DNA of 64,000 nucleotides, from assembly GCF_014643835.1 (NCBI RefSeq), contig NZ_BMKD01000001.1, forward strand, positions 1,054,001 to 1,118,000. The letters are read 5' to 3'. Within the stretch, counting starts at the first letter, position 1. Each line of letters opens with the position of its first letter. A model generated the notes under the pieces. That model saw only the letters and a list, made by a program, of their open reading frames with translations. It was not told the DNA's origin and did no database searches. The stretch comes from Mucilaginibacter rubeus. Its GTDB lineage: Bacteria; Bacteroidota; Bacteroidia; Sphingobacteriales; Sphingobacteriaceae. The translations under genes were made by a program, and so were the position numbers. This document shows positions 1 through 64,000 of this stretch, one piece after another.

Positions 1-8
1 TTTGTTAG

Positions 9-16
9 TATATTTG
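9..16 (+). promoter_or_regulatory. Bacteroidetes -7 promoter box
   Basis: TATATTTG matches the Bacteroidetes -7 consensus TAnnTTTG exactly. It ends only 5 nt before the ATG at 22, so the transcript of the first gene would be leaderless or nearly so. The -33 element would lie outside the window or at the TTTG at 1-4, which is too close to be a real partner. Confidence 0.45.
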
Positions 17-21
17 TTATA

Positions 22-324
22 ATGAATGATCCAAAGACATTTGAGGTGGAGGTTAACGGACAGATCGTTCGAGTGAGCGGTCACACGATAAAGTCGGCTC
101 GGGTCTACCATATTGTTTATCCCAATTCCAAACCGCCTTTAAATATTACCATAGCTGAAGATACTGATGGGGTAAAATTTTGGACATCTCTTCCTGAAGG
201 ACGTCAAGAAGAAGCAGAATTTGCAGGCAAGATTATTGCTACGTATATTCGTGAATACAGGAGGAATCAACTATGTGTTACTACAACGGACAAAAAGTTA
301 CCCGCTCGGAATTTATTCGATTAA
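22..324 (+). CDS. small unknown protein upstream of SRAP gene
   Basis: A 100-aa soluble protein without a signal peptide or a family I recognise. The start is the ATG at 22, directly behind a TAnnTTTG box. Its last 17 codons overlap the start of the SRAP gene in another frame, so the two are probably co-transcribed and translationally linked. The Shine-Dalgarno sequence of the SRAP gene lies inside this reading frame. The partnership with SRAP suggests a repair-related role, but that is only inference from position. Confidence 0.6.
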   Translation: MNDPKTFEVEVNGQIVRVSGHTIKSARVYHIVYPNSKPPLNITIAEDTDGVKFWTSLPEGRQEEAEFAGKIIATYIREYRRNQLCVTTTDKKLPARNLFD

Positions 325-1208
325 AAGGCATAGAAAAAGCGATTAGGAATTATAACTTTCTAAACGTCGGCGTTCATAAGGGTTTTAACTACGCCCCCTG
401 TGCGATATTAGTTCCGTCTGAAGATGGAAAGGACTTTGAGATTGTCCAGGCCGAATGGGGTTATGTGCCGGGTTTTGTGAAAACCCGATCTGAAGCTAAC
501 ATCTTCCGCGCCAAATACACTACTCTTAATTTTAAATCAGAAAATCTTTTTGTGAAGGAGGACGGCAAGAGGTCTATGTGGTCATCCGCAGCTAAGAATC
601 GTCGTTGCCTGGTTTTATCTACAGGCATTGTCGAAAGCCGACATGTGCCGAAGATTGGCAAAAAGGGACAGGAGTTAAAAGAGACGATCAAATATCCATA
701 TTATGTAACGGTAAAGAACCAGGAGTATTTTTTTATGCCCGGTTTATATAACGAATGGTTAGACCCGGAAACGAGCCAGTTTGTAAATACCGTCGCTATT
801 GGCATTACAGAGGCCAATGCCCTTATGCGCCAAGTTCATAATACTAAATTGCGCATGCCGACGATATTAACGGAAGACCTGGCCTATGAATGGTTACTCA
901 AAAAGCCGGACGAGGAACGATTGAGCACAATTGCCCGCACCCAAATACCGTCACGCTTATTAGAGTTTTGTACTATTGATCCAGATTACCGCACCGCTAA
1001 AGAAGCGACACCGCGTGACTTTCCGGAATTAGCGCCGATAGACACGGCTTACCTTGACTTTGCTGAGGAACTACAGTTTAATCATTGGCCCGACGATCTT
1101 GAGCCCGTACTGGCTGGTGCTGAGCGGCCATCAGGAAAAGTCGTCGAAAGTACAGTCAGGACTTATTATCCTCCGGGTATAAACCCCCAAGGTGATCTGT
1201 TCAACTAA
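273..1208 (+). CDS. SRAP domain protein (HMCES/YedK-like abasic-site DNA-protein crosslinker)
   Basis: SRAP proteins bind abasic sites in single-stranded DNA and protect them by a covalent link through the N-terminal cysteine. The protein begins MCYYNG, so Cys2 becomes N-terminal after Met removal. Glu121 lies in the GIVES stretch (usually GFYEW) and His189 in QVHNTKLRMP, the expected HNRMP motif. At 311 aa it is longer than E. coli YedK (about 220 aa), with insertions and a C-terminal extension typical of Bacteroidetes forms. AGGAGG about 8 nt before the ATG at 273 is an unusually strong ribosome site for this phylum. It faces dnaE2 with 2 bp between stop codons. Abasic-site shielding beside a translesion cassette makes sense as one damage-tolerance module. 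Confidence 0.9.
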   Translation: MCYYNGQKVTRSEFIRLKGIEKAIRNYNFLNVGVHKGFNYAPCAILVPSEDGKDFEIVQAEWGYVPGFVKTRSEANIFRAKYTTLNFKSENLFVKEDGKRSMWSSAAKNRRCLVLSTGIVESRHVPKIGKKGQELKETIKYPYYVTVKNQEYFFMPGLYNEWLDPETSQFVNTVAIGITEANALMRQVHNTKLRMPTILTEDLAYEWLLKKPDEERLSTIARTQIPSRLLEFCTIDPDYRTAKEATPRDFPELAPIDTAYLDFAEELQFNHWPDDLEPVLAGAERPSGKVVESTVRTYYPPGINPQGDLFN

Positions 1209-1210
1209 TG

Positions 1211-4200
1211 TTATTTAAAATTCCTGCCTTTGTGCAGATAGTTGGCCGAATCGGTATCAAGAGACTTTAATGGTTTTTCCATCGGGATAAAGGGCGATGC
1301 TTTTTCATCGGCGCGAGACAACGTTAAAACAGGTTGTTTGTCGTTACGGATGGCAGTTAGGTCGCCGAGTAGTTTGGTAATATCAAAAACGCGTCGAACG
1401 ATGATGTGCGTAACTTCAGTACGTTCGACCACACCCTCAACCATCAGTAACCGCGCATGTAAAATTTCTTTGCGGTATTTATCAAACAGTTTTGGAAAAA
1501 CCACCAGGTTGGTTGTACCTGTTTCATCTTCCAATGTAATAAAGCAAACTCCTTTAGCTGTACCTGGGCGCTGGCGGATCAGAATTAAACCTGCCGTTTT
1601 AATGACCGTTTTATTTTCAGTTACATTAGCTTCTTTAGCTGTTTTGATATGTAACAATTCAAGCGTATGGCGAATAAAGCTAAATGGATGGCCCTTTATA
1701 GAAAGCCCTGTTGTAGCATAATCCTGTACGACGTGTTCTGACAAGCGCAGTTCAGGCAGATTCACTTCCGGCTCGTGAACGCTTTCCGATGGTTGGCCTT
1801 GCATCAATTGTACAGGACGGTCATGTAGTGCGGATACTTCCCAAAGCGCGCGCCTGCGGTCAAGTCCCATAGAACGAAAAGCATCAGCATTGGCGAGTTT
1901 TTCCATCGTGGCTACGCTGACTCCGGCATCACAAAGCTGATGAGGAGCAGTATAGGGTTTAGTTCTGCCTGCCACCAATTTATCCATTTCCTCTTTTCTA
2001 ATGCCATCAATCTCTCTAAGCCCTAATCTATGCGCAAAATATTCACCTTGCTTGGCTTCAAGCATATTGTCCCATTGGGAAAGATTAACATCAATAGGTA
2101 ACATTATAACACCATGCTCACGGGCATTCCTAACGATCTGCGCAGGTTGGTAAAAGCCCATGGGCTGACTATTAAGTAAAGCAGCGCAGAATACTTCGGG
2201 GTAATAAAATTTAAGCCAGCAAGATACATAAACCAATAAGGCAAAACTGGCGGCGTGGCTCTCTGGAAAACCATAACTCCCAAATCCCTCTAACTGTTTG
2301 AAAATGCGGCGGGCATATTCTTCAGTATAACCACGAGAAGTCATACCGTTGATCAGTTTGTGCTCAAACTTGCTGACCATACCGTTGAATTTGAAGGTCG
2401 CCATGGTACGGCGAAGCAGATCAGCCTCTCCGGGTGTAAAACCTGCGGCTACGATGGCCAGCTCCATCGCCTGCTCCTGGAACAGCGGTACGCCGAGTGT
2501 GCGCTCCAATATAGATTTAATTTCTTCCGAAGGATAATCTACAGCTTCTTCACCATTCCGTCGCCTGATATAGGGGTGCACCATATCGCCTTGTATCGGG
2601 CCTGGCCTTACAATCGCCACTTCGATTACTAGGTCATAAAAGCAGGTAGGCTTCATTCGCGGCAGCATAGACATTTGCGCCCGGCTCTCGATTTGAAACA
2701 CGCCAACGGTATCGGCGGCGGTGATCATTTCATAAACTTTGGGATCATCCTGCGGGATATTAGCCAAAGTGAGTGTGATCCCATAGTGACTTTGCACCAG
2801 ATCAAAAGCCTTACGAATACAGGTCAGCATACCCAAAGACAAAATATCCACTTTCATAAATCCAAGCGCATCGATATCGTCTTTGTTCCACTCGATATTA
2901 GTACGGTTCTCCATGCGGGCATGGAAGATCGGGCACAGGTCGCTTAGCTTACCATCGGTAATGACAAAGCCCCCCGTATGCTGGCCAAGCTGACGGGGAA
3001 AACCGATTAGCAATGAGGTAAGTTCAATTACTTTCAACAAATGAGGGTCTTTGTGATTAAGCCCTAAAGCGCCGACCTGCTCTGCCGTAATTTCCTCATC
3101 GGACAGATCGCCGTAAGCATCCGATAGCTGCTTGACCACATCTACCGAAAGTCCCATGGCGCGTCCAACATCATTTACCGCGCCTTTGTAATGGAGCATG
3201 AATACGGTTGGCAGGATCGCTGCACGGTCACGGCCAAAGCGATTGTAGACATACTGCATTACTTCTTCCCGCCGTTCATGCTCAAAGTCCACATCAATGT
3301 CAGGCGGCTCGTTGCGCTCTTTGGAAAGGAAACGGGCGAAGAGTAAATTGGATTTATCAGGTGCGACCGACGTAATGCCGAGTACAAAGCAAACTGCGGA
3401 GTTAGCGGCAGATCCCCGGCCCTGACAAAGGATATGCTGGTTCCTGGCCCAGGTAACATAGTCTTCTACAGTGAGGAAATAATCGGGAACATCCAATTCG
3501 GCTATGATCCCCAATTCATCTTCAATAGCTTTTTTGACTTTCGACGGTATGTTGTTATTATAAAAGCTATTCGCACCTTTCCAGGCGAGGTATTCCAATT
3601 GCTGCTGAGGTGTACGCCCGTCAGTGGTCAGTTCACTGGGATATTTGTATTTCAGTGATTTCAGGTCGAACCGGCAGGCATCAGCAATAGTCCGGGCATT
3701 AATGATCGCTTCCGGAAAATTGCGAAATAAGCGCTCCATCTCAGCTTTTTCTTTGAGATGCCTTTCGGCATTTTGATGCAGTTTATAACCGGCATTAAAA
3801 ATGGTGCATTTTTCCCGAATGCAAGTCACAACGTCTTGCAGTTCCCTTCTGTTAGGGTGATGATAATGAACGTCATTAGTGGCGACCAATGGGATATTTA
3901 ATTCAGCTAACAGGAAAAGGCGCTTGGCATCATCGCCTGTATAATACTTGGTTGCAGCGAGATAAAGATTAGGCAGGTTTTGCTTGTAATCTTTTACATG
4001 GTGCGTAAATACAAGTTCAAATTCAAAATCTTGGGTGATCTTGTCGGGTGGTATGATAATAAAATAAGACCCTTCGGAATGCTGGTAAACATCCCTTTTA
4101 GAAATATAACATTTTTCTTTTTCAGCACGCAAATTGCCCAATGTAAGTAAAGCGGAAAGCCGGGCATAGGATTCTTTGTCAGTTGGATAAGCCAACAAGC

Positions 4201-4420
4201 TTGGTCCATCGAGCAGGTCAAGGCGAACACCGGGAATCAGTCGGATATTGCGGTCTTTAGCAACTTGGTAAGCACGGACAACACCTGCAAAAGTGTTACG
4301 ATCACTGATGCCAATCGCATCATACCCCAAATCGGCCGCCTGGTCGACGAGTTCTTCCGGGTGACTGCCGCCGCGCCGAAAGCTAAAATTGCTGGTCACC
4401 TGTAATTCGACGTAACTCAT
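1211..4420 (-). CDS. dnaE2: error-prone DNA polymerase III alpha subunit (DnaE2/ImuC)
   Basis: Translesion polymerase of the ImuA-ImuB-DnaE2 mutasome. The 1069 residues fit DnaE2 (about 1050). The order is a PHP domain (about 1-230), the palm with PDIDVDF near residue 373 holding catalytic aspartates, the thumb and fingers including the EVAIVRPGPIQGDMVHPY region, helix-hairpin-helix and a C-terminal OB fold (about 940-1010). The start overlaps the imuB stop by 4 nt (ATGA), indicating translational coupling. It is the last gene of the imu operon and converges on the SRAP gene. In the family this polymerase is normally induced by DNA damage; no LexA site can be proven here. Confidence 0.95.
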   Translation of the reverse strand: MSYVELQVTSNFSFRRGGSHPEELVDQAADLGYDAIGISDRNTFAGVVRAYQVAKDRNIRLIPGVRLDLLDGPSLLAYPTDKESYARLSALLTLGNLRAEKEKCYISKRDVYQHSEGSYFIIIPPDKITQDFEFELVFTHHVKDYKQNLPNLYLAATKYYTGDDAKRLFLLAELNIPLVATNDVHYHHPNRRELQDVVTCIREKCTIFNAGYKLHQNAERHLKEKAEMERLFRNFPEAIINARTIADACRFDLKSLKYKYPSELTTDGRTPQQQLEYLAWKGANSFYNNNIPSKVKKAIEDELGIIAELDVPDYFLTVEDYVTWARNQHILCQGRGSAANSAVCFVLGITSVAPDKSNLLFARFLSKERNEPPDIDVDFEHERREEVMQYVYNRFGRDRAAILPTVFMLHYKGAVNDVGRAMGLSVDVVKQLSDAYGDLSDEEITAEQVGALGLNHKDPHLLKVIELTSLLIGFPRQLGQHTGGFVITDGKLSDLCPIFHARMENRTNIEWNKDDIDALGFMKVDILSLGMLTCIRKAFDLVQSHYGITLTLANIPQDDPKVYEMITAADTVGVFQIESRAQMSMLPRMKPTCFYDLVIEVAIVRPGPIQGDMVHPYIRRRNGEEAVDYPSEEIKSILERTLGVPLFQEQAMELAIVAAGFTPGEADLLRRTMATFKFNGMVSKFEHKLINGMTSRGYTEEYARRIFKQLEGFGSYGFPESHAASFALLVYVSCWLKFYYPEVFCAALLNSQPMGFYQPAQIVRNAREHGVIMLPIDVNLSQWDNMLEAKQGEYFAHRLGLREIDGIRKEEMDKLVAGRTKPYTAPHQLCDAGVSVATMEKLANADAFRSMGLDRRRALWEVSALHDRPVQLMQGQPSESVHEPEVNLPELRLSEHVVQDYATTGLSIKGHPFSFIRHTLELLHIKTAKEANVTENKTVIKTAGLILIRQRPGTAKGVCFITLEDETGTTNLVVFPKLFDKYRKEILHARLLMVEGVVERTEVTHIIVRRVFDITKLLGDLTAIRNDKQPVLTLSRADEKASPFIPMEKPLKSLDTDSANYLHKGRNFK

Positions 4421-5919
4421 GCGAAAAAGCCATGTAGATACCAGTGTTGATTGTTTTCTGCATTATAGTGGCCTGAGCGAAAAAGCCAATACCGACGCCC
4501 TGCTTCATCTTCGGCGATATAGTAGTCCCGGTGTTCACCCGGTTCGAGCCACCATTCACGTTCGATGCGCTCAGGGCCGTCGGCACCTACGATAATATGC
4601 TGCTCACCTTTCCAGATAAATAACTTGGGCGGGTAATCCGGTGTTAGCGCCATCGCTTCAATACGTTCCGGATTATCCAGTATTTGCATAGGCCGTGGTT
4701 TATCCGTGCGCCAATCACTTTCGGGTTTCTTTTTAAAATTGGTGTTTGGTTCCGGCGTGCGTTCAGGCCAGTAATGTTCCCCTGGAAGGTAACGATTAAT
4801 ATGAGCTGTGCCGATCCGGCCTGCTACCCGGTCAAGCAGTTCGGCTACTTCTTCACTATCCGCGCCGCCTCTGGCTGACCAAATTTCACTTTGCTTATCG
4901 TTGACAGGTTCCGTCTTCAGTGCATCCAACACAAATAATTCAATGCCAAGTCCCGGCGCGATGGTTTCCAGCTTAATAAAAAATAATTTGAATAAGTGCT
5001 GTGTTCGGTTACTGGGATGATTGGTGCCTATGCTAATGTTCCCGTTCTTGCCATCTACCCGATACCAGGTTAATATAGCGGAGCGGACACCTAAACCTTC
5101 ACCGTAAAGCCTTTTGCAAAGCCTTTCGAGCAAATCATTTAATCCTATTTCTATAGCCGTTCGGGTACGGACAGGTTCCATGCAATCGAGGCGTACGCTG
5201 TATGGCACTGGTTCTTTAAGTGGAAATAAATATTCTACCTCCTGACCGAGTGCTTGTTGCAGCCGCAGTACCATATCTTTACCAAAACGCCTGCGTAAGA
5301 CGGCGTTTGGCATGTAAATAAAACTATTGATCTGATGCAGGCCCAAGTTCCGCAGCTTCAATAGCTGGTTCATAGGCAAACGTAGCGCGGATGGTGGTAA
5401 CGGCATCAGCGCATTCCTGTGTTCGCCTTCAGGTATGATAAGGCCGGAGGTCGCGCAACGGGCAACGCCCCAGGCGGTGCCGATAGTGTCGGCAATCGCC
5501 GGGCGAACGTCATAGCCAATCGCTTTTAAGCGGGAAACAATTTCTTGTAAATAGGCTTTTTCCCCGCCTTTCAAATGTGTACAGCCGGTTACATCCAGTA
5601 ATAAACCGTCAGGCGGATCAACCTGTACGAGCGGCGTATAACGCAGGCACCATTCCGCGAGGCCGGTTAGTAATTTCAGGTTGCGGCCCGGTTTACCGTC
5701 GAAAACCTGGAGATCCGGCGCGATGACCCGTGCATCGGCAACGGTCATACCTTCCGTTACTCCGTACTTACTGGCTTCATCTGTCAACGCGGTAATGAGC
5801 ATACGTCCATGGTCGGGTTCGGCGAAGACATAGGCTTTCCCTTTCAGCCCGGTTTGGCGGATTGCCTTCCAGTCTGTGAGTAAATGCCGGAACCATATGG
5901 ACGCAAAACGCTTAGGCAT
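4417..5919 (-). CDS. imuB: ImuB, Y-family polymerase-like mutasome hub
   Basis: A 500-aa Y-family fold protein. The N-terminus (MPKRFASIWF) lacks the DxD metal site of active Y-family polymerases, and LLLDVTG at 106-112 replaces the catalytic acidic motif, as is usual for ImuB. ImuB is known to act as an adaptor that links DnaE2 to the sliding clamp and ImuA rather than as a polymerase. It overlaps imuA by 8 nt and dnaE2 by 4 nt. A little-finger-like region follows at about 230-340, and the C-terminal third is divergent. Confidence 0.92.
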   Translation of the reverse strand: MPKRFASIWFRHLLTDWKAIRQTGLKGKAYVFAEPDHGRMLITALTDEASKYGVTEGMTVADARVIAPDLQVFDGKPGRNLKLLTGLAEWCLRYTPLVQVDPPDGLLLDVTGCTHLKGGEKAYLQEIVSRLKAIGYDVRPAIADTIGTAWGVARCATSGLIIPEGEHRNALMPLPPSALRLPMNQLLKLRNLGLHQINSFIYMPNAVLRRRFGKDMVLRLQQALGQEVEYLFPLKEPVPYSVRLDCMEPVRTRTAIEIGLNDLLERLCKRLYGEGLGVRSAILTWYRVDGKNGNISIGTNHPSNRTQHLFKLFFIKLETIAPGLGIELFVLDALKTEPVNDKQSEIWSARGGADSEEVAELLDRVAGRIGTAHINRYLPGEHYWPERTPEPNTNFKKKPESDWRTDKPRPMQILDNPERIEAMALTPDYPPKLFIWKGEQHIIVGADGPERIEREWWLEPGEHRDYYIAEDEAGRRYWLFRSGHYNAENNQHWYLHGFFA

Positions 5920-6637
5920 AACGACGCGCTTCTTCCGTAAGCTGCGGTATGATGATCGTTTGAAAATCCAGTTTTTTCCATTCTACAGTCCAGTTGCCTG
6001 GCCTGCCATTCCGTACTTTAAGCAATTCAACTTGCCAGCGCGGATGGCCGACGCCGGGCATACCTGTTCTCAGCTGACTACGCACAGGCCGGATTTGCCA
6101 ACGGGTAACACAGGCAGTAGTATTGACTTTTTTGACATCCTTTCGCAAAACAAATCCGGTTACATGGCTTTTCTCAACGGCTAATTGTAATCGCTGGGAT
6201 TCCGTAAAGCTGAGGTCTTTAGTTTCACATATCACTGTAGCAACACCATCACATTTTAGCGCTTCCTCGGTAACCCAAAGCACATCTTTTTGTAGCGGCA
6301 CATCTACGAAAATAACACGGTCGGGATCGACACCAAAAAGTTTTAGCGCTGGCGGGTAAATGCGGCGGGTATAACTGATCCACAGGCACGCCCCACCGTT
6401 GCCCAATAGTTTTTGAACAAGACCGGCAATAAATCCGCCACTGGCGGCGGTGTCTTCCGGACAGTTGCTTATAAATTCGTGGATCGCTCCGGTTGGAAAT
6501 ACCCCGTATGGAAAAGCGGCGGCTACCGGGCCAAGGCCCAGGTCATTGTCCGTGCCGGGTTGTGGCGGACGGAAGCCCTCCCAGCGGGTCATATCGTGCC
6601 TGAGTTTGCTGATGATTTCTTCTTTCGTTGCAGTCAT
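5912..6637 (-). CDS. imuA: ImuA, RecA-like mutasome accessory protein
   Basis: A 241-aa protein of the ImuA/SulA-like RecA-fold family, recognised by the GAIHEFI segment, the GACLWISYTRRIYPPAL strand-helix and its place before imuB. It has no canonical Walker A motif, which is common in this family. ImuA is thought to help recruit or regulate ImuB-DnaE2 at stalled forks. It overlaps imuB by 8 nt and begins 9 nt after the small gene upstream, so it sits inside a four-gene operon. Confidence 0.85.
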   Translation of the reverse strand: MTATKEEIISKLRHDMTRWEGFRPPQPGTDNDLGLGPVAAAFPYGVFPTGAIHEFISNCPEDTAASGGFIAGLVQKLLGNGGACLWISYTRRIYPPALKLFGVDPDRVIFVDVPLQKDVLWVTEEALKCDGVATVICETKDLSFTESQRLQLAVEKSHVTGFVLRKDVKKVNTTACVTRWQIRPVRSQLRTGMPGVGHPRWQVELLKVRNGRPGNWTVEWKKLDFQTIIIPQLTEEARRYA

Positions 6638-6646
6638 GGTCGTCGT

Positions 6647-6943
6647 TTAAAAGTCAAAGTGCATTTGGTCAAAATTCAGCTTACGGCTGCTGTTGTACTC
6701 CCTAATGGCGGCGGCAATGGTTCTCACTTCATCCAGCGAAAAAACCTCATCTTCGCTGAAACCAATAATATCTTCAGGTTCCAGCGGCTCATCCTCGATG
6801 TTCACATAAATCACCGAATGATGATTGAATGTCCTGATCTGATAGCGCATAAAATCAGCACTATCAGCAAGTTGATCAAGCTGTTCGGCAGAGAAAGTTA
6901 CCAGCCGCACATTGAGTTCGATTTGTAAATTGAATGGTACCAT
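6647..6943 (-). CDS. small protein, first gene of the imu operon
   Basis: About 98 aa from the ATG at 6943; a TTG at 6952 could add three residues. No family recognised. The middle and C-terminus are acidic (EDEPLEPEDIIGFSEDE). It stops 9 nt before imuA, so it should be transcribed with the mutasome genes. Because the operator-like palindrome sits just upstream, this is the gene nearest the operon promoter. A role in controlling or assisting the mutasome is inference only. Confidence 0.6.
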   Translation of the reverse strand: MVPFNLQIELNVRLVTFSAEQLDQLADSADFMRYQIRTFNHHSVIYVNIEDEPLEPEDIIGFSEDEVFSLDEVRTIAAAIREYNSSRKLNFDQMHFDF

Positions 6944-6971
6944 GTTTGCCAAATTTGAGGACTATAAAGTT

Positions 6972-6990
6972 ATGCTAATATTTTTAGCAT
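6972..6990. promoter_or_regulatory. perfect palindrome, candidate operator of the imu operon
   Basis: ATGCTAA-TATTT-TTAGCAT: 7-bp arms and a 5-bp spacer, in the 105-bp AT-rich gap between the divergent imu operon and the gene at 7049. It lies about 30 bp before the minus-strand ATG. On the minus strand a TAACTTTA sequence, one base off TAnnTTTG, lies between palindrome and gene, so a bound protein would overlap the promoter. A damage-responsive repressor is plausible but not shown. Confidence 0.5.
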
Positions 6991-7048
6991 TTTCTATTAC
7001 TTTTTTACAATTTTTTATTCACATTTGTTTTATTAAAATTTACTGAAC

Positions 7049-7402
7049 ATGGATAAGGTATTTTTAAGTGGGTCTCAAAAGATTACAATTGATCGTAAAC
7101 AGGGAGGGCAACTAAACCTGCGGGTAATCCCCGAATTTGATGATGCTACCGAAGCATTAATTTATGGCGGATTGGCCTTTCAATTATTGCGGGAAGATTA
7201 TGGCATGTTTCAGTTATTTCATGTCGAAGCGCCTGGCTACGAAGCGCCCAAAATGGAATCGTTAGGCAGGCTATTATTTGACCGCGAGGAAAATTGGATT
7301 TATGACGGGGATAAATTAACAATTGATGAACAGGAAAAAGCTGCGGAATTCATTACCGGTCATCGTGGAACAATGGATAGACTGATCGAAGACATTCTTT
7401 AA
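7049..7402 (+). CDS. unknown 117-aa protein
   Basis: Soluble acidic protein with no recognised family, signal peptide or membrane segment. It starts at an ATG, 21 nt after CACATTTG, one base off the -7 consensus. The next gene begins 5 nt after its stop, so the pair forms a small operon divergent from the imu genes. Confidence 0.55.
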   Translation: MDKVFLSGSQKITIDRKQGGQLNLRVIPEFDDATEALIYGGLAFQLLREDYGMFQLFHVEAPGYEAPKMESLGRLLFDREENWIYDGDKLTIDEQEKAAEFITGHRGTMDRLIEDIL

Positions 7403-7407
7403 AACAT

Positions 7408-7659
7408 ATGCATACAGAATACCTAAAGCGCGTGGTTATATATCTACAGCAGGAATTGCCGGAATATCAGGAAATGTTGACTGTGAAAGCTAATCAGATT
7501 GTTTTTACCGTACATCCCGGTGCCGTATTTGAACAATTTTACCAACAGCTGTTCGTCTCTGTATCTGCTTGTACCGCCCGTATCCGCAACAGGGAAATTG
7601 ATCTGGAATTTAAGGTATGGTCACCTACGCAGGAGCGCGATTTTAAGGTGCTTAAATAA
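7408..7659 (+). CDS. unknown 83-aa protein
   Basis: Small alpha/beta-looking protein, second gene of a two-gene operon with the 117-aa protein. No family recognised. It converges on the gene at 7671 with 11 bp between the stops. Confidence 0.5.
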   Translation: MHTEYLKRVVIYLQQELPEYQEMLTVKANQIVFTVHPGAVFEQFYQQLFVSVSACTARIRNREIDLEFKVWSPTQERDFKVLK

Positions 7660-7670
7660 AATTTCAACTA

Positions 7671-7931
7671 CTAAACAAAATGCCAGTCGATCTCATTGCC
7701 GACAAGCTGTGCCAGCCAATTCAGATCCGGATCGGTTAGCCATTCCCACTCGTTGATATCGGCACAAATAACGGTGCCAAGTTCTTTACCTGCCTGAAAA
7801 ATATAAAAATTACAAAAGTTATCGCCGCTGAACCAATGCGGAATTATATCAAGTTCAGTCGTATCCCTGTTGATTTCAATAGTAATCAAAAAAGGTGGTG
7901 CTTCCGATAATATGGTTTCGACATCAAACAA
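7671..7931 (-). CDS. unknown 86-aa protein
   Basis: Small acidic protein rich in aromatic residues, with no recognised family. There is no ATG in the frame: the only usable start is TTG at 7931, so the start is doubtful and the gene could be a 5'-truncated remnant. It is flanked by another minus-strand gene 190 bp upstream. Confidence 0.4.
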   Translation of the reverse strand: MFDVETILSEAPPFLITIEINRDTTELDIIPHWFSGDNFCNFYIFQAGKELGTVICADINEWEWLTDPDLNWLAQLVGNEIDWHFV

Positions 7932-8035
7932 TGTTGAGGAGATTAGAAGTTAGGTATCCGATTAACATTTTTAATTTAGGATGCTGACCTGGATAATACC
8001 CTAAGCTAAGAAATCATAAAGTCATTTCAAATAAC

Positions 8036-8050
8036 CCAATTTCAAATTGG
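8036..8050. repeat. short perfect palindrome CCAATTT-C-AAATTGG
   Basis: 7-bp arms around one base, in the 190-bp gap between the HExxH protein gene and the 86-aa gene. It could be an operator for the 86-aa gene or a weak 3'-end hairpin; it lacks the T tract of a terminator. Confidence 0.25.
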
Positions 8051-8121
8051 ATCAGATTGACTTCTTTGATATCTATAATAGCAACCTAAATTGTAAGTGA
8101 ATAAAATTACTTTAATCGTCG

Positions 8122-9087
8122 TCAAGCCTTCTCTTTATCAATTTGATCGTATAGATATCTTAGCACTTCGTCAAAAGTTTCATGCCAGGTTATGTTATCG
8201 GGATCGGCAGGTAAGTAGCTGACTTGATGAATATGCAAGAAAAATGATAACCCCATATTCAAGGTTTGATCAATGTTCATTTGATACCTGACATCCTCGA
8301 ACTTTATCTTATTCATCAGATTGAAAAGCCTTGTATCGATATCGGGATGCCTTTGCTGTTTAAGTTTTGCCGGACCGCTGATGACGAACAAAGCTGAAAG
8401 CTGAGCTACAATGCATCCCAAAGCTTGGTTGTAAGATGCGTCATTTAGTTCAGGACCAATCAACATGTCAAATGCATAATTGTCAGCTTCTGCCTCAAGA
8501 ACTTTCAATTCAAATAATTCCTCCTGCGTGAGCTCTTTTGCTGGCTTCTCGACCAGAGAGAGATAGGCAACGTGATTATTGGCAAGATGGGCAACCTCAT
8601 GGTATAAAAGAAATTTTAGAGCTTCGGTAACCAACACATTCGCCATACGTACTTTCAAATCAGAGTCAGTTGGGTTTGGCATAAATTCCGGCCATTCCGA
8701 ATAGGCATCCTTTAAGGAAAATCCCCACCCTATTAGGTAATTCATTTCGTCCAACCCAGTTGTAGTTGAATTGTTAATTTGAATAACCTTTTGGTCTTCC
8801 ACCACTAACTTTTGCGTGGCTTCATTTAAAAAAATAAAATTATAGCATAGGCACCAAAGGAAGGACATAAACGGTTCATGAACCTCAATCCGTTGGGAAA
8901 CAAGATCCACTTTCGGTGTTTTTAAGGCACATTGCTCGGGATTGAAAAAGATACCCCGGCGGATAAGGCCATTGTTAACCAATTCGTCAAGCCTTTTAAT
9001 AGTTAACGAGCTGTTTTCATAAAACGAATCAATAATCCGGTCATATAAAACCCGGATCGGACTTTGATATGAAGGCAAATCTGACAT
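8122..9087 (-). CDS. HExxH zinc metallopeptidase, possibly Lit-like (peptidase U49)
   Basis: A 321-aa protein with HEVAH at 163-167, followed about 40 residues later by EAEAD, a likely third zinc ligand. The HExxH plus ExxxD arrangement marks a zincin. Length and motif position are compatible with the U49/Lit family, in which E. coli Lit cleaves EF-Tu during phage infection and aborts growth; resemblance beyond the motif is not proven. No signal peptide is visible, which favours a cytoplasmic role. It stands alone between small unknown genes in the accessory part of the element. Alternatives are an M48-like or unrelated minimal zincin. Confidence 0.6.
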   Translation of the reverse strand: MSDLPSYQSPIRVLYDRIIDSFYENSSLTIKRLDELVNNGLIRRGIFFNPEQCALKTPKVDLVSQRIEVHEPFMSFLWCLCYNFIFLNEATQKLVVEDQKVIQINNSTTTGLDEMNYLIGWGFSLKDAYSEWPEFMPNPTDSDLKVRMANVLVTEALKFLLYHEVAHLANNHVAYLSLVEKPAKELTQEELFELKVLEAEADNYAFDMLIGPELNDASYNQALGCIVAQLSALFVISGPAKLKQQRHPDIDTRLFNLMNKIKFEDVRYQMNIDQTLNMGLSFFLHIHQVSYLPADPDNITWHETFDEVLRYLYDQIDKEKA

Positions 9088-9138
9088 ATCTAATTGATTT
9101 AATACAAAAATACTAAAAAAATTAGTGTGTTTTTGTCA

Positions 9139-9360
9139 TCAAAGTTTTGGTATTTCCGGCCCGCTAAACGGGTTTTCAATAGCATCCATGATCTGTATTA
9201 ACCTGTGCCTCGCATGGCTATTTTTGGGATCGTTCCGCATCATCTCTATATTCCGATCCACCGCCTCTTTTACATTAAACTGGGTTATGGCTCTGTTGAT
9301 CCGCAATGTTTCCGGTAAAGTAGTCTTATCAAAGTAAGCTATTAACTCCTGAACTGTCAT
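9139..9360 (-). CDS. small protein, DUF6965-like
   Basis: A 73-aa protein starting MTVQELIAYF, resembling the small Bacteroidetes DUF6965 family in its first half (weak, by eye). Function unknown. A TAnnTTTG box ends 4 nt before the ATG, so the message would be leaderless. It is divergent from the 410-aa gene at 9430. Confidence 0.5.
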   Translation of the reverse strand: MTVQELIAYFDKTTLPETLRINRAITQFNVKEAVDRNIEMMRNDPKNSHARHRLIQIMDAIENPFSGPEIPKL

Positions 9361-9364
9361 TGGG

Positions 9365-9372
9365 CAAAAATA
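9365..9372 (-). promoter_or_regulatory. Bacteroidetes -7 promoter box
   Basis: Read on the minus strand this is TATTTTTG, a perfect TAnnTTTG, 4 nt before the ATG of the 73-aa gene. No convincing -33 TTG is found at the usual distance. Confidence 0.4.
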
Positions 9373-9429
9373 GAAAGCCTACGACTACATTGGGATTATT
9401 TTTTATATTCATTTTTTAAAGCAAATATT

Positions 9430-10662
9430 ATGAACAACTCACGGGGCTTATTATATCCAGCATTGCATAAATTCTATAGCGCCTTGAGTAGTTTAGAGAA
9501 ATTTGAAAAAGGAACTAACTTCTTCGATAATATAGGCTACCTGGATAACTTTTTCTCAGAATACAGAAATATAACTTTTGTGCTTCAACATTCTTTGGCG
9601 CATACCGACTTTTTAGCTACCTATGAAAAGCTGCGCAATGAGTACCTTGTCAATAGTGTGGGTAAATGGTTTGTTGAAAAGCGTAATGAGGTATTAAAAC
9701 AACAGCCATTTGATCTGGAAAAGCGCATTGTTATCACTATCTATTCCGCTGAGGCCACGGTATCGCTTCCTGAATTGATTTTTACGATTGATAACGATGT
9801 AGAAATTTCGACAATTGTAGATTCCTTGCGGGTCACCTTTATGAGCCTGCGGCAACTTGAGGTAATGTTTTCATCCGAGTTTTTCTTTTATGAACACGGC
9901 CACACTGAAGACCTGTACGATAGCTTTATTTTCGGAATTAACCAAATGAGGCTCCTTTTGGCGGTGTTGAAACAGGCTATAAACGAGCATTGCAAATTAT
10001 CCGATGAGCTGGAAAGTAAAATCGAGTTGATGAATTTCTACCGGGTACCTAAAGATTTCCTTTTAGTGGATGACTATGTTTTTTTTGCTAAGAAAGACCG
10101 TTTTGAAAAAGGGTCAAGAGTTACCATGTGGGGTGGTCACGGCCAAACAAAAAGCCCAATCGAAAACCTCAATAAAGCTTATCCTAATGGCGACCTGTTC
10201 AGCAAATTTGAATTGATGCACTTGGTTACTTTCCAAATGCAAAAAACATTGTTACCCTCTTGCCTGGTTGTATATGGCGATGACACTTTTGAATTGCTAA
10301 CATTTGGGTTTTCGATCAAAACAACGGTTTATCGTAAATTTAACGAGATTGCCAAACGCATTGAAGCAGATGCCATAACTAATGTACTTTTCGTGACCGA
10401 AATGTATGTCTACGATCCAAAGCATCTTAATGAGGATAGTCGTGAAAGGGTTAAGCACGCCCAAAAAGAGATTTTGGCATTTTATATGGTTGACAAGGAA
10501 TTGGCTATGAAGTCCCACGCCTATGATACCAACAAAGTAGATGATTTTAACTATATCGCCTCGGTAATGTTCGTGAAACCAAAGAAGCCTGAATTACCAT
10601 ATTTTATGAACCCCGTCATACGGGAATTCGACAGGCTGAAATCAAATCAGAAGACACTTTAA
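9430..10662 (+). CDS. unknown 410-aa protein
   Basis: No family recognised. The first 100 residues are mainly helical with a central EYRNITFVLQH segment that recalls the helical face of HEPN-like domains, but the spacing does not match the RNase motif. The middle is alpha/beta. No signal peptide or membrane helices. It is a single gene with its own AT-rich upstream region, followed by a 306-bp gap. It may belong to the accessory genes of the element. Confidence 0.6.
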   Translation: MNNSRGLLYPALHKFYSALSSLEKFEKGTNFFDNIGYLDNFFSEYRNITFVLQHSLAHTDFLATYEKLRNEYLVNSVGKWFVEKRNEVLKQQPFDLEKRIVITIYSAEATVSLPELIFTIDNDVEISTIVDSLRVTFMSLRQLEVMFSSEFFFYEHGHTEDLYDSFIFGINQMRLLLAVLKQAINEHCKLSDELESKIELMNFYRVPKDFLLVDDYVFFAKKDRFEKGSRVTMWGGHGQTKSPIENLNKAYPNGDLFSKFELMHLVTFQMQKTLLPSCLVVYGDDTFELLTFGFSIKTTVYRKFNEIAKRIEADAITNVLFVTEMYVYDPKHLNEDSRERVKHAQKEILAFYMVDKELAMKSHAYDTNKVDDFNYIASVMFVKPKKPELPYFMNPVIREFDRLKSNQKTL

Positions 10663-10968
10663 AAGAGTAGCTAAAGCGTAGCTGCCAAACCCTGTGCAAA
10701 ATGCCTTTGAAACAAAGTTCGGTTGATTTGTACGTCTCCGGAACATTTTATAAAGATCAAGGCCAAATTCCGGACATCGGTCTTTTTGCCGTTGGTTTTA
10801 AAAAATAATACGTAAACTTGTGTGTGCTTATGGCAAGCCAGCTCGTTCGTGCAAAGATTTCATCAGCCATTTGGTTAATAATGCAAACCCACCAAGCTTA
10901 TTATCCTAACAAGATTACGAACGCTACACTCATTGGATAATAAAATTGGTACATAAAGGAAATGTATT
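10663..10968. other. gap with a possible 35-codon reading frame
   Basis: The 306 bp between two plus-strand genes hold an ATG-started frame of 35 codons at 10701-10808 (MPLKQSSVDLYV...), too short to call. There are also two TCCGGA palindromes about 31 bp apart. No clear promoter box or terminator was found. The frame may be the remnant of a lost gene. Confidence 0.3.
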
Positions 10969-11748
10969 ATGAAACCTATTGATTTTTTTAAACTTCAATC
11001 CAAAAATCTTTTTAAGGATTACAAAACGCAAAGGCCTGCTACCGAGGCTGACCCTTCTTATTTTGGATACGATCCGAAATATTTCGACATCAATGGTCTG
11101 TTCCTGGACTATGATATCGATGAAGAAAATTTCAGCCTGATGAATGCACAGCACCTGATCGCCAAGTTGGTCGGATTTCGAAAGTGGACTGACCTTGTGA
11201 AAGCATCTGCTACCGAACTCGAACTTGCGAAGATGTTGTTTGATAATCAGCACAAGCTTAGTGCCGAAGACTGGCAGATGTATGTCCGCGGCGTTGAATC
11301 AGAAAACAACACTACCTTATCGCCTGAGTTTAAACTCGAAATTCTTGTACAAGTGTTCGTTAATGTTGATGGCCATGAGAGTACGTTCCAGGATTACCGC
11401 CTGAAACCAAGTCAACCAAGTGAGATAAAAAGTGAAATAACAAATCGGATAATTGCCAAGACCGGCAAGAAAATTACGTCACTTCCATTAAAAGGGAAAA
11501 ATCGGGACGGATTTGTTGAAACTGCCAAAAGCGTCTTTGAAACTGTTATCTGGCGAATGGAACCTCAACATCCTGAAATTGTCCGCAAGCTTTGGAATCC
11601 GGAATCTTACATTGATAACGTTCTGTTAAAAGACGATATGCTGCCTATTGACAGGGACTATGCACTTTCGCTGATTGATGCATTTTTGGTTCACCATGTT
11701 CTCGAACTCGCGATCCAGGCGGACGAATTGGCGATAAAACTTAATTGA
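10969..11748 (+). CDS. unknown 259-aa protein
   Basis: Soluble protein with no recognised fold. Residues about 57-85 (MNAQHLIAKLVGFRKWTDLVKA) form a helix pair that I have seen as a recurrent segment of uncharacterised bacterial proteins, often near an N-terminus. It is followed by a convergent intergenic block with three hairpins, two of them good terminators. Confidence 0.6.
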   Translation: MKPIDFFKLQSKNLFKDYKTQRPATEADPSYFGYDPKYFDINGLFLDYDIDEENFSLMNAQHLIAKLVGFRKWTDLVKASATELELAKMLFDNQHKLSAEDWQMYVRGVESENNTTLSPEFKLEILVQVFVNVDGHESTFQDYRLKPSQPSEIKSEITNRIIAKTGKKITSLPLKGKNRDGFVETAKSVFETVIWRMEPQHPEIVRKLWNPESYIDNVLLKDDMLPIDRDYALSLIDAFLVHHVLELAIQADELAIKLN

Positions 11749-11829
11749 TAGCATCGAGCCGTTTGTTATTTAACCTATCACTCAAAGTTATCTTGTCTAA
11801 ATGGACTGGAGAATTATTTTTGTACACAA

Positions 11830-11862
11830 AAACACCCCGGCCCATATTGGATCGGGGTGTTT
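11830..11862. terminator. intrinsic terminator, probably bidirectional
   Basis: 10-bp stem AAACACCCCG / CGGGGTGTTT with a 13-nt loop, A-rich before and T-rich after. It lies between convergent genes and can end transcription from either side. Confidence 0.75.
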
Positions 11863-11899
11863 GTTAATATATCTTTTAAATATTAACTTGCGCTTCGTG

Positions 11900-11919
11900 A
11901 ACTGGTAACCTTACCAGTT
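11900..11919. repeat. 9-bp perfect inverted repeat
   Basis: AACTGGTAA-CC-TTACCAGTT, a nearly spacer-less dyad between two terminators in a convergent gap. A 2-nt spacer makes it a poor RNA hairpin and a better protein-binding or recombination site. Confidence 0.35.
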
Positions 11920-11939
11920 TATTGTGATAAGGTTTAGGT

Positions 11940-11977
11940 ACGCCCCCTTGCAGCGATTGCAGTGGGGCGTTTTTTTA
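11940..11977 (+). terminator. intrinsic terminator
   Basis: ACGCCCC / GGGGCGT stem followed by a run of seven T. An inner TTGCA/TGCA pairing extends it. The T tract is on the plus strand, so it backs up the terminator of the 259-aa gene. Confidence 0.75.
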
Positions 11978-11991
11978 CCAAACCAAATCAG

Positions 11992-12825
11992 TTAAAATAA
12001 TAACTGGCTATAGTTTTGTGCTAAATGAAATGGGTAATTGGCGATAAGCATTTCAGTCTTTAACTTTTGCTTGCGGTTTTTGGAATTAACGGCTATCGGC
12101 TGAATAATAGCAAGTTTTACCCACCCATACTGTTTGACATACCTCGCTAAAACACTGGAAGGGTAAGCGGACAATAAGAATTTACCTTTTATTTTAGCCA
12201 ATAAAAAGAGCAAGTTCTCAAAATCCTGCTCGGAATAGCCATCATAATGCCCCATATCGGAATTGAAATACGGCGGGTCGCAATAGAAAAAACTGTTTTC
12301 ATGGTCACGGCTTTTGATAATTTTTAAAGCATCCGTACATTCCAACTGGCAGTTTTTCAACCTTTTGACCAGCCTTTTGGTAAAGTTGTCAATCTTGGTT
12401 TGAATCTTTCCGTTCATGGTATTACCGGTAATATCATACCCCCAGCCACCATCTATCATGGAGGCGAAACTTTGGCAACATAACACCCAGGTTGCCCAGG
12501 CACGCTTAACTTCGGAAAACATGTCGGTGTTATTATAGATAACCCAAGCATGGCGGTGCAATTCCCGGCTATGGAGTGTAGCTTTAATTTCCTCATATAA
12601 AGCTTCATAATTTTGTTGTATGACCCGGTAAAGGTTTATCAGTTCGCCGTTGGTATCGTTTAGCACTTCCACTTCGGAAGGGTGTTTAGCAAAAAATATC
12701 GCGGCACCTCCTGTAAATGGTTCTGCATAAAGCATGTGCCTCGGTATCATGGTAACAATCTTTTCGGCCAGATTTTGCTTGCCGCCATAATAAGTAACAG
12801 GCGTTTTGATTTGAACATTGCTCAT
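11992..12825 (-). CDS. D12-class DNA adenine N6-methyltransferase (Dam-like)
   Basis: 277 aa. The AdoMet motif EPFTGG lies near residue 35 and the catalytic DPPY motif near 182, in the order of D12/Dam-type N6-adenine methylases. YYGGK near the N-terminus is the conserved family start. No cognate restriction gene lies beside it, so it is an orphan. On a conjugative element such enzymes usually mask host restriction sites or mark element DNA. It follows a 66-aa gene by 17 nt in the same direction. Confidence 0.9.
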   Translation of the reverse strand: MSNVQIKTPVTYYGGKQNLAEKIVTMIPRHMLYAEPFTGGAAIFFAKHPSEVEVLNDTNGELINLYRVIQQNYEALYEEIKATLHSRELHRHAWVIYNNTDMFSEVKRAWATWVLCCQSFASMIDGGWGYDITGNTMNGKIQTKIDNFTKRLVKRLKNCQLECTDALKIIKSRDHENSFFYCDPPYFNSDMGHYDGYSEQDFENLLFLLAKIKGKFLLSAYPSSVLARYVKQYGWVKLAIIQPIAVNSKNRKQKLKTEMLIANYPFHLAQNYSQLLF

Positions 12826-12842
12826 GGAAAAGATTTATGGAT

Positions 12843-13043
12843 TTAAAGTACATCGGTTAAAGTGAGGTCGACAACCTGGTCATTGATTAGCAAGGATACC
12901 CGGCACTTTACGCCTGGTGTACCCATACTTTGTACTTTGAAGATTTTGCCGTTATGGATAGCATGTGGCGAATCTTCCGGCACTTGAACCAAAGCGGTGC
13001 CGCTCGCCCTGATCCGGTCGACCTTAGCAAGAATGTGTTTCAT
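12843..13043 (-). CDS. small 66-aa protein upstream of the methylase
   Basis: A 66-aa beta-rich protein with no recognised family. It starts at the ATG at 13043, directly after the structured GC-rich block, and ends 17 nt before the D12 methylase, so the two form an operon. Role unknown. Confidence 0.5.
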   Translation of the reverse strand: MKHILAKVDRIRASGTALVQVPEDSPHAIHNGKIFKVQSMGTPGVKCRVSLLINDQVVDLTLTDVL

Positions 13044-13061
13044 GGTTTAAAAAATTTGCGG

Positions 13062-13235
13062 TTGGAAAAAGCCAGGTCTAAGCCGCCCAGCCCGTTTGAG
13101 AAAACGGGGCTGGTGAAGGGCGGCTTTGTCCTGGCGCGGGTGCCTGAAGGTGTGCGGGCGTTCCCGGCGCAAGCGATCCCGGCGATAGCGGGTACGCATG
13201 CGCAAAGGGTTAGCCCGCATTCATGCAAGGCATGG
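13062..13235 (-). ncRNA. candidate structured RNA or GC-rich repeat element
   Basis: A GC-rich non-coding block in an AT-leaning region. The core is a three-tier hairpin at 13071-13135: GCCAGG with CCTGGC, AAGCCGCCC with GGGCGGCTT, and AGCCC-GTTT with AAAC-GGGGCT. On the minus strand it ends in TTTTTCC, like a terminator or the 3' end of a small RNA. The adjoining 90 nt hold further complementary GC blocks. A 62-codon frame runs through it (ATG near 13228), but its proline- and arginine-rich content follows the hairpin rather than a protein signature. It lies between two minus-strand genes and could also be a leader of the 66-aa gene. Confidence 0.45.
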
Positions 13236-13259
13236 GAGAAAAAACGTTTAAGAAAGTAC

Positions 13260-13760
13260 TTAACGGCCTATTTTACGGTTATCGTCCTGATCATTTTTTA
13301 TCCCATTTATCCGAAACTCATTATACTTTTTACCGGTGAGATAAGATAAAACTTCCAGTTCGTGCAGGTCTAAACTTTGAGCAAGAATATGGCGTGTGAG
13401 ATAGGTTTCCTTTTCGGCAAGTTGTTCCGGATTTTCGGCCGCATTTATAAATGCCCGAAGAAGATCTGCCTGTGGTGATAAAGGCTGCTGCTGTAAACAA
13501 GTATAGGTATAAGTGCCGCGATCCTCATAGGGTACACGAAAGTCTATCTTATAGCTAACATCGAATTGCTCGGCTATTTCGCTCAGGCTCCTGATTGGGG
13601 GTATCCAGCGCGAGTCAAAATGAAGCGCGTTATCATAAACCATAATTGAAAGAAATGGCGGGGTGTGTTCCTCCATTTTGTTAAAATGATCCAATATTGC
13701 TTGTTCGTTATCGCCAGCAAACACAACAGTGTTCATACAATGGCCGGTAAGACTGCTCAT
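13260..13760 (-). CDS. Api92-like/DUF1281-type ferredoxin-fold protein
   Basis: 166 aa. The segment FDSRWIPPIRSLSEIAEQF followed by a DFRVPYEDRGTYTY-like stretch resembles the ferredoxin-like domain of Api92/YubB-type proteins found on plasmids and phages; this is recognition by eye. The start at 13760 overlaps the preceding stop as ATGA, so it is translationally coupled to the 290-aa gene; a later ATG at 13736 is possible. Function unknown, probably an element housekeeping protein. Confidence 0.55.
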   Translation of the reverse strand: MSSLTGHCMNTVVFAGDNEQAILDHFNKMEEHTPPFLSIMVYDNALHFDSRWIPPIRSLSEIAEQFDVSYKIDFRVPYEDRGTYTYTCLQQQPLSPQADLLRAFINAAENPEQLAEKETYLTRHILAQSLDLHELEVLSYLTGKKYNEFRINGIKNDQDDNRKIGR

Positions 13761-14629
13761 CTTCCTCTTGTTACATTATTCGCCTCACTTTCCGTCTGCT
13801 CAAATGAATTGGAGATATCATTTTCAACAACTTCCTGGCGTTTAACGGTTGTGGTTTTACCTTGTTCATCATTGGTTCTTGCTGCTGCTTTTTCCGGCCA
13901 TATTTCCTCATCCCTGACCTCTTTCATATTTTTATCATAGATGTCAAAAGATTTCATAACCGGATTGGCAGCAACCAAAACTGGAATTGCTTTTTTACCC
14001 ATGGTTAGTTCAGTCTGCCAGTAATTACCATTGCGCATAGCTTGAAGTCCCTCTGATTTGGTGGCTTCTTTATCCAGCCCCTTTAAAGGATATTTAGTTA
14101 TGCCATTTTCAAACTGGTAGCCATATTCAGGCCTTAATACCTTCAGCGGATGATTACCATATGCATCCTTAACATCCAGCTGCAACTTAAACCAAGCCTT
14201 GATTTTTTCGGATTTTTTCGCATCAGCTTCCGCGCTTTGTGGCCTTACGTAGATATCCTTTTCAAATGATTGGCCGGATAACAATTTATAAGCCTGTAAA
14301 GCCGTAATGCGATGATCCCTTTCAATGTCGAAGGTTTGCTCACGCGGCACAGATTCTCCGGTTTTATGCAGGGTAACATCAATAGTGTTTAAGAAATAGG
14401 CATCGCCGTCCTTTTGCCTGTTAAAGTTAAGGCCGTACTGAATGTAATCGCTTTTTGGAGCGTTGACATCCTTGCTTTCCAACGGCCTAAGAAGATTACT
14501 GATACCCAGGGTAAATTTGGGCAACTCGCGGCTGATCGCCGATTCCAATACCGCATTTAGCTTTTCGCCGAAACCAAGGCTGGTTTGCAGTTTTTGAAGG
14601 TATTCCAGGTTTTTTTCATTCTTTACCAT
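13757..14629 (-). CDS. conserved conjugative-element protein, 290 aa
   Basis: Soluble, charged protein with a low-complexity, glutamate-rich C-terminus. I do not recognise a named domain. Its position with the DUF4099/DUF3945 and ArdC genes is typical of accessory blocks of Bacteroidetes conjugative elements. It is the first of a coupled pair with the Api92-like gene. Confidence 0.55.
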   Translation of the reverse strand: MVKNEKNLEYLQKLQTSLGFGEKLNAVLESAISRELPKFTLGISNLLRPLESKDVNAPKSDYIQYGLNFNRQKDGDAYFLNTIDVTLHKTGESVPREQTFDIERDHRITALQAYKLLSGQSFEKDIYVRPQSAEADAKKSEKIKAWFKLQLDVKDAYGNHPLKVLRPEYGYQFENGITKYPLKGLDKEATKSEGLQAMRNGNYWQTELTMGKKAIPVLVAANPVMKSFDIYDKNMKEVRDEEIWPEKAAARTNDEQGKTTTVKRQEVVENDISNSFEQTESEANNVTRGR

Positions 14630-14648
14630 AATAATTAAAATTTAGTGA

Positions 14649-14969
14649 TTAAAAAAGTTTGTATTGTTGACCGATGGCCGGAGGTTCAAAGCCATTTTCC
14701 CGCGCGAAGTATTCCCCGAATTCTGTAACCAGCTCTGCTATATCCCGGTAGGCCGTATCTTCCAATACTTCAGTATGAAAGAAATGTGAACGATAGCCTG
14801 TTTCGCTGATGATTGGGCTTTCTGAGCGAAACTCCATGTGGCTGACCAATGGCTCGTTTTCCGGATCGGGATGCTTATCCAGCCAATAATAGCGGTAAGC
14901 GACCTGTACATCCTGCCCGTAAACTTTGATTTCCAGGTCGACGTTTTGTTTAAACTGTTCAGGTATCAT
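14649..14969 (-). CDS. unknown 106-aa accessory protein
   Basis: The start chosen is the ATG at 14969 (MIPEQFKQNVDLEIKVYG), which overlaps the previous gene by 11 nt. The longer frame back to 15059 has residues that only mirror the upstream gene. Beta-rich, acidic, with no recognised family. It belongs to the minus-strand accessory operon. Confidence 0.55.
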   Translation of the reverse strand: MIPEQFKQNVDLEIKVYGQDVQVAYRYYWLDKHPDPENEPLVSHMEFRSESPIISETGYRSHFFHTEVLEDTAYRDIAELVTEFGEYFARENGFEPPAIGQQYKLF

Positions 14970-15567
14970 AGTTGGCAAATTGTAATTCGGTAAATGAAGG
15001 CAGGCCACGCGGCGGCTTATGTGTTCGCATGCCAGCCCGCAATCCGGTAAGCCGCTCAAATCGACTTAGTGAAAAAACTCCACTGTCTACAATAAAAGGC
15101 TTACCGCAGAAGGTAATCATTACGTGCTCATTCATGATCTGGAAAGAAACAGTACGGCCCTTAAACCACGTAGCTATTGCCGCATCTGCAATGCGGCCTA
15201 CAAGATTGGCATCAAAAATCAGGTGCCAGCGCGCCAAAGGAAAAGTTGATTTTAAATCCTCCACTTGCGCGGTAGATGGTAATAACCCTACTGCCGCAAA
15301 AGCAACTTGTTCAGGAAATTTTAATAAAAATGCGCGCTGCGAAATAAAGCAAAGTAGTTCAGCGGCTGAATAACTGATATACAGATCGGCAATCAGATTT
15401 GGATGGTCGGCATTTGCCAGCCAAAATTCCGAGGTGGACGGGACGCGATGCGATTCCGGTGCCCAACTTTCGACGACTTCGTTGCCATAATGAAATATCA
15501 ACCGGCCATCGGTATATTGAAGAAATGGAGTGAAAAGCTTTATCACCTCCGGCTTGAGGCCAAACAT
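14959..15567 (-). CDS. unknown 202-aa accessory protein
   Basis: No clear family. The segment RWHLIFDANLVGRIADAAIA looks like a degenerate TOPRIM DxD strand-helix (compare FDNDEAG), without the key acidic pair, so any such relation is weak. It follows the DUF4099 gene by 6 nt and overlaps the next gene by 11 nt. Confidence 0.5.
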   Translation of the reverse strand: MFGLKPEVIKLFTPFLQYTDGRLIFHYGNEVVESWAPESHRVPSTSEFWLANADHPNLIADLYISYSAAELLCFISQRAFLLKFPEQVAFAAVGLLPSTAQVEDLKSTFPLARWHLIFDANLVGRIADAAIATWFKGRTVSFQIMNEHVMITFCGKPFIVDSGVFSLSRFERLTGLRAGMRTHKPPRGLPSFTELQFANYDT

Positions 15568-15573
15568 GGGAGG

Positions 15574-16356
15574 TTATCTTGCGCGGGTTTTGTTATAGCC
15601 CCTTGTTTCTTCAGTTTGCTGTTCGGTAGCTTTGAATTTCTTGGCAAAATGTTTTTCCATTTCGGCATAAGCCTTTTTGAAAGCTGGTGTCTGCTCGCCG
15701 GCTTGTTCTTTTTTATCGCTGTTTAACAGATGCCTTAAACCCCGGATCAACAAATAAGAAATTCCGCCGTCAAGCAATACGGATAATATCAAAGCTGCGC
15801 GGTCTGCGCGGATACCTTTGGGGTCGGTTGCCCGGTGCTGCAACTCGGTGCCGTCCGGCAATCTCACCTTAAAGCCTTTTTGAAAATCGTCCTTTTGCCA
15901 ATCTTTTAGTTTATAGCCATTAATTTTATCAGGGGCGATAACCAGGCTTGGATCAAAAGAGATAAACTCTCTGGTATCAGGATCGTATTCAAAAACAACT
16001 TCTTTTTTCCCTGGGCCTGGGATAATCTTGTCAATACTTTGGGTTTTGCCAGTAATCAATGCCTGTGCTTCATCTTCGTCCAGTAGTGGCGGAATTAAAG
16101 GCTGTTTATAAATGGGGTGTAATTTAAAGCTTACCTGGCCATCCGGGTTCCTGTCCAATGATAATTTAGCATCAAGCTGTTCAATGTGGACACCACTCGT
16201 ATCAAGGTTTTTTAGGCTCATTAAATTCGTTCGCCGTCCGGCAAGCAAAGCTTCAACATCATCCGGGCTGAGGATATAATTTCCGGTCTTATCAACCAGG
16301 CCGAGGCTTTCCATTTCCTGCTTCGGTAGTTCATTGACATAAAAAGGATTTTTCAT
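15574..16356 (-). CDS. DUF4099/DUF3945-domain element protein
   Basis: 260 aa. The N-terminal YVNELPKQEMESLGL through LLAGRRTNL matches the DUF4099 pattern (ELP...LGL...LLSGRRT). A DUF3945-like unit (DEDEAQALITGKT... DPDTREFIS) follows, then a KGIRADRAALILSVLLDGG hydrophobic stretch and a charged tail. These domains are confined to Bacteroidetes conjugative elements; their function is unknown. It starts 10 nt after the ArdC-type gene. Confidence 0.75.
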   Translation of the reverse strand: MKNPFYVNELPKQEMESLGLVDKTGNYILSPDDVEALLAGRRTNLMSLKNLDTSGVHIEQLDAKLSLDRNPDGQVSFKLHPIYKQPLIPPLLDEDEAQALITGKTQSIDKIIPGPGKKEVVFEYDPDTREFISFDPSLVIAPDKINGYKLKDWQKDDFQKGFKVRLPDGTELQHRATDPKGIRADRAALILSVLLDGGISYLLIRGLRHLLNSDKKEQAGEQTPAFKKAYAEMEKHFAKKFKATEQQTEETRGYNKTRAR

Positions 16357-16366
16357 AATTCTATTG

Positions 16367-17575
16367 TTAGCGTTTTAATTGATAATTATTATTGACCTCT
16401 ATTTCTGAAATTTCGGAGTTCATCGCGTTTAGAGATTCAATTGTTAATACTTCAGGTTTTTGCTGTTTGGCTTCTAACAGATTTTTGTACAACAGATCCT
16501 CCCGGCTTAAAATAAATTGCTGGCCGCTTCCGAGGTCTTCCATTTTCAGCCGACCGTTTTTTAGGTTTTCGTTCACCTTAAAAATTGTCCCGTTATAACT
16601 GATATGATCGTTTTCCGTTAAAAGGTGACTGGACACCTTTTTATCGTCGGCAAAAGCAGTTAATTCCATGTTTCGTTTTCTTTCCAGGTCAAGCAGGTAG
16701 GTATAAATCTTTTCCGCATCGGCTGCAGCGCTGTGTATCTCAAAAGGATGATCTGTTAAAATGCTGATCCAGCTTTCCACATAAGCGGTATGCTGGCTGG
16801 GGTCATGGCCGATTCGCAATTCATCGCCAATCAGCAGGGACGCAATTTCTGCCCGTAATTCTTCCCGTGCGTAATCTTTAGTCCCAAACTTATTTAACAG
16901 GCTGCGGTCAAGTCGGCTTTCATGGCCAGTCCAATGACCGAGTTCGTGAAGGGCGGTTGCATAATATTTGCTCGGCTCATCGAACTGTTGTTTAAGGGGT
17001 AAAGTGATATTATCCTTAAAGGGGCTATAAAAAGCGCGATTTCCCGGAATATGCTGAATATCTGCACCGGAACTTTTGATGAGTTGTTCTGCTCTTTCCA
17101 GCGGTTCCCAACCAAGGGAAGAAATATCGGGTATGACCAGTTCGGGAATGCCGTTGACCTGCTCAGCGTTAAAAACAGCAAAATTGGTAATGATTGGCCT
17201 GTTCAACTTTACGGTAATTTTTACAGGATCACCTTTATCATCCTTAACCACCTTTCCGTTCTCATCCCTTTTCGTTCTTTGCTCGAACAATTTAATAAAC
17301 TGGATAGTAGTTGATTTCGATCCTTTGCTTACCTGCCAGCCATTATCGTCGGCTTGTTTATAAGTCATCCACCGGGGATCGTGCCTTCCGCTCATGATAA
17401 GGGATAATGTATTGATCCCCTGGTAGCGGTTGCCGGTGACGGCGTTGTAAGGCAATTGAAATGCTGGCAGGCCCTTGCTGTTCCAGGGCTTTTGCCAGGG
17501 CGCGGTACCGGCTTTTAAAGCTTCGATTAGTTTCTCGGCTACTTCCACATGAAGTGCCTTTTTTTCATCGGCCAT
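16367..17575 (-). CDS. ArdC-type antirestriction protein (DUF1738 plus zincin)
   Basis: ArdC proteins bind single-stranded DNA and protect incoming conjugative DNA from host nucleases. About 402 aa from the ATG at 17575 (MADEKKALHV); a longer frame starts at 17629 but overlaps the upstream gene by 65 nt. The N-terminal ssDNA-binding part contains APWQKPW and GNRYQGINTL. The zincin site HELGHW lies near residue 213 with a downstream EELRAEIAS glutamate. The C-terminus has an extra region of about 100 aa. It leads the accessory operon toward the DUF4099 gene. Confidence 0.88.
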   Translation of the reverse strand: MADEKKALHVEVAEKLIEALKAGTAPWQKPWNSKGLPAFQLPYNAVTGNRYQGINTLSLIMSGRHDPRWMTYKQADDNGWQVSKGSKSTTIQFIKLFEQRTKRDENGKVVKDDKGDPVKITVKLNRPIITNFAVFNAEQVNGIPELVIPDISSLGWEPLERAEQLIKSSGADIQHIPGNRAFYSPFKDNITLPLKQQFDEPSKYYATALHELGHWTGHESRLDRSLLNKFGTKDYAREELRAEIASLLIGDELRIGHDPSQHTAYVESWISILTDHPFEIHSAAADAEKIYTYLLDLERKRNMELTAFADDKKVSSHLLTENDHISYNGTIFKVNENLKNGRLKMEDLGSGQQFILSREDLLYKNLLEAKQQKPEVLTIESLNAMNSEISEIEVNNNYQLKR

Positions 17576-17741
17576 GTTCAGCCTCCTTTCTTTCGTCAGG
17601 GTCGCCGGGAAATTCATCGGCGTAGTCAACGCCGTAGATCAATGCTTCTTCGGGTGTCAGTTCTAGTTCCTGACCTTCAGCAATTAGTTGTAATTTCCTT
17701 TCCAGTGATCCGAGATGACTGTTTTGATATTCATAAATCAT
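17565..17741 (-). CDS. small 58-aa acidic protein
   Basis: Start at the ATG at 17741 (MIYEYQNSHLGS). The C-terminus is acidic (DYADEFPGDPDERKEAEHGR). It overlaps the ArdC-type gene by 11 nt and starts 17 nt after the M23 peptidase stop, so it is embedded in the operon. Small acidic partners of antirestriction genes are common, but the role here is inference. Confidence 0.5.
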   Translation of the reverse strand: MIYEYQNSHLGSLERKLQLIAEGQELELTPEEALIYGVDYADEFPGDPDERKEAEHGR

Positions 17742-17758
17742 AATGCTTCGTTTTGGGG

Positions 17759-18250
17759 TTAAGGCGGCAATGCATTCATGCCGCATAAAAAGGCCAGCGG
17801 GGATAATTCATGGCCATGATATTTAATGGAAAAATGCAGGTGTTCCCCGGTAACCCTGCCCGTAGCTCCGGTGATTCCTATTAGCTGGCCAGCGGTCACC
17901 TTGTCATCGGGTAAAACTGCAATGGCAGATAAGTGTCCGTAAAGGCTTTGCACATCGTCCGGATGGGTAATCAGAATATAATTCCCAATTAATGGATTAT
18001 TGCCAATTTTGCAAACTACACCATTCATAATGCTGAATACGGTATCGTTACGCGCTGCCAGGTCGACGCCTTTGTGGAAATGAAACTCACCAGTTATGGG
18101 GTGAATGCGCCAGCCAAACCCCGAGGTTTGCTTAAGATGTTTCAAAGGGAAAGCAATCTCTAAACGGCCACTATCCGATTGACTGAAAGCCGTTAAGTTG
18201 AACAATAGCAATAAAAAACATGCTGCTAAGGACAATCTTTGATATTTCAT
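17759..18250 (-). CDS. secreted M23 peptidase (LytM type)
   Basis: 163 aa. A signal peptide of about 23 residues ends at AFSQ. The M23 zinc ligands are H and D of FHFHKGVDLAA and the GEHLHF histidines. It opens peptidoglycan, presumably in the periplasm, where Bacteroidetes conjugation clusters often carry such an enzyme to let the mating channel pass. Two nt separate its start from the stop of the 140-aa gene. Confidence 0.88.
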   Translation of the reverse strand: MKYQRLSLAACFLLLLFNLTAFSQSDSGRLEIAFPLKHLKQTSGFGWRIHPITGEFHFHKGVDLAARNDTVFSIMNGVVCKIGNNPLIGNYILITHPDDVQSLYGHLSAIAVLPDDKVTAGQLIGITGATGRVTGEHLHFSIKYHGHELSPLAFLCGMNALPP

Positions 18251-18251
18251 A

Positions 18252-18674
18252 TTACCTACTGTAACCAGGTTTAGATTCTTGTCCGAGGTTCAGCCCACGA
18301 TCAATCCATTCATTTAATGGCATCAAAGCCTTGGACCATAAGACTTCGCTAAATGCTGCAAGATTCAAAGCCTCAGTGATATCTTCATTCCTACCGGATT
18401 GTTGTAGCAGGTAGATATTTAGGAGTTCCAAAAGATCAGCCCTCGGCATCGTTTCAATTCCTTGGCGAAGATTGGTAATCAGATCGGCTGGAGGCCGAAG
18501 AACAAGCAAAGCGTCAGCCCCATACAGCCCGAAAAGGCCATCTTCGAACTTTACATAGATCTCATCATTTTCATGAATGACATTCGTAATGATGCCATTT
18601 TGCCCTTGTTTAATAACAGGGTCAAATGTTAGTTCCGGGTGCACCATGACCGGTGTATCAATGAGTTCGTGCAT
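18252..18674 (-). CDS. unknown 140-aa protein in the tra cluster
   Basis: The N-terminal half is beta-rich (about 20-60, GIITNV..EIYVKFEDGLFGLYG), possibly a small barrel. The C-terminal half is helical. No named family. It lies between the coupling protein and the M23 peptidase in one minus-strand operon. Confidence 0.55.
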   Translation of the reverse strand: MHELIDTPVMVHPELTFDPVIKQGQNGIITNVIHENDEIYVKFEDGLFGLYGADALLVLRPPADLITNLRQGIETMPRADLLELLNIYLLQQSGRNEDITEALNLAAFSEVLWSKALMPLNEWIDRGLNLGQESKPGYSR

Positions 18675-18695
18675 AATCCTATTTTGGTTAATTGA

Positions 18696-20729
18696 TTAAT
18701 GTTTGTGGGCTGGCTTCATGGTGCCTTTTGCTGTTCCTGCGGGTTGCTGTGGCGGAATTTTCCGGAAGGTCATTGTCATGGCTTGCACCTCATTTGTGAT
18801 CCGCAAGTAGTTGCTGCGCAGTATGTCATCCTTTTTGCCCTTAAAATCATAGAATAGCGGTAAGTCCTGGTAGGCTTTTTCCTCCGCTTTTATGGCATCC
18901 AGATCGAGGTTAATGCGGCAATTGATAGCGGAGGTTTCGTATTTTCCGGTATATTTTTCTACCGCATCCGAGGCTAAAAGCCCTACCATTTCCCCGGCTT
19001 TCAAGGAAGCTATTTTACCAGCTGGGATCAGCGGTTCGAGTTTCTCGTTTAAGGATAGCGATGTTTTATTGCGGTCAATACTCAGGCTTTCGCCGGTTTG
19101 TTTAACCTTACCAAACAAGCGTTCCAGCCATTCCAGCGTATCCTTATTTCGAACTGATCCTGACAATACATTGCCCATGACCGAGGTAATGGTTTCGGCG
19201 GTTTCTTTACCATATTGCTGCCTCAGCATAGGCAACTCCTGCATTCCCAAAAGGACAGATACGCGATTACTTCGTGCCTGGCTAACGCATACATCCACCC
19301 GATGGCAATACAAACTTGGGCTTTCGTCGACCACAATCCCGACCGGGATATTACCTTTAGAATTGACTTCGCGCAAGATGCAATTCATCACTACAGAATA
19401 GCAGGCGGAATTGATACTTTGGGTACTTGGGTCGTTGGCCAGCACCAAAATTCCGGGATGGTTAGGGTCGCTTATTTTTAGGTCAAAATCATCACCGGAG
19501 AATACCCAAAAAGTTTCTTTTGTCGCCATACGGCTAATAAAGATCTTCAAAGTGCCGACTTGTCCCTCCAACTGCTCAAAGGCTTTTGCCCGGTAAGCAG
19601 TTACGAATGGCGATAGTAATGAGGCCAGTTCTGGCTCTGAAAAGAGCGTGGTAAACACTTCCTCGTAAGGCAGGTTTAAAAAAGCCAGCACATGAGGTAA
19701 AGTGGAATATTTACCATCCTCATATTTACTAAAGAAGTAAATGCAGGCCGCTAAAAAATTGACAGCGCTTTGCGTAAAAAATTGGTCACTGCCACCGCTC
19801 TTATCGCCTTTTTTTAATGCTTCTACCAGTGCTTCGGCATTTTCGGAGGCATCAGCAAGGGTTTTGAGATACTTCTTGTTAAAAGGGTTAATCCGCCTGC
19901 TCTTCTCCGGGTCATTCAGGTTCACCACATGAAAGGTGTAGCCTATGCATTTCTCGTTTTGTCTAGCAAGCAGGTAATGATAATAAACTATCTTACCCAA
20001 ATCCGGAAACTTCAGGTCGTAAACGCAAAGTGTGAACTCGTTGGCTATCATCTGCCGGATAACAGGCATCACAATCCCAAAGCTTTTCCCGCTTCCCGGC
20101 ACCCCCAACAGCAAAATTCCTCTGTATAAATTCTCTAAAACGAGGTAACCTTGCCTGACTTTATTTTTAAAATAGAACAGGGTCGGAATATTGACGGCGT
20201 TGGTTGCCAGTAGTGGCGTAGTTCGCTGCATGAAAGATTCTTCCTCGACGTTCCATCGGTCTTTGCCAAGCCTGGCGCTGATCATTTTGGAAACGTTATC
20301 CATTGAAGTGTGGATCAGAACAGTTCCCGTAAATGCAAAAGCGATATAGGCGATCTCATACCAGTTTAAGCCATAAAAAACAGGCAAACCTGGATGCCCG
20401 TAAAACCATAGGCCTCCGAAAAACAACAATAAACCTGAACTTAAAGGATAGGCAACCGAATTTTTAGGATTAAAATCCTGCTGCTTTTTGCTAAGTGTGC
20501 CGACGGAAACCAGGCAGATCAGGATTAGGGTAAAAAGCTTGCTGTATAGCGGTTGCTGGTAAATCTTCAGGCGATGCAGCCGGTCAATAAAAAAAGCCAG
20601 GCCTTTGTAGGCATGGCTTTGTAATAATTGGGGGCCGTAGATAAAGCAAAATATTTCGAGTGCTACGGACAAATAAATGGCAGCCTGCAGAAACCTATGC
20701 TGGCTTTGCTGCTCTTTGCTTTCTTCCAT
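18696..20729 (-). CDS. type IV coupling protein (VirD4/TraG family)
   Basis: Couples the relaxosome to the secretion channel and pumps DNA. 677 aa. Three or four N-terminal membrane helices lie within residues 1-150. Walker A GVPGSGKS lies near residue 210, and the VGIVVDESPSLY Walker B near 475. Length and layout fit VirD4-type proteins of Bacteroidetes elements. It stands apart from mobA/mobB, at the downstream end of the tra block behind traN and separated from it by an oppositely oriented gene. Confidence 0.9.
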   Translation of the reverse strand: MEESKEQQSQHRFLQAAIYLSVALEIFCFIYGPQLLQSHAYKGLAFFIDRLHRLKIYQQPLYSKLFTLILICLVSVGTLSKKQQDFNPKNSVAYPLSSGLLLFFGGLWFYGHPGLPVFYGLNWYEIAYIAFAFTGTVLIHTSMDNVSKMISARLGKDRWNVEEESFMQRTTPLLATNAVNIPTLFYFKNKVRQGYLVLENLYRGILLLGVPGSGKSFGIVMPVIRQMIANEFTLCVYDLKFPDLGKIVYYHYLLARQNEKCIGYTFHVVNLNDPEKSRRINPFNKKYLKTLADASENAEALVEALKKGDKSGGSDQFFTQSAVNFLAACIYFFSKYEDGKYSTLPHVLAFLNLPYEEVFTTLFSEPELASLLSPFVTAYRAKAFEQLEGQVGTLKIFISRMATKETFWVFSGDDFDLKISDPNHPGILVLANDPSTQSINSACYSVVMNCILREVNSKGNIPVGIVVDESPSLYCHRVDVCVSQARSNRVSVLLGMQELPMLRQQYGKETAETITSVMGNVLSGSVRNKDTLEWLERLFGKVKQTGESLSIDRNKTSLSLNEKLEPLIPAGKIASLKAGEMVGLLASDAVEKYTGKYETSAINCRINLDLDAIKAEEKAYQDLPLFYDFKGKKDDILRSNYLRITNEVQAMTMTFRKIPPQQPAGTAKGTMKPAHKH

Positions 20730-20783
20730 AAAAGTTTAATGATGCGCCAGAAATTGGCAATTATCCAACCCGGCAGTAATGAC

Positions 20784-20791
20784 TATTTTTG
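20784..20791 (+). promoter_or_regulatory. Bacteroidetes -7 promoter box
   Basis: TATTTTTG, a perfect TAnnTTTG, 36 nt before the ATG at 20828. It gives the Ntn-hydrolase-like gene its own promoter in the divergent gap with the coupling protein gene. A -33 match at the usual spacing is not clear. Confidence 0.45.
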
Positions 20792-20827
20792 TAATGGCAC
20801 GAGGTTGTGCCTTTTAAATCACTCGCG

Positions 20828-21865
20828 ATGACGCTTATTTCTATGGTCAATGGTAACGGCTATCCGGTAATTGTAAGTGACAGAGCAATTTCACTGCCTG
20901 ATAGTAAGCAAAAAGTGATATTGCCAACAACCAATCAGGAAACTTATTCGCCTACACCTGTAGCCGATTTTCGCGTAAAAACAGCAATTATTAAGGACAT
21001 ACTATGTGTAGCGTTTGCTGGTGAAGTCAATTCAATAGAGCAGGTCTATGATTGGATAGTCGATTTTTTCTTACATCGACCAATCAACGTACAGACCTAT
21101 GAAGAAATGCTTAACGAAATACAATATGGCAATGAAATATCAGTCTTATTTGCACTTGGTGGCTCAGAGTTTACCGAAAATCGTTTAATGGTAGCTTACT
21201 CCGGTGAGTGGATTCGTGATCAAAGCAAGGAACAACTGGACATCATCTCTTGTGGGACAGGGGCTGCTCGTTGGACTGAACACTTTGTACATTATGCCCC
21301 ATATTTAGAAGAAACGGGCATTCGTTCTGTAGATTGCAAGCAAAGAGCGTTGTTATCTTGCATTTCCTTTCTTAGTCATGAACAAAAAACAACTGAGTTA
21401 CTACAGGATGGTTGGGGTGGTGGATTTGATGTCGTTTATTACGAAAAAGGCCAATTTCATCGTTATGAAAATCTTTCTTATGCTTTTTATTACTGCAATG
21501 CAGGTACACCAGACCGATTAATATCCTATTCAATTATTCATAACAGTTATCTTCAAGGTAATGCTATCGTTCGTAATCTCGCGGCGGACAATCCTAAAAT
21601 TCATATTATCAAACAATTCCGGGATCAAGAACCACTTGAACAAAAACTATTGACTCTTGATTGTAAAAGTTACGAAGTTGTAAGCTGCATTTTTATCTAC
21701 AAAGACGGTAAGTACCATAGTGACCTTGTTGTCTTCGTTGATGATACTGATCCATCGGCACCTCCAATGCTTTACACAACTATAGTGGGTGACAAATTTG
21801 GCGTCCAATACCGACCGATTTACATTGATAAACTGAAAGAAGCTGTACGGTTATATCTAAATTAA
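20828..21865 (+). CDS. unknown protein, possible Ntn-hydrolase (proteasome-like) fold
   Basis: 345 aa from the ATG at 20828; the frame extends back to a GTG at 20807. The sequence starts MTLISMVNGNGYPVIVSDRAIS, the pattern of proteasome beta or HslV-like proteins, where Thr2 would become the N-terminal nucleophile and the SDR segment would hold the conserved Asp. The rest is divergent. It is the only plus-strand gene inside 18 kb of minus-strand transfer genes, so it was probably inserted later and is cargo. A peptidase or amidohydrolase role is inference. Confidence 0.5.
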   Translation: MTLISMVNGNGYPVIVSDRAISLPDSKQKVILPTTNQETYSPTPVADFRVKTAIIKDILCVAFAGEVNSIEQVYDWIVDFFLHRPINVQTYEEMLNEIQYGNEISVLFALGGSEFTENRLMVAYSGEWIRDQSKEQLDIISCGTGAARWTEHFVHYAPYLEETGIRSVDCKQRALLSCISFLSHEQKTTELLQDGWGGGFDVVYYEKGQFHRYENLSYAFYYCNAGTPDRLISYSIIHNSYLQGNAIVRNLAADNPKIHIIKQFRDQEPLEQKLLTLDCKSYEVVSCIFIYKDGKYHSDLVVFVDDTDPSAPPMLYTTIVGDKFGVQYRPIYIDKLKEAVRLYLN

Positions 21866-21867
21866 AT

Positions 21868-22710
21868 TTACAATGCATCCGCATCAAGGACATCCTTGTA
21901 TTTTATTTTAAGGGTAATCGTCCTGCCGGATATCTGTTTTTCAGTTAGTTCCACGTTCAGAATTTTGCTATCCGGGAACGTGACCTTTTTAAAAACATAA
22001 ATATTATGGTACTCCCTTTTAAAAGATTCCTGCGGGTAAAGTTTCCAATCGGGCTTAATCTCTATAGACTGTACGTTGGTTGCCTTAGTGATCTTTTTAT
22101 CCTCAATCTTAAAGCGCAGTTCGTCGATGTCGTATGGCAGGTTAGTTTTGTTCTGAAAAGCCACATCTAAGAAAACGTGATCGCCTACGGTATAAACATG
22201 GTTAAGTATAGCCGTCAGGCCATATGCTTTAGCTTTTCGGATATCGGATTTTTTACCCCTATGTAAAATATCCATCGCATAGGTTTTCATTTGCGGGGTA
22301 GTCAGCGTTATTCCCGGAAAGTCAAGCGGCCGGCATTGTTCAGGCTGTATCGCAATCGCTGATGGTATTTGCTGGCCGGGCGAATTGGTAAAGACCAAGC
22401 GGTACTGTGCTATAAAGCTTTCGCCTACAATGGTGATCACGCCGAGGCCGGTGCAGTCCTGCTGTAGGTGTCGCAGCGAATCCGGCACCAGCTTAATGCG
22501 CAGCAGATTTTTCACTGGCATGTCGCCCACAATACTATGACTGGAAATGTCTGCATACTGGATGGGTTCAGGCGATAAAAAATGAATGTCTGCCTGGCTG
22601 CTGATCTCAATTTGCGGCAGCGAATCAATATTAGTTCTACCACGGCTTTGGGCAAAAAGAATGTGTGCCGCGCCTAAAAGGGCGGTTAACAACAAGAAAA
22701 CTTTTTTCAT
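21868..22710 (-). CDS. traN: conjugative transposon protein TraN
   Basis: 280 aa with a signal peptide (MKKVFLLLTALLGAAHILFAQ). It matches Bacteroides TraN in size and in the C-terminal beta-rich half (DIDELRFKIEDKK... YNIYVFKKVTFP). TraN is regarded as the VirB9-like component of the outer-membrane core of the mating channel. It follows traM by 14 nt and is the last of the tra run before the inserted plus-strand gene. Confidence 0.85.
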   Translation of the reverse strand: MKKVFLLLTALLGAAHILFAQSRGRTNIDSLPQIEISSQADIHFLSPEPIQYADISSHSIVGDMPVKNLLRIKLVPDSLRHLQQDCTGLGVITIVGESFIAQYRLVFTNSPGQQIPSAIAIQPEQCRPLDFPGITLTTPQMKTYAMDILHRGKKSDIRKAKAYGLTAILNHVYTVGDHVFLDVAFQNKTNLPYDIDELRFKIEDKKITKATNVQSIEIKPDWKLYPQESFKREYHNIYVFKKVTFPDSKILNVELTEKQISGRTITLKIKYKDVLDADAL

Positions 22711-22724
22711 AAATGTTATTGTTT

Positions 22725-23930
22725 TTATTGGTGGTTACGGAGGGTTTCGGGGTCAATCAGGTAAACGAGGGTATTGTATTTCAATTTGGCTTTATTCTGG
22801 CGTATTAGCTTGCTTACGGCGGTGGTGGTCGATTCAAACATGCGCGAAACTACGCTCATCACCATCTGATTATTGTTATCTGCGGATTGCTGTAAGGTCA
22901 GGCCTTGGCTGGCATCGCTGCCGAGATCTTTTGTAAAATCCCGAAATGCGGACGCCGGAACATACAGGCCGGGCAAACCGTCATTATCATAAATGGATAA
23001 TTTGACGGGCAGTAGCTGGTCGCCTTCCATAATGGATTTTATGGTTAGTAATACTCTTTGCCCGGTAAAGCCGGATATTTCTGCATAAAGATAAGTTCCC
23101 TGTTTAACCAGGAAATGACCGGCCATCATATCTTCCAATAGCCGGATGCGCAAACGTGAACCTGCATAACCGGTAATATTTTGATCGACAATGGCGCGGA
23201 TGAGTCCGTCATGCTGTTCCGGCATGATGGTATTAAAAGCAGCGGTTGAATTGCTGGCTTTAGTTACCGGCAGCGTTTTTTCCTGTGGTGTTGCCGCTGC
23301 CAGTTTTTCCACTAAAGCTTTTTTCTGCTGCGCCTTATAGTCCGGGTCATGTGATTTGTCCATGCTATCTATGAGCGCCATTTGCTGGCGGAATAATTGC
23401 ATAGGATCAGCATTCTGCGGGTTGCCGCTATTGATGTTTTGCCTGGGCTGGCTTCGCATTCGGTTAAGTGCCTCTGCCAATGCCTGATCTGATTGGTTAT
23501 GTTTTGCGGGCTTGGTTGGAAGCGCCGATGCATCAGGAAAACCGGAATAATTAGGCGATAACGACCGCGACCTTTTGCCTTTATACTTAGCGGCAACTGC
23601 TTTTTTCAAGGAGTCAAGTTTCCTTTTCTCGGCATCGTTATAGAGATTTGGCGCTGCCGAGGCAGTCGTCGTATCGTCCTGTAACTGGTTGATAGCGGTG
23701 TAGCCATCCGCTTTTTTGTACTGGTCGCGGTAGGCATCCAGTTTGTCGGATAAGGTACTTTTCTTAACCTGGTCGGAAACATCGGCCAGGTTATCCTGTA
23801 GGGTATCCTTTCCTTTGGCAACCGCTTTTGCCTTGCCAAAACTGCTTTTATAAGTATAAAAAAGTAGCAGGAAGAAAGGCAGCAGGATAAGCGGCAGGAC
23901 GTACCTGGGGCTTTTAAAATTTACTTTCAT
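22725..23930 (-). CDS. traM: conjugative transposon protein TraM
   Basis: 401 aa. One N-terminal membrane helix (residues about 10-27), a long charged and Pro/Gln-rich periplasmic linker, and a conserved C-terminal domain (AIVDQNITGYAGSRLRIRLL... GTYLYAEISGFTGQRV) that resembles a VirB10-like channel component. It starts 18 nt after traL. Confidence 0.85.
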   Translation of the reverse strand: MKVNFKSPRYVLPLILLPFFLLLFYTYKSSFGKAKAVAKGKDTLQDNLADVSDQVKKSTLSDKLDAYRDQYKKADGYTAINQLQDDTTTASAAPNLYNDAEKRKLDSLKKAVAAKYKGKRSRSLSPNYSGFPDASALPTKPAKHNQSDQALAEALNRMRSQPRQNINSGNPQNADPMQLFRQQMALIDSMDKSHDPDYKAQQKKALVEKLAAATPQEKTLPVTKASNSTAAFNTIMPEQHDGLIRAIVDQNITGYAGSRLRIRLLEDMMAGHFLVKQGTYLYAEISGFTGQRVLLTIKSIMEGDQLLPVKLSIYDNDGLPGLYVPASAFRDFTKDLGSDASQGLTLQQSADNNNQMVMSVVSRMFESTTTAVSKLIRQNKAKLKYNTLVYLIDPETLRNHQ

Positions 23931-23948
23931 GAGTTAATGATTTAGTTA

Positions 23949-24380
23949 TTAATGGTTGGGCCGGGATTTTTTAAGCAATGCGCGCAGGCTTTCCATCTGT
24001 ATTAGCGCTTGATTCAGGGTCAGGCTGTCGGCATGGGTAAGGGTATCTTTTTTCAACAGCAGATCGACCTGTTGCTGGGTAGCCCATAAAGTTTGCAATG
24101 CGTTTGCGGTGCTGATGATCTGGCCAAACCCGGAAGCTGTATTTTGAACCGATGATCTTACCTGTAGGATAGGCTTTTGCCGCTCCCGCATGACGGTAAA
24201 AGCCAATATGCCTGAAAATAGAATGGCGATAACCATAGCAGTAAAAACCTGGCGGGGATATTTTTCCATTAGCTGGCGGCTTTTTAAACCTGCGCGCTCG
24301 AAATAAATACCAAATTCCTTTTTCAGTTCGCTCCCCAATGTTTTACCGGGGTCACGGTTGGAAGTTATTTTTCTGAACAT
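23949..24380 (-). CDS. traL: TraL-like membrane protein of the mating channel
   Basis: 143 aa from the ATG at 24380; a TTG at 24401 is less likely. A single membrane helix at about residues 45-65 (VFTAMVIAILFSGILAFTVM) separates a basic cytoplasmic head from a helical tail. Position between traK and traM gives the name. It overlaps the traK 3' end by 29 nt. Confidence 0.65.
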   Translation of the reverse strand: MFRKITSNRDPGKTLGSELKKEFGIYFERAGLKSRQLMEKYPRQVFTAMVIAILFSGILAFTVMRERQKPILQVRSSVQNTASGFGQIISTANALQTLWATQQQVDLLLKKDTLTHADSLTLNQALIQMESLRALLKKSRPNH

Positions 24381-24978
24381 TATTGAGGTCTTTGTTTTCA
24401 AGGGTTTTCCATTGGGTAATCAGAACAGCGTTGGGATTATTATCCGAACGCACGTCGAGGTCTTTGAGGTAGCCCTCCGTGACCAGGGAACGAGTCAGGG
24501 TGCTGCTCCTGCGGTCAATCTTCTGTTTACCATAATACCTGAAATATTTGTGCGGCATGTCCAAATAAACCGAGTCCATTGTTATGGTGAGCACGGCGCT
24601 GGAGGATAAAATGGAATTGAAAAATCCTTTTTCCTTAAGGTTATTATATTGTAAGGCACCGCTTTCATCGACGAGATACATCGCCTGTTTCATTTGGTAT
24701 TCGATGTATTTATCATCGGGAGTCAGCGTAAAAAACAGGCTGTGAAACCGGATAATGTCGGAGCGGTATTCGGCTGCACGGTTCATCTGCACATCGGTTT
24801 GCCTGGCCAGTACGGGGGTGCTGTTGGCATCCAGTACATAGACACTTTTACGGGCTATTGCAACCTGTTTATAGGCAAAAAAACTAACTATACCCACCAT
24901 TGCCAGGGCACATAAAAAGCTTCCTGCGGATAAAAAGGTAGCCAGCCTGATCTTTGATTCAATGTTTTTTATAATCAT
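24352..24978 (-). CDS. traK: conjugative transposon protein TraK
   Basis: 208 aa. One N-terminal membrane helix (residues about 12-35), then a periplasmic domain, as in VirB8-like TraK (RIRF-like SLFFTLTPDD segment). It is preceded by a hairpin in the 66-bp gap after traJ. Bacteroides TraK is part of the inner-membrane platform. Confidence 0.85.
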   Translation of the reverse strand: MIIKNIESKIRLATFLSAGSFLCALAMVGIVSFFAYKQVAIARKSVYVLDANSTPVLARQTDVQMNRAAEYRSDIIRFHSLFFTLTPDDKYIEYQMKQAMYLVDESGALQYNNLKEKGFFNSILSSSAVLTITMDSVYLDMPHKYFRYYGKQKIDRRSSTLTRSLVTEGYLKDLDVRSDNNPNAVLITQWKTLENKDLNNVQKNNFQP

Positions 24979-24995
24979 AATGGGCTTGGAAATAA

Positions 24996-25024
24996 AAAAA
25001 GCCGCCTTGTTGGGGCAGCTTTTT
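24996..25024 (-). terminator. hairpin with T tract between traJ and traK
   Basis: On the minus strand an 11-bp stem (AAAAAGCTGCC / GGCGGCTTTTT, one G-T pair) with a 7-nt loop ends in seven T. It is in the direction of tra transcription, so it may attenuate the downstream half (traK to traN). Confidence 0.65.
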
Positions 25025-25044
25025 AATGGTTAATAAAGAGGTTA

Positions 25045-26163
25045 TTAAATCTTGGCGATCATACGGGTAACTGTCGCTCCGAGGCTGGAAGCGCCGCGTC
25101 CCATAGTAGAGGCTGCCGAGGTAATACCTGATGTCGACACTATCCAGGTGGATATGCTTGGTACTGTCAACATAGTTAAGCCGCCTATCAAAAAGGTTAC
25201 TATGACCATTCCAAAGGATAAAATACCATTGGAGGCGAACCAGCCTAACTTCTCCATTGAGTTTCCCGCCGAAGTATCCAGTAACTGCTGGAAACGGGTA
25301 ATTTCAGCCTCCATTGCAAACTGCTGAAATTGAGTGGCGATATAGAGTACGAGGAAAGCTATTCCGCTGTACAGGTTGACTGATATAAACCGGGCGACCC
25401 AGGTGGTAAACGAATCCCGAAAAGCGGGCATAATACTGACTGCGACGGAAAACGGCCCGAGTATAATCAGTATCGTTGAAAATATGATCTGTATAAAGAA
25501 TATGATGTAAACACATATTCGTAATATCCAGATGGCACAAGTTTCCAACAGGGACGTGACCAGTAGCTGAAGTCCGACCTGCAGCCGGTTTCTTAATTCA
25601 ATAATCGGGTTCCATATTTGTGCAAAGCCATCTTTGACGGCGGAGGTGACAGATTCCCATGCTTTCCCGTACCAGGTGGTGGCCTCATTGCTGGCAACTT
25701 CGGTTTGTGCCTGCATACTCATCAGCGAGTCGGCAACCGTTACCATTAATTGCGCCCGTTGCACCCGCAGGTCGTTTAACTGGGTTTCGCTGCCGTTAAA
25801 CAGGGCGTTGGTTTTGCTTTCGATGACGTCCGTTGGAAAGGCCACTACTTTCGTGAAAGTTCCCCACCAAAGTATTACCATGACTAATCCGAAAGGCCGA
25901 AGCAGTGGCATGACTTCCAATTGCTTATCTCCCGACATCATTTCGTATGCCTTTAGTGAAAAAAAGATGATCATAAAAATGGCGGCAAGCGCCTGGGCAT
26001 CGGCAATGAAAGTATCGTATTGTCCCCAAATGCTGGCTTTCATAGCCTGCAAAAAGTGCATGATACCGTCCTCATAAACGCCGTTGCCTTGCAAAAAATT
26101 AAAGGTGTCCTTAAACGAATCAGATACGCTGACCGGCTGGACTTGCAATAACATACCGAGCAT
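25045..26163 (-). CDS. traJ: conjugative transposon protein TraJ
   Basis: 372 aa polytopic inner-membrane protein. Hydrophobic helices cluster at residues about 60-105, 210-300 and 310-345, with the conserved VFxPTDVIES-like segment and the GPFSVAVSIMPAFRDSF loop. This is the VirB6-like channel platform of Bacteroidetes elements. It starts 10 nt after the 262-aa gene's stop. Confidence 0.88.
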   Translation of the reverse strand: MLGMLLQVQPVSVSDSFKDTFNFLQGNGVYEDGIMHFLQAMKASIWGQYDTFIADAQALAAIFMIIFFSLKAYEMMSGDKQLEVMPLLRPFGLVMVILWWGTFTKVVAFPTDVIESKTNALFNGSETQLNDLRVQRAQLMVTVADSLMSMQAQTEVASNEATTWYGKAWESVTSAVKDGFAQIWNPIIELRNRLQVGLQLLVTSLLETCAIWILRICVYIIFFIQIIFSTILIILGPFSVAVSIMPAFRDSFTTWVARFISVNLYSGIAFLVLYIATQFQQFAMEAEITRFQQLLDTSAGNSMEKLGWFASNGILSFGMVIVTFLIGGLTMLTVPSISTWIVSTSGITSAASTMGRGASSLGATVTRMIAKI

Positions 26164-26173
26164 AAATGATGAG

Positions 26174-26962
26174 TTAAAGTTTGTAATTGGCTAATATTTC
26201 ATCCTCGATTTGCTGGTCTGACTTGTAGCCAGCCGGAATGGTGACAGTAGTTGCGGCGGGCGATTTCAGGCTTTTAGCCTTTTCGCTCAACGCGAGGAAG
26301 GTACCAGCTTGCTGCTTTTTCGTCGCCCAGGCCGCATTTAGCCTGCGGTATTCTGCCAGCAAACGATAATAGGTTAAAATACGCGAACCCCGGTCAAGTG
26401 TTGTCGTTCTCGCAGTGTTGAGCCGTTCGGAAAGGCTGTGGGATTGTTCAACGTACCAGTTGTACGTACCACTGCTAACAAGATAACTTTGCACTTTGGA
26501 TGATACGCCGCTTAATAACTGGCTATCCTGCTGGTTAAGCAAATCCTTAAATTCCTTACTGTAATATAAAAGCCACAAAGGATCTGCGGAGGATACCAGT
26601 CCCGAATAATTGACGGCCTCAGATACAGCGGTATTACGCAACGTATCAGCCTGTAATTTATAAGCATTGTCGGTGTTCTGCATGGCGGCGACAAGTGCCA
26701 GCCTTTGAGTCTGCGGGCCGGACGGACCGAGCGGACGGAGATCGGTTTTATGATAGTTCGGGAACCAAGCCCAGGTCAACCAATATAGCGGGTTGAGCCA
26801 AAGAAAACCATGGGTCGGGGTAAAATCATTTTGATTCCATTGCTTAAAAACCATGCGCTCCTGCTGGTAACGGACTGATTGGTCGTTGACATACATTTGG
26901 GCAAAGGTGTATTTGCCCAAGCATAGCAATAGTATTGCTATGATGGCTGTTTTTTTAATCAT
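26174..26962 (-). CDS. secreted tra-cluster protein, 262 aa
   Basis: Signal peptide (about 21 residues ending FAQ), an aromatic-rich NPLYWLTWAWFPNY segment, and a helical, glutamine-rich remainder. Its position between the TraI-like genes and traJ is where Bacteroidetes elements carry a DUF5045-type protein, but I cannot confirm that family. Probably periplasmic. Confidence 0.55.
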   Translation of the reverse strand: MIKKTAIIAILLLCLGKYTFAQMYVNDQSVRYQQERMVFKQWNQNDFTPTHGFLWLNPLYWLTWAWFPNYHKTDLRPLGPSGPQTQRLALVAAMQNTDNAYKLQADTLRNTAVSEAVNYSGLVSSADPLWLLYYSKEFKDLLNQQDSQLLSGVSSKVQSYLVSSGTYNWYVEQSHSLSERLNTARTTTLDRGSRILTYYRLLAEYRRLNAAWATKKQQAGTFLALSEKAKSLKSPAATTVTIPAGYKSDQQIEDEILANYKL

Positions 26963-26966
26963 AAAC

Positions 26967-27638
26967 TTATTGTTTTAGTAATTGATACTGGAGTAATAGC
27001 TGGTCGGCCAGGTGGGTGTCCTGATTGATAAATCCCTGGAAAGGATCGGCTGATTTGATCACGCCGTTCAGCTTCGCGAAATACATGGTTTTGTAAATAC
27101 TGTAGGAAAGCGCCCGCATAACCTGCAAATCAAGGATCACCTTGCGCAATAAAAAATCGCGCTTTTCATAATCCATCAATACGTTGTCGCCCTCCTTCAA
27201 AATAAAGGACGATACTTCGGATACCAGATTGATGCCCCGCGTTTTCATTTGCTCGGCATTCTGCTGGGCGAATAATAAGAATAAGGGATCGGCTTTGGCG
27301 AGGTTTGTGATCTGGCTACATTGCGTCGTGATATCGCCGATGATTTCCGCGACCTGTTTTACGGCCAGCCCGTCTTTGAGTGTGCCGTCAACAGTAGCGA
27401 GAGACTGGTGGATCATATCCTGTACCATTACAACTGAACTAACGTTAAGATTAATATTGTCTAAATCCTGCTTAATCTTATTCAAGGAACTTTGGTGTGT
27501 GTTTTCTGCGGCTTCCCTCGTCAGGCCGTTTTCGTTGACGATGGCAAAATGTTGTGCATCAAAAATGATCGTTTGGGCGTAGGTTTTCAGGCTGCCTGTA
27601 ATGCACAGGGTTAAGCCCATCAATAAATATTTTTTCAT
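26967..27638 (-). CDS. TraI-like secreted protein (paralogue 1 of 3)
   Basis: 223 aa. Signal peptide (ends TYAQ), then all-helical. The C-terminus (DPFQGFINQDTHLADQLL) and the RDFLLRKVILDLQVMRAL segment are shared with the next two genes. TraI/DUF4141 proteins of CTnDOT-like elements are periplasmic coiled-coil proteins in this position, often compared with VirB5. It starts 6 nt after the next gene's stop. Confidence 0.65.
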   Translation of the reverse strand: MKKYLLMGLTLCITGSLKTYAQTIIFDAQHFAIVNENGLTREAAENTHQSSLNKIKQDLDNINLNVSSVVMVQDMIHQSLATVDGTLKDGLAVKQVAEIIGDITTQCSQITNLAKADPLFLLFAQQNAEQMKTRGINLVSEVSSFILKEGDNVLMDYEKRDFLLRKVILDLQVMRALSYSIYKTMYFAKLNGVIKSADPFQGFINQDTHLADQLLLQYQLLKQ

Positions 27639-27644
27639 GGTTTT

Positions 27645-28301
27645 TCATTTAAGGGCTTTGGCGTTCCGCATAATGTCATCCACCAGACTTTTATCCTGGT
27701 TGATAAAACTGCCGAACGGGTTGCCCGATTTGGAATGGAGTTGATTGTTAAAATTGACAATGGAGTTTAGCAGACCTCGGGATGCGCCGTCGATGCGGCG
27801 CAATTCGCTGACTACATAGCTGAAAAGCATTTTGCGGTCACTGGCCTTCATTTGGTTTACGTCGCCGATACTTAAAATCAACCCGGCGCAATATTCAGTT
27901 AAAAGGGTTGCCTGATCAGCAAGGTCAGCTTCTGAATTCACGGCCAGCAGGATCAAAATGGGATTGCCCTCGCATTGCGCTATAATTAGTTTTTGCTGGC
28001 TGACAATTTCGTTGACCAATGGAGCGGCTTCCAGCCCGATCTCACCTGCATCAATCACTAAGCCGAGCGTATGAAAGCGGCTTTGGATATTGCGATAGGT
28101 CGTTTTCAGGGTGGTCATTTGTGATTTGTTCACGTCCTCGTTTGCTGTTACCGTCGCCTGATTCGATCGTGCGGTTGTTTGGCGGTCGTGTTCAGACTGG
28201 CTTTCGGTAACCAGCTGGTCGATCAGTTCCACGTTGGTTTGTGCATAACCCATTTTTACCAGCAGCATTAGGCCGAGGCTTAAATAAACCAGCTTTTTCA
28301 T
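27645..28301 (-). CDS. TraI-like secreted protein (paralogue 2 of 3)
   Basis: 218 aa with a signal peptide (ends GYAQ) and the same C-terminal signature (GNPFGSFINQDKSLVDDI). Overlaps paralogue 3 by 4 nt (ATGA). The most divergent copy in its middle. The family's periplasmic helical character is retained. Confidence 0.65.
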   Translation of the reverse strand: MKKLVYLSLGLMLLVKMGYAQTNVELIDQLVTESQSEHDRQTTARSNQATVTANEDVNKSQMTTLKTTYRNIQSRFHTLGLVIDAGEIGLEAAPLVNEIVSQQKLIIAQCEGNPILILLAVNSEADLADQATLLTEYCAGLILSIGDVNQMKASDRKMLFSYVVSELRRIDGASRGLLNSIVNFNNQLHSKSGNPFGSFINQDKSLVDDIMRNAKALK

Positions 28302-28966
28302 TGCTTCAAGGTTTTGGAGTTTTGGATGATGTTGTCGCCGATCTGTCGGTCTATATTGATAAAGCCAGAGTACGGATTCAGCGATTTCAGGATGCCGCGC
28401 ATTTTAGCATAATACATCGTTCGGTACATGCCATAAGCCACGCCCCTGATAATGGATAATTCACTGACTATGCGGTTTAGGAGTTTGGCTCTTTCACCGC
28501 TGTCCATTAAATTGCTCTGCCCGCCTTGTAATATGAAGGTGCTTACCTCGGCTGAAAGAGCGGTCGCCCTGGTCTTAAATTCCGTAGCCCCTTGTTGGGC
28601 AAAGAGCAATAACACCGGATCACTTTGGGCAAGGGTGGCCGCTTTATTGACGTCGGTTACAATGTCGCTGCTGATCTCGGCAATATCTTTAATGGCCAAT
28701 AGGTTCGACATGACGGAGGACACCTGACTTAATCCTTTGTAAATATCCTTTTGTAAGGAATTAACAGCGGTTAACTGGCCGGTGACGGCAAGCTGGCCGG
28801 TTTGGATGAGCGTTAATTTGTTGTTAGTAGTATTCAACTGCCCGTTGATGATGCCCGAATGAACCGCCATTGCCGCCGCCGTGCTTGGGTCGACGTAGAC
28901 TTCCTGGGCTGAAACTTTCGCGGCGCTAATTGCCGCAAGGATGATTACGAAAAATAATGATTTCAT
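28298..28966 (-). CDS. TraI-like secreted protein (paralogue 3 of 3)
   Basis: 222 aa with a signal peptide (ends VSAQ) and the shared tail (NPYSGFINIDRQIGDNII). Closest to paralogue 1 in its second half, where RGVAYGMYRTMYYAKMRGI matches RALSYSIYKTMYFAKLNGV. First of three tandem copies, 17 nt after traG. Confidence 0.65.
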   Translation of the reverse strand: MKSLFFVIILAAISAAKVSAQEVYVDPSTAAAMAVHSGIINGQLNTTNNKLTLIQTGQLAVTGQLTAVNSLQKDIYKGLSQVSSVMSNLLAIKDIAEISSDIVTDVNKAATLAQSDPVLLLFAQQGATEFKTRATALSAEVSTFILQGGQSNLMDSGERAKLLNRIVSELSIIRGVAYGMYRTMYYAKMRGILKSLNPYSGFINIDRQIGDNIIQNSKTLKQ

Positions 28967-28983
28967 AGTTTTGAGTTTAATGG

Positions 28984-31443
28984 TTAAGCCGCATTTTGAG
29001 ATAGTGGCCCGTGCTTATTCACTTGTTTCACAAAAGCTTCCAGCTTCAGACCTGATGTTTGCAGATCATTTACAAAGGCTGTTAATGCTGCGGGATAATC
29101 ATGGAAAATGGCTACGTATTTTTCTACGGCACTTTTCTCCGGCTTTTCGGTTGTATAGGTCAAATACTGGAAGATGGATACCTCTACGCCATAAACCTCG
29201 CCTGTATTTCCCCTACGGATATAAACCTCTTTGAATTTTCCCCGGCCATCCTTGTTATCCAACTGGTTGATGGTGAAGATTTTCTTTTGTTCTGTTTCAG
29301 ACAGGGATAACAATTTGGCGATCTCCTGGTAGTTGTCCTTAAACCGGGATTGATCCAGCAGCATAATAGTGTCTGAATTACTTAATATACTGTCCTTTAC
29401 TACCGCGTTCCCTAAAATGTCACCGAGTTCCTGGGTAACCACTATTGCCTCTCCCCAAAACTTGCGAACCGTTTTGTACAAGTACAATAGATAACCTGCC
29501 ATCAATGGCGACGCAATGGCTTTCCATGCTTCCTCCACGATCAGGCATTTGCGATGATCGGAACGGTAACGCATTTTTTGGATGAAAACATCCATAATGA
29601 TGAGCGTGACAATGGGGAATAAAATGCGGTTTTCTTTAATAGAATCTATTTCAAAGACAATAAACCGCTCGGTAAACAGGGATTGGTCTGCCGCCTCGTT
29701 GAGTATGCTTTGAAATTCGCCACCTTTGGAAAACTTCTTTAACACATAACGAAACTCGTCCACGTCAAACGGAATGCGTTCTTCCTGCTTGATCTGTGGT
29801 ATTTTGCTTAGAGCAAAATCATAAAAGGTGTTAAAGCAAAACGGATGATCGACTTCTCCAAACCCATAGCTATAATAAGCACTGATAACGTTGGAAATCA
29901 CATCCCTTTCGACCGAAGAAATACTTCCCTCGGCACCTTTCCATAACAAGCTGATAAGGGTGACCAAAAAGTCCTTTTTCTCGATATTATATTCCGCTTC
30001 CGTGATCTGGAAGGGGTTCATCGTGATGGGCTTTTTATCGGTATAGGTGATGTACTTGCCGTTATAATAACTACATAGGCCGGAATAAGAATGCCCTGTA
30101 TCTACAATCACCACATCCATGTTATACAGGAGGTATTGTTCAGTAAGGGAATTGATGAAGTACGATTTACCCGAGCCGCTGGGACCTAAACAAAAGCGGT
30201 TTCTCGCGCTGATCCTATTTTGCCGCATGGGCAGGTCTGAGGGGTCAATGGCTACTGGTATGCCCTGCCGGTCAGTGAACCTTACCAAAAAATCGGAGGG
30301 GTCATCGGTCAGCAGGGCTTCCTTGAAAAAAAAGCAAAGGGCAGCATCGGAGGTGGTCAGGAACCAGTCATACTTCTGCAATTCGACCGCGTTACCCGGT
30401 AAAATGGAGCGGTAAAGTTCCATTTGATTATAAGCGTTTTTGGATGGGATAATCCCTTGCTGAAACAGGGCTGCCTCGATATAATTTGCCGCCCGGCTTA
30501 TTTTGTCATCCTGGGCGCAAACCATAATATTGAAATGGGCGTTTACCAGTAACTGGTTATCCCTGGCTACATCGGCCAGTAACTGATCGATGTCTTCGAC
30601 GCATAGATTATTCGCCGGGTCAGGTACGCCTGAATGGCGCTTGCGTTTCAATTCCAGTTTATTCAGCGTTACCCGTTGCTGCGGAATTTCCAGTACCTGG
30701 TTAAAGATGATGCAATCGTAACCGGGCACGGTGTGCAGGAAACTAAAATTATCTACCGGCAGCGTACTTTTGGTTTGGCCTTCCTGCTTTTCGGTATAGG
30801 TAGCGACTTGCTCCGGCAAATCTATCAGGTCGGTATCGATCAGGCTGATACTGCGAATTGTGCGACCACCCATTTTGAGTTCCTGGTCAAGCGAAAGCAA
30901 ATTATCGAGGGTGATCAGGTCACTGGAAAACGACATACCCAATATCCGTTTGACATATAGCTGAATGTCGTTTTCTTCCATTAAGATGGGCTGCAGACCT
31001 GCGCCTGATAACAGGTCGTTTGTTTTAAGCACCGACTGTTTGAATTCATTATGTGCTTTGTGGTCGAAAACATAAAAGGCATTGCGCTTGATCTGCCGGG
31101 TAATAATGAGGTAAGTATAAATTGCGGTGTATTCCCGTCCCTCGAAGTGCTCGTGATATTTCTCCTGCAAAAATTCGGCAGCGGGTTTGCCCTTGTATTG
31201 TTTCCGGCAAAAAACATCCTGCTTTTGGATGATATAACCTTCGCCTAAGATTTTAACGAGATTAAGCAGCAGGCCGTGATAACTATTATAGCCGTCCGGG
31301 TCGGCTGCATATTGAAGTACCGGATTTTGAATTTTAAAAATAACTGAGTAATCGCCGCGCAAACCATATAACAAGCTTAATCCGTTATGATGATCTATTC
31401 CCGCATACGGCAATTCAAAGGAGTTTTTCTGATGGGATGCCAT
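28984..31443 (-). CDS. traG: conjugation ATPase TraG (VirB4 family)
   Basis: Energises assembly of the secretion channel at the inner membrane. 819 aa from the ATG at 31443; the frame runs back to a GTG at 31566, but that part overlaps traF. Walker A GPSGSGKS lies near residue 420 and the Walker B KCLIVEEAWKA near 634. The N-terminal domain with LPYAGIDHHNGLSLLYGLRG matches Bacteroidetes TraG. It overlaps traF by 29 nt. Confidence 0.92.
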   Translation of the reverse strand: MASHQKNSFELPYAGIDHHNGLSLLYGLRGDYSVIFKIQNPVLQYAADPDGYNSYHGLLLNLVKILGEGYIIQKQDVFCRKQYKGKPAAEFLQEKYHEHFEGREYTAIYTYLIITRQIKRNAFYVFDHKAHNEFKQSVLKTNDLLSGAGLQPILMEENDIQLYVKRILGMSFSSDLITLDNLLSLDQELKMGGRTIRSISLIDTDLIDLPEQVATYTEKQEGQTKSTLPVDNFSFLHTVPGYDCIIFNQVLEIPQQRVTLNKLELKRKRHSGVPDPANNLCVEDIDQLLADVARDNQLLVNAHFNIMVCAQDDKISRAANYIEAALFQQGIIPSKNAYNQMELYRSILPGNAVELQKYDWFLTTSDAALCFFFKEALLTDDPSDFLVRFTDRQGIPVAIDPSDLPMRQNRISARNRFCLGPSGSGKSYFINSLTEQYLLYNMDVVIVDTGHSYSGLCSYYNGKYITYTDKKPITMNPFQITEAEYNIEKKDFLVTLISLLWKGAEGSISSVERDVISNVISAYYSYGFGEVDHPFCFNTFYDFALSKIPQIKQEERIPFDVDEFRYVLKKFSKGGEFQSILNEAADQSLFTERFIVFEIDSIKENRILFPIVTLIIMDVFIQKMRYRSDHRKCLIVEEAWKAIASPLMAGYLLYLYKTVRKFWGEAIVVTQELGDILGNAVVKDSILSNSDTIMLLDQSRFKDNYQEIAKLLSLSETEQKKIFTINQLDNKDGRGKFKEVYIRRGNTGEVYGVEVSIFQYLTYTTEKPEKSAVEKYVAIFHDYPAALTAFVNDLQTSGLKLEAFVKQVNKHGPLSQNAA

Positions 31444-31720
31444 GGGATTGAAAATTGACGGGGTGAACAAAAACGCCTTTATGGCGTGACTTGGAGTGGA
31501 GGCCTCCTTTCTGTTTTTGGAAAGTGTAAAAGAGTCCGCCTGCAATGGTGATGATGGTAACGGCACCGCCTAAATACATGCTGGTTAGTGCGCCAGTTAA
31601 GCCACCTGAAACCAATCCAATAACCAGCGAGCTGATTCCCCAGGCGATAAATTTGCCTTTGAAGCCTCGATAAATAAGGGGCTTTTGAAGCCCCTTATAA
31701 ATTGCGTACTTGCGCATCAT
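31415..31720 (-). CDS. traF: conjugative transposon protein TraF (DUF4133)
   Basis: About 101 aa from the ATG at 31720, which overlaps the traE stop by 4 nt (ATGA). Two membrane helices (residues about 23-60), preceded by the YKGLQKPLIYRGFKGKFI signature of DUF4133. VirB3-like position between traE and traG. The longer frame back to 31882 only mirrors traE and is not coding. Confidence 0.85.
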   Translation of the reverse strand: MMRKYAIYKGLQKPLIYRGFKGKFIAWGISSLVIGLVSGGLTGALTSMYLGGAVTIITIAGGLFYTFQKQKGGLHSKSRHKGVFVHPVNFQSHGIPSEKLL

Positions 31721-32031
31721 ACCCCGAAAAAGGCCTTGATGACAACAGAAACCAACACCAGGAAAAGGCAAGATCCGCCCCAACCCATGATCTCCTTGTT
31801 GATGTCCTGGTCCCCTGAGTTCCACTTGATGTAAACCCGGACGCCGCCGATAATACCGACCACGGCACCGATGGCGAGGCAAAGTGTCGAAACGGGGTCT
31901 ACATAACTTGTAAGGGATGAGGTGGCGGCATTGATGCCTGTCGTACCGCCTCCGGTTTGCGCGAATGCGCCTTGTGCTGCCAAAGTTACGGACGCAGCTA
32001 CTGCTAACAGTTTCTTGTTTTTTACTGTCAT
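31717..32031 (-). CDS. traE: conjugative transposon protein TraE (DUF4134)
   Basis: 104 aa. Signal sequence (ends AFAQ), then two hydrophobic segments, with GAVVGIIGGVRVYIKWNSGD as the DUF4134 core. VirB2/pilin-like in size and topology. Followed directly by traF through an ATGA overlap. Confidence 0.85.
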   Translation of the reverse strand: MTVKNKKLLAVAASVTLAAQGAFAQTGGGTTGINAATSSLTSYVDPVSTLCLAIGAVVGIIGGVRVYIKWNSGDQDINKEIMGWGGSCLFLVLVSVVIKAFFGV

Positions 32032-32074
32032 AAAACTTAAAAAATAAAGGGGTGAATAAAAAAATGATGGATTG

Positions 32075-32404
32075 TTAAATCCCGTAAAGGGCTTTGATGA
32101 AGATGCCTGCGAGTATTAGAAACAGGCAGGAACCGAACCAGCCGATAACCTGTGCATCAATCGGGTGATGGTGCCGATGGCCTCGAATCTGCCAGTTGGT
32201 GTAGACCCGCAAACCGCCGATGATGCCAGTAAGCGCGCCGATAACCAGCACGAGATCTGAAAGGCTGAAATACACACTGTGGAGTTGCTGTGTAGCCTGG
32301 TTGAAATCATCGATGCCGGGCGGGTCTTGGGCGTAAGCCTTAAATGTGAAGGCAAAAAAAAAGACAGCGGATGCTGTCTTTAAAATCAATGATTGATTTT
32401 TCAT
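32075..32404 (-). CDS. second TraE-like (DUF4134) protein
   Basis: 109 aa from the ATG at 32404. Signal sequence (ends AYAQ) and the same core with GALTGIIGGLRVYTNWQIRG, followed by a histidine run (HRHHH) not present in the other copy. Tandem paralogue of traE 43 nt downstream. It starts 1 nt after the preceding gene's stop. Confidence 0.75.
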   Translation of the reverse strand: MKNQSLILKTASAVFFFAFTFKAYAQDPPGIDDFNQATQQLHSVYFSLSDLVLVIGALTGIIGGLRVYTNWQIRGHRHHHPIDAQVIGWFGSCLFLILAGIFIKALYGI

Positions 32405-32405
32405 G

Positions 32406-32753
32406 TCAATAGGGTATTGCCTTGGTGTATTGCAGCAAGCCCGCCTGTGCAACTTTGATCAATTCTTTTAGGCTGACCGCACCTGTTGATTCTAATACAG
32501 GTGACGGATAGGCGGGCGCAGTTTCCTGGGCTGGAGATTCCCGCTGAGGTGCCGTCGCACCGTTTACCACATGCTCAGGCTCGTCATCGTAGACAATAAT
32601 TTCGGGCTGGGAGTCTTCGGAAAAAAACAGGATATCCTGATCAGTTTCTCCGCCGGGTGCTTTCTGTTTCAGGTATAGGTCGGCTAAAATATTGACGGCG
32701 TAATAGCCCAGGTAAATGCCAATGAGCAATAGTATAAAATGGTTCCAGTTCAT
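32406..32753 (-). CDS. small membrane protein at the TraC/TraD position
   Basis: 115 aa. One N-terminal membrane helix (residues about 4-27), then an acidic Pro/Glu-rich linker and a short C-terminal helix (SLKELIKVAQAGLL). Overlaps the preceding gene by 4 nt. In CTnDOT order this place belongs to traC/traD; similarity is positional. Confidence 0.5.
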   Translation of the reverse strand: MNWNHFILLLIGIYLGYYAVNILADLYLKQKAPGGETDQDILFFSEDSQPEIIVYDDEPEHVVNGATAPQRESPAQETAPAYPSPVLESTGAVSLKELIKVAQAGLLQYTKAIPY

Positions 32754-33139
32754 AATTCAATGGTTTGCAGGGATGCTTTGATGTAATTAATTAATTCGGG
32801 ACGCTCTTTAAAAAAGCTGTCGAGGCTGTAAGCGATCAACTTGTTCATGTCGATACTTTTGGTCACTTTAAGTTGCTTGAGCATAAAGACTGTGCGGCCA
32901 TCCAACCGGATCAATAGTTTTTCATTTCCGGTTAATTCGTAAGCGGTCAGTTCAGCAAATATGGTTTCCAGCTCTACTGATGGTTTTTCGGGCGGCGGCT
33001 TACCGGCTTTCTTCTTGACGGGTTTATCCTGATTGTTAGCGTTTGGTTGACTTTGCTTTTCCGTTTCGGGTTCTTCGATACCGGGTTGCTGACGCATTTT
33101 CTCCCTCAGTTCGTCGGCTAATGATCGTATTTTAGTCAT
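32750..33139 (-). CDS. ParA-partner, TraB/DUF3408-like
   Basis: 129 aa. The first 55 residues are charged, proline- and lysine-rich and probably disordered. The rest (LLIRLDGRTVFMLKQLK... SLDSFFKERPELINYIK) is helical and ribbon-helix-helix-like, as in DUF3408 proteins. Overlaps parA by 4 nt, consistent with a DNA-binding partner. Confidence 0.6.
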   Translation of the reverse strand: MTKIRSLADELREKMRQQPGIEEPETEKQSQPNANNQDKPVKKKAGKPPPEKPSVELETIFAELTAYELTGNEKLLIRLDGRTVFMLKQLKVTKSIDMNKLIAYSLDSFFKERPELINYIKASLQTIEL

Positions 33140-33771
33140 ATGGCCTCCTTTTTAAACAGGTATTGTTCGTAGATACAATTGAGCGTCGGCAATACGACCG
33201 GATACAGAATCAACGGGGTTTGAAACGTGCTGATGCGCTGGAAGTCGATCCGGTCGGGAAGGCTTGGAATGATGGGGCCAAATTGACGTATTACCTTCTC
33301 CACCTCGGCCTGGGTTTCATATTTAACCGTTTGTTTAATACGGTTAGGAATAAATATCATTGGAGCACGGTTATTGATCCGGCGCACTACCATTGCAAAA
33401 AGGATCGTTGAGTCCACCGTAAACTCGTCATAGGCAAAAGGACATATGATAAAGTCAGCTGCCGCGATTGCAGGGATCAGGCCGTCATCATCCATCTTGC
33501 CCGGCATGTCTAAAATGGCGATATCCTTTTTCTTTTTGCTGATTACCTGTAGCAGATCCGGGAATTGTTTTAGGTCGGTGGGCACCACGTCATAAAGTGG
33601 TTCATTCTCCAGTATTTTCGCTTTTTCTGCTTTGGCCGCGATAGATTGCTGGTAATCCATGTCCAGTATGGTAACTGGATGCTGATGGACAGTGGTGAGG
33701 TAGTTGGCCAGCAGCAGCGTGAGCGTACTTTTCCCTGCGCCACCTTTTTGGTTGCCGATAAGTATGATCAT
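33136..33771 (-). CDS. ParA-family ATPase (TraA position)
   Basis: 211 aa. Deviant Walker A GNQKGGAGKST at 6-16 and the ILDMDYQQS and ILDMPG segments mark a ParA/MinD ATPase. In these elements the protein heads the tra operon and is thought to help partition or position the transfer machinery. It follows mobB by 17 nt. Confidence 0.9.
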   Translation of the reverse strand: MIILIGNQKGGAGKSTLTLLLANYLTTVHQHPVTILDMDYQQSIAAKAEKAKILENEPLYDVVPTDLKQFPDLLQVISKKKKDIAILDMPGKMDDDGLIPAIAAADFIICPFAYDEFTVDSTILFAMVVRRINNRAPMIFIPNRIKQTVKYETQAEVEKVIRQFGPIIPSLPDRIDFQRISTFQTPLILYPVVLPTLNCIYEQYLFKKEAI

Positions 33772-33788
33772 AAAATAAGTTTAAAGGG

Positions 33789-35000
33789 TTATCGTGTATT
33801 GGTTCTTGCCTTGCGTTTTCTTTTGCGGTTCCGGCCATTGATCTGCTCGTCGTCAATATCATCGGATAATTCAATTCGCAATGGCGGGACGTATATGCCT
33901 GGGGGTTGAAATCCTGTAAATTCGGTGTGATAATTTTCTATGTCATCAGCAAACCAATGCTCCGATTCGTCGCCATCAATTTGAGGGGGTTCAAAATCTT
34001 TGGATTCAAGAAATTCGGATATCTCTACAGGCTTATTGATGGTGGTTTGATTGGCTTGTTCAGGTGCCGATTTGATAAACTCGGCTAATGGCATCAGGTC
34101 ACCGCCTTTATACACGGCTTTTTTTGCATGGTCAATTACCGTATATCCATAGGGTTGTTTACCGTCTTTGGCATGGAAGAAGATTTGAAGACCAAAATCT
34201 CTTTGCAGCATTCCGGCCAATTCGGAATTATAGCCTGTCGTTTTTCCTTCGCCGCCTCCTGCCAGTTTACTTGTTTCAGGAAAAAGTGCAGGGTTAAAAT
34301 CGGGCCGGTATTTTTCAATGATGGCTCGCAATTGCTCTAACCGCTTTTTATTTTGCTGGTGATCGGCAATGCGTTCATCAACTTTTTCAACGGGCAGGCT
34401 ATCCAGTTTTTTACCGAACTTGAAGATTTGATAAATACCATCTTTCAGATTTATGGTATATCCTTTTACTTCAAGCAACATCATGAACTGCGCCCTTGAA
34501 CTGAAGTTGTAGGTTAAAGCATGGTTCTTATCTTTTTGTACCTGCAAGTTTTCGTCCAGGCCCATAACTTCATTCAATACCTGATAGCCCTTTATTCTTT
34601 CGTAACTATCCTTAACCTTTTTGCCATCCCTGCCGATACGCGTGGATACCAAGTGTACGTGGTTATTTTGAGTGTCCTTATGAAAAATAATCAAATAAGG
34701 ATGGCTGCCATAACCCATTCCCTCCAACCACTTTTCGGCAATATCAGTTAACTCCGATTTGCTGTGATCCCTGCCTTTCGTTGAAATGGTAACATGCAGC
34801 TGTGGGTAAACGATACGTTTATTCTTATCGGTTACTGCCTCCAGGTAATTGACATAATCTTCTGCGCGTGGGTTAGAAAGTCCTGCTAATGCGCCGAAAT
34901 TTTTTACCTCCATCAATTCACCTTTATCCAGCAGCATTTTGGCGAAACTGTAGCCGACACCCTTAAAAGAGGATGCAGGTCTTAAAAATTTAACGATCAT
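33789..35000 (-). CDS. mobB: MobB relaxase (MOBP-type)
   Basis: Nicks oriT and leads the strand into the recipient. 403 aa. The three-histidine motif HKDTQNNHVH lies at 107-116, preceded by QLHVTIS, with an N-terminal FLRPASSFKGVGYSF segment. The C-terminal half is charged and without a recognised domain. It follows mobA by 1 nt. Confidence 0.92.
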   Translation of the reverse strand: MIVKFLRPASSFKGVGYSFAKMLLDKGELMEVKNFGALAGLSNPRAEDYVNYLEAVTDKNKRIVYPQLHVTISTKGRDHSKSELTDIAEKWLEGMGYGSHPYLIIFHKDTQNNHVHLVSTRIGRDGKKVKDSYERIKGYQVLNEVMGLDENLQVQKDKNHALTYNFSSRAQFMMLLEVKGYTINLKDGIYQIFKFGKKLDSLPVEKVDERIADHQQNKKRLEQLRAIIEKYRPDFNPALFPETSKLAGGGEGKTTGYNSELAGMLQRDFGLQIFFHAKDGKQPYGYTVIDHAKKAVYKGGDLMPLAEFIKSAPEQANQTTINKPVEISEFLESKDFEPPQIDGDESEHWFADDIENYHTEFTGFQPPGIYVPPLRIELSDDIDDEQINGRNRKRKRKARTNTR

Positions 35001-35001
35001 A

Positions 35002-35421
35002 TCAGCCCCGGATTAAACGTATAATTTGCCGGAGCGATTTTTCGGTATCGTTACGGATTCGGGCATATTCCCGGAAAAGCAGGTTGAACTCCTTCACCAC
35101 CATTTCGTCGAGCCGTCCCCGCTTGTTCAGGATATTTGCATGCCTGGCCAGCTGATTGATGTTATTTCCTGCCCGGCCTAATTCTGCGCCCATTACATCC
35201 AGCCGATTTAAAACTTCGCGGGCGTTAACCAGTTGTTTATGCTGGCTGCCTAAAAGGCGGTGCCGGATCAGGTCGGTATGGTTCATACCGAGTTCCTTTT
35301 CTAAAGCAAAAAGCTTGTTGTATTCATCCTCGGTCAGCCTCGCCCGGATGAAGCGTTCCTTTTTTCCCTGTTGTAATTCGGGTCGCCCCGATTTTTTAAA
35401 AGGCTTGCGGGGTTGATCCAT
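35002..35421 (-). CDS. mobA: MobA, relaxosome accessory protein
   Basis: 139 aa, basic. A ribbon-helix-helix-like N-terminal part (RFIRARLTEDEYNKL) is followed by the AGNNINQLARHAN motif typical of MobC/BmgB-type mobilisation proteins, which bind oriT and help the relaxase. It is the first gene after the inverted-repeat region at 35480-35530. Confidence 0.88.
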   Translation of the reverse strand: MDQPRKPFKKSGRPELQQGKKERFIRARLTEDEYNKLFALEKELGMNHTDLIRHRLLGSQHKQLVNAREVLNRLDVMGAELGRAGNNINQLARHANILNKRGRLDEMVVKEFNLLFREYARIRNDTEKSLRQIIRLIRG

Positions 35422-35481
35422 CGGCTTATTTTTTTAAAAGGAAAACCAAGTTGCGCAGGTTTTCCCATCCCATGGCGCTTT

Positions 35482-35530
35482 GCGGCAATGGGCAAGTAAG
35501 TTTTTGTGACACAAAAACACAACTTGCCGC
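35482..35530. other. probable oriT
   Basis: Nested inverted repeats just upstream of mobA: GGCAAGT (35491-35497) with ACTTGCC (35522-35528), and GTTTTTGTG (35500-35508) with CACAAAAAC (35510-35518), separated by one base. A second pairing of GCGGCAA (35482-35488) with TTGCCGC (35524-35530) competes for the outer arm. Location and dyads are those of oriT regions; the nick site is not identifiable by eye. Confidence 0.65.
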
Positions 35531-35603
35531 TTGAAAAACAAACGGGGGGCTGTGTAAACGGCTATACATATATGCAGCTATATTCAGGCGCTGGAAAAAA
35601 AAA

Positions 35604-35621
35604 GCCCTGTTAAAACAGGGC
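35604..35621 (-). terminator. intrinsic terminator
   Basis: GGCCCTGTT / AACAGGGC hairpin followed on the minus strand by nine T. It overlaps the stop codon of the 202-aa gene and isolates it from the oriT. Confidence 0.8.
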
Positions 35622-36218
35622 CAGTTGTACCGAATTTATTTGTGCCTGTTTAATGGCATTCAGGGTTAGCAGGATAACGCTTTGCTTAAAATTGGTGGTG
35701 TCGGTATGGCCGATAACGGCGGTCATTTTGGCCTTTAGGTCATTTAACCCGGCTGTTAAGGCTTCCTGACGGCTGTTAAATTGCTTATCGTAAACGGAGA
35801 TATGCGACCCGCCGCCAGCCAACCCGTAATTATAATCCAGGGTATAAGTCCAGATAGGATTTTGCCCCCGGCCTAAATAAAGAATACTGTGTTCGCTGAA
35901 CCTGTCGGGATTCCCTAATATAATATCCTCCCGTTCCAGGAATTTTGGTTGAATAAACCAGCCGTTTTTATCAAAACCTATTTCCGTAAAGCCAAATTCC
36001 AGTCCTTTACGATAGGCATAAACATTCATGGTCATGTGCCTTAGATCCTTTCCAAAGCTATTAAACCAGTCCAGTTTAGCTTGGTTATTTTGTTCTACCG
36101 CTTCGAGCATCTCGTTTAAAAGATGTTTTTCATAAGGCACAAGGCAGCTTTTGTTGATGTAATCCGTAATTACGTTTTGCGATTGAGGGCTTAAAATCAG
36201 ATTTTCCATGACATACAT
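35610..36218 (-). CDS. unknown 202-aa element protein
   Basis: Starts at the ATG at 36218 or 36209 (MENLILSPQ). Soluble, alpha/beta, with a conserved-looking aromatic core (GFDKNGWFIQPKFLE, IWTYTLDYNYGLAGGG). No named family. It reads away from a 130-bp inverted repeat that covers its promoter region and ends in its own terminator. Confidence 0.6.
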   Translation of the reverse strand: MYVMENLILSPQSQNVITDYINKSCLVPYEKHLLNEMLEAVEQNNQAKLDWFNSFGKDLRHMTMNVYAYRKGLEFGFTEIGFDKNGWFIQPKFLEREDIILGNPDRFSEHSILYLGRGQNPIWTYTLDYNYGLAGGGSHISVYDKQFNSRQEALTAGLNDLKAKMTAVIGHTDTTNFKQSVILLTLNAIKQAQINSVQLALF

Positions 36219-36347
36219 TTAGTTTTTTTATGGAGGTATGAAAAGCGTTTGCCTGACCTGTCAAGGGCCGTGATGCAATCGCGGTTTATATACCCTTGAC
36301 AGGTCAAAAAGGCAAAACGCAATACCTTTGCATACTAAAAAACTAAA
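36218..36347. repeat. 130-bp long imperfect inverted repeat
   Basis: Four nested arm pairs: TTTAGTTTTTT with AAAAAACTAAA (outermost), AGGTAT with ATACCT, GCGTTTGCC with GGCAAAACGC, and TGACCTGTCAAGGG (36254-36267) with CCCTTGACAGGTCA (36293-36306), the last perfect over 14 bp. The loop is 25 bp. It sits immediately upstream of the 202-aa gene, whose promoter it contains or replaces. No target-site duplication is evident at the ends. Confidence 0.7.
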
Positions 36348-36391
36348 TGGTTAAGGAAAGCTGGCCAGCAAAAAGAAAAGTATTAAGGACA

Positions 36392-36688
36392 TCAATCAAG
36401 CAATTTATCTTCTAAGGATTTGACCTTTATATCTGAGATTCTATGCTTCTCCTTCAGTTCCGCAATTTGCCTGCGGTATTTTTCGCATTTGATCCGCAAT
36501 TTGTGGCTGCCGTGCAGATGTCCCATCTTCCAGCCTTCAGAATAAGAGGACGTTTCATAAAATTCTGTTGGGTCAAAGGGCGCATAACTGCCTGAATACC
36601 ATTTTAGAAAAGAATAATAAAGGTATCGGCCGGAAAAATAAGTGAGTGTAACGACAAAGATTTTTGTCCAGGTGATGGTGATTTCCAT
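36392..36688 (-). CDS. small membrane protein with coiled coil
   Basis: 98 aa. One membrane helix at residues about 8-27, a middle segment rich in aromatics, and a charged C-terminal helix (EKYRRQIAELKEKHRISDIKV) likely to form a coiled coil. No named family. It is isolated between the inverted repeat and the TAGCT tract. Confidence 0.5.
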   Translation of the reverse strand: MEITITWTKIFVVTLTYFSGRYLYYSFLKWYSGSYAPFDPTEFYETSSYSEGWKMGHLHGSHKLRIKCEKYRRQIAELKEKHRISDIKVKSLEDKLLD

Positions 36689-36727
36689 AAGTTTTAATGT
36701 TTATATATGAATAGGTAACTATGCAGA

Positions 36728-36976
36728 TAGCTGTATATGTAGCTATGCCAATAGAGGTCTATCGGACTATATAAATAAGCACATAGCTGGTTAGCGATTT
36801 ATACCTATAGCTGATTAGCTGAATAGTTATTTATATAAATATTCGGATAGTTGAATAAATGACTAAGTGGATATATAACTAAAGAGATATTCCTATAGCT
36901 GTATAAACAGCTAAGCGTTTATATAACTTGCAATCTATCCAGTTAGCTGTATATTGGTATATCCGTATATATAGCT
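36728..36976. repeat. TAGCT-rich AT tract (iteron-like)
   Basis: About 290 bp of AT-rich DNA without a gene, holding eight TAGCT sites (36728, 36740, 36784, 36808, 36816, 36896, 36944, 36972) and an inverted AGCTA at 36909, many in the context TATAGCTGTATA. A related TATGCAGCTATAT lies at 35571-35583 near oriT. Spacing is irregular. It follows the primase-like gene. Confidence 0.5.
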
Positions 36977-36985
36977 ATAAAGGAA

Positions 36986-37957
36986 TTACCTGCGCAGGCC
37001 GGTCTTTACCAGGTTATTGGTATCGGTGGCGGGAAGGCGATAGAGATTAGCCAGTTCGGATACCAGCCGTTGATTATAATCCTTGAAACCGACATAATTT
37101 GGAGCGCTGTTATGAGTCAGTGGGTAGGCATTTACAAAAGTCCGGCTTGCATCTTCACCGGCCTCATCATTGTCAAAAAAGATGGTTCTATCATTAAAAT
37201 CTGAAGCTCGTTTGATGGCCGCTTCGATAAATGTTACCCCATTTAATAAAATGACTGTTTCACCGTCATCCTGCTGTTCAAACTTCCAGCTGAGGTAATC
37301 GATCATTCCTTCAAACAAGGCCAGCCGATCAGAGTCACCGGAAATTATGGTTAATCCCTTCGGGCCGAGGCATCCTTTAAAGTAAGGATTGTTGACCTCC
37401 CAACCACCATTTTCATTTTTCCAGCCTGCCGAAAAAAAGTATTTGCGGAGTTTTTTTTCGTCCTCGATATAATAATATACTTCCTTTAAATGCTGGTGAG
37501 CGACCGGCCATATGCCCCTGGATTGCAGGTAGTTTGTAATGGCTGGGTTATTACCGAGGTCTTTAACTTCTGAAATTTTATAATTAGGTATTTTGGTTGC
37601 TTTTCTTGGCCTAAAGTTTTCGCGGTTTGTAGAGGGTGCCGCTCCTGGTTCAATATTACAGGTTTCATTTATTCTCTCCAATACGTCTCTGAAACCGAGT
37701 GGGTACCAATAAGCCAGCGCAAGGTCAATCACGTTGCCGCCTTTAATGCCCGATGGATTAGCGCCCCCCCAATCGTACCAAACACCGAGTTTGTCATCAA
37801 CACAAAAAGAGGGTGTGCGTTCTTCCCGCAGCATACTCAAATAAAAAAGTTCTTTGCCGGATTTGTAGGCCGGGTGATAGCCCAACCGGGCTAAAAAGTC
37901 AACCGGGGAAACCTGTTCCCTGATTTCCTGCGCATTGTAGTTAATTAATGTATTCAT
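36986..37957 (-). CDS. primase-like TOPRIM protein (CHC2-related N-terminus)
   Basis: 323 aa from the ATG at 37957 (a TTG at 37984 is less likely). The N-terminal VDFLARLGYHP through TPSFCVDDKLGVWYDWG follows the CHC2 zinc-binding plan of DnaG-type primases, but only one cysteine remains, so zinc binding is probably lost. The TOPRIM core is present: LALFEGMIDYL (Glu) and IFFDNDEAGEDASR (DxD). Primases of this type (TraP-like) prime the transferred strand in the recipient. It follows a 91-aa HTH gene. Confidence 0.75.
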   Translation of the reverse strand: MNTLINYNAQEIREQVSPVDFLARLGYHPAYKSGKELFYLSMLREERTPSFCVDDKLGVWYDWGGANPSGIKGGNVIDLALAYWYPLGFRDVLERINETCNIEPGAAPSTNRENFRPRKATKIPNYKISEVKDLGNNPAITNYLQSRGIWPVAHQHLKEVYYYIEDEKKLRKYFFSAGWKNENGGWEVNNPYFKGCLGPKGLTIISGDSDRLALFEGMIDYLSWKFEQQDDGETVILLNGVTFIEAAIKRASDFNDRTIFFDNDEAGEDASRTFVNAYPLTHNSAPNYVGFKDYNQRLVSELANLYRLPATDTNNLVKTGLRR

Positions 37958-37987
37958 TTGTTTTGCAATTTGTAAATGGGTCAAATC

Positions 37988-38263
37988 CTACAGATAGCGT
38001 AAAAGTTCAATGGATTTGGCTATCGCCGCTACTTCCAGCCTATCAATGCGCCAAACGGCGGAATGATCCCCGTCTTTGCGTATGGTGAGTATTCCTTTTT
38101 CAGCCCAATTTTCGATATTGGCCCGCCCGTATTTTCGGAATGCTTCCGACTTTTTGAGGTAGGGTTTCAGTTTACCTACTTTGGTTAGCGCCTGGATAGC
38201 GCCCATTTCGGCAGCTTCCCGGATGATAAGTTTAAGCTGCTGCGTTGATAGGGTCAAATCCAT
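37988..38263 (-). CDS. small winged-HTH-like protein (excisionase type), copy A
   Basis: 91 aa. The segment KSEAFRKYGRANIENWAEKG is a MerR/excisionase-like DNA-reading helix. It is homologous to the 92-aa protein at 39042. It overlaps the end of the upstream TOPRIM-like gene by 32 nt and sits before the primase-like gene. It may regulate or assist excision or replication. Confidence 0.6.
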   Translation of the reverse strand: MDLTLSTQQLKLIIREAAEMGAIQALTKVGKLKPYLKKSEAFRKYGRANIENWAEKGILTIRKDGDHSAVWRIDRLEVAAIAKSIELLRYL

Positions 38264-38771
38264 CGCCAGAAGATTTAATGAGCGTTATTTGTTCCTGGTC
38301 GAAGCATACCGTTACTGAGTTGAACTTGAGGGCTCTCATTTTGGCTGCGCCCAGAAATTCAGGGTAATTCAGGATCAGGATGTTGGGGTAATACTGCTTA
38401 TGAAAATACCGCCAGTAGAGGTAAGCGGTAAACTCCTCGAAAATAACGAGGTGGCCAGCTTCACCGGAAATAAAGGTCATTCCTTTGGGGCCGAGACAAC
38501 CTGTGAAATTGGGATGCCTGATTTCCCAGCCTCCATTTTCGTTTGGCCAGCCAACGGCACAAAACTCCCTACGCTTTTTATTTTGGTCTACTTTATAATA
38601 GTAAACTTCCCGGAGGTCAGCTGTCACTAATTCCGATAATCCTTCCGAATGCAGACAGGCGGCAACAGCCGGTGTTTCGCCTAAGGGCAGTGTATGTTGC
38701 ACTCGGTAGTAAGGTAGTTCAGCCGCTTTTCTTTTACGGTAATCTCTGTGGTGCTGGTTAGCTGTATTCAT
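38232..38771 (-). CDS. degenerate TOPRIM primase paralogue
   Basis: 179 aa from the ATG at 38771 (MNTANQHHRDYR). It covers the second half of the primase-like protein (shared NENGGWE... FTGCLGPKGMTFISG) but lacks the CHC2 N-terminus. Its TOPRIM residues are altered: EE replaces the EG pair, and FDQEQ replaces FDNDEAG. Catalysis is unlikely; it may be a regulator or relic. It overlaps the 91-aa HTH gene. Confidence 0.65.
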   Translation of the reverse strand: MNTANQHHRDYRKRKAAELPYYRVQHTLPLGETPAVAACLHSEGLSELVTADLREVYYYKVDQNKKRREFCAVGWPNENGGWEIRHPNFTGCLGPKGMTFISGEAGHLVIFEEFTAYLYWRYFHKQYYPNILILNYPEFLGAAKMRALKFNSVTVCFDQEQITLIKSSGDGFDPINAAA

Positions 38772-39016
38772 CGTATTATAATTTAATGGGAACCGGCAAT
38801 GGGTAACGAACCCAAACAATTCACTTTTACCGGTTGATAAAAATCCGGGACTACCTGCGTTGGCCTGTACAGACCATGCCCAAACGGGCTGCCCAGGGTT
38901 CGCTGTTGTCCAGTCCCGCCTGTGCTTTTGCATAGCACGGGTTACTGTAGCTGCTTCCTGATTCCCGGCTCAATGCCGGGTAATGCTTCATCCCATGATG
39001 TCAAAAAACGTTCATT
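38772..39016. other. gap with short hairpins
   Basis: No gene. Two small hairpins: CCTGTGC/GCACGGG around 38910-38942 and CCCGGC/GCCGGG at 38964-38980. The last 20 bp are AT-rich. The block may hold the promoter of the TOPRIM paralogue. Confidence 0.35.
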
Positions 39017-39043
39017 AACCTGTCCGCCGAAGCGGGAAGGTTT
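39017..39043 (-). terminator. terminator-like hairpin with TTCG loop
   Basis: CCGC-TTCG-GCGG on the minus strand with an outer AACCT/AGGTT pairing, followed 9 nt later by TTTTTT. It overlaps the stop of the 92-aa HTH gene. Confidence 0.6.
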
Positions 39044-39320
39044 ATCTGTCCGAAACCGGCAGATAGGTTCCGCGATTACTGGCCGCTGCAATAGCTTCCA
39101 GTTTTTCTCGGTCAATGCCTGATTTTGAGATGTAGATTTGGCCCTTTAAAGGCTTGAATAAGCCTTCGGAAATCCAGCGGTCAACCTGTGAACGGCCATA
39201 CAGCCGGTAGGCTTCCGCTTTGCTGACACTCGCAGTTTGAATGTTTGTTTCTGATAGCGCTTTAGCGGTGCCACCGGTAACAGATTCAAGAAAAATACGT
39301 GTCAGTTCAGCCTGTTTCAT
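39042..39320 (-). CDS. small winged-HTH-like protein (excisionase type), copy B
   Basis: 92 aa from the ATG at 39320 (MKQAELTRIFLESV). KAEAYRLYGRSQVDRWISEG aligns with KSEAFRKYGRANIENWAEKG of copy A. Each copy is followed by, or coupled to, a TOPRIM gene, so the module HTH-TOPRIM is present twice. Ends in a hairpin terminator. Confidence 0.6.
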   Translation of the reverse strand: MKQAELTRIFLESVTGGTAKALSETNIQTASVSKAEAYRLYGRSQVDRWISEGLFKPLKGQIYISKSGIDREKLEAIAAASNRGTYLPVSDR

Positions 39321-39478
39321 CGTTATCCCTTTGGTGATTATGGGAGCAAAGTACATCGGATTTGGAATGCCCAAAAAGCGCAACTTTTATCTGCGCCCTG
39401 ATTTGCGCCCTTGCGCCTTGCTGATTTTCAGGGCGTTATTTTGAGGTGGCTTTTTTAATTTTTTAAAAAAAATACATA

Positions 39479-39506
39479 AAAAGCCCCACCGAAAACGGGA
39501 GGCTTT
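39479..39506 (-). terminator. intrinsic terminator
   Basis: AAAGCC...CCG / CGG...GGCTTT hairpin with an AAAA loop and a T-rich stretch on the minus strand, 20 nt after the stop of the 226-aa gene. Confidence 0.7.
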
Positions 39507-39527
39507 CAAATGAAAACGGATTATGCG

Positions 39528-40208
39528 TTAATAGCCCTTAATTTTTAAAATGAGTTTTTCCAGGGTTGCGATGGCCACTTCCTTGTCGCTCTGTTCGATA
39601 TGGTAAGTACTTTTGCGCATACTATCCCAGGAAAGGTTTTTGTTCTTATCGGTAGATAGGTATGGAACAACTGAACGAAAAATTACACTCATAGAACTGG
39701 CCAGTACTGTTTTGGTATCGTCGGCGGCCTTGAGAATAATACCGATCTGGTCGGCGCTAAGTTTGCATAATAATTTAGAAACCACCATACGCTTAGCTGG
39801 CGTCATGCTATTATCAGCCCCGGTTTCCGTTATATATTTACCATACCTTTTTTTAAAGACGATGCCCATATTTCGGATATAAAAAATAATGGTTTCCCCT
39901 GTTGTGGCTAAAGGGTGGTCTTCGGGGTATGCGGCCAGGTTTTCCATGGCTTGCCGTTCCAGCAGTATGAGTGAATCATAATATTGCGTGACAGTTGCCT
40001 TTATTTTCTTGGAAGAAATAAGATAAAATGTGCTCGCTTTTAGATCCCTTAATACACTTTGCAATTCCTGGTCGAATTGGCCTGCAATAATTTCAAGCTG
40101 TTGAAATTCTAATTCAATAACATTTGTTTTTTCCGGGTTTAATGTCACCTCCACCACCTCATCCAACCAGGCATAAGGATAGGCCCGTCCCCACGTTTTC
40201 TTATACAT
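39528..40208 (-). CDS. conserved element protein, 226 aa (RteC-like position)
   Basis: Soluble, helical. Starts at the ATG at 40208 behind AGAAAGG. The C-terminus (NLSWDSMRKSTYHIEQSDKEVAI) resembles a recurrent tail of proteins encoded near Bacteroidetes transfer regions, including RteC-type excision regulators; this is by eye only. It may control excision or transfer. Confidence 0.5.
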   Translation of the reverse strand: MYKKTWGRAYPYAWLDEVVEVTLNPEKTNVIELEFQQLEIIAGQFDQELQSVLRDLKASTFYLISSKKIKATVTQYYDSLILLERQAMENLAAYPEDHPLATTGETIIFYIRNMGIVFKKRYGKYITETGADNSMTPAKRMVVSKLLCKLSADQIGIILKAADDTKTVLASSMSVIFRSVVPYLSTDKNKNLSWDSMRKSTYHIEQSDKEVAIATLEKLILKIKGY

Positions 40209-40353
40209 TTATGCGCCTTTCTGTTTTTGTCGTTTTGCGTTATCTTTTTAATTATTACGCAAAATAGATGTGGAATAAGCCGTTGAGCAATAGGGGATTT
40301 CACTCATTTAACAGAATAGGTATAAACCACTACGAAGATTTTATCGCGATATT

Positions 40354-41274
40354 TTAGGATGGAAATAATTTATGGAGCAGCGCTACTTTATTTTTTACGC
40401 TTGTTTTTTCATAAATATTCTGCATGTGATTTTCAACGGTTTTCCCCGCTATAAAAAGTTTATTCGATATTTCCCGGTAGGTTAAGCCTTCTCTCACCAA
40501 AAGCACAATTTCAATTTCCCGATTAGTAAGTTTGTAATAGCGGAACATTTCCTCAAGATTATTCCTCTGGGCACCCCCCGTATTGAATTCCAACAACTGT
40601 TCGTATTCAACTCTTGCATTTCTGATCGATCTTGAAATAAAAAGAATACTTAGGATAACAATTCCTGTATTTGTGCATAAAACCTCTAGAAGCTGACTTG
40701 ATTCTACCAACCCGAAAAAAGTCAATGCGAGCCACGGAATAACCGCGCAATACATTGCGATCTCCTCTAAATATTGATTTCTATTTCTTTCAGTTTCATG
40801 TTTTTTTCTTATTGCCTTAAATATCACCCAAAGTAGTATTACTGCGTAGATGAATGGAACAATCATCCCAAATTTAATATCTACGTTAAGTTTTCCGTTT
40901 ATAGCGTAAACAATGACAAAGAAAATTAAATACGGCAACATTAAGAATAGAGGAACCCCGTACAATGCATGCCAGCGCAAGGTTTTTAAATCGAATGCTT
41001 TATAAAAATAAAACGGGAAAAAAGATGCCATCAAAAATCCACTTCCATAAGCTATCATTAACTGGGTGGGGACAGGAATATTGATTTTGGGATCGGGAAA
41101 TAGACCTCCAGTAATATTATAAAATTGAAAAAGAAGAAGTAATAAAAGATACCATAAGCGCATCTTATCCTGCGGCCGAAACAAATAATAAAGTATCTGG
41201 AAAAAAAACATGCAGAATTCCAGCACTATAAAAATGAAGGTGACAATGTGAATTTGCGTACCGAACACCAGCAT
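40354..41274 (-). CDS. membrane-bound LuxR-family regulator
   Basis: 306 aa from the ATG at 41274. About seven membrane helices fill residues 1-225. A LuxR-type helix-turn-helix follows at about 240-305 (LTNREIEIVLLVREGLTYREISNKLF... GKTVENHMQNIYEK). It has no receiver domain, so the membrane part should be the sensor. It starts 7 nt after the GNAT gene and is probably co-transcribed. Confidence 0.8.
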   Translation of the reverse strand: MLVFGTQIHIVTFIFIVLEFCMFFFQILYYLFRPQDKMRLWYLLLLLLFQFYNITGGLFPDPKINIPVPTQLMIAYGSGFLMASFFPFYFYKAFDLKTLRWHALYGVPLFLMLPYLIFFVIVYAINGKLNVDIKFGMIVPFIYAVILLWVIFKAIRKKHETERNRNQYLEEIAMYCAVIPWLALTFFGLVESSQLLEVLCTNTGIVILSILFISRSIRNARVEYEQLLEFNTGGAQRNNLEEMFRYYKLTNREIEIVLLVREGLTYREISNKLFIAGKTVENHMQNIYEKTSVKNKVALLHKLFPS

Positions 41275-41281
41275 AATTCCC

Positions 41282-41854
41282 TTAGTTTTGATCAACTTTA
41301 AGGAAAAAAAGCGTGTAACCCAGCTCTAATTTTGCATAAATTTCAAATCCAAATCGTTTGTACCAAGGTAGGTTTATGACAGTTGATGTTTCTAAAAATA
41401 CAGGCAAATGTTCTTTCGTTTTCGCCTCTATAATTTCAGTAAGCAATTTGCTTCCAATTCCCGTATGCTGAGAACTTGGTATTACTCCGATAAACCAGAG
41501 GTAAGCCATGTCGATTTTCGGTTGCAATTTTTTTATTGCAGCCTCCCGTTTTAACGCTTTAAAAATGCGCGTTACTCCGATTGCCTTGAAGATTAAATTG
41601 ATGTCCAGCCAAATAGCTTTAAAACTAAAATGCTTTTTTTGCGGATATAGAATTAACGCACAAGCGTCCATATCATCGGAAAGGTATATACTACCAAAAA
41701 GGTAACATTGCTCAAAAGAATAATCCATTAGAGCTTTTATTTGGGTTTTATTGTGCTTCTCGCTTATGATATAATTTACGCTTTGATTGTCGTAAAATGA
41801 AAGGGTTAGAATATCAATGACAATTTTTTTGTCACTGTAAATGGCTTTTTTCAT
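41282..41854 (-). CDS. GNAT-family N-acetyltransferase
   Basis: 190 aa. Acetyl-CoA site VIPSSQHTGIGSKLL at about 121-135 (Q/RxxGxG/A) and a NLPWYKRFGFE ending typical of GNAT. Substrate unknown. First gene of a pair with the LuxR protein; a direct repeat AATACGCTA lies upstream. Confidence 0.8.
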   Translation of the reverse strand: MKKAIYSDKKIVIDILTLSFYDNQSVNYIISEKHNKTQIKALMDYSFEQCYLFGSIYLSDDMDACALILYPQKKHFSFKAIWLDINLIFKAIGVTRIFKALKREAAIKKLQPKIDMAYLWFIGVIPSSQHTGIGSKLLTEIIEAKTKEHLPVFLETSTVINLPWYKRFGFEIYAKLELGYTLFFLKVDQN

Positions 41855-41919
41855 AGAATAAGTAGGCGGTTAAATAAAATCAAATCGTTTTTGGCTTAGA
41901 CTTAACTAAACGTAAAAAT

Positions 41920-41946
41920 AATACGCTATTATATAACAATACGCTA
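41920..41946. repeat. direct repeat AATACGCTA, 18-bp period
   Basis: Copies at 41920-41928 and 41938-41946, 66-92 bp before the GNAT start. The 18-bp period puts them on nearly the same helix face, as for a dimeric regulator, possibly the downstream LuxR protein. Confidence 0.45.
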
Positions 41947-42083
41947 CATTAAATGATTTAAGTTGCCTTTTAGTTAATAAACATCGATATAATTTACCTC
42001 CTAATGACGATGTTGCAGGAAACCGTTGGACAGACGGCAGTAAAGTCTATTCCTTCAGTTAGAAATTATTTAATAAAAAAAAA

Positions 42084-42104
42084 GCAGGTATTGTTGATAC
42101 CTGC
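42084..42104. terminator. intrinsic terminator
   Basis: GCAGGTAT / ATACCTGC hairpin with a 5-nt loop, A-tract on one side and T-tract on the other, so it works in both directions. It ends the XRE gene transcript at 42136 on the minus strand. Confidence 0.8.
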
Positions 42105-42135
42105 CTTTTTTAGAAGTTGTAAAAAAGTACGAGCT

Positions 42136-42510
42136 TTACTTTTTTAAAAGGTCATTTTTCTCTTGTTCGCTTTTCAACAACCGTTCATACAATTCAACCA
42201 CCTTATCTAATGGATTGAATGTACAATGATGTTGGCTGATATGGTTTGCACCATGATTGTTTGACCCCTCATAATTATTTTGAATATTGTAAATTACAGC
42301 CTCATCGCTATAGTTCTTAATTGCTTCGGAGGATACGCCTAACGCATCGGCAATCTTCTCTAATATCTCATCCTCAACTTTCTCACTTTGTTCAATTTTA
42401 GAAATAGCCTGCTGGCTAACACCGAGAAGCGTAGCTAAAGCTTCTTGCTTCATACCGATAATTTCTCGCACCCTACTTATTTTTCGCCCAATCTTTAAAG
42501 TTTCTGCCAT
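42136..42510 (-). CDS. XRE-family transcriptional regulator
   Basis: 124 aa from the ATG at 42510 (MAETLKIGRK). HTH at residues about 5-55 (QEALATLLGVSQQAISKIE), a short linker and a charged C-terminal helix likely for dimerisation. It is divergent from the first HEPN-cluster gene, and the promoter element of that gene lies in the shared gap, so control of the cluster is plausible. Confidence 0.85.
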   Translation of the reverse strand: MAETLKIGRKISRVREIIGMKQEALATLLGVSQQAISKIEQSEKVEDEILEKIADALGVSSEAIKNYSDEAVIYNIQNNYEGSNNHGANHISQHHCTFNPLDKVVELYERLLKSEQEKNDLLKK

Positions 42511-42577
42511 GGTTAAAATTACCCTTAAACTGTAAATGTACAAAACATTGCATTTAATGTAAAACACAATCATTAAT

Positions 42578-42610
42578 GGTTCGGTACATTCTTCACTTAT
42601 AGTTCCTTTG
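42578..42610 (+). promoter_or_regulatory. promoter of the first HEPN-cluster gene (copy 1)
   Basis: GGTTCGGTACA-N13-GTTCCTTTG. The TTCG serves as -33 and TTCCTTTG (one base off TAnnTTTG) as -7, 19 nt apart. Then 38 nt to the ATG at 42649. The same elements with the same distances precede the gene at 43622. Confidence 0.7.
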
Positions 42611-42648
42611 TCTCACCAGTCAAAACAGGCAGGTAGTAAGTAACGGTT

Positions 42649-43344
42649 ATGAATTTTGGCCAGGTCGCACCATGGGAGAATTACCCTAAATATTTAAACT
42701 TTAAAGAGATCCAGAACCCTTTGCTTGTCTTGGACGAGTTTTTTGGGGATTGGGTTGAGATTCATTTGGGCGAATTAAAAAAATGGAAAAAATACGCATT
42801 GAGCAGTAAGGTTTATCGGGGTGAAATGCACGGCCCCGGTGAATTGGTTTTCATCTATGACCGGAATATCCGTCTACTCGAAGCATGTTATTTGCTTCTG
42901 TGCAGCTACGAATATGGCTATGGCAAACGAAACAAAGTAACTGATGCTATCCTGGAAAAGGGGCAACAAGAATGGGCTTTTTTTCCTGATAATTTATCCA
43001 AATCGGAATTGCTTGATCCTTACAAGCGGATTAAGAAGGTGTTCAAAAAAGCCAACCTGGTGGACTATCGCGAAAATTTGAAAGAATGGATGCTTTTTGC
43101 ATTGTATACCTTGCCAATTGATGAGGGAGAATTGAGCATTGGCATGACAAACATTTATGAAAATATGTGTAAGTTATACTCTGCCGCATGGATCATTAAT
43201 CAGGTTGAAGGTACTGATTCAAGACTTAATGACGAATACCGGAACAGCCTCACACCATTAGGCAAATTAATATTGGAGGCAAATCACAATGCCCCGTCGA
43301 TAGAGGCTGATAGTAAGGCAAGCGATGGTTCGGCTGAAGACTAA
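42649..43344 (+). CDS. unknown protein, short paralogue of the HEPN protein N-terminus
   Basis: 231 aa. Residues 1-200 are homologous to the first 200 of the 501-aa-frame gene at 43622 (APWENYPKYLNFKEIQNPL against APWEHYPKHLRFNEIQNPL). It lacks the later domains. The first domain is not a family I recognise. Presumably a partner or antitoxin-like regulator of the larger protein. Confidence 0.65.
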   Translation: MNFGQVAPWENYPKYLNFKEIQNPLLVLDEFFGDWVEIHLGELKKWKKYALSSKVYRGEMHGPGELVFIYDRNIRLLEACYLLLCSYEYGYGKRNKVTDAILEKGQQEWAFFPDNLSKSELLDPYKRIKKVFKKANLVDYRENLKEWMLFALYTLPIDEGELSIGMTNIYENMCKLYSAAWIINQVEGTDSRLNDEYRNSLTPLGKLILEANHNAPSIEADSKASDGSAED

Positions 43345-43438
43345 TTGAATCACCATGGCTTTTGCGGTTTGAGTTGTGCACCGCTTATCAAGAATTAGAT
43401 AGATGCTTTTTGTTTGACAGCCAGGACACAGTAGTGTA

Positions 43439-43458
43439 AGGCAGCAAATGTGCTGCCT
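43439..43458 (+). repeat. 8-bp hairpin after the short paralogue
   Basis: AGGCAGCA-AATG-TGCTGCCT, a perfect stem with a 4-nt loop, 95 nt after the stop. It lacks a T tract; it may be an RNA processing or protein-binding site. Confidence 0.4.
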
Positions 43459-43550
43459 GCATTGCTGTCGTTAAATAGACGTATTGGAAGATTCTTATTA
43501 TCAAAAAGTTTTATTATACAACCAAAGAATGGTAAAGTACAAACATCTGT

Positions 43551-43583
43551 GGTTCGGTACACCAATAAGTCATTGTTCCTTTG
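43551..43583 (+). promoter_or_regulatory. promoter of the MNT-HEPN gene (copy 2)
   Basis: GGTTCGGTACA-N13-GTTCCTTTG and 38 nt to the ATG at 43622: the same sequence and spacing as copy 1 at 42578-42610. The bases between differ, so the shared parts look selected rather than recently copied. Confidence 0.7.
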
Positions 43584-43621
43584 CATTGTTGGTTAATGAA
43601 AACCCAACTTAATTGAATATT

Positions 43622-45118
43622 ATGGATTACGAAAATATAGCACCTTGGGAACATTATCCAAAGCATTTGCGCTTTAATGAAATTCAAAACCCGCTTTATG
43701 TCATTAGTGACTTTTACTCAACTGGCTGGCCAAAGGACCATAAAAAAAATTTAAAAACATGGCGCTATTACGTAACCCACGAAGGATATTATAAAGGTAA
43801 AGATGGACATGGGCCAGGGACGTTATTATTTGAGTATGATATGAACCTAAGATTTATTGAGGCAATGCATCTTTTACTCATTGATTACAAACGACACTCA
43901 TATGATTATAAAATTGCAACACCAGAACAACTAAAAGAAGAACAAAAAAAATGGGCCTATTTCCCCAAAAATCTCTCTGATGATGAACTTGCAAATCCTT
44001 TCATTGCAATAAAAAAATCTTTTAAGGTTTTAAAACCCCAACATTATAGAGATCAATTACATGAATGGCTTCACTCATCGTTATATAATATTCCATCAGA
44101 TGATGTTCTAAATGCTGGTGACATAATTGTAGTGTACGAAAGCTTATTGAAACTATATGCCGCAGGGTGGCTAATCCATCAGCGCGAGACAAAAGAAGTT
44201 TACCTTGAAAAATCTTTATTAAGCCAAGCTAAATTGGGGACACTGGATAGGGAAAGCATAGACGAGGAAATACAACTACAACAAATACATCCCGAATTAA
44301 CTGAGGCTCAAGAAAGGCAATTAGAAGAAATTAGAGACCTTATAATCAAGCGAATACCATGTGTGAGGATGATTGTGGCGTTGGGAACAAGTAACGACCC
44401 TTTTAATTACTATCTAACGGTTCTAATAAACGACAATGAAAGAACCCCGGAACATGAAGTAGGCAATAAGATTGAAGATCATTGCAGATTTCTCGCCAAC
44501 GTGTTCACATTTGTTAGCAAAGAAAGCAGCGCGCGAAATGCAGTTTTGGCTGGCAAGCGTTTCTGGAACATTGTAATGCTTAAAGGTATTAAAATATATG
44601 AGGGCAAAAATGTCAAAATTCCGGAGCCACAAGAAATTCCAAAAGCTATTTGGTTGGATAGAGTTAATCACGACTGGCACAGATGGGGGCGACAGGGAAA
44701 AGAATTTATGAAAGGCGCTACGTACTATATTGCAGAAGGGTCTGACACCCTCGCATTATTTATGCTACATCAGGTTGTTGAAAATAGTCTAATGGCAATC
44801 ATTAAGCTGTTTTTAGGATATCGTCCATCTGCACATAATTTACGCCGAATGCTAAATATTACATTACTTCTTACACCGAAACTCGCCGAAATTTTCGAAC
44901 TGGAAAGTAAAGAAGGCTCGCAACTCTTTTCGATACTTCAAACCGGTTATTCAGATGCGCGGTACAAAAATGATTTTCAGATTGACAAGAACATTTTACC
45001 ATTACTACAACAAAAAGTCGAATTAATTCTGATAACAACGGAAAATATATACAAGCAATTCATTACAGGTTTTACGATGGAAGAAATAAAGGTTGACACC
45101 CCGTTGGATCGCAATTGA
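43622..45118 (+). CDS. fusion protein: unknown domain plus MNT-like plus HEPN domain
   Basis: 498 aa from the ATG at 43622 (a TTG at 43613 is in frame). Residues 1-200 match the upstream gene. About 225-340 is a degenerate nucleotidyltransferase-like region. About 365-490 is a HEPN domain (MLHQVVENSLMAIIKLFLGYRPSAHNL... YSDARYKND). MNT-HEPN pairs are toxin-antitoxin or defence systems in which HEPN acts on RNA or is adenylylated. The exact RxxxxxH RNase motif is not clear. Cytoplasmic. Confidence 0.75.
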   Translation: MDYENIAPWEHYPKHLRFNEIQNPLYVISDFYSTGWPKDHKKNLKTWRYYVTHEGYYKGKDGHGPGTLLFEYDMNLRFIEAMHLLLIDYKRHSYDYKIATPEQLKEEQKKWAYFPKNLSDDELANPFIAIKKSFKVLKPQHYRDQLHEWLHSSLYNIPSDDVLNAGDIIVVYESLLKLYAAGWLIHQRETKEVYLEKSLLSQAKLGTLDRESIDEEIQLQQIHPELTEAQERQLEEIRDLIIKRIPCVRMIVALGTSNDPFNYYLTVLINDNERTPEHEVGNKIEDHCRFLANVFTFVSKESSARNAVLAGKRFWNIVMLKGIKIYEGKNVKIPEPQEIPKAIWLDRVNHDWHRWGRQGKEFMKGATYYIAEGSDTLALFMLHQVVENSLMAIIKLFLGYRPSAHNLRRMLNITLLLTPKLAEIFELESKEGSQLFSILQTGYSDARYKNDFQIDKNILPLLQQKVELILITTENIYKQFITGFTMEEIKVDTPLDRN

Positions 45119-45119
45119 G

Positions 45120-45142
45120 CTGGGTGACTTTTGGTCACTCAG
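45120..45142 (+). terminator. terminator-like hairpin
   Basis: CTGGGTGAC / GTCACTCAG with one mismatch, directly after the stop of the MNT-HEPN gene and followed by TTTATT. Confidence 0.65.
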
Positions 45143-45394
45143 TTTATTGCCGACGAAATTCGCTAGGACGAAAGGCAAAAGGCTTGGGGCATTATTTATG
45201 TCCCTCGCTTTAATGCCAAAAAAAATTAAAAGGCACCGCTAAGCGCCCGAGTAGTTAAGGGAGGTGGTTTGTGTATCACGCCACCTTACCTGGCTACTTT
45301 AAAGACCCGGACACCTGTGTAGGACGCAGTAGATTAGGCGGGCGGTAGTACCAGATACCGTCTTGCCTACCTACTTGCTAAAAAACAATTTAAG
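45143..45394 (+). ncRNA. structured leader or small RNA before the SWIM gene
   Basis: A 250-bp non-coding stretch, more GC-rich than its neighbours, with several hairpins: AGGTGG/CCACCT near 45260-45290, and TAGGC/GCCTA enclosing CGGTA/TACCG at 45335-45369, whose end is 25 nt before the ATG at 45395. It may be a cis-acting 5' leader or a separate RNA. Confidence 0.35.
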
Positions 45395-46729
45395 ATGAAA
45401 AAAAGCAAAATTAAAGCTACTTCCGAAGAATTATATAATGAATTATATTTTTACAAAATTGCTTTTGAAAACAGTAATCAGATATTAACTAATGAAGTTT
45501 TGGAAAAGCATTTTCTAAAACCAGTAATATTAAACAAGGCGATAAAAAAGCTTCATAACGAATTCCTTAGCTTTAACGCAGGAGTAATAGGGATTGCTCT
45601 AAAGGATAAGGAAACCCTTGTTCAGAAATTTTTTATCGGGATTGAGAAAGACGCTATCTACGTCGCCTGCAATTGCGGAATGCCGTCGCAAGAACTTTGT
45701 GAACACACTTTCTACGGATTAGGGAGGTTTATAAAAGGGCATAATGGCGATTTTAAGCCCTATTATTGGCCAGGCATCGAAATCGATAATCACGGCTTGT
45801 GTAAATATTTAGACATAAAAATTTCTTGGCATGAAATTTCAATTCATCCCAAAAAAGAATTAGGTCGCTTGTTTATTACAAGTCGAGGCTTTGACGAAAT
45901 TGATCGAATTTTATTTGATGAAAAAGGCTCGCAAATTAGCATAAAGAAAAATGGGTATGAAAAATTAATTGGCTATCATTTTATATATAACGCAAACCAA
46001 GGAGAACGTGCGCATTTCCCCTTTTTACTGCCATTTATTGGAGTTGCAAACAACACTGACGATATCCTTTCTTATGAAACATATTTGATGCATGATGATA
46101 GATCAATTGGCGACATTTCTTTAACAAACGATCAAATATTACTTAATGATATCTGTCATAAAATGCAAAATTTGGCCTCATCAACAAGAGGGGATAGATT
46201 ATGCTGCTTGAAAGATAAGTTATCACAAAGTCAAATGGTTGAAATACTGGGGTTATGGCAACAAGCTATCCCATTAATTAAAAAACAGCCATACGTTAAA
46301 GCAAGTTATTCATTCGATATGAGAAGTCTCGCGGAAAAACCTGGAAAAAAAGACGCGGAGGATTTCAAAATTGATAATGGGACATTAAGTATTTCCTTTT
46401 TTCTAAAGGAACATGAAGACTTTTTTTCGTTGGAACCTATAATACATGTTTACGAGAAGGACATAACGGAGTCTTTCTGGAAATTCCCGTTTTTCATCGT
46501 TGATCCTCTTAGACCAAGCTACTACCATTTCCATTTAGTTGACAATATTCAGGATGATACTATCTTGGAATGGTTTACTTTAGGTGGAAATAAGTTGACC
46601 GTTTTAAAACAAGATTTTGAGGAATTCAATAATAAATTTCTCATCAAGATCAGAGAACACTATGTGGTCTATTATCTGCCTCTCAAATCCAGAAAAAGAA
46701 GTTTATTAAAGAACCAAGTTTTTTTATAA
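45395..46729 (+). CDS. SWIM zinc-finger protein without a helicase domain
   Basis: 444 aa. SWIM zinc finger CNCG...LCEH with ligands C92, C94, C102 and H104. The remainder has no helicase motifs and no recognised domain. In bacteria this finger usually precedes a SNF2 helicase. Here the protein ends where that helicase would start, so it is either a truncated SNF2-SWIM protein or a stand-alone partner of the SNF2 protein encoded 15 kb away. Confidence 0.65.
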   Translation: MKKSKIKATSEELYNELYFYKIAFENSNQILTNEVLEKHFLKPVILNKAIKKLHNEFLSFNAGVIGIALKDKETLVQKFFIGIEKDAIYVACNCGMPSQELCEHTFYGLGRFIKGHNGDFKPYYWPGIEIDNHGLCKYLDIKISWHEISIHPKKELGRLFITSRGFDEIDRILFDEKGSQISIKKNGYEKLIGYHFIYNANQGERAHFPFLLPFIGVANNTDDILSYETYLMHDDRSIGDISLTNDQILLNDICHKMQNLASSTRGDRLCCLKDKLSQSQMVEILGLWQQAIPLIKKQPYVKASYSFDMRSLAEKPGKKDAEDFKIDNGTLSISFFLKEHEDFFSLEPIIHVYEKDITESFWKFPFFIVDPLRPSYYHFHLVDNIQDDTILEWFTLGGNKLTVLKQDFEEFNNKFLIKIREHYVVYYLPLKSRKRSLLKNQVFL

Positions 46730-46762
46730 CCTCAAACAATGCCGCTTGGTACCGCCAGGAAT

Positions 46763-46797
46763 GAAGGCAAGCAGTTGAATTCAACTGCTTCGCCTTC
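46763..46797 (+). terminator. long-stem intrinsic terminator
   Basis: GAAGGC around the 22-bp palindrome AAGCAGTTGAA/TTCAACTGCTT, closed by GCCTTC and followed by TTAAATTT. It ends the SWIM transcript and separates it from the 248-aa gene. Confidence 0.75.
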
Positions 46798-46831
46798 TTA
46801 AATTTACCTCTAAAAGAAAATTTCTCAGGCC

Positions 46832-46882
46832 CCAGATTGCGTGGGGGGTGATTGAATAGCAGTCACCCACCCATACTGCTGG
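46832..46882 (+). repeat. hairpin before the 248-aa gene
   Basis: TGGGGGGTGA pairs with TCACCC-A-CCCA, closed by an outer CCAG/CTGG. It has no T tract. It lies 74 nt before the ATG at 46956, upstream of the -7 box, so it is more likely a DNA site or transcription barrier than a leader. Confidence 0.4.
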
Positions 46883-46942
46883 ATAAATCAACAAACTGGT
46901 ATCCAGGAAAATATTTGAATTAGTATAATTGAAAGACATCCG

Positions 46943-46950
46943 TAACTTTG
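46943..46950 (+). promoter_or_regulatory. Bacteroidetes -7 promoter box
   Basis: TAACTTTG, a perfect TAnnTTTG, 5 nt before the ATG at 46956; a TTTG 25 nt upstream could be a widely spaced -33. A leaderless message would result. Confidence 0.45.
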
Positions 46951-46955
46951 ATAAT

Positions 46956-47699
46956 ATGGCGTCATTAAAGACATATTTTATTATGTTAAAGCTACTTTTA
47001 AGCGGCTACAGTGAAACCCACCAAAAAGAGGAATTATATCTGCACGACGCACTAAGAAAGGCCGAATCTGAAGATGATTTTAAAAGTATTTGCACTGTGC
47101 TTGGTAAATCAGGCGGCCTCTTCTGTGTTCCTACGCTAATGGCTTTTGCAAAAGAGAAGAATGCTAATAAAGCTAATGCTGCTATTGATACACTTGTACA
47201 AATTCGTGAAAGGGTAATTGAACACGATAACCCAGATATGAAGGACTTTTTTTCACCGACATTTTGGCAACCACGTTGGATTGGAACCAAGGATAGTTTT
47301 ATTAGTTATGTCGCTTGTATCGCCGGGATTTTCGATAAAGAAGATCCATTTGACGGTGATAATTTAGATGAAACGGCTGAAAAGTTAATGTGCGAGATAC
47401 AGGTTGATCTTTATCCACACGAGACTTTTCGTGAGTTAAGATTGTGCTCTCCTGGCTGGGAGGCAAAAGAAGATTTTGTAAACCTATTAACCGAAATTGA
47501 AAGCGACACGCTTATGCAAAATATGCTTTTAGATCTTACAATCAAAAAAAGTCCCGAAGCTTTATATGAAGAAAATATGATTAATATGCGCTGTGATTAT
47601 CTTTTAACAAGGTTAAATTTCCATGTTGATTATCACACTCTACATTATTTGTTGAAGGTTGCTGAGCAGTTAAATCGACCAACTAAAAACACAGACTAA
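46956..47699 (+). CDS. unknown 247-aa protein
   Basis: Starts at the ATG at 46956 (a TTG at 46929 is in frame). Helical, rich in Asp/Glu, possibly a small repeat solenoid (ALRKAESEDDFKSICTVLGKSG) but without clear repeats. No named family. It lies between the SWIM gene and the convergent defence operon. Confidence 0.55.
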   Translation: MASLKTYFIMLKLLLSGYSETHQKEELYLHDALRKAESEDDFKSICTVLGKSGGLFCVPTLMAFAKEKNANKANAAIDTLVQIRERVIEHDNPDMKDFFSPTFWQPRWIGTKDSFISYVACIAGIFDKEDPFDGDNLDETAEKLMCEIQVDLYPHETFRELRLCSPGWEAKEDFVNLLTEIESDTLMQNMLLDLTIKKSPEALYEENMINMRCDYLLTRLNFHVDYHTLHYLLKVAEQLNRPTKNTD

Positions 47700-47959
47700 T
47701 TGACTTTTTTATATTATAATAATTGATATGTGCTATTAGATCGCCATATAGTTTGCCGATACACTTTGCACGGAGCACTGGCGTCAATGGAATTAACCCC
47801 ATTTGCCAAAAAACATTACAGTTGTGTTTTGTCAGTCGCCTGAAAATAAGAATTCAGTTTACGACTAACATATTATTGTTTGCTTAGTAAATACTTAACC
47901 TCCACTTTTACACAAATTTAGACGTATATTCAATTCAATGAATCTAAATAAAATGTAAT
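47700..47959. other. convergent gap, no features
   Basis: 260 bp of AT-rich DNA between two convergent genes. I see no promoter box, terminator-class hairpin or repeat in it. Confidence 0.5.
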
Positions 47960-50032
47960 TTAAAACCAGCTACTTTTTTCCCCAACACCTGTAATTATTA
48001 TAGATTGTATGGCCCTCGAAAAAACCACATAATAAAGAGATCTTTCCTGTTGGTCATATGAATCTCGTTCTCTATCAGTCAGATTAGAGTAGTTAGCAAA
48101 TTTATAGGGTACACTTAACTCAGACATCCCTTTAACAAAAACGACTTTAAATTCATGCCCCTTCATATTATGGAAAGTCGAAACGTTTATGGCGTTGATA
48201 TTTTGTTTTGCGCTATTGAGGTCTAAATATTTAATATTTGCTGAATTAAGCGACTTCTTGAGATCGTCTAAACCACCATTCGTGCGTGAGCACAAGCTAA
48301 TTTCGCTTGGCTGTATTTCACCGCCACCTATATACACTTTCAGCTTGTCCAATATGAATTCATCTTCTTCCTCTGGCGTAACAAATGTTTGATAAAAAGG
48401 CTCATTGCCATGCATTAATGATAGATAGCCTTTTAAGTTTTCATGATTTCCATCGAAATCATCCACTTGCAAATTGGATACGACTTTCATTGCAAGATGT
48501 TTTATTTCTTCGGTTGTTCGATAATTGATTTTTAATTTACGACTTCTTCTTCCCCTTACAATGATTCCCGATCTTGCGAAATTAAGCGTCCTTTTATATA
48601 TGTTTTGATAGGGATCGCCAACCAAAAACATATCATTTTCCTTTTCTTCAACCAATGATCTCAACAAACTCAGCTCCGGGTTACTAAAGTCCTGGATCTC
48701 ATCACATATTAAATATGAATATGGTTTGGTTTTCTGTTTTCTAAAATAGTCAGCCAGCAAATTGCATAATTCTAATTTAGAATAATTTCCTGCCTTTTGT
48801 TTTTTGAATTCTTCAACTACCGCCCAAATATCGATTTTGTCTTTTTTGCCAATCCGGGAGTTTCGACCAATTCTCGAAGCAGTATTATATTCCGCTAAAG
48901 ACGATATATTTTGGGGTAAGATTATCTCATTATATTCGGAAAAGAAAAATTCTACATCAAATTGAGATGGATATTTTTCCAAAGACTGGCTCCAAATCCC
49001 TTTCTCTTGTTCAGCTGAAAAGTAACCCACTTTAGAGTTAAATATTCTGTATTCAGAATTGTTGGCTAAGTCAAAGATCAATTTGTCAATATTAATAATC
49101 TCGACCTGACTTTCTAAGAGACCTAAACCCTTTATGGTGTCCTGCAAATACCCCGTCAAACTTTTGGTGTAAGTAGTAAATAACACAGGACGATCAAAAA
49201 TTCCGGCATTGTCAATAAGGAATTTTGCGCGGTGTAAAGCACAAACAGTTTTGCCAGTACCGGCCCCACCGGTTACCTTAACCGGGCCATTAAAATTGCG
49301 ATAAGCTAAGGTACGTTGACTTGGGTGCAAAAAGATTTTCCATTTTTCAAAGCTGCCATTCAAAACTTCTTCCAATTGCGTATCGTCTGTTAGTATAAAC
49401 GCATGTTTCAAAGCATTGCTGCTTTCCATAGGATTTTCATTGGTTTTACCAGTCTCAATATCTTCAAGTATTTCTTGAAGCGGAATCCCTTCTGCTATAT
49501 AAAACAAGTATTCATATAAATCTACCGGCAGATTGTTTTTGCAATTGTTAAGATCATCAACAGACGATATCGATCTTATTAAACCTATCATCTGTTCAGG
49601 AGCGCCTATTGACAATAGATTAGCATCGGTCAGATTGTCAAAAAGTGGCGTTTCCTCCTTAACAAACGCTTCTTTAATAACTTGTTCCTGGGGTTGTTCA
49701 AAAAGCTGAAAACCCTGCGTTTCAAGGTTCCATTTGAATATTTTATTTTTCGCCCAATCCATCGCTTCGTCATGGTTATCAACCCAGAGCAGATGATACC
49801 CATTCCCCTTTTCAGGAGCCTGGACTATAGCCCTGTATTTATCAGTAACGCGAACGGTTCTTAAGCTCTGATCAGCAAACGAACTTATTTTTTCATAGTT
49901 AATTGCGGATGATGTGGGGTTTTCTCTGAACTTCTTCAAAAGATCCCTTGTTTGCTTTTGAATATGTTTTGGCAAAGAGGAAAATGAATCAAAAAATGAG
50001 TCGTGTATAAACAGTTGTATATCGTGATTCAT
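47960..50032 (-). CDS. UvrD/Rep-type SF1 helicase with RelE/ParE-like N-terminus
   Basis: 690 aa. Residues 1-95 have the RelE/ParE toxin pattern (FFDSFSSLPKHIQKQT... RTVRVTDKYRAIVQ... HLLWVDNHDEAMDWA). A 150-aa linker follows. The SF1A helicase core has Walker A GGAGTGKT near 256, DEIQDF near 441 and GDPYQNIY. Conserved RelE-type catalytic residues cannot be judged by eye. It starts 2 bp after the giant helicase stop, so it belongs to the operon. It may unwind DNA while the toxin-like domain targets RNA or acts only as a docking module. Confidence 0.8.
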   Translation of the reverse strand: MNHDIQLFIHDSFFDSFSSLPKHIQKQTRDLLKKFRENPTSSAINYEKISSFADQSLRTVRVTDKYRAIVQAPEKGNGYHLLWVDNHDEAMDWAKNKIFKWNLETQGFQLFEQPQEQVIKEAFVKEETPLFDNLTDANLLSIGAPEQMIGLIRSISSVDDLNNCKNNLPVDLYEYLFYIAEGIPLQEILEDIETGKTNENPMESSNALKHAFILTDDTQLEEVLNGSFEKWKIFLHPSQRTLAYRNFNGPVKVTGGAGTGKTVCALHRAKFLIDNAGIFDRPVLFTTYTKSLTGYLQDTIKGLGLLESQVEIINIDKLIFDLANNSEYRIFNSKVGYFSAEQEKGIWSQSLEKYPSQFDVEFFFSEYNEIILPQNISSLAEYNTASRIGRNSRIGKKDKIDIWAVVEEFKKQKAGNYSKLELCNLLADYFRKQKTKPYSYLICDEIQDFSNPELSLLRSLVEEKENDMFLVGDPYQNIYKRTLNFARSGIIVRGRRSRKLKINYRTTEEIKHLAMKVVSNLQVDDFDGNHENLKGYLSLMHGNEPFYQTFVTPEEEDEFILDKLKVYIGGGEIQPSEISLCSRTNGGLDDLKKSLNSANIKYLDLNSAKQNINAINVSTFHNMKGHEFKVVFVKGMSELSVPYKFANYSNLTDRERDSYDQQERSLYYVVFSRAIQSIIITGVGEKSSWF

Positions 50033-50034
50033 AA

Positions 50035-53000
50035 TTATAAATTGTTAATGTTGAAATTTTCAATGGTATATTCCGTAAAACCTGATTCAATAAACTTTTT
50101 CCTGGATTCTTCATCAAAAGGGAGCATGAAGAACTTTGGCAACTCAGACCCCAATGTAGCCTGAGCGACAATTATTTCATCTTCCAGCAGTTCAAAATCA
50201 TAATCAAAGTTAATAGCAATGCGTCTTTCTATTAACGCTTTAACTATTTCATGCAATTCATCTGCGAAAAGTTCCAATATCTGATTTATAGATTCTGTCG
50301 GTTCTTCTACCTTCAATTCCCTCTCTACTCCTTTGAAATCATGGAATTGCAATAAATTATACGTCTGCCAAAAAAGCTCCCAGTTTTCTTTATTATAGTC
50401 AGCATCGGGCAATTCATAAAAAATACCGGATTTTATGGCCAGCGTAACCGGATGCCCGAGGCAAATAATTTTTAATTCGTCTACGAATTTTAGATTATCG
50501 CATACTGCGAATTGATCAGGCTTAGATTGCTCAAAATTGAAATCTGCCTCCCGTCCCGATTCTAAAAAAGCATCTACCTGGTCAATTGCCAGGCATTTAT
50601 TTAAGAGTTTGCTTTGTGCTGCAAATAATGGGATAGACGACCACAGCTTAACATCATAGTTAAAAAGAGGCTGTTTAAGAAAAATACAAAACCTCGAATA
50701 ACTGTTCTGGTTCTTGATTAAGCTAAAATCAAAAGATTTTAGAAGCGGGTGTTTAGGCGCAATTCTTCCTATTGCTTCGAAATTTATTTGTCGAAAAAAG
50801 CTATCCTCTGTTTTATTAACAGCCAAATTTACAATGTCTTCCCATGAAAATACCCATTGATCATATCTGCCTGATAGGGTTATAGCATCCCGTATTTTCA
50901 AATCACCTAAAACGCGCTTATTTTCAGCTGTGGCATGAAATTTATAACCGTCTAAATAAACAACTATATCCTTTATTGCCTGAACCTGCTCAAATGTTTG
51001 TGTAACACCATTAATGGTTAATGACACGCATTTAAACAAACAATCTGGCCTTGTGGTGTATTTTACGCCGGTTAAATAATAACCTAAATTCTGTGGCCAT
51101 ATTTCGTAGCAAATCCGGTTATCCTGTTCAATTAAGGTGAGCCGGTATTTTTTTAATCCATTCTCAATCAGCTCCTCAAAATCACTATTGTGTTTGGCCT
51201 TGAAATCCCTTTGCAAAAGATCAATGAACCTTTCTTCTAATTCAGACTCCTCATTGTTGGCAATATGAGCAATATTAGTCAGGCTATTTACTTCATTCCA
51301 TTCGTTAGATTTCTCAACAATGTCTTTAAATAAATTCTCCGCTTCAGCTCTGCTTAATATTTCCCTGTCATACTGATTAGCGTAAGTGTAGATACACTTA
51401 TAACAACCATCTTTTCCCTCATCTTTGCAGGTACAATTCCTGATATGGTCGTAAGCGATATTCAGCAGCTTTGTAAATTCCTCTGTATTAAACAATCTTG
51501 ATAAATAGCCAGTACCGCCGGGAATGCTTTCATACATTACCAGGTAACTTTCCTTTCGGCCAGATTCGGTATTGAACTCATCATAGGCTCTTATATTTAC
51601 ATGGTCTGGGTGACCTTTGAAATAGTCCTTCAATCCTAATAATAGGCCCGCTTTAAAAATAGAGACCTTCTCGGCCGTCCTAAAATCCTGCACAGGAAGT
51701 AATATTTTTAAAGCTTCGGTTTGAAAACTCCTATAGATGTATAACTCGTTAAAAGTTTCATCATTTTGTCCCTGGTAGTTGATTGCTCGGTTTGCACAAT
51801 ATCCAAAATGATATGACTTTTGACGGTTATCAAGCTCACGTTGCGTAAGCGGCCTTTCTGTGGCTTTCCCACAAGTTTTACAAACTACGAAACCGACCTC
51901 CGGATTTTCTTTATCATTGATAAATAGTTTTCTGCTTCCCCAAAACCCCTCTTCCCTAATGCCAGTATTCACTTCAAAATATTCGGCAGCCGAATAAAAT
52001 TCAATACCAAAAGGTACCCGTTTTAAAACTTTAGCGCCTCTCGATGAACTTGGGTCTGTTTTTAGATGGACTGACTTAGTATAAAATTTACGTTCTCTAT
52101 CATCTGAACTGTCGTTAATTTTAGATGATTCCCTATCGTTTACTGACAGTACTCCCTTAAGCTTTACTAAAGTCTTTTTATTTGCAAGGCTCCCCCATGA
52201 GTTATGCTGGCACTTTGGACATAATAGCTGGTCCCGCCGTACATCTACATCTAATTCCAGAGCATCACAATTGCTGCAAAAGCGCCATGTTTCATAATCA
52301 TCCGCCGAAAATATTTCAAGTCCCTGCGATTCCAGCTTGTGTCCCTGGCTGTAAAAAATATTTCCGGGGGCAAGTTCTGTAATGGCACTGGATGCCGGAC
52401 GTACAATTTCACCAAAATCTTCAACATGGTATCTTACGCCTGTTGGTTCTTCAACCTTAGATATTATTTGGGCATTGATATGTACCCCTGTTTCAGGGAA
52501 AGCATAGTTTGGCAGAATACCGATATTGGTTAGGTATTCTATAGTATTTCTCTTGAAAATATTGTCAATCGCCCCCGAAATTGCTCTGTTTTCCGCCTTT
52601 AATGCTTCAGTTTCGGCACCAGTAGCCGGAAGTTTGTTGAGCTGATGCTTTACTTCTTTTCTTTTTTTATCGTAATACTCCACCTCTTTAAGTAATTGGC
52701 TTTGTATAGATTGCAATTGCTGAACCGGCTGATCGGCCAGTAAATCCATTTCAATCTGCTTAACAGCTTCTAAGGCATCCTCATTGGTATACTTTCCTTT
52801 AAAGTTGGTAATTAATTTTGCCTTGTTTTTTGAAATGAAATCAGCAATCTGGTTAAATATAAAGCGGGAATCACCCAAAGGAAGGCTTTTAATTTTCAGT
52901 ACTCTTACAAATGGTGGAATGTTATTGCTGTCATGATCTGCCGATGCCCAGCTATCAAAGCAATAGGCCATAAAATGCCTGCGTAAAATATCCCTGGCGC

Positions 53001-56000
53001 CCAAATAACACGAGGGTGTTCTGATGTCACCCGCCATCATGGCCATGGTGTCTTCAAAGTAATATTGATCATGCTCATCACGACCGGCGAGGTTTACTAT
53101 GAGTGAGGTGCCAGAGGCCCTCCCCGCGCGACCAACCCTTTGTAAATAATTTGAAGTTTCGGGTGGTATAGATGCATTAAAGGCAGTATTTAAATCACCT
53201 ATATCAATACCCATTTCAAGGGTAGAGGTAGCGACCAATACATTTGTGCTTTGGTAATTAGGTCTGTTTTTAAAATCTATTTCAAGTTTCTCCCTTTTAT
53301 CCCTGTCAATCAATCCCGTGTGGTCTTTCGCAAATATTCTTAAAGCCCGACCCCTATTATACACCATGCGGTAATAATCGAACCCGTTTTCATTTTTAGT
53401 ATATTTTCCCGGGCAACGGTGTTGTAAGCAAGCCATTCCCTCAACTAAATTGCCATTACCACTACCAACATTCAAATTATTGCCGCAAACGCTGCATTCA
53501 AATGAACTTACATCAGTTGTCAGGTATATTTGATCGGGATTTAAGCCAACGTTATTAATGCCTGCAGCAACTTTTTTGTCCAGTAATTTATTGGCCTCTA
53601 AGTATTCAAAAAGCTTTTGGTAGAAATCATTAATAAGTTCGGTTTCAGCTGATCCTACAGTATCAAAACATTTCAAAAACCAGGTGCTATACCAATTTTG
53701 CTTGCCGCCCTGCGTTTGAATAATCTCAAAAGCGGCAGTATTTGGACCGGGTGATAATGTTGCAAACTTTGGCAAACGCGAGTTCTTCCCAAAGTTTTTA
53801 ATCAGGAAGTGCTTTTTATTTGTGTTTTGGGTAATTAGCCAGTAATTGGTTTTTTCTGATCTATATTTTTTTAAATACACGTGGTCAACACCGCCTTTAA
53901 AACGTAAGCGATGTAAAAACCCCAATAGAAACTTGGCAAATGTGTCCTGATTGATGCGGCCATTAAGGGTTTCCTTTTCAATCCAATAACTCATTTGATT
54001 ATAGACATCATCAAATTGGAGAATGTCAAATTCTACGGCAGAAGCCCCTGATTTTTCGAGTGTGCGGCCAATACCCGCGCTAAATGAAAACTCAGACCAT
54101 ATTTCCCAGCTTAACCTATTACTGAACTCCTGCAAAAAGGGTTTCGAAAACGACTTGTCCTTTTGCCTATAGTCATCAATTTTTATCCGGCTTTCGCAAT
54201 CGGGAGGCAGGTATTTAAAAATGAAGGCATCTTCAGGCTTTGATTCATTAAGTAATTTTTGACGCCATAATTTCTCAAATTCAGGGTAAAGTTCAGTTAA
54301 AGTTATTGTGCCATCGTGTGCCTTTAAAACACTTTGAATAGCGTGCCGCATTCCGAAACGATAGTTCCGGCTTTCAATAAAACCAGCCTGGTGGGCAGCA
54401 TCCTGCACAGCATTGGTAAAAGCGAGCAATTTTCTGTCATGATCTGCTGCCGGATCTGTTGCCGTTGCCATCAACTGTGCAGCAATAATCGATTCTAAAG
54501 TCGGCAGACCTGTACCGATCAGTGCAAGCGTATTTCTGGAATTGCAATGCGGGCATATCTTTTCAATTCTGTCGTCAACCTGCCTTCTTACGCCTATTAT
54601 TTTAAAATAATTGTCAGCTTCCTTTTTATCTGATAATTCTAAGGTTTCGGGGTTAATATAATCCCCAATTTTATCAGTAGGGCTATAGTCATCAGCGAAA
54701 ACACTTACAACAGATTGTCCTTCTAATGAAGAAATAAAGTACACATTCTTATTTTGCCTTTCAGCCATAAAGAGGGTGCGTATCCTTGTCAAATCATTTT
54801 CTAAATAATCATTCCCTTCTTTTTTTACAGCAAGCCAGCCCGAACCGCCGCAGTCACGACAGTAATAAGGGGGCAATGATTTTATTTTTTCATTTGGGTT
54901 TAAGTCGCTCTGCCATGCAAACAAAGGGTAAGGCTGCATTTTTTTTAGGGTGCGGTGTAAACTGCGTATCCAATAACTGGTTTGAAAGAAAACAAACGGG
55001 GTATATTGATTTCCCGATTGCTCTTTTGCGTACGACAATATGCCCGTTAACGATTGCAGCAGCTTAAAACCTTCATGATAGGTTAGTGTTCCCTCCTTAA
55101 AGCACCTTGTTATCCAATAGGTTGTTGTTTCTTCTAATTCAACAACGCCTTTACTGGTTAGTTCGACCAATTGCAGCAGCCATTTATTTTTTTTGAGCTG
55201 GTTTAATAGTACTTCCGGCTCATTTGAATATCCCCATAAATTTAGCTGTCGCTCAACATACGTTTCATATTCGTCAGCTTCATAAAAATCGCATTGGTTT
55301 ATTTTGCCCAGGTCAAAGACTGGCACCTCCAATGCTTCATCGAAAAACATTTCGGGTTCTATTCTTTTCTCCTCAATAACAGCGCTGCTATCTACGTCAA
55401 TCCCAAAGATCAGGGAGAAAAACTTTACCAGCTCTTCTTTTCCTTCATCGCCGCCAGCCATTGTTGCCGACGTGCCAACAGGAACTAACTGATCATTACC
55501 AATATTTAATTTAAGCTTTAAACGCCTGATGAGGCTAGCCACATCCGATCCTTTTGCGCCGTCATAAGTATGCAATTCATCCAGTACAATAAATTTCAGG
55601 AGTGAGCTATCTGCATAATTATACTTCCATAGGTTATGATACCTGGCTATCATGAGCGAATAATCCAACATTTTAAAGTTGGTTAATATGATATCCGGAG
55701 GTGCCTGTATTAAGGTATCACGGTCTTCAATTATCCGCTGTTCTTCCATACGGGTGGGCCTGTCCTTTGCCTTGTTTCTGCCTTCACCTATAAATAGGCC
55801 CGCCCTTATTTTGTCGCGCAATACATATTCGCCTGAGGGGCTTTTATAATTGTGAATTGCTTGCGCTAAGCGCCTTGCTTGGTCAGTGGCGAGGGCATTC
55901 ATGGGGTATAATATAACAGCCTTTATACCGGGATTGCCTATATTTTTATAGCAATAATCTAACAAGGGGTATAAAAAACTTTCAGTTTTTCCAGAACCTG

Positions 56001-56316
56001 TTCCTGTTGTTAAAATTACAGGCTGGGGTTGATTATTTTGAGTTGTCAACCGTTTAAATGCCTCGTGCTGGTGCCGGTAAGGTGGAAAGTTTGGCGCAAT
56101 GGTTAATACTTCGGCAAGGTTTTTTTCTTCTTCGGGTTCAATCCTCTCAAATGGCAGCCTTATTTGTATATAAGGGCCTTTAAACATTCCATGGCGTTTG
56201 CTATATAAAAAATCCTCAAACGCCTGCTCAACTTTTTTATCGTCAAAGTTATAGGTAGCCTTCAAGTACTCAACCACTGCGTTTCTTATTTCCTCTGCCT
56301 GTAGTAGTGATAACAT
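50035..56316 (-). CDS. giant DEAH helicase with DUF1998 and C-terminal nuclease-like domain (DruE/DrmA-B-like)
   Basis: 2093 aa. SF2 helicase: Walker A TGTGSGKTES near 103-110, DELH near 247, helicase C STLEMGIDIG near 1035 and QRVGRAGRASG near 1062. Inserted cysteine pairs (CRDC near 487, CPHC near 587, CSVC near 942, CSNC and CPKC at 1344-1369) suggest zinc ribbons. DUF1998 follows with CTCKDEGKDGCYKC near 1632-1645. Residues about 1690-1820 look like a Vsr/MTES_1575-type endonuclease fold: E of SELEERF, TRPD, and VVYLDGYKFH then RDAI. Its size matches Druantia DruE; its neighbours match DISARM, where DrmA (helicase) and DrmB (DUF1998) are separate. It overlaps neither neighbour (gaps 2 and 11 bp). 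Confidence 0.88.
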   Translation of the reverse strand: MLSLLQAEEIRNAVVEYLKATYNFDDKKVEQAFEDFLYSKRHGMFKGPYIQIRLPFERIEPEEEKNLAEVLTIAPNFPPYRHQHEAFKRLTTQNNQPQPVILTTGTGSGKTESFLYPLLDYCYKNIGNPGIKAVILYPMNALATDQARRLAQAIHNYKSPSGEYVLRDKIRAGLFIGEGRNKAKDRPTRMEEQRIIEDRDTLIQAPPDIILTNFKMLDYSLMIARYHNLWKYNYADSSLLKFIVLDELHTYDGAKGSDVASLIRRLKLKLNIGNDQLVPVGTSATMAGGDEGKEELVKFFSLIFGIDVDSSAVIEEKRIEPEMFFDEALEVPVFDLGKINQCDFYEADEYETYVERQLNLWGYSNEPEVLLNQLKKNKWLLQLVELTSKGVVELEETTTYWITRCFKEGTLTYHEGFKLLQSLTGILSYAKEQSGNQYTPFVFFQTSYWIRSLHRTLKKMQPYPLFAWQSDLNPNEKIKSLPPYYCRDCGGSGWLAVKKEGNDYLENDLTRIRTLFMAERQNKNVYFISSLEGQSVVSVFADDYSPTDKIGDYINPETLELSDKKEADNYFKIIGVRRQVDDRIEKICPHCNSRNTLALIGTGLPTLESIIAAQLMATATDPAADHDRKLLAFTNAVQDAAHQAGFIESRNYRFGMRHAIQSVLKAHDGTITLTELYPEFEKLWRQKLLNESKPEDAFIFKYLPPDCESRIKIDDYRQKDKSFSKPFLQEFSNRLSWEIWSEFSFSAGIGRTLEKSGASAVEFDILQFDDVYNQMSYWIEKETLNGRINQDTFAKFLLGFLHRLRFKGGVDHVYLKKYRSEKTNYWLITQNTNKKHFLIKNFGKNSRLPKFATLSPGPNTAAFEIIQTQGGKQNWYSTWFLKCFDTVGSAETELINDFYQKLFEYLEANKLLDKKVAAGINNVGLNPDQIYLTTDVSSFECSVCGNNLNVGSGNGNLVEGMACLQHRCPGKYTKNENGFDYYRMVYNRGRALRIFAKDHTGLIDRDKREKLEIDFKNRPNYQSTNVLVATSTLEMGIDIGDLNTAFNASIPPETSNYLQRVGRAGRASGTSLIVNLAGRDEHDQYYFEDTMAMMAGDIRTPSCYLGARDILRRHFMAYCFDSWASADHDSNNIPPFVRVLKIKSLPLGDSRFIFNQIADFISKNKAKLITNFKGKYTNEDALEAVKQIEMDLLADQPVQQLQSIQSQLLKEVEYYDKKRKEVKHQLNKLPATGAETEALKAENRAISGAIDNIFKRNTIEYLTNIGILPNYAFPETGVHINAQIISKVEEPTGVRYHVEDFGEIVRPASSAITELAPGNIFYSQGHKLESQGLEIFSADDYETWRFCSNCDALELDVDVRRDQLLCPKCQHNSWGSLANKKTLVKLKGVLSVNDRESSKINDSSDDRERKFYTKSVHLKTDPSSSRGAKVLKRVPFGIEFYSAAEYFEVNTGIREEGFWGSRKLFINDKENPEVGFVVCKTCGKATERPLTQRELDNRQKSYHFGYCANRAINYQGQNDETFNELYIYRSFQTEALKILLPVQDFRTAEKVSIFKAGLLLGLKDYFKGHPDHVNIRAYDEFNTESGRKESYLVMYESIPGGTGYLSRLFNTEEFTKLLNIAYDHIRNCTCKDEGKDGCYKCIYTYANQYDREILSRAEAENLFKDIVEKSNEWNEVNSLTNIAHIANNEESELEERFIDLLQRDFKAKHNSDFEELIENGLKKYRLTLIEQDNRICYEIWPQNLGYYLTGVKYTTRPDCLFKCVSLTINGVTQTFEQVQAIKDIVVYLDGYKFHATAENKRVLGDLKIRDAITLSGRYDQWVFSWEDIVNLAVNKTEDSFFRQINFEAIGRIAPKHPLLKSFDFSLIKNQNSYSRFCIFLKQPLFNYDVKLWSSIPLFAAQSKLLNKCLAIDQVDAFLESGREADFNFEQSKPDQFAVCDNLKFVDELKIICLGHPVTLAIKSGIFYELPDADYNKENWELFWQTYNLLQFHDFKGVERELKVEEPTESINQILELFADELHEIVKALIERRIAINFDYDFELLEDEIIVAQATLGSELPKFFMLPFDEESRKKFIESGFTEYTIENFNINNL

Positions 56317-56327
56317 GTATAAACGCT

Positions 56328-59300
56328 TTAGTTGTTAGGTGTCGCGGTAACTAATACATCATTAGCAAACACGTTTTCAAAATGTGCCCAGGCGGTTTTA
56401 TATTCTTCAACCCGGTTGCATTTATCAAAAGGTGCGTAGTAAGTTATTTGTTGGCCTTGATATAACTCGCTTTTGGTAATGGTATACTCATAAATGTCTC
56501 CATCTTTAAGAGTACGCTGCATTGGGTTAACTTCGATTGTTGCTTTATCCCATTCGGCCCTATCCAAACCAACGCCCGTGAGGCCTTTGCTGCAAGTGAA
56601 AATAATATTTCCTTTTGCATCATACCAGGTATCGTCTTCATTTTGTTGCAGTACCGGGAATTGCACGTTATAAATAAGGCTCAACTCTGCAAGCGTAAGG
56701 CCTAATGCCATAGCTGTTATTACATCAATCTCTACCAAAGCCAACCGACGTTCGTACCAATTTCGGAGCGGTGAACGCCATTCCCATGCTTTAGTTAGGG
56801 CATTAAATGGTTTTAACCTTGCATCGTCCTTACTCCATTCATCTTGCCTATAAACCTCCTGCCAGTTTTCTTCCCATAGCGGCGCGTAGTACTTGTTAAG
56901 GCAGTTAAGCAATAAGGTGCGGCTAAATAGTTTCGGTTTAAACTTCGCTTCAATCCCCAAAGGAAATGCAGTGATTCTGCTATCACCTAAATTAGAAGCA
57001 CCAACTGTTTTGATAAAGAAATCTAAGATTAGAGATGAGCATAGCCCTTGTGCCTCTATCAAATCCGCGGATTTTTTTAGAGCTAATGAAATTATGCTAT
57101 TAATGTGGCTCGTTTTTGCTGGAAGTATTGAACTAGTTAATGTTCTTTCTCCCGGTTGATTGAGCATTTTTCTAAAGCCAATTTTGTAATAATCTATCCA
57201 CCGGTCTGTTCCGAATCCAGTGATAATATCGGGAAACATGAGCGGATTTTTACCAGGGACATAATTTGTTCGAGGCACAAAGGAATCTTCAATACTTAGT
57301 AGATCAATTGTTTCATAATCTGAGCGAAGTGTACAGATTTTAAGTGGCGTTTTATAAAACGGATTACTTATATAAATGTGCGGGCCACTATAAATCATTT
57401 CATGGTCCGCTAAATCTGGAAATTTAGTGGAACGCACTATAATCCCTAAATTAACATCATTTGTTTCGTGCCATCCTTCTGATATTTTCGAATCGAAGTT
57501 TTGGATAGAGCTCTTAAATTCGCTTAATTTTTCTAACACAGACACCAATGTTGATGAATGTATAGCGACCAATTTTGCGGTTTGCCATTGATTAGAATCT
57601 TCAAAAGTTAAAGCCAATATTCTCAGTTCTTTTTCAGTGAGTCGAACCACCCTATCAGCATGGGGCTTTACGTTCCAGATAAAAGAACCCGAAACCTCAT
57701 CTTTGATCTTAATACCACCCGCTAATCCATTGCCATTATGGTTAAACGACCCTTCAATGGTTGACGGGTGGCAAATATTGCTCATGGATATGAAATCTAT
57801 TTCCTTTGGTGCACCTCTATAAATATTTATACTGTAATACTGCTGATCATGTACTTCGCTGAATAATTTTAAAGCGTTTCTATGGTGGAAGTGATAAACT
57901 AATCTTTGATATAATTCTTTACGCAAAGGCTGGCCATTAGGGTCGTCATATATTCCTTCGGGGTGTACCAAGCCTAAATAGCCTTGTGGCGCAGTTAAAG
58001 AAAAGCCATCCTCTATTACACATTTATACAAATTGGTCTGCTGGCCGGCAAGTAGCGGATAGTTTTGTCGAGCATTCATAAACTGCGCTAAGCCTTCAGT
58101 CCCAATTAGCTCAATGTAGTACTCTTTCTTTTGAGCATTTGATAACAGATAGGCTTGCTGCATCTTCCGTACTTGTGGGGCAGTCGTTTTTCTTATCAGG
58201 ATTTCTGGAAATTGTTCGGCGATGATGTCCTTTTCCTCAAATAATAATTTTATCCATGGCGGATTGCCCACAATCACATCAAACCCGCCCCTATCCTTAA
58301 ACACTTCTAAAAACTCAAGTTCATGATGGAAAAATCGATGCTGCTCGCGTAGTGCAGCTATGGTTTGTATGCGGGTGTCGCTGCCAAACAGGGTCCATTG
58401 GCTTGCGGCATTTTTTTTAATGTTGGCCAAAATCTCGGGCGCGCCTGGATTTTCAGCCAAGCCGGAAAGATCAATACCTAAAATATTTTCAACCTCGTTA
58501 TACCACTCATTCCTGTTAGGGAAATCGGCGGCGTTTCTGGCGTCCCAAAACCAAAGGCTGCACCAATAGTCCATCACCATACGCAACTTATAAAATGGCG
58601 CACTTCGGGCATTTCGCCTTTCGGCGAGGCGTTCCTTTTCGTCATAGCCTTTTATCGCTATTTGTGGGGCATTTTGCCCATAAACCGCATATGCGCTGGT
58701 GGTATCTTTTATTATTTCTTTTATCTGCTTATAATGCTCTTCCAGCAGGGTATCAATTACCTTGCAAAGCTTCTCCAAACGCTTACATTCAAGGCTGGTT
58801 AGCGGTTGTTTAAATTGTTTCTTTTTCTCAGTTATCGCCTTTTTTTCAGCGTCGCTTAAGTCTTCCTTTATCAACCCAATCCCTGCCGAGGAAAGCATGT
58901 TATCATCCGGTAATAAAAAATGATAAAACTGGTTGGGTTTACGTGTTAGAACTCCCTTTTTATCCCACTTAATACGCCTAGGGGCCTTTGCCCACCAGGC
59001 TTTTGGTATAAGCGTATTGCGTAGTTTGGTAATTCCTTCTTTAGGGTACTCCGCAATAATATCCTGTTCATCGTAAACTTTTAGCCAGCAACCTACCACC
59101 GCATTGCCCACGCCTAAGCGATGCGCAAAAAATGGCGTTTCCATATTTCGGTGCATACAGTTAAGCCATAGTGAAAGCTTACCCAGTTCAACCGCGGTGG
59201 GGTTTAAATCCACACCATACACGTTATTGGCCGCTATAAAGGCTTTTACTTTTTGCAGTTCATCGTTGTAGCTACCCGGTATTATTCGCTTGCGGCCTTT

Positions 59301-61145
59301 TCTAACTGCTTCGGTTTCCTTCAATTCCAAATAAGCATCGGCCAATTGATTAATAGCCTCGTTATGAAAAGCCGCAGCGCCCATCGCCGGTTCCAGTATT
59401 TTAAGGGTTAATATTTCGTCGGCGCAATCTTCACCTGCTTCCTGACGTTCCTTCAACTTATCAATTATGCCCTTTAGCGTATATTTTACCGTTGTTTGGG
59501 TAAGCACTTCAGGCGTATAATACGAGGCTGATTTTTTCCTGTCACGGCCATTCAGGCGATAAACAAAATGACCTTTGGGTAACTGCTGATCGTATTGCGG
59601 ATTTTCGGGGTCTTTTAGTATTTCATCTTCCTTAAATTCATCTCTTCTGGTTAATGGAACAAGGAAAGTTCCTTCTTTACCATCCGGGTCGTCCGCTGCT
59701 TTTACCTCGATCAGGGTATCAGCTGCGAAGAAACCACTAAAGGCAAGCAAACTTTCGTACACACTACCCAATTGATTGATACCCAAATTGCCGTATGATA
59801 TCCGCCCTCGACTTTTAGCTTTACTTTGGTCGCTTAATGATAAGCGCTTTATAATTTGCTGTAAAACTATATTGCGAAACTGTACACCCGACAAATGTTT
59901 CAATTCGATATTATCGAATAAAGGCGAGTCCAAAGGTTTCATTTCAAACCCATTAGTGGTTTTCACGCCGCTATGGAGATAATCAAATAATTTCCACAAG
60001 CTGATGGAAAAGAAGTGCCCTTCTTTTGATGAATCTGTACCCAAGTGTACAAACTCCAAATCGCGAAGCATTTCAAGACTATAACCTTTTTGGTAAGTAG
60101 GATCTTTAACCGGTAATATTTCTAAATCTTCCCTTGCTTCTGCATAAAACAAAAACAGCAGGCGATATACCATAGTAAGGCATTCATCTTTTAATTCCTT
60201 CGCAAATTTTTCGTCGGCCATTAATTTTTCAATGGCCTCTTTATCTTCTAAGGTTTTTACATTTTTCTTCCTAAACCAAATGGCCTCATTTGCCAGGCTC
60301 TCCACTGCAAAAATTACCCCTTTTTTTAAATTCTGAGTTACACCGTAAGCCGCCTTATGCGCATCTTCATCCAGCGATTGCAGCAAACTATCAGTATTGC
60401 CTAAAAAATTAGGTTTGGCCAGCAGGGCATAAAACAAAGCTAAATAATCGCGGTTGGCGGAAACCTGCGATTCAAGGAAAAGTTCTTCCAGGTCGAACAA
60501 TAAAAAACTATCATACTTCCATTTCTCAAAATGGATCAGGAAAATTTTTGCACCCGCAAGCATGATCACATATACCGGGCGTTCGTCTTCTGGCAATAGA
60601 AACAATTCAGACAGCGCATCTTTAATTACATCGGGATTTAAGGTAATATCTCCCCATGCTTCCGGAAAAACCTTCTCCCACTCGTCTTTTACCCAGGTTT
60701 GGTCGTAAATACCTTCGGGTGCCTTTTCACCTTCATGGACGATGGCTTTCATTTCCATGATAAACAAATAAGGTTTTCCGACTTTGGTATAATTGTAGCG
60801 TACAGGTATTACCTGGGTATCATCAAGGTAAACCGGCTGATTGTATTCAGGAGTACCGTTTATATAGCCAAGCGCCTGTAATACTTCTCTATGAAAATCG
60901 TGCGTGCGTTTTACTTTATCTTTTACACGTTGTATGTTGAATAAATCATTTTTAAAGCGATAGTATTTTTCGCGAAGAGGAGAAATAAGAGCGTTTATTT
61001 CGGATAGATGATTACTCGTATCCTTTCCATCACTATCTTTTTTCTGCGTAACGTAGCCTGCTTTATCAAACACTTTTTTGGGGAAATTATCCGTAAAAAA
61101 GTGTTGTGAGTAGTAATCGCCAATATTTTCTATAAACCTGATCAT
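56328..61145 (-). CDS. large adenine-specific DNA methyltransferase (DrmMI/Eco57I-like)
   Basis: 1605 aa. AdoMet motif ILEPAMGAAAF near 578-588, catalytic NPPW near 958, and the YYTPEVLTQ motif X region near 540. The N-terminal 250 residues resemble a PD-(D/E)XK-type fold: LDDTQVIPV then IMEMKAI near 128-134, an ExK site, so a type IIG-like nuclease activity is possible. In class 1 DISARM, DrmMI methylates host DNA to mark self. It starts 15 bp after the SNF2 gene and ends 11 bp before the giant helicase. Size and N-terminal layout fit DrmMI better than PglX. Confidence 0.85.
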   Translation of the reverse strand: MIRFIENIGDYYSQHFFTDNFPKKVFDKAGYVTQKKDSDGKDTSNHLSEINALISPLREKYYRFKNDLFNIQRVKDKVKRTHDFHREVLQALGYINGTPEYNQPVYLDDTQVIPVRYNYTKVGKPYLFIMEMKAIVHEGEKAPEGIYDQTWVKDEWEKVFPEAWGDITLNPDVIKDALSELFLLPEDERPVYVIMLAGAKIFLIHFEKWKYDSFLLFDLEELFLESQVSANRDYLALFYALLAKPNFLGNTDSLLQSLDEDAHKAAYGVTQNLKKGVIFAVESLANEAIWFRKKNVKTLEDKEAIEKLMADEKFAKELKDECLTMVYRLLFLFYAEAREDLEILPVKDPTYQKGYSLEMLRDLEFVHLGTDSSKEGHFFSISLWKLFDYLHSGVKTTNGFEMKPLDSPLFDNIELKHLSGVQFRNIVLQQIIKRLSLSDQSKAKSRGRISYGNLGINQLGSVYESLLAFSGFFAADTLIEVKAADDPDGKEGTFLVPLTRRDEFKEDEILKDPENPQYDQQLPKGHFVYRLNGRDRKKSASYYTPEVLTQTTVKYTLKGIIDKLKERQEAGEDCADEILTLKILEPAMGAAAFHNEAINQLADAYLELKETEAVRKGRKRIIPGSYNDELQKVKAFIAANNVYGVDLNPTAVELGKLSLWLNCMHRNMETPFFAHRLGVGNAVVGCWLKVYDEQDIIAEYPKEGITKLRNTLIPKAWWAKAPRRIKWDKKGVLTRKPNQFYHFLLPDDNMLSSAGIGLIKEDLSDAEKKAITEKKKQFKQPLTSLECKRLEKLCKVIDTLLEEHYKQIKEIIKDTTSAYAVYGQNAPQIAIKGYDEKERLAERRNARSAPFYKLRMVMDYWCSLWFWDARNAADFPNRNEWYNEVENILGIDLSGLAENPGAPEILANIKKNAASQWTLFGSDTRIQTIAALREQHRFFHHELEFLEVFKDRGGFDVIVGNPPWIKLLFEEKDIIAEQFPEILIRKTTAPQVRKMQQAYLLSNAQKKEYYIELIGTEGLAQFMNARQNYPLLAGQQTNLYKCVIEDGFSLTAPQGYLGLVHPEGIYDDPNGQPLRKELYQRLVYHFHHRNALKLFSEVHDQQYYSINIYRGAPKEIDFISMSNICHPSTIEGSFNHNGNGLAGGIKIKDEVSGSFIWNVKPHADRVVRLTEKELRILALTFEDSNQWQTAKLVAIHSSTLVSVLEKLSEFKSSIQNFDSKISEGWHETNDVNLGIIVRSTKFPDLADHEMIYSGPHIYISNPFYKTPLKICTLRSDYETIDLLSIEDSFVPRTNYVPGKNPLMFPDIITGFGTDRWIDYYKIGFRKMLNQPGERTLTSSILPAKTSHINSIISLALKKSADLIEAQGLCSSLILDFFIKTVGASNLGDSRITAFPLGIEAKFKPKLFSRTLLLNCLNKYYAPLWEENWQEVYRQDEWSKDDARLKPFNALTKAWEWRSPLRNWYERRLALVEIDVITAMALGLTLAELSLIYNVQFPVLQQNEDDTWYDAKGNIIFTCSKGLTGVGLDRAEWDKATIEVNPMQRTLKDGDIYEYTITKSELYQGQQITYYAPFDKCNRVEEYKTAWAHFENVFANDVLVTATPNN

Positions 61146-61160
61146 TCTCTTTTTAAATCG

Positions 61161-64000
61161 TTACGCGTTATAAAACACTGCCAGCAAGCGCAAATAGGGG
61201 TCTTCTTCTAACTGAAAAAATGTTTTGTAAAACTCGTCAGTCTCCTTATGCACATAATCTATATCTTTTTTTCGCTTATCCTTATGCGAGCGACCTGCCC
61301 CGGCGCTGTCCTCCCCGAATTGTAAATCTAACTGACGTTCGGAGTTTTGCAGCCACTTGTTCAACTTTCTTTCGTATTCGGTTAGCTTGTCTTCGATGTC
61401 ATCAACCAAATTTCCCTGTAACTGCTGCGTATACAAACGCTTTGCAGATGTGACCGCATCAGGTAACATCGCTTGCAAAATGTCTAAATGCGCTTGTTCA
61501 ATTTCCAGGGTTGGTAAATCGTCAAACAATCGGTAATGGCTAACGAAATCGTCAAAGCTATCCAGGTTGCCTACATCCCTGCCAATAAAGGACCGGCCAA
61601 TCACAAATAATTTTGACAAAATTGCCTGCCCCTTGCCATTGGAGCTTATTCCCTGGAAAATAAACCATGCCGATTTATCAGGCAAGGGACTGCGCATCCG
61701 GGCCACAGGAGCATTCCCTTTATCAATGCGGGCCAATATTTTATACTGCAACCATCGGGCTAAAGGATGCATATCATAAAGTAATTGGTGCGTCGGCCAG
61801 CCTTCTTTTTTTCGCGCCCTCTCTATCGATTTTTCAACCGCTTCTTTATCACAGGTAAGTTTAAATGTGTCCCTTTTATCGGGGAAAGCTTCATCCGGAA
61901 TATCATACAGTACCCCTTGGGATTCGCCACGTTTGCCACAAAGTTCCTCAGTTTGAACAAACTCAATCAATTGATCCATCGGGTCGACTGATATTTTATC
62001 GCGCAGCTTTTCATCTACTGATTTTAATTCATCAATGACGGTGGAATAATACTGGAAATCAGTAGAATAAAAAGAACTGTGCGGTTTTTCAAAAATATTT
62101 TCTTTTGATAATTCAGTTTCTTCTGATACATCATAGACCGCATTCCAATCAATTTCGTCGTCCTTCTGTTTTTTGTCGAGGATGGAAACATCTCCTTTTA
62201 CAAAAGCCCTGGTTACCAGCTTTTCCTCTTTATTAGTATCATAAAGCATCCAGAGGCTTGCAGCGTCACCCAGCGTTTTATATACTTCTTCTTCTTTTTC
62301 CTTTAATTTATCCAGTATCCTAAAATCGTCCTTAATTGTTGGGTTATCCGATTTTGAAATAAGATAATAGATGTAGGGCGTATTTTTTTGCCCGAACCGA
62401 TCTATCCTGCCATTGCGTTGTTCCAGTGTTATAATAGACCATGGAATATCATAATTAAACATTTTGTGGCAGTGGTAATGCAAGTTAACCCCCTGGCTTC
62501 CCGCATCAGAGGTGAGGAACAAACGGATAGGGCTTTCTTCCTTTGAAAACTTCTCAATGATGTCCTGCTGCTCGGTATCTGTTAAACTGCCATTAAACTG
62601 AACTATTGCTGCTTCATCAATGTTAAATGCGGCTTTTAGCTTTTCTTCCAGGTAGTCAAGGGTTTTTCTTCTTTCGGTAAAAATGATGATCCGGTCGTCC
62701 GTTTTCCTGCCTTTCCAACCCGACGCCTTTAATTGAGTAATAAGTTCAGCTAACTTTCCGTCTGCGTTTATTTTTAGGATGTTGTCCAGTTGAGCCTGTA
62801 AGCCAAGTAAGAAACTTTTGGTTATCTCTTCATCAATTTGTTTTTCCAGCCGGTTGCTTATCGTTTCAAGACATGCAGAAGGAGAAGACATGTACGATTT
62901 GAATAAGCCTATAGTAAAAAGCAGTGAACCATCGCTCATATTACCGTTTGCTTTATCAAAAGCTTCACCTTTAGCGCGTTGTATTTTTTCAATCACACTT
63001 TCCTCTTCGGGAAATAATGAAGCATGAAAGCTGGTTGTTACCCGGTCACGAAAGGAATCGCCAACCTCGCTTTCAACATCCTTTTTAAATCTTCGTACAT
63101 AAAGCGGTGTAATATCTTCTGCCGTAAATTCTCCGTTATAGGGAATAGCGGTTGGATCGAGTAATGTGATCAGATTGGCAAAGTTTTTCTTTTTACCGTT
63201 ATGTGGTGTGGCAGAGGTAAGCACCAGCGCTTCACATCTTTGAGATAAAAACTTGGCGAGTTTCCCGCGGTCGCTGCCTTCGTTTGCAACTGTGTGACAT
63301 TCATCTATTACGATAATGTCCCATTTGATCTTTTCAAGATAATGTCGGAATTTACCATTGTTTTTCAGGGTATCGACGGATACAATTACCTTATCATAAT
63401 AATCAAATGGATTTTTATTCGAAGGGATAATGGTAGTAATTCTTGCCACACCCTGGCTATCCAAGCGGACCAACGGAATCGAAAACCGGGACCATACTTC
63501 CTGCTGAAATTGGGAAAGTATAGATTTGGGAGTAACAACCAAAATTCGTTGACCCTTCCCACGGCGAATCATTTCCGTAAGGAAAATCCCTACCTCAATG
63601 GTTTTACCTAACCCGACAGCATCAGCGATCAGGATTCGTGGTTTGGGCAGCGATAGGGCTTTTATAGTTGGGATAAATTGATAATTGCTTGGCCGGATTG
63701 CGGCTTTGTTTGCTATCTCAATCCCTTCAGAAAAGAAAGACGAGTTACGCAAAACAGTTTCTATAAAAAGTTTTGATTTGCGATATCCATTGGAATTATC
63801 AGCAATGAGCTTAGTTGATTCTGGCGTAATAACATCAAAATCCTCCAAACTGAGATCAAACGTAAAACGCATCCCTTTCACCAATTCGGAAATACCTTCA
63901 ACTTCAATTATATCTTTTTCTACATGAGTTACCAAAAAGTCTTCATCCCGTAAAGAAAGACGTATTCCGGCTGCTATGTTGTGCGTTTTTGTTTCTAACA
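61161..64000 (-). CDS. SNF2-family helicase (DrmD-like), 5' end outside window
   Basis: The frame stays open to the window edge and no in-frame ATG lies between 63935 and 64000; a TTG at 63935 exists, but the upstream codons (GIRLSLRDEDFLVTHV) look like real protein. At least 946 aa are visible. Walker A ADAVGLGKTIE lies at about 63596-63628, the Walker B DECH at about 63295-63312, and the helicase C-terminal QRNGRIDRFGQK at about 62385-62420. Such SNF2 proteins (DrmD) start class 1 DISARM operons. It precedes the methylase by 15 bp. Confidence 0.85.
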   Translation of the reverse strand, partial: LETKTHNIAAGIRLSLRDEDFLVTHVEKDIIEVEGISELVKGMRFTFDLSLEDFDVITPESTKLIADNSNGYRKSKLFIETVLRNSSFFSEGIEIANKAAIRPSNYQFIPTIKALSLPKPRILIADAVGLGKTIEVGIFLTEMIRRGKGQRILVVTPKSILSQFQQEVWSRFSIPLVRLDSQGVARITTIIPSNKNPFDYYDKVIVSVDTLKNNGKFRHYLEKIKWDIIVIDECHTVANEGSDRGKLAKFLSQRCEALVLTSATPHNGKKKNFANLITLLDPTAIPYNGEFTAEDITPLYVRRFKKDVESEVGDSFRDRVTTSFHASLFPEEESVIEKIQRAKGEAFDKANGNMSDGSLLFTIGLFKSYMSSPSACLETISNRLEKQIDEEITKSFLLGLQAQLDNILKINADGKLAELITQLKASGWKGRKTDDRIIIFTERRKTLDYLEEKLKAAFNIDEAAIVQFNGSLTDTEQQDIIEKFSKEESPIRLFLTSDAGSQGVNLHYHCHKMFNYDIPWSIITLEQRNGRIDRFGQKNTPYIYYLISKSDNPTIKDDFRILDKLKEKEEEVYKTLGDAASLWMLYDTNKEEKLVTRAFVKGDVSILDKKQKDDEIDWNAVYDVSEETELSKENIFEKPHSSFYSTDFQYYSTVIDELKSVDEKLRDKISVDPMDQLIEFVQTEELCGKRGESQGVLYDIPDEAFPDKRDTFKLTCDKEAVEKSIERARKKEGWPTHQLLYDMHPLARWLQYKILARIDKGNAPVARMRSPLPDKSAWFIFQGISSNGKGQAILSKLFVIGRSFIGRDVGNLDSFDDFVSHYRLFDDLPTLEIEQAHLDILQAMLPDAVTSAKRLYTQQLQGNLVDDIEDKLTEYERKLNKWLQNSERQLDLQFGEDSAGAGRSHKDKRKKDIDYVHKETDEFYKTFFQLEEDPYLRLLAVFYNA

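Follow-up and report, generated by a model that had tools for sequence, protein, structure and literature searches.

The DNA analysed here (the window) is a stretch of 64,000 nucleotides, which is closed by four minus-strand open reading frames at 47960–64000. They are separated by gaps of 15, 11 and 2 bp, and their common strand, spacing and sizes agree with a preliminary description of the locus. The frames and two sub-features of interest are listed in the direction of transcription:

61161–63998, minus strand: armA, SNF2/RapA (BrxHII-like) helicase; 945 aa visible, 5' end open at the window end
56328–61145, minus strand: armB, PglX/YeeA-like adenine-type methyltransferase with an NPPW motif; 1605 aa
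50035–56316, minus strand: armC, YprA-family DEAH helicase with DUF1998/MZB; 2093 aa
50812–51294, minus strand: nuclease-like C-terminal stretch of ArmC, residues 1675–1835; pattern E / D / DG..H / D...R
47960–50032, minus strand: armD, GajB-like UvrD helicase with a RelE-like N-terminal head; 690 aa
49703–50032, minus strand: RelE/ParE-like head of ArmD, residues 1–110; E47, R61, R67, H87

The Pfam domains SNF2-rel_dom and Helicase_C were found in ArmA, an Eco57I-type methylase domain in ArmB, where the Asn of NPPW is residue 961, and DEAD, Helicase_C and MZB (DUF1998) domains in ArmC, the latter (PF09369) at residues 1557–1642 with 44.5 bits at a cut-off of 24.2. The SNF2 helicase, the NPPW methylase and the 2093-aa DUF1998 helicase noticed at the outset were thereby confirmed. 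armA is truncated only close to its 5' end, since residue 4 of E. coli ArmA already has its counterpart in residue 6 of the open frame. Judging from this alignment, the gene probably lacks a few residues at most, and the start codon is predicted to coincide with the window end or to lie directly beyond it.

Elsewhere in the window, positions 11992–35000 belong to a conjugative element and encode a D12 adenine methylase, an ArdC antirestriction protein, a coupling protein, TraM, a TraG P-loop ATPase and a MobA-type relaxase. The location of the operon on a conjugative element, as initially proposed, is upheld by the TraG ATPase, the coupling protein, TraM and the relaxase.

Relationship to ARMADA, DISARM and Druantia

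The operon is almost certainly an ARMADA Type II antiphage system (armA-armB-armC-armD) located on a Bacteroidota-type conjugative element. ARMADA Type II was introduced by Bell et al. (bioRxiv preprint, September 2025, PMC12458937) for E. coli NCTC 12900 and ATCC 8739. According to this preprint, it consists of a SNF2/RapA helicase, an NPPW methyltransferase, a YprA/DUF1998 helicase of ~2,000 aa and a RelE-UvrD helicase in strict order; the one-strand order armA-armB-armC-armD of the window is the same. The E. coli system is reported to protect against 13 of 80 phages and to act directly and non-abortively, with no growth arrest (PMC12458937). Deletion of any of the four genes led to loss of defence (PMC12458937, section 6), and of eight motif mutants, six lost defence and two showed a partial loss (PMC12458937). 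ARMADA is also named in a 2026 preprint on Druantia III (PMC13192584), which cites PMC12458937, and is mentioned in a 2026 review (PMC12904381).

As E. coli references, a plasmid copy (L001) and a chromosomal copy (L072) were used, both from strains other than those tested in PMC12458937. In BLASTP comparisons, ArmA is 34% identical to its E. coli counterpart over residues 6–945, ArmB 35% over residues 5–1589, ArmC 29% over residues 1–1838, and ArmD 34% over residues 6–687, head included. The eight residues mutated in the preprint carry the expected letters in the plasmid copy (ArmA K136 and D236, ArmB G605 and N971, ArmC K110 and D234, ArmD K266 and D454), and the equivalents of all eight are kept in the window proteins. 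For example, K132 and D232 of the window ArmA (open-frame numbering) align with K136 and D236, which represent Walker A and B, and G589 and N961 of the window ArmB align with G605 and N971, which belong to GxG and NPPW.

The window operon and E. coli ARMADA II thus have in common the four genes, their order, similar protein sizes (with respect to the plasmid copy), the eight tested residues and the RelE-like head of ArmD. In contrast, the proteins are only 29–35% identical, the nuclease stretch of the window ArmC contains short insertions, and the window copy lies on a conjugative element, whereas prophage-like islands are described for ARMADA II in PMC12458937. The window operon is a diverged copy of an already described system and not a new one, and its four-gene order persists although the proteins share only about 30% identity. 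An antiphage system that received its name recently is now placed on a Bacteroidota-type conjugative element; neither "bacteroid" nor "conjugat" appears as a string in the main text of PMC12458937, and Bacteroidota copies may be contained in its supplements. The conjugative element, YoeB-like residues in ArmD and changeable neighbours of armC are what is added here.

The type was assigned as follows. In ARMADA Type I, the YprA gene usually comes first, and passages of PMC12458937 on this type mention no RelE-UvrD gene. The ArmC tree was built from 18 sequences, to which E. coli DruE3 was added as an outgroup; references for ARMADA Type I, BRIGADE and TALON are absent from it, and the assignment to Type II therefore rests on gene order and on the fourth gene. 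In this tree, the window ArmC groups with three other Bacteroidota sequences (L006, L007 and L008; support 1.0), followed by that of genome G143 (support 1.0).

PADLOC-DB 2.0.0 (2023) labels the four proteins as pieces of DrmD, type IIG, DruE and GajB, which is the mixture that had been recognized by eye in the preliminary description. That such loci come out with DISARM, Druantia, type IIG and Gabija labels side by side should be taken as a warning. In the wording of PMC12458937, ARMADA is the missing link between DISARM and Druantia. The original view of a hybrid that shares parts of both remains valid for the SNF2 helicase, the methylase and the DruE-like helicase, but the operon is not unnamed, since it is ARMADA Type II: all four genes find their place in a system that already has a name, in matching architecture and order, which in substance is the outcome stated at the outset as refuting a new hybrid.

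It is very improbable that the operon is instead a class 1 DISARM system with a drmA-drmB fusion and a substitute for drmC. The SNF2 helicase and the methylase of class 1 DISARM are homologous to ArmA and ArmB, and the PADLOC scores of 307 bits (ArmA, DrmD) and 213.7 bits (ArmB, DrmMI) reflect this. However, the NCBIfam models yielded 331.4 bits for DrmD at a curated cut-off of 610 and 19.4 bits for DrmA at a cut-off of 999, and because both scores are below the curated cut-offs, the operon is not DISARM. The big helicase also speaks against class 1 DISARM: ArmC aligns with E. coli ArmC across residues 1–1838, and its PADLOC scores are 331.7 bits for DruE and 63.6 bits for DrmA models. The comparison of the big helicase with both model sets, suggested early on, thus favours DruE. 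Class 1 DISARM further has a split DrmA/DrmB and the PLD nuclease DrmC, unlike the window operon, and a Pfam search found no PLD domain in any of the four proteins; the fourth position is taken by the RelE-UvrD protein, as originally stated. DISARM class 1 was consequently rejected for an operon with one fused gene in place of drmA/drmB and no PLD drmC among the four genes that lie within the window.

A Druantia variant, defined by the DruE-sized helicase, has an equally small chance of being the correct reading. DruE, like ArmC, is a DUF1998 helicase of the YprA family with a length of about 2,000 aa, and DruE models are the best PADLOC matches of the window ArmC with the above-mentioned 331.7 bits. 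A true DruE3, that of E. coli LR-28, scores 2178 bits, whereas E. coli ArmC reaches 347.4 bits with the best DruE model; the score of the window protein is therefore that of an ArmC. Direct comparison gave 738 bits for the window ArmC with the ArmC of LR-28 and 119 bits with DruE3 of the same strain, corresponding to identities of 28% (E. coli ArmC) and 18% (DruE3) in aligned columns. The partner genes of Druantia differ as well, and none of the four window proteins matched E. coli DruH at E ≤ 1e-3. Druantia was rejected, as DruE is not the nearest relative of the big helicase. In LR-28, a Zorya II system (as annotated), Druantia III and an ARMADA operon lie side by side; PADLOC supported the Druantia III labels (DruE3 2178 bits, DruH3 2535.7 bits), and this E. 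coli neighbourhood is also reported in PMC12458937.

Least probable of all is a type IIG or type I-like restriction system that gained accessory helicases piecemeal and forms no co-adapted unit: the PADLOC model REase_MTase_IIG (PDLC03614) matches ArmB over its full length with 2172 bits, and some relatives have toxin-antitoxin or Schlafen genes either between armB and armC or immediately upstream of armC, but the four genes remain together in four phyla, and any of the single-gene deletions mentioned above abolishes defence in E. coli.

Distribution and gene order

In a tblastn search with the window ArmC, 209 of 72,556 plasmid records matched; in 30 of them, a single place accounts for 80% or more of the query. 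Five of these 30 loci were examined, and all five (from E. coli, Nostoc, Microvirga, Pseudanabaena and Streptomyces) have the order A-B-C-D; they span the three phyla Pseudomonadota, Cyanobacteriota and Actinomycetota. The Nostoc copy carries an extra gene of 185 aa with a weak MoxR match between armB and armC. Of 5,426 complete E. coli genomes, 513 contain 80% or more of the plasmid operon at near identity. In the phage collection, ArmB had matches in 4 of 50,697 records, and in each of these the coverage of the protein did not exceed 16%.

A contig scan yielded four Bacteroidota loci. All four genes are present in L007 (Marinilabiliaceae, genome G001). L006 contains armC and armD, and L008 contains armC and an armD cut by the contig end; other genes lie directly upstream in both, and no match to armA or armB was found on these two contigs. 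L009 begins inside armC and has an armD.

The phylum of G001 was then represented by a sample of 395 genomes, in which armC was detected at E ≤ 1e-40 in 10. Seven of them have A-B-C-D in order (G001, G143, G285, G247, G271, G393, G208), with two inserted genes between B and C in G143. G216 contains C-D, the contig ending just upstream of armC. The remaining two depart from the order that is called strict in PMC12458937: G279 has A-B-C, but armD was not matched at E ≤ 1e-3 in the roughly 12 kb that follow, and G345 has C-D with no A-B in the 13 kb examined upstream. The question, raised early on, of whether the order recurs in other Bacteroidetes can thus be answered positively for seven of the ten armC genomes, but not for these two.

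The genes next to armC vary. The two insertions in G143 (L045, 9914–11608) are DUF6088/AbiEi and AbiEii. Upstream of armC lie HipA and DUF6088/AbiEi in L006 (3768–5603), and HipA and a Schlafen AlbA_2 protein in L008 (1127–4570). It may be that the junction of armB and armC serves as a slot for insertions. In G345 (L070, 328–13421, minus strand), a pPIWI-RE module is followed at short distances by armC-armD, all genes sharing one strand. The module encodes a REase of 376 aa, a 1042-aa protein without a Pfam match and a pPIWI protein of 821 aa; the latter was not found at E ≤ 1e-20 in the other 243 of the 244 genomes of the same class. In E. coli Res13-Lact-PEA06-10 (L071, 13525–15777), an incomplete DUF1998 pseudogene (as annotated) lies directly upstream of a full-length armA-B-C-D, near tRNA-Phe.

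A search of the 395 genomes with ArmD gave matches in 245 at E ≤ 1e-3, mostly to the helicase part alone. Thirteen matches span the head and most of the helicase, with E values of 3.4e-70 or better; nine of these are in armC genomes, and one is in G131 (L046), where it belongs to an array of the order C-A-B-D. For the ArmD proteins of G296, G113 and G023, no match to armA, armB or armC was found in the stretch examined, which measures only 6.3 kb in G023. The array of G131 (4203–18441) encodes a distant ArmC of 1737 aa whose best PADLOC match is DruE3 with 302.6 bits. It looks like the ARMADA Type I order with a terminal RelE-UvrD gene.

Candidate nuclease sites in ArmC and ArmD and a proposed mechanism

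Fourteen Cys residues of ArmC, mostly arranged in CxxC pairs, are kept in all 18 ArmC sequences. In the C-terminal stretch, the same holds for E1694, Q1742, D1758, D1789, G1790, H1794, D1805 and R1809. DruE3, in contrast, differs or is gapped at six of these eight columns and keeps the two Asp residues 1758 and 1789. The C-termini of ArmC are described in PMC12458937 as a Vsr-type nuclease that is predicted to be active, and the candidate active-site residues kept here fit this prediction. Family, PDB-sequence and fold searches with the stretch gave no meaningful match. Structure prediction for the C-terminus was poor (mean pLDDT 47.6 for 5 sequences), and Foldseek with this low-confidence model found no match at E ≤ 0.001.

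ArmD had been described as a UvrD-like helicase with a RelE/ParE-like head. The helicase is well supported by the Pfam domains UvrD-helicase (74.2 bits) and UvrD_C and by the alignment with E. coli ArmD; the head, however, matched the Pfam family ParE_like with 19.5 bits in one search and 23.4 bits in another, both under the cut-off of 24.4, and PDB searches with it gave no meaningful match. ParE_like matches seven of eight ArmD heads weakly, with E values up to 1. Prediction of the ArmD structure was poor (mean pLDDT 43.0 for 4 sequences). GajB models head the PADLOC list for ArmD with 85.1 bits; the motor resembles GajB of Gabija, but no GajA is named by PADLOC among the four proteins.

Four residues of the head are highly conserved. 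Among 17 ArmD proteins encoded beside armC, E47, R61 and H87 each occur in 16 and R67 in all 17; the sole exception is the Streptomyces protein (L005) with K, K, R and R at the four positions. In E. coli ArmD, the residues equivalent to E47 and H87 are E48 and H88. Four further RelE-UvrD heads lie outside this count. That of the C-A-B-D array keeps all four residues, whereas in L054–L056, with no armA-C nearby, the Glu is replaced by His and the other three residues are kept. In an alignment of nine rows (A5), the invariant columns P39, E47, R61, R67 and H87 of the head correspond to P38, E46, R59, R65 and H83 of YoeB. The active-site Glu/Arg/His set of YoeB (E46, R65, H83), of which R65 is presumably catalytic, is present in 16 of the 17 heads beside armC. 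E46 and H83 are catalytic in YoeB and missing from RelE (PMC2791442, PMC2807027). The active site of the head therefore looks YoeB-like rather than RelE-like, with the difference that it is fused to a helicase. Several points count against this reading: alignment programs favour identities, the window head is 17% identical to E. coli YoeB, the ParE_like score is under its cut-off, and profile comparison of the ArmD head with YoeB was weak (probability 7.6%), so that the argument is based on the aligned residues.

Gene order, homology and catalytic residues are conserved in the window operon. From the published E. coli system and the residues kept here, we infer a most likely mechanism, including the sequence of its steps and the part played by methylation. 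The window copy would be functional, and ArmB, as an adenine methyltransferase, would mark or sample DNA. The two SF2 motors ArmA and ArmC would load onto unmarked invading DNA, or onto invading DNA with exposed single-stranded regions. ArmC would then reel in the DNA and cut it with its putative PD-(D/E)xK-like C-terminal nuclease. The UvrD motor of ArmD would unwind the DNA, and its RelE/YoeB-like head could be an RNase that works only on engagement. The NPPW mutant of the E. coli system loses defence (PMC12458937), which implies that the fold or the activity of the methyltransferase is needed for defence and not only for self-protection. The non-abortive action (PMC12458937) argues against a head that is a plain suicide toxin. 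Passages of PMC12458937 on ArmD mutants list Walker-motif changes and none in the RelE-like head.

A more speculative extension, which we regard as possible but rather doubtful, is that the head is an active YoeB-type RNase (E47, R67, H87), that both RNA and DNA are attacked, and that armC-armD is a portable effector pair for other recognition modules. If so, G345 would exemplify a portable pair, as its armC-armD follows the pPIWI-RE module, and the stretch examined contains no match to armA-armB.

Genes flanking the operon

Next to armD, a block of four plus-strand genes at 42649–47699 is convergent with the operon. Two of its products had been singled out from the beginning:

43613–45118, plus strand: HEPN protein (PF05168); 501 aa
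45395–46729, plus strand: SWIM-like protein with a CxCx7CxH motif; 444 aa

The HEPN neighbour was confirmed by its Pfam match. For the SWIM neighbour, the motif is present, but the protein matched no Pfam family. The block also encodes a 231-aa protein whose N-terminus resembles, by eye, that of the HEPN protein, and a 256-aa protein. PADLOC had no match for any of the four neighbours, and comparison with 97 loci by tblastn gave no match to them at E ≤ 1e-3; nothing therefore ties them to the operon. At the other end of the window, positions 273–5919 encode an SRAP protein, a DNA polymerase III alpha-type protein (1069 aa) and an IMS/ImuB-like protein, a trio that looks like a mutasome cassette.
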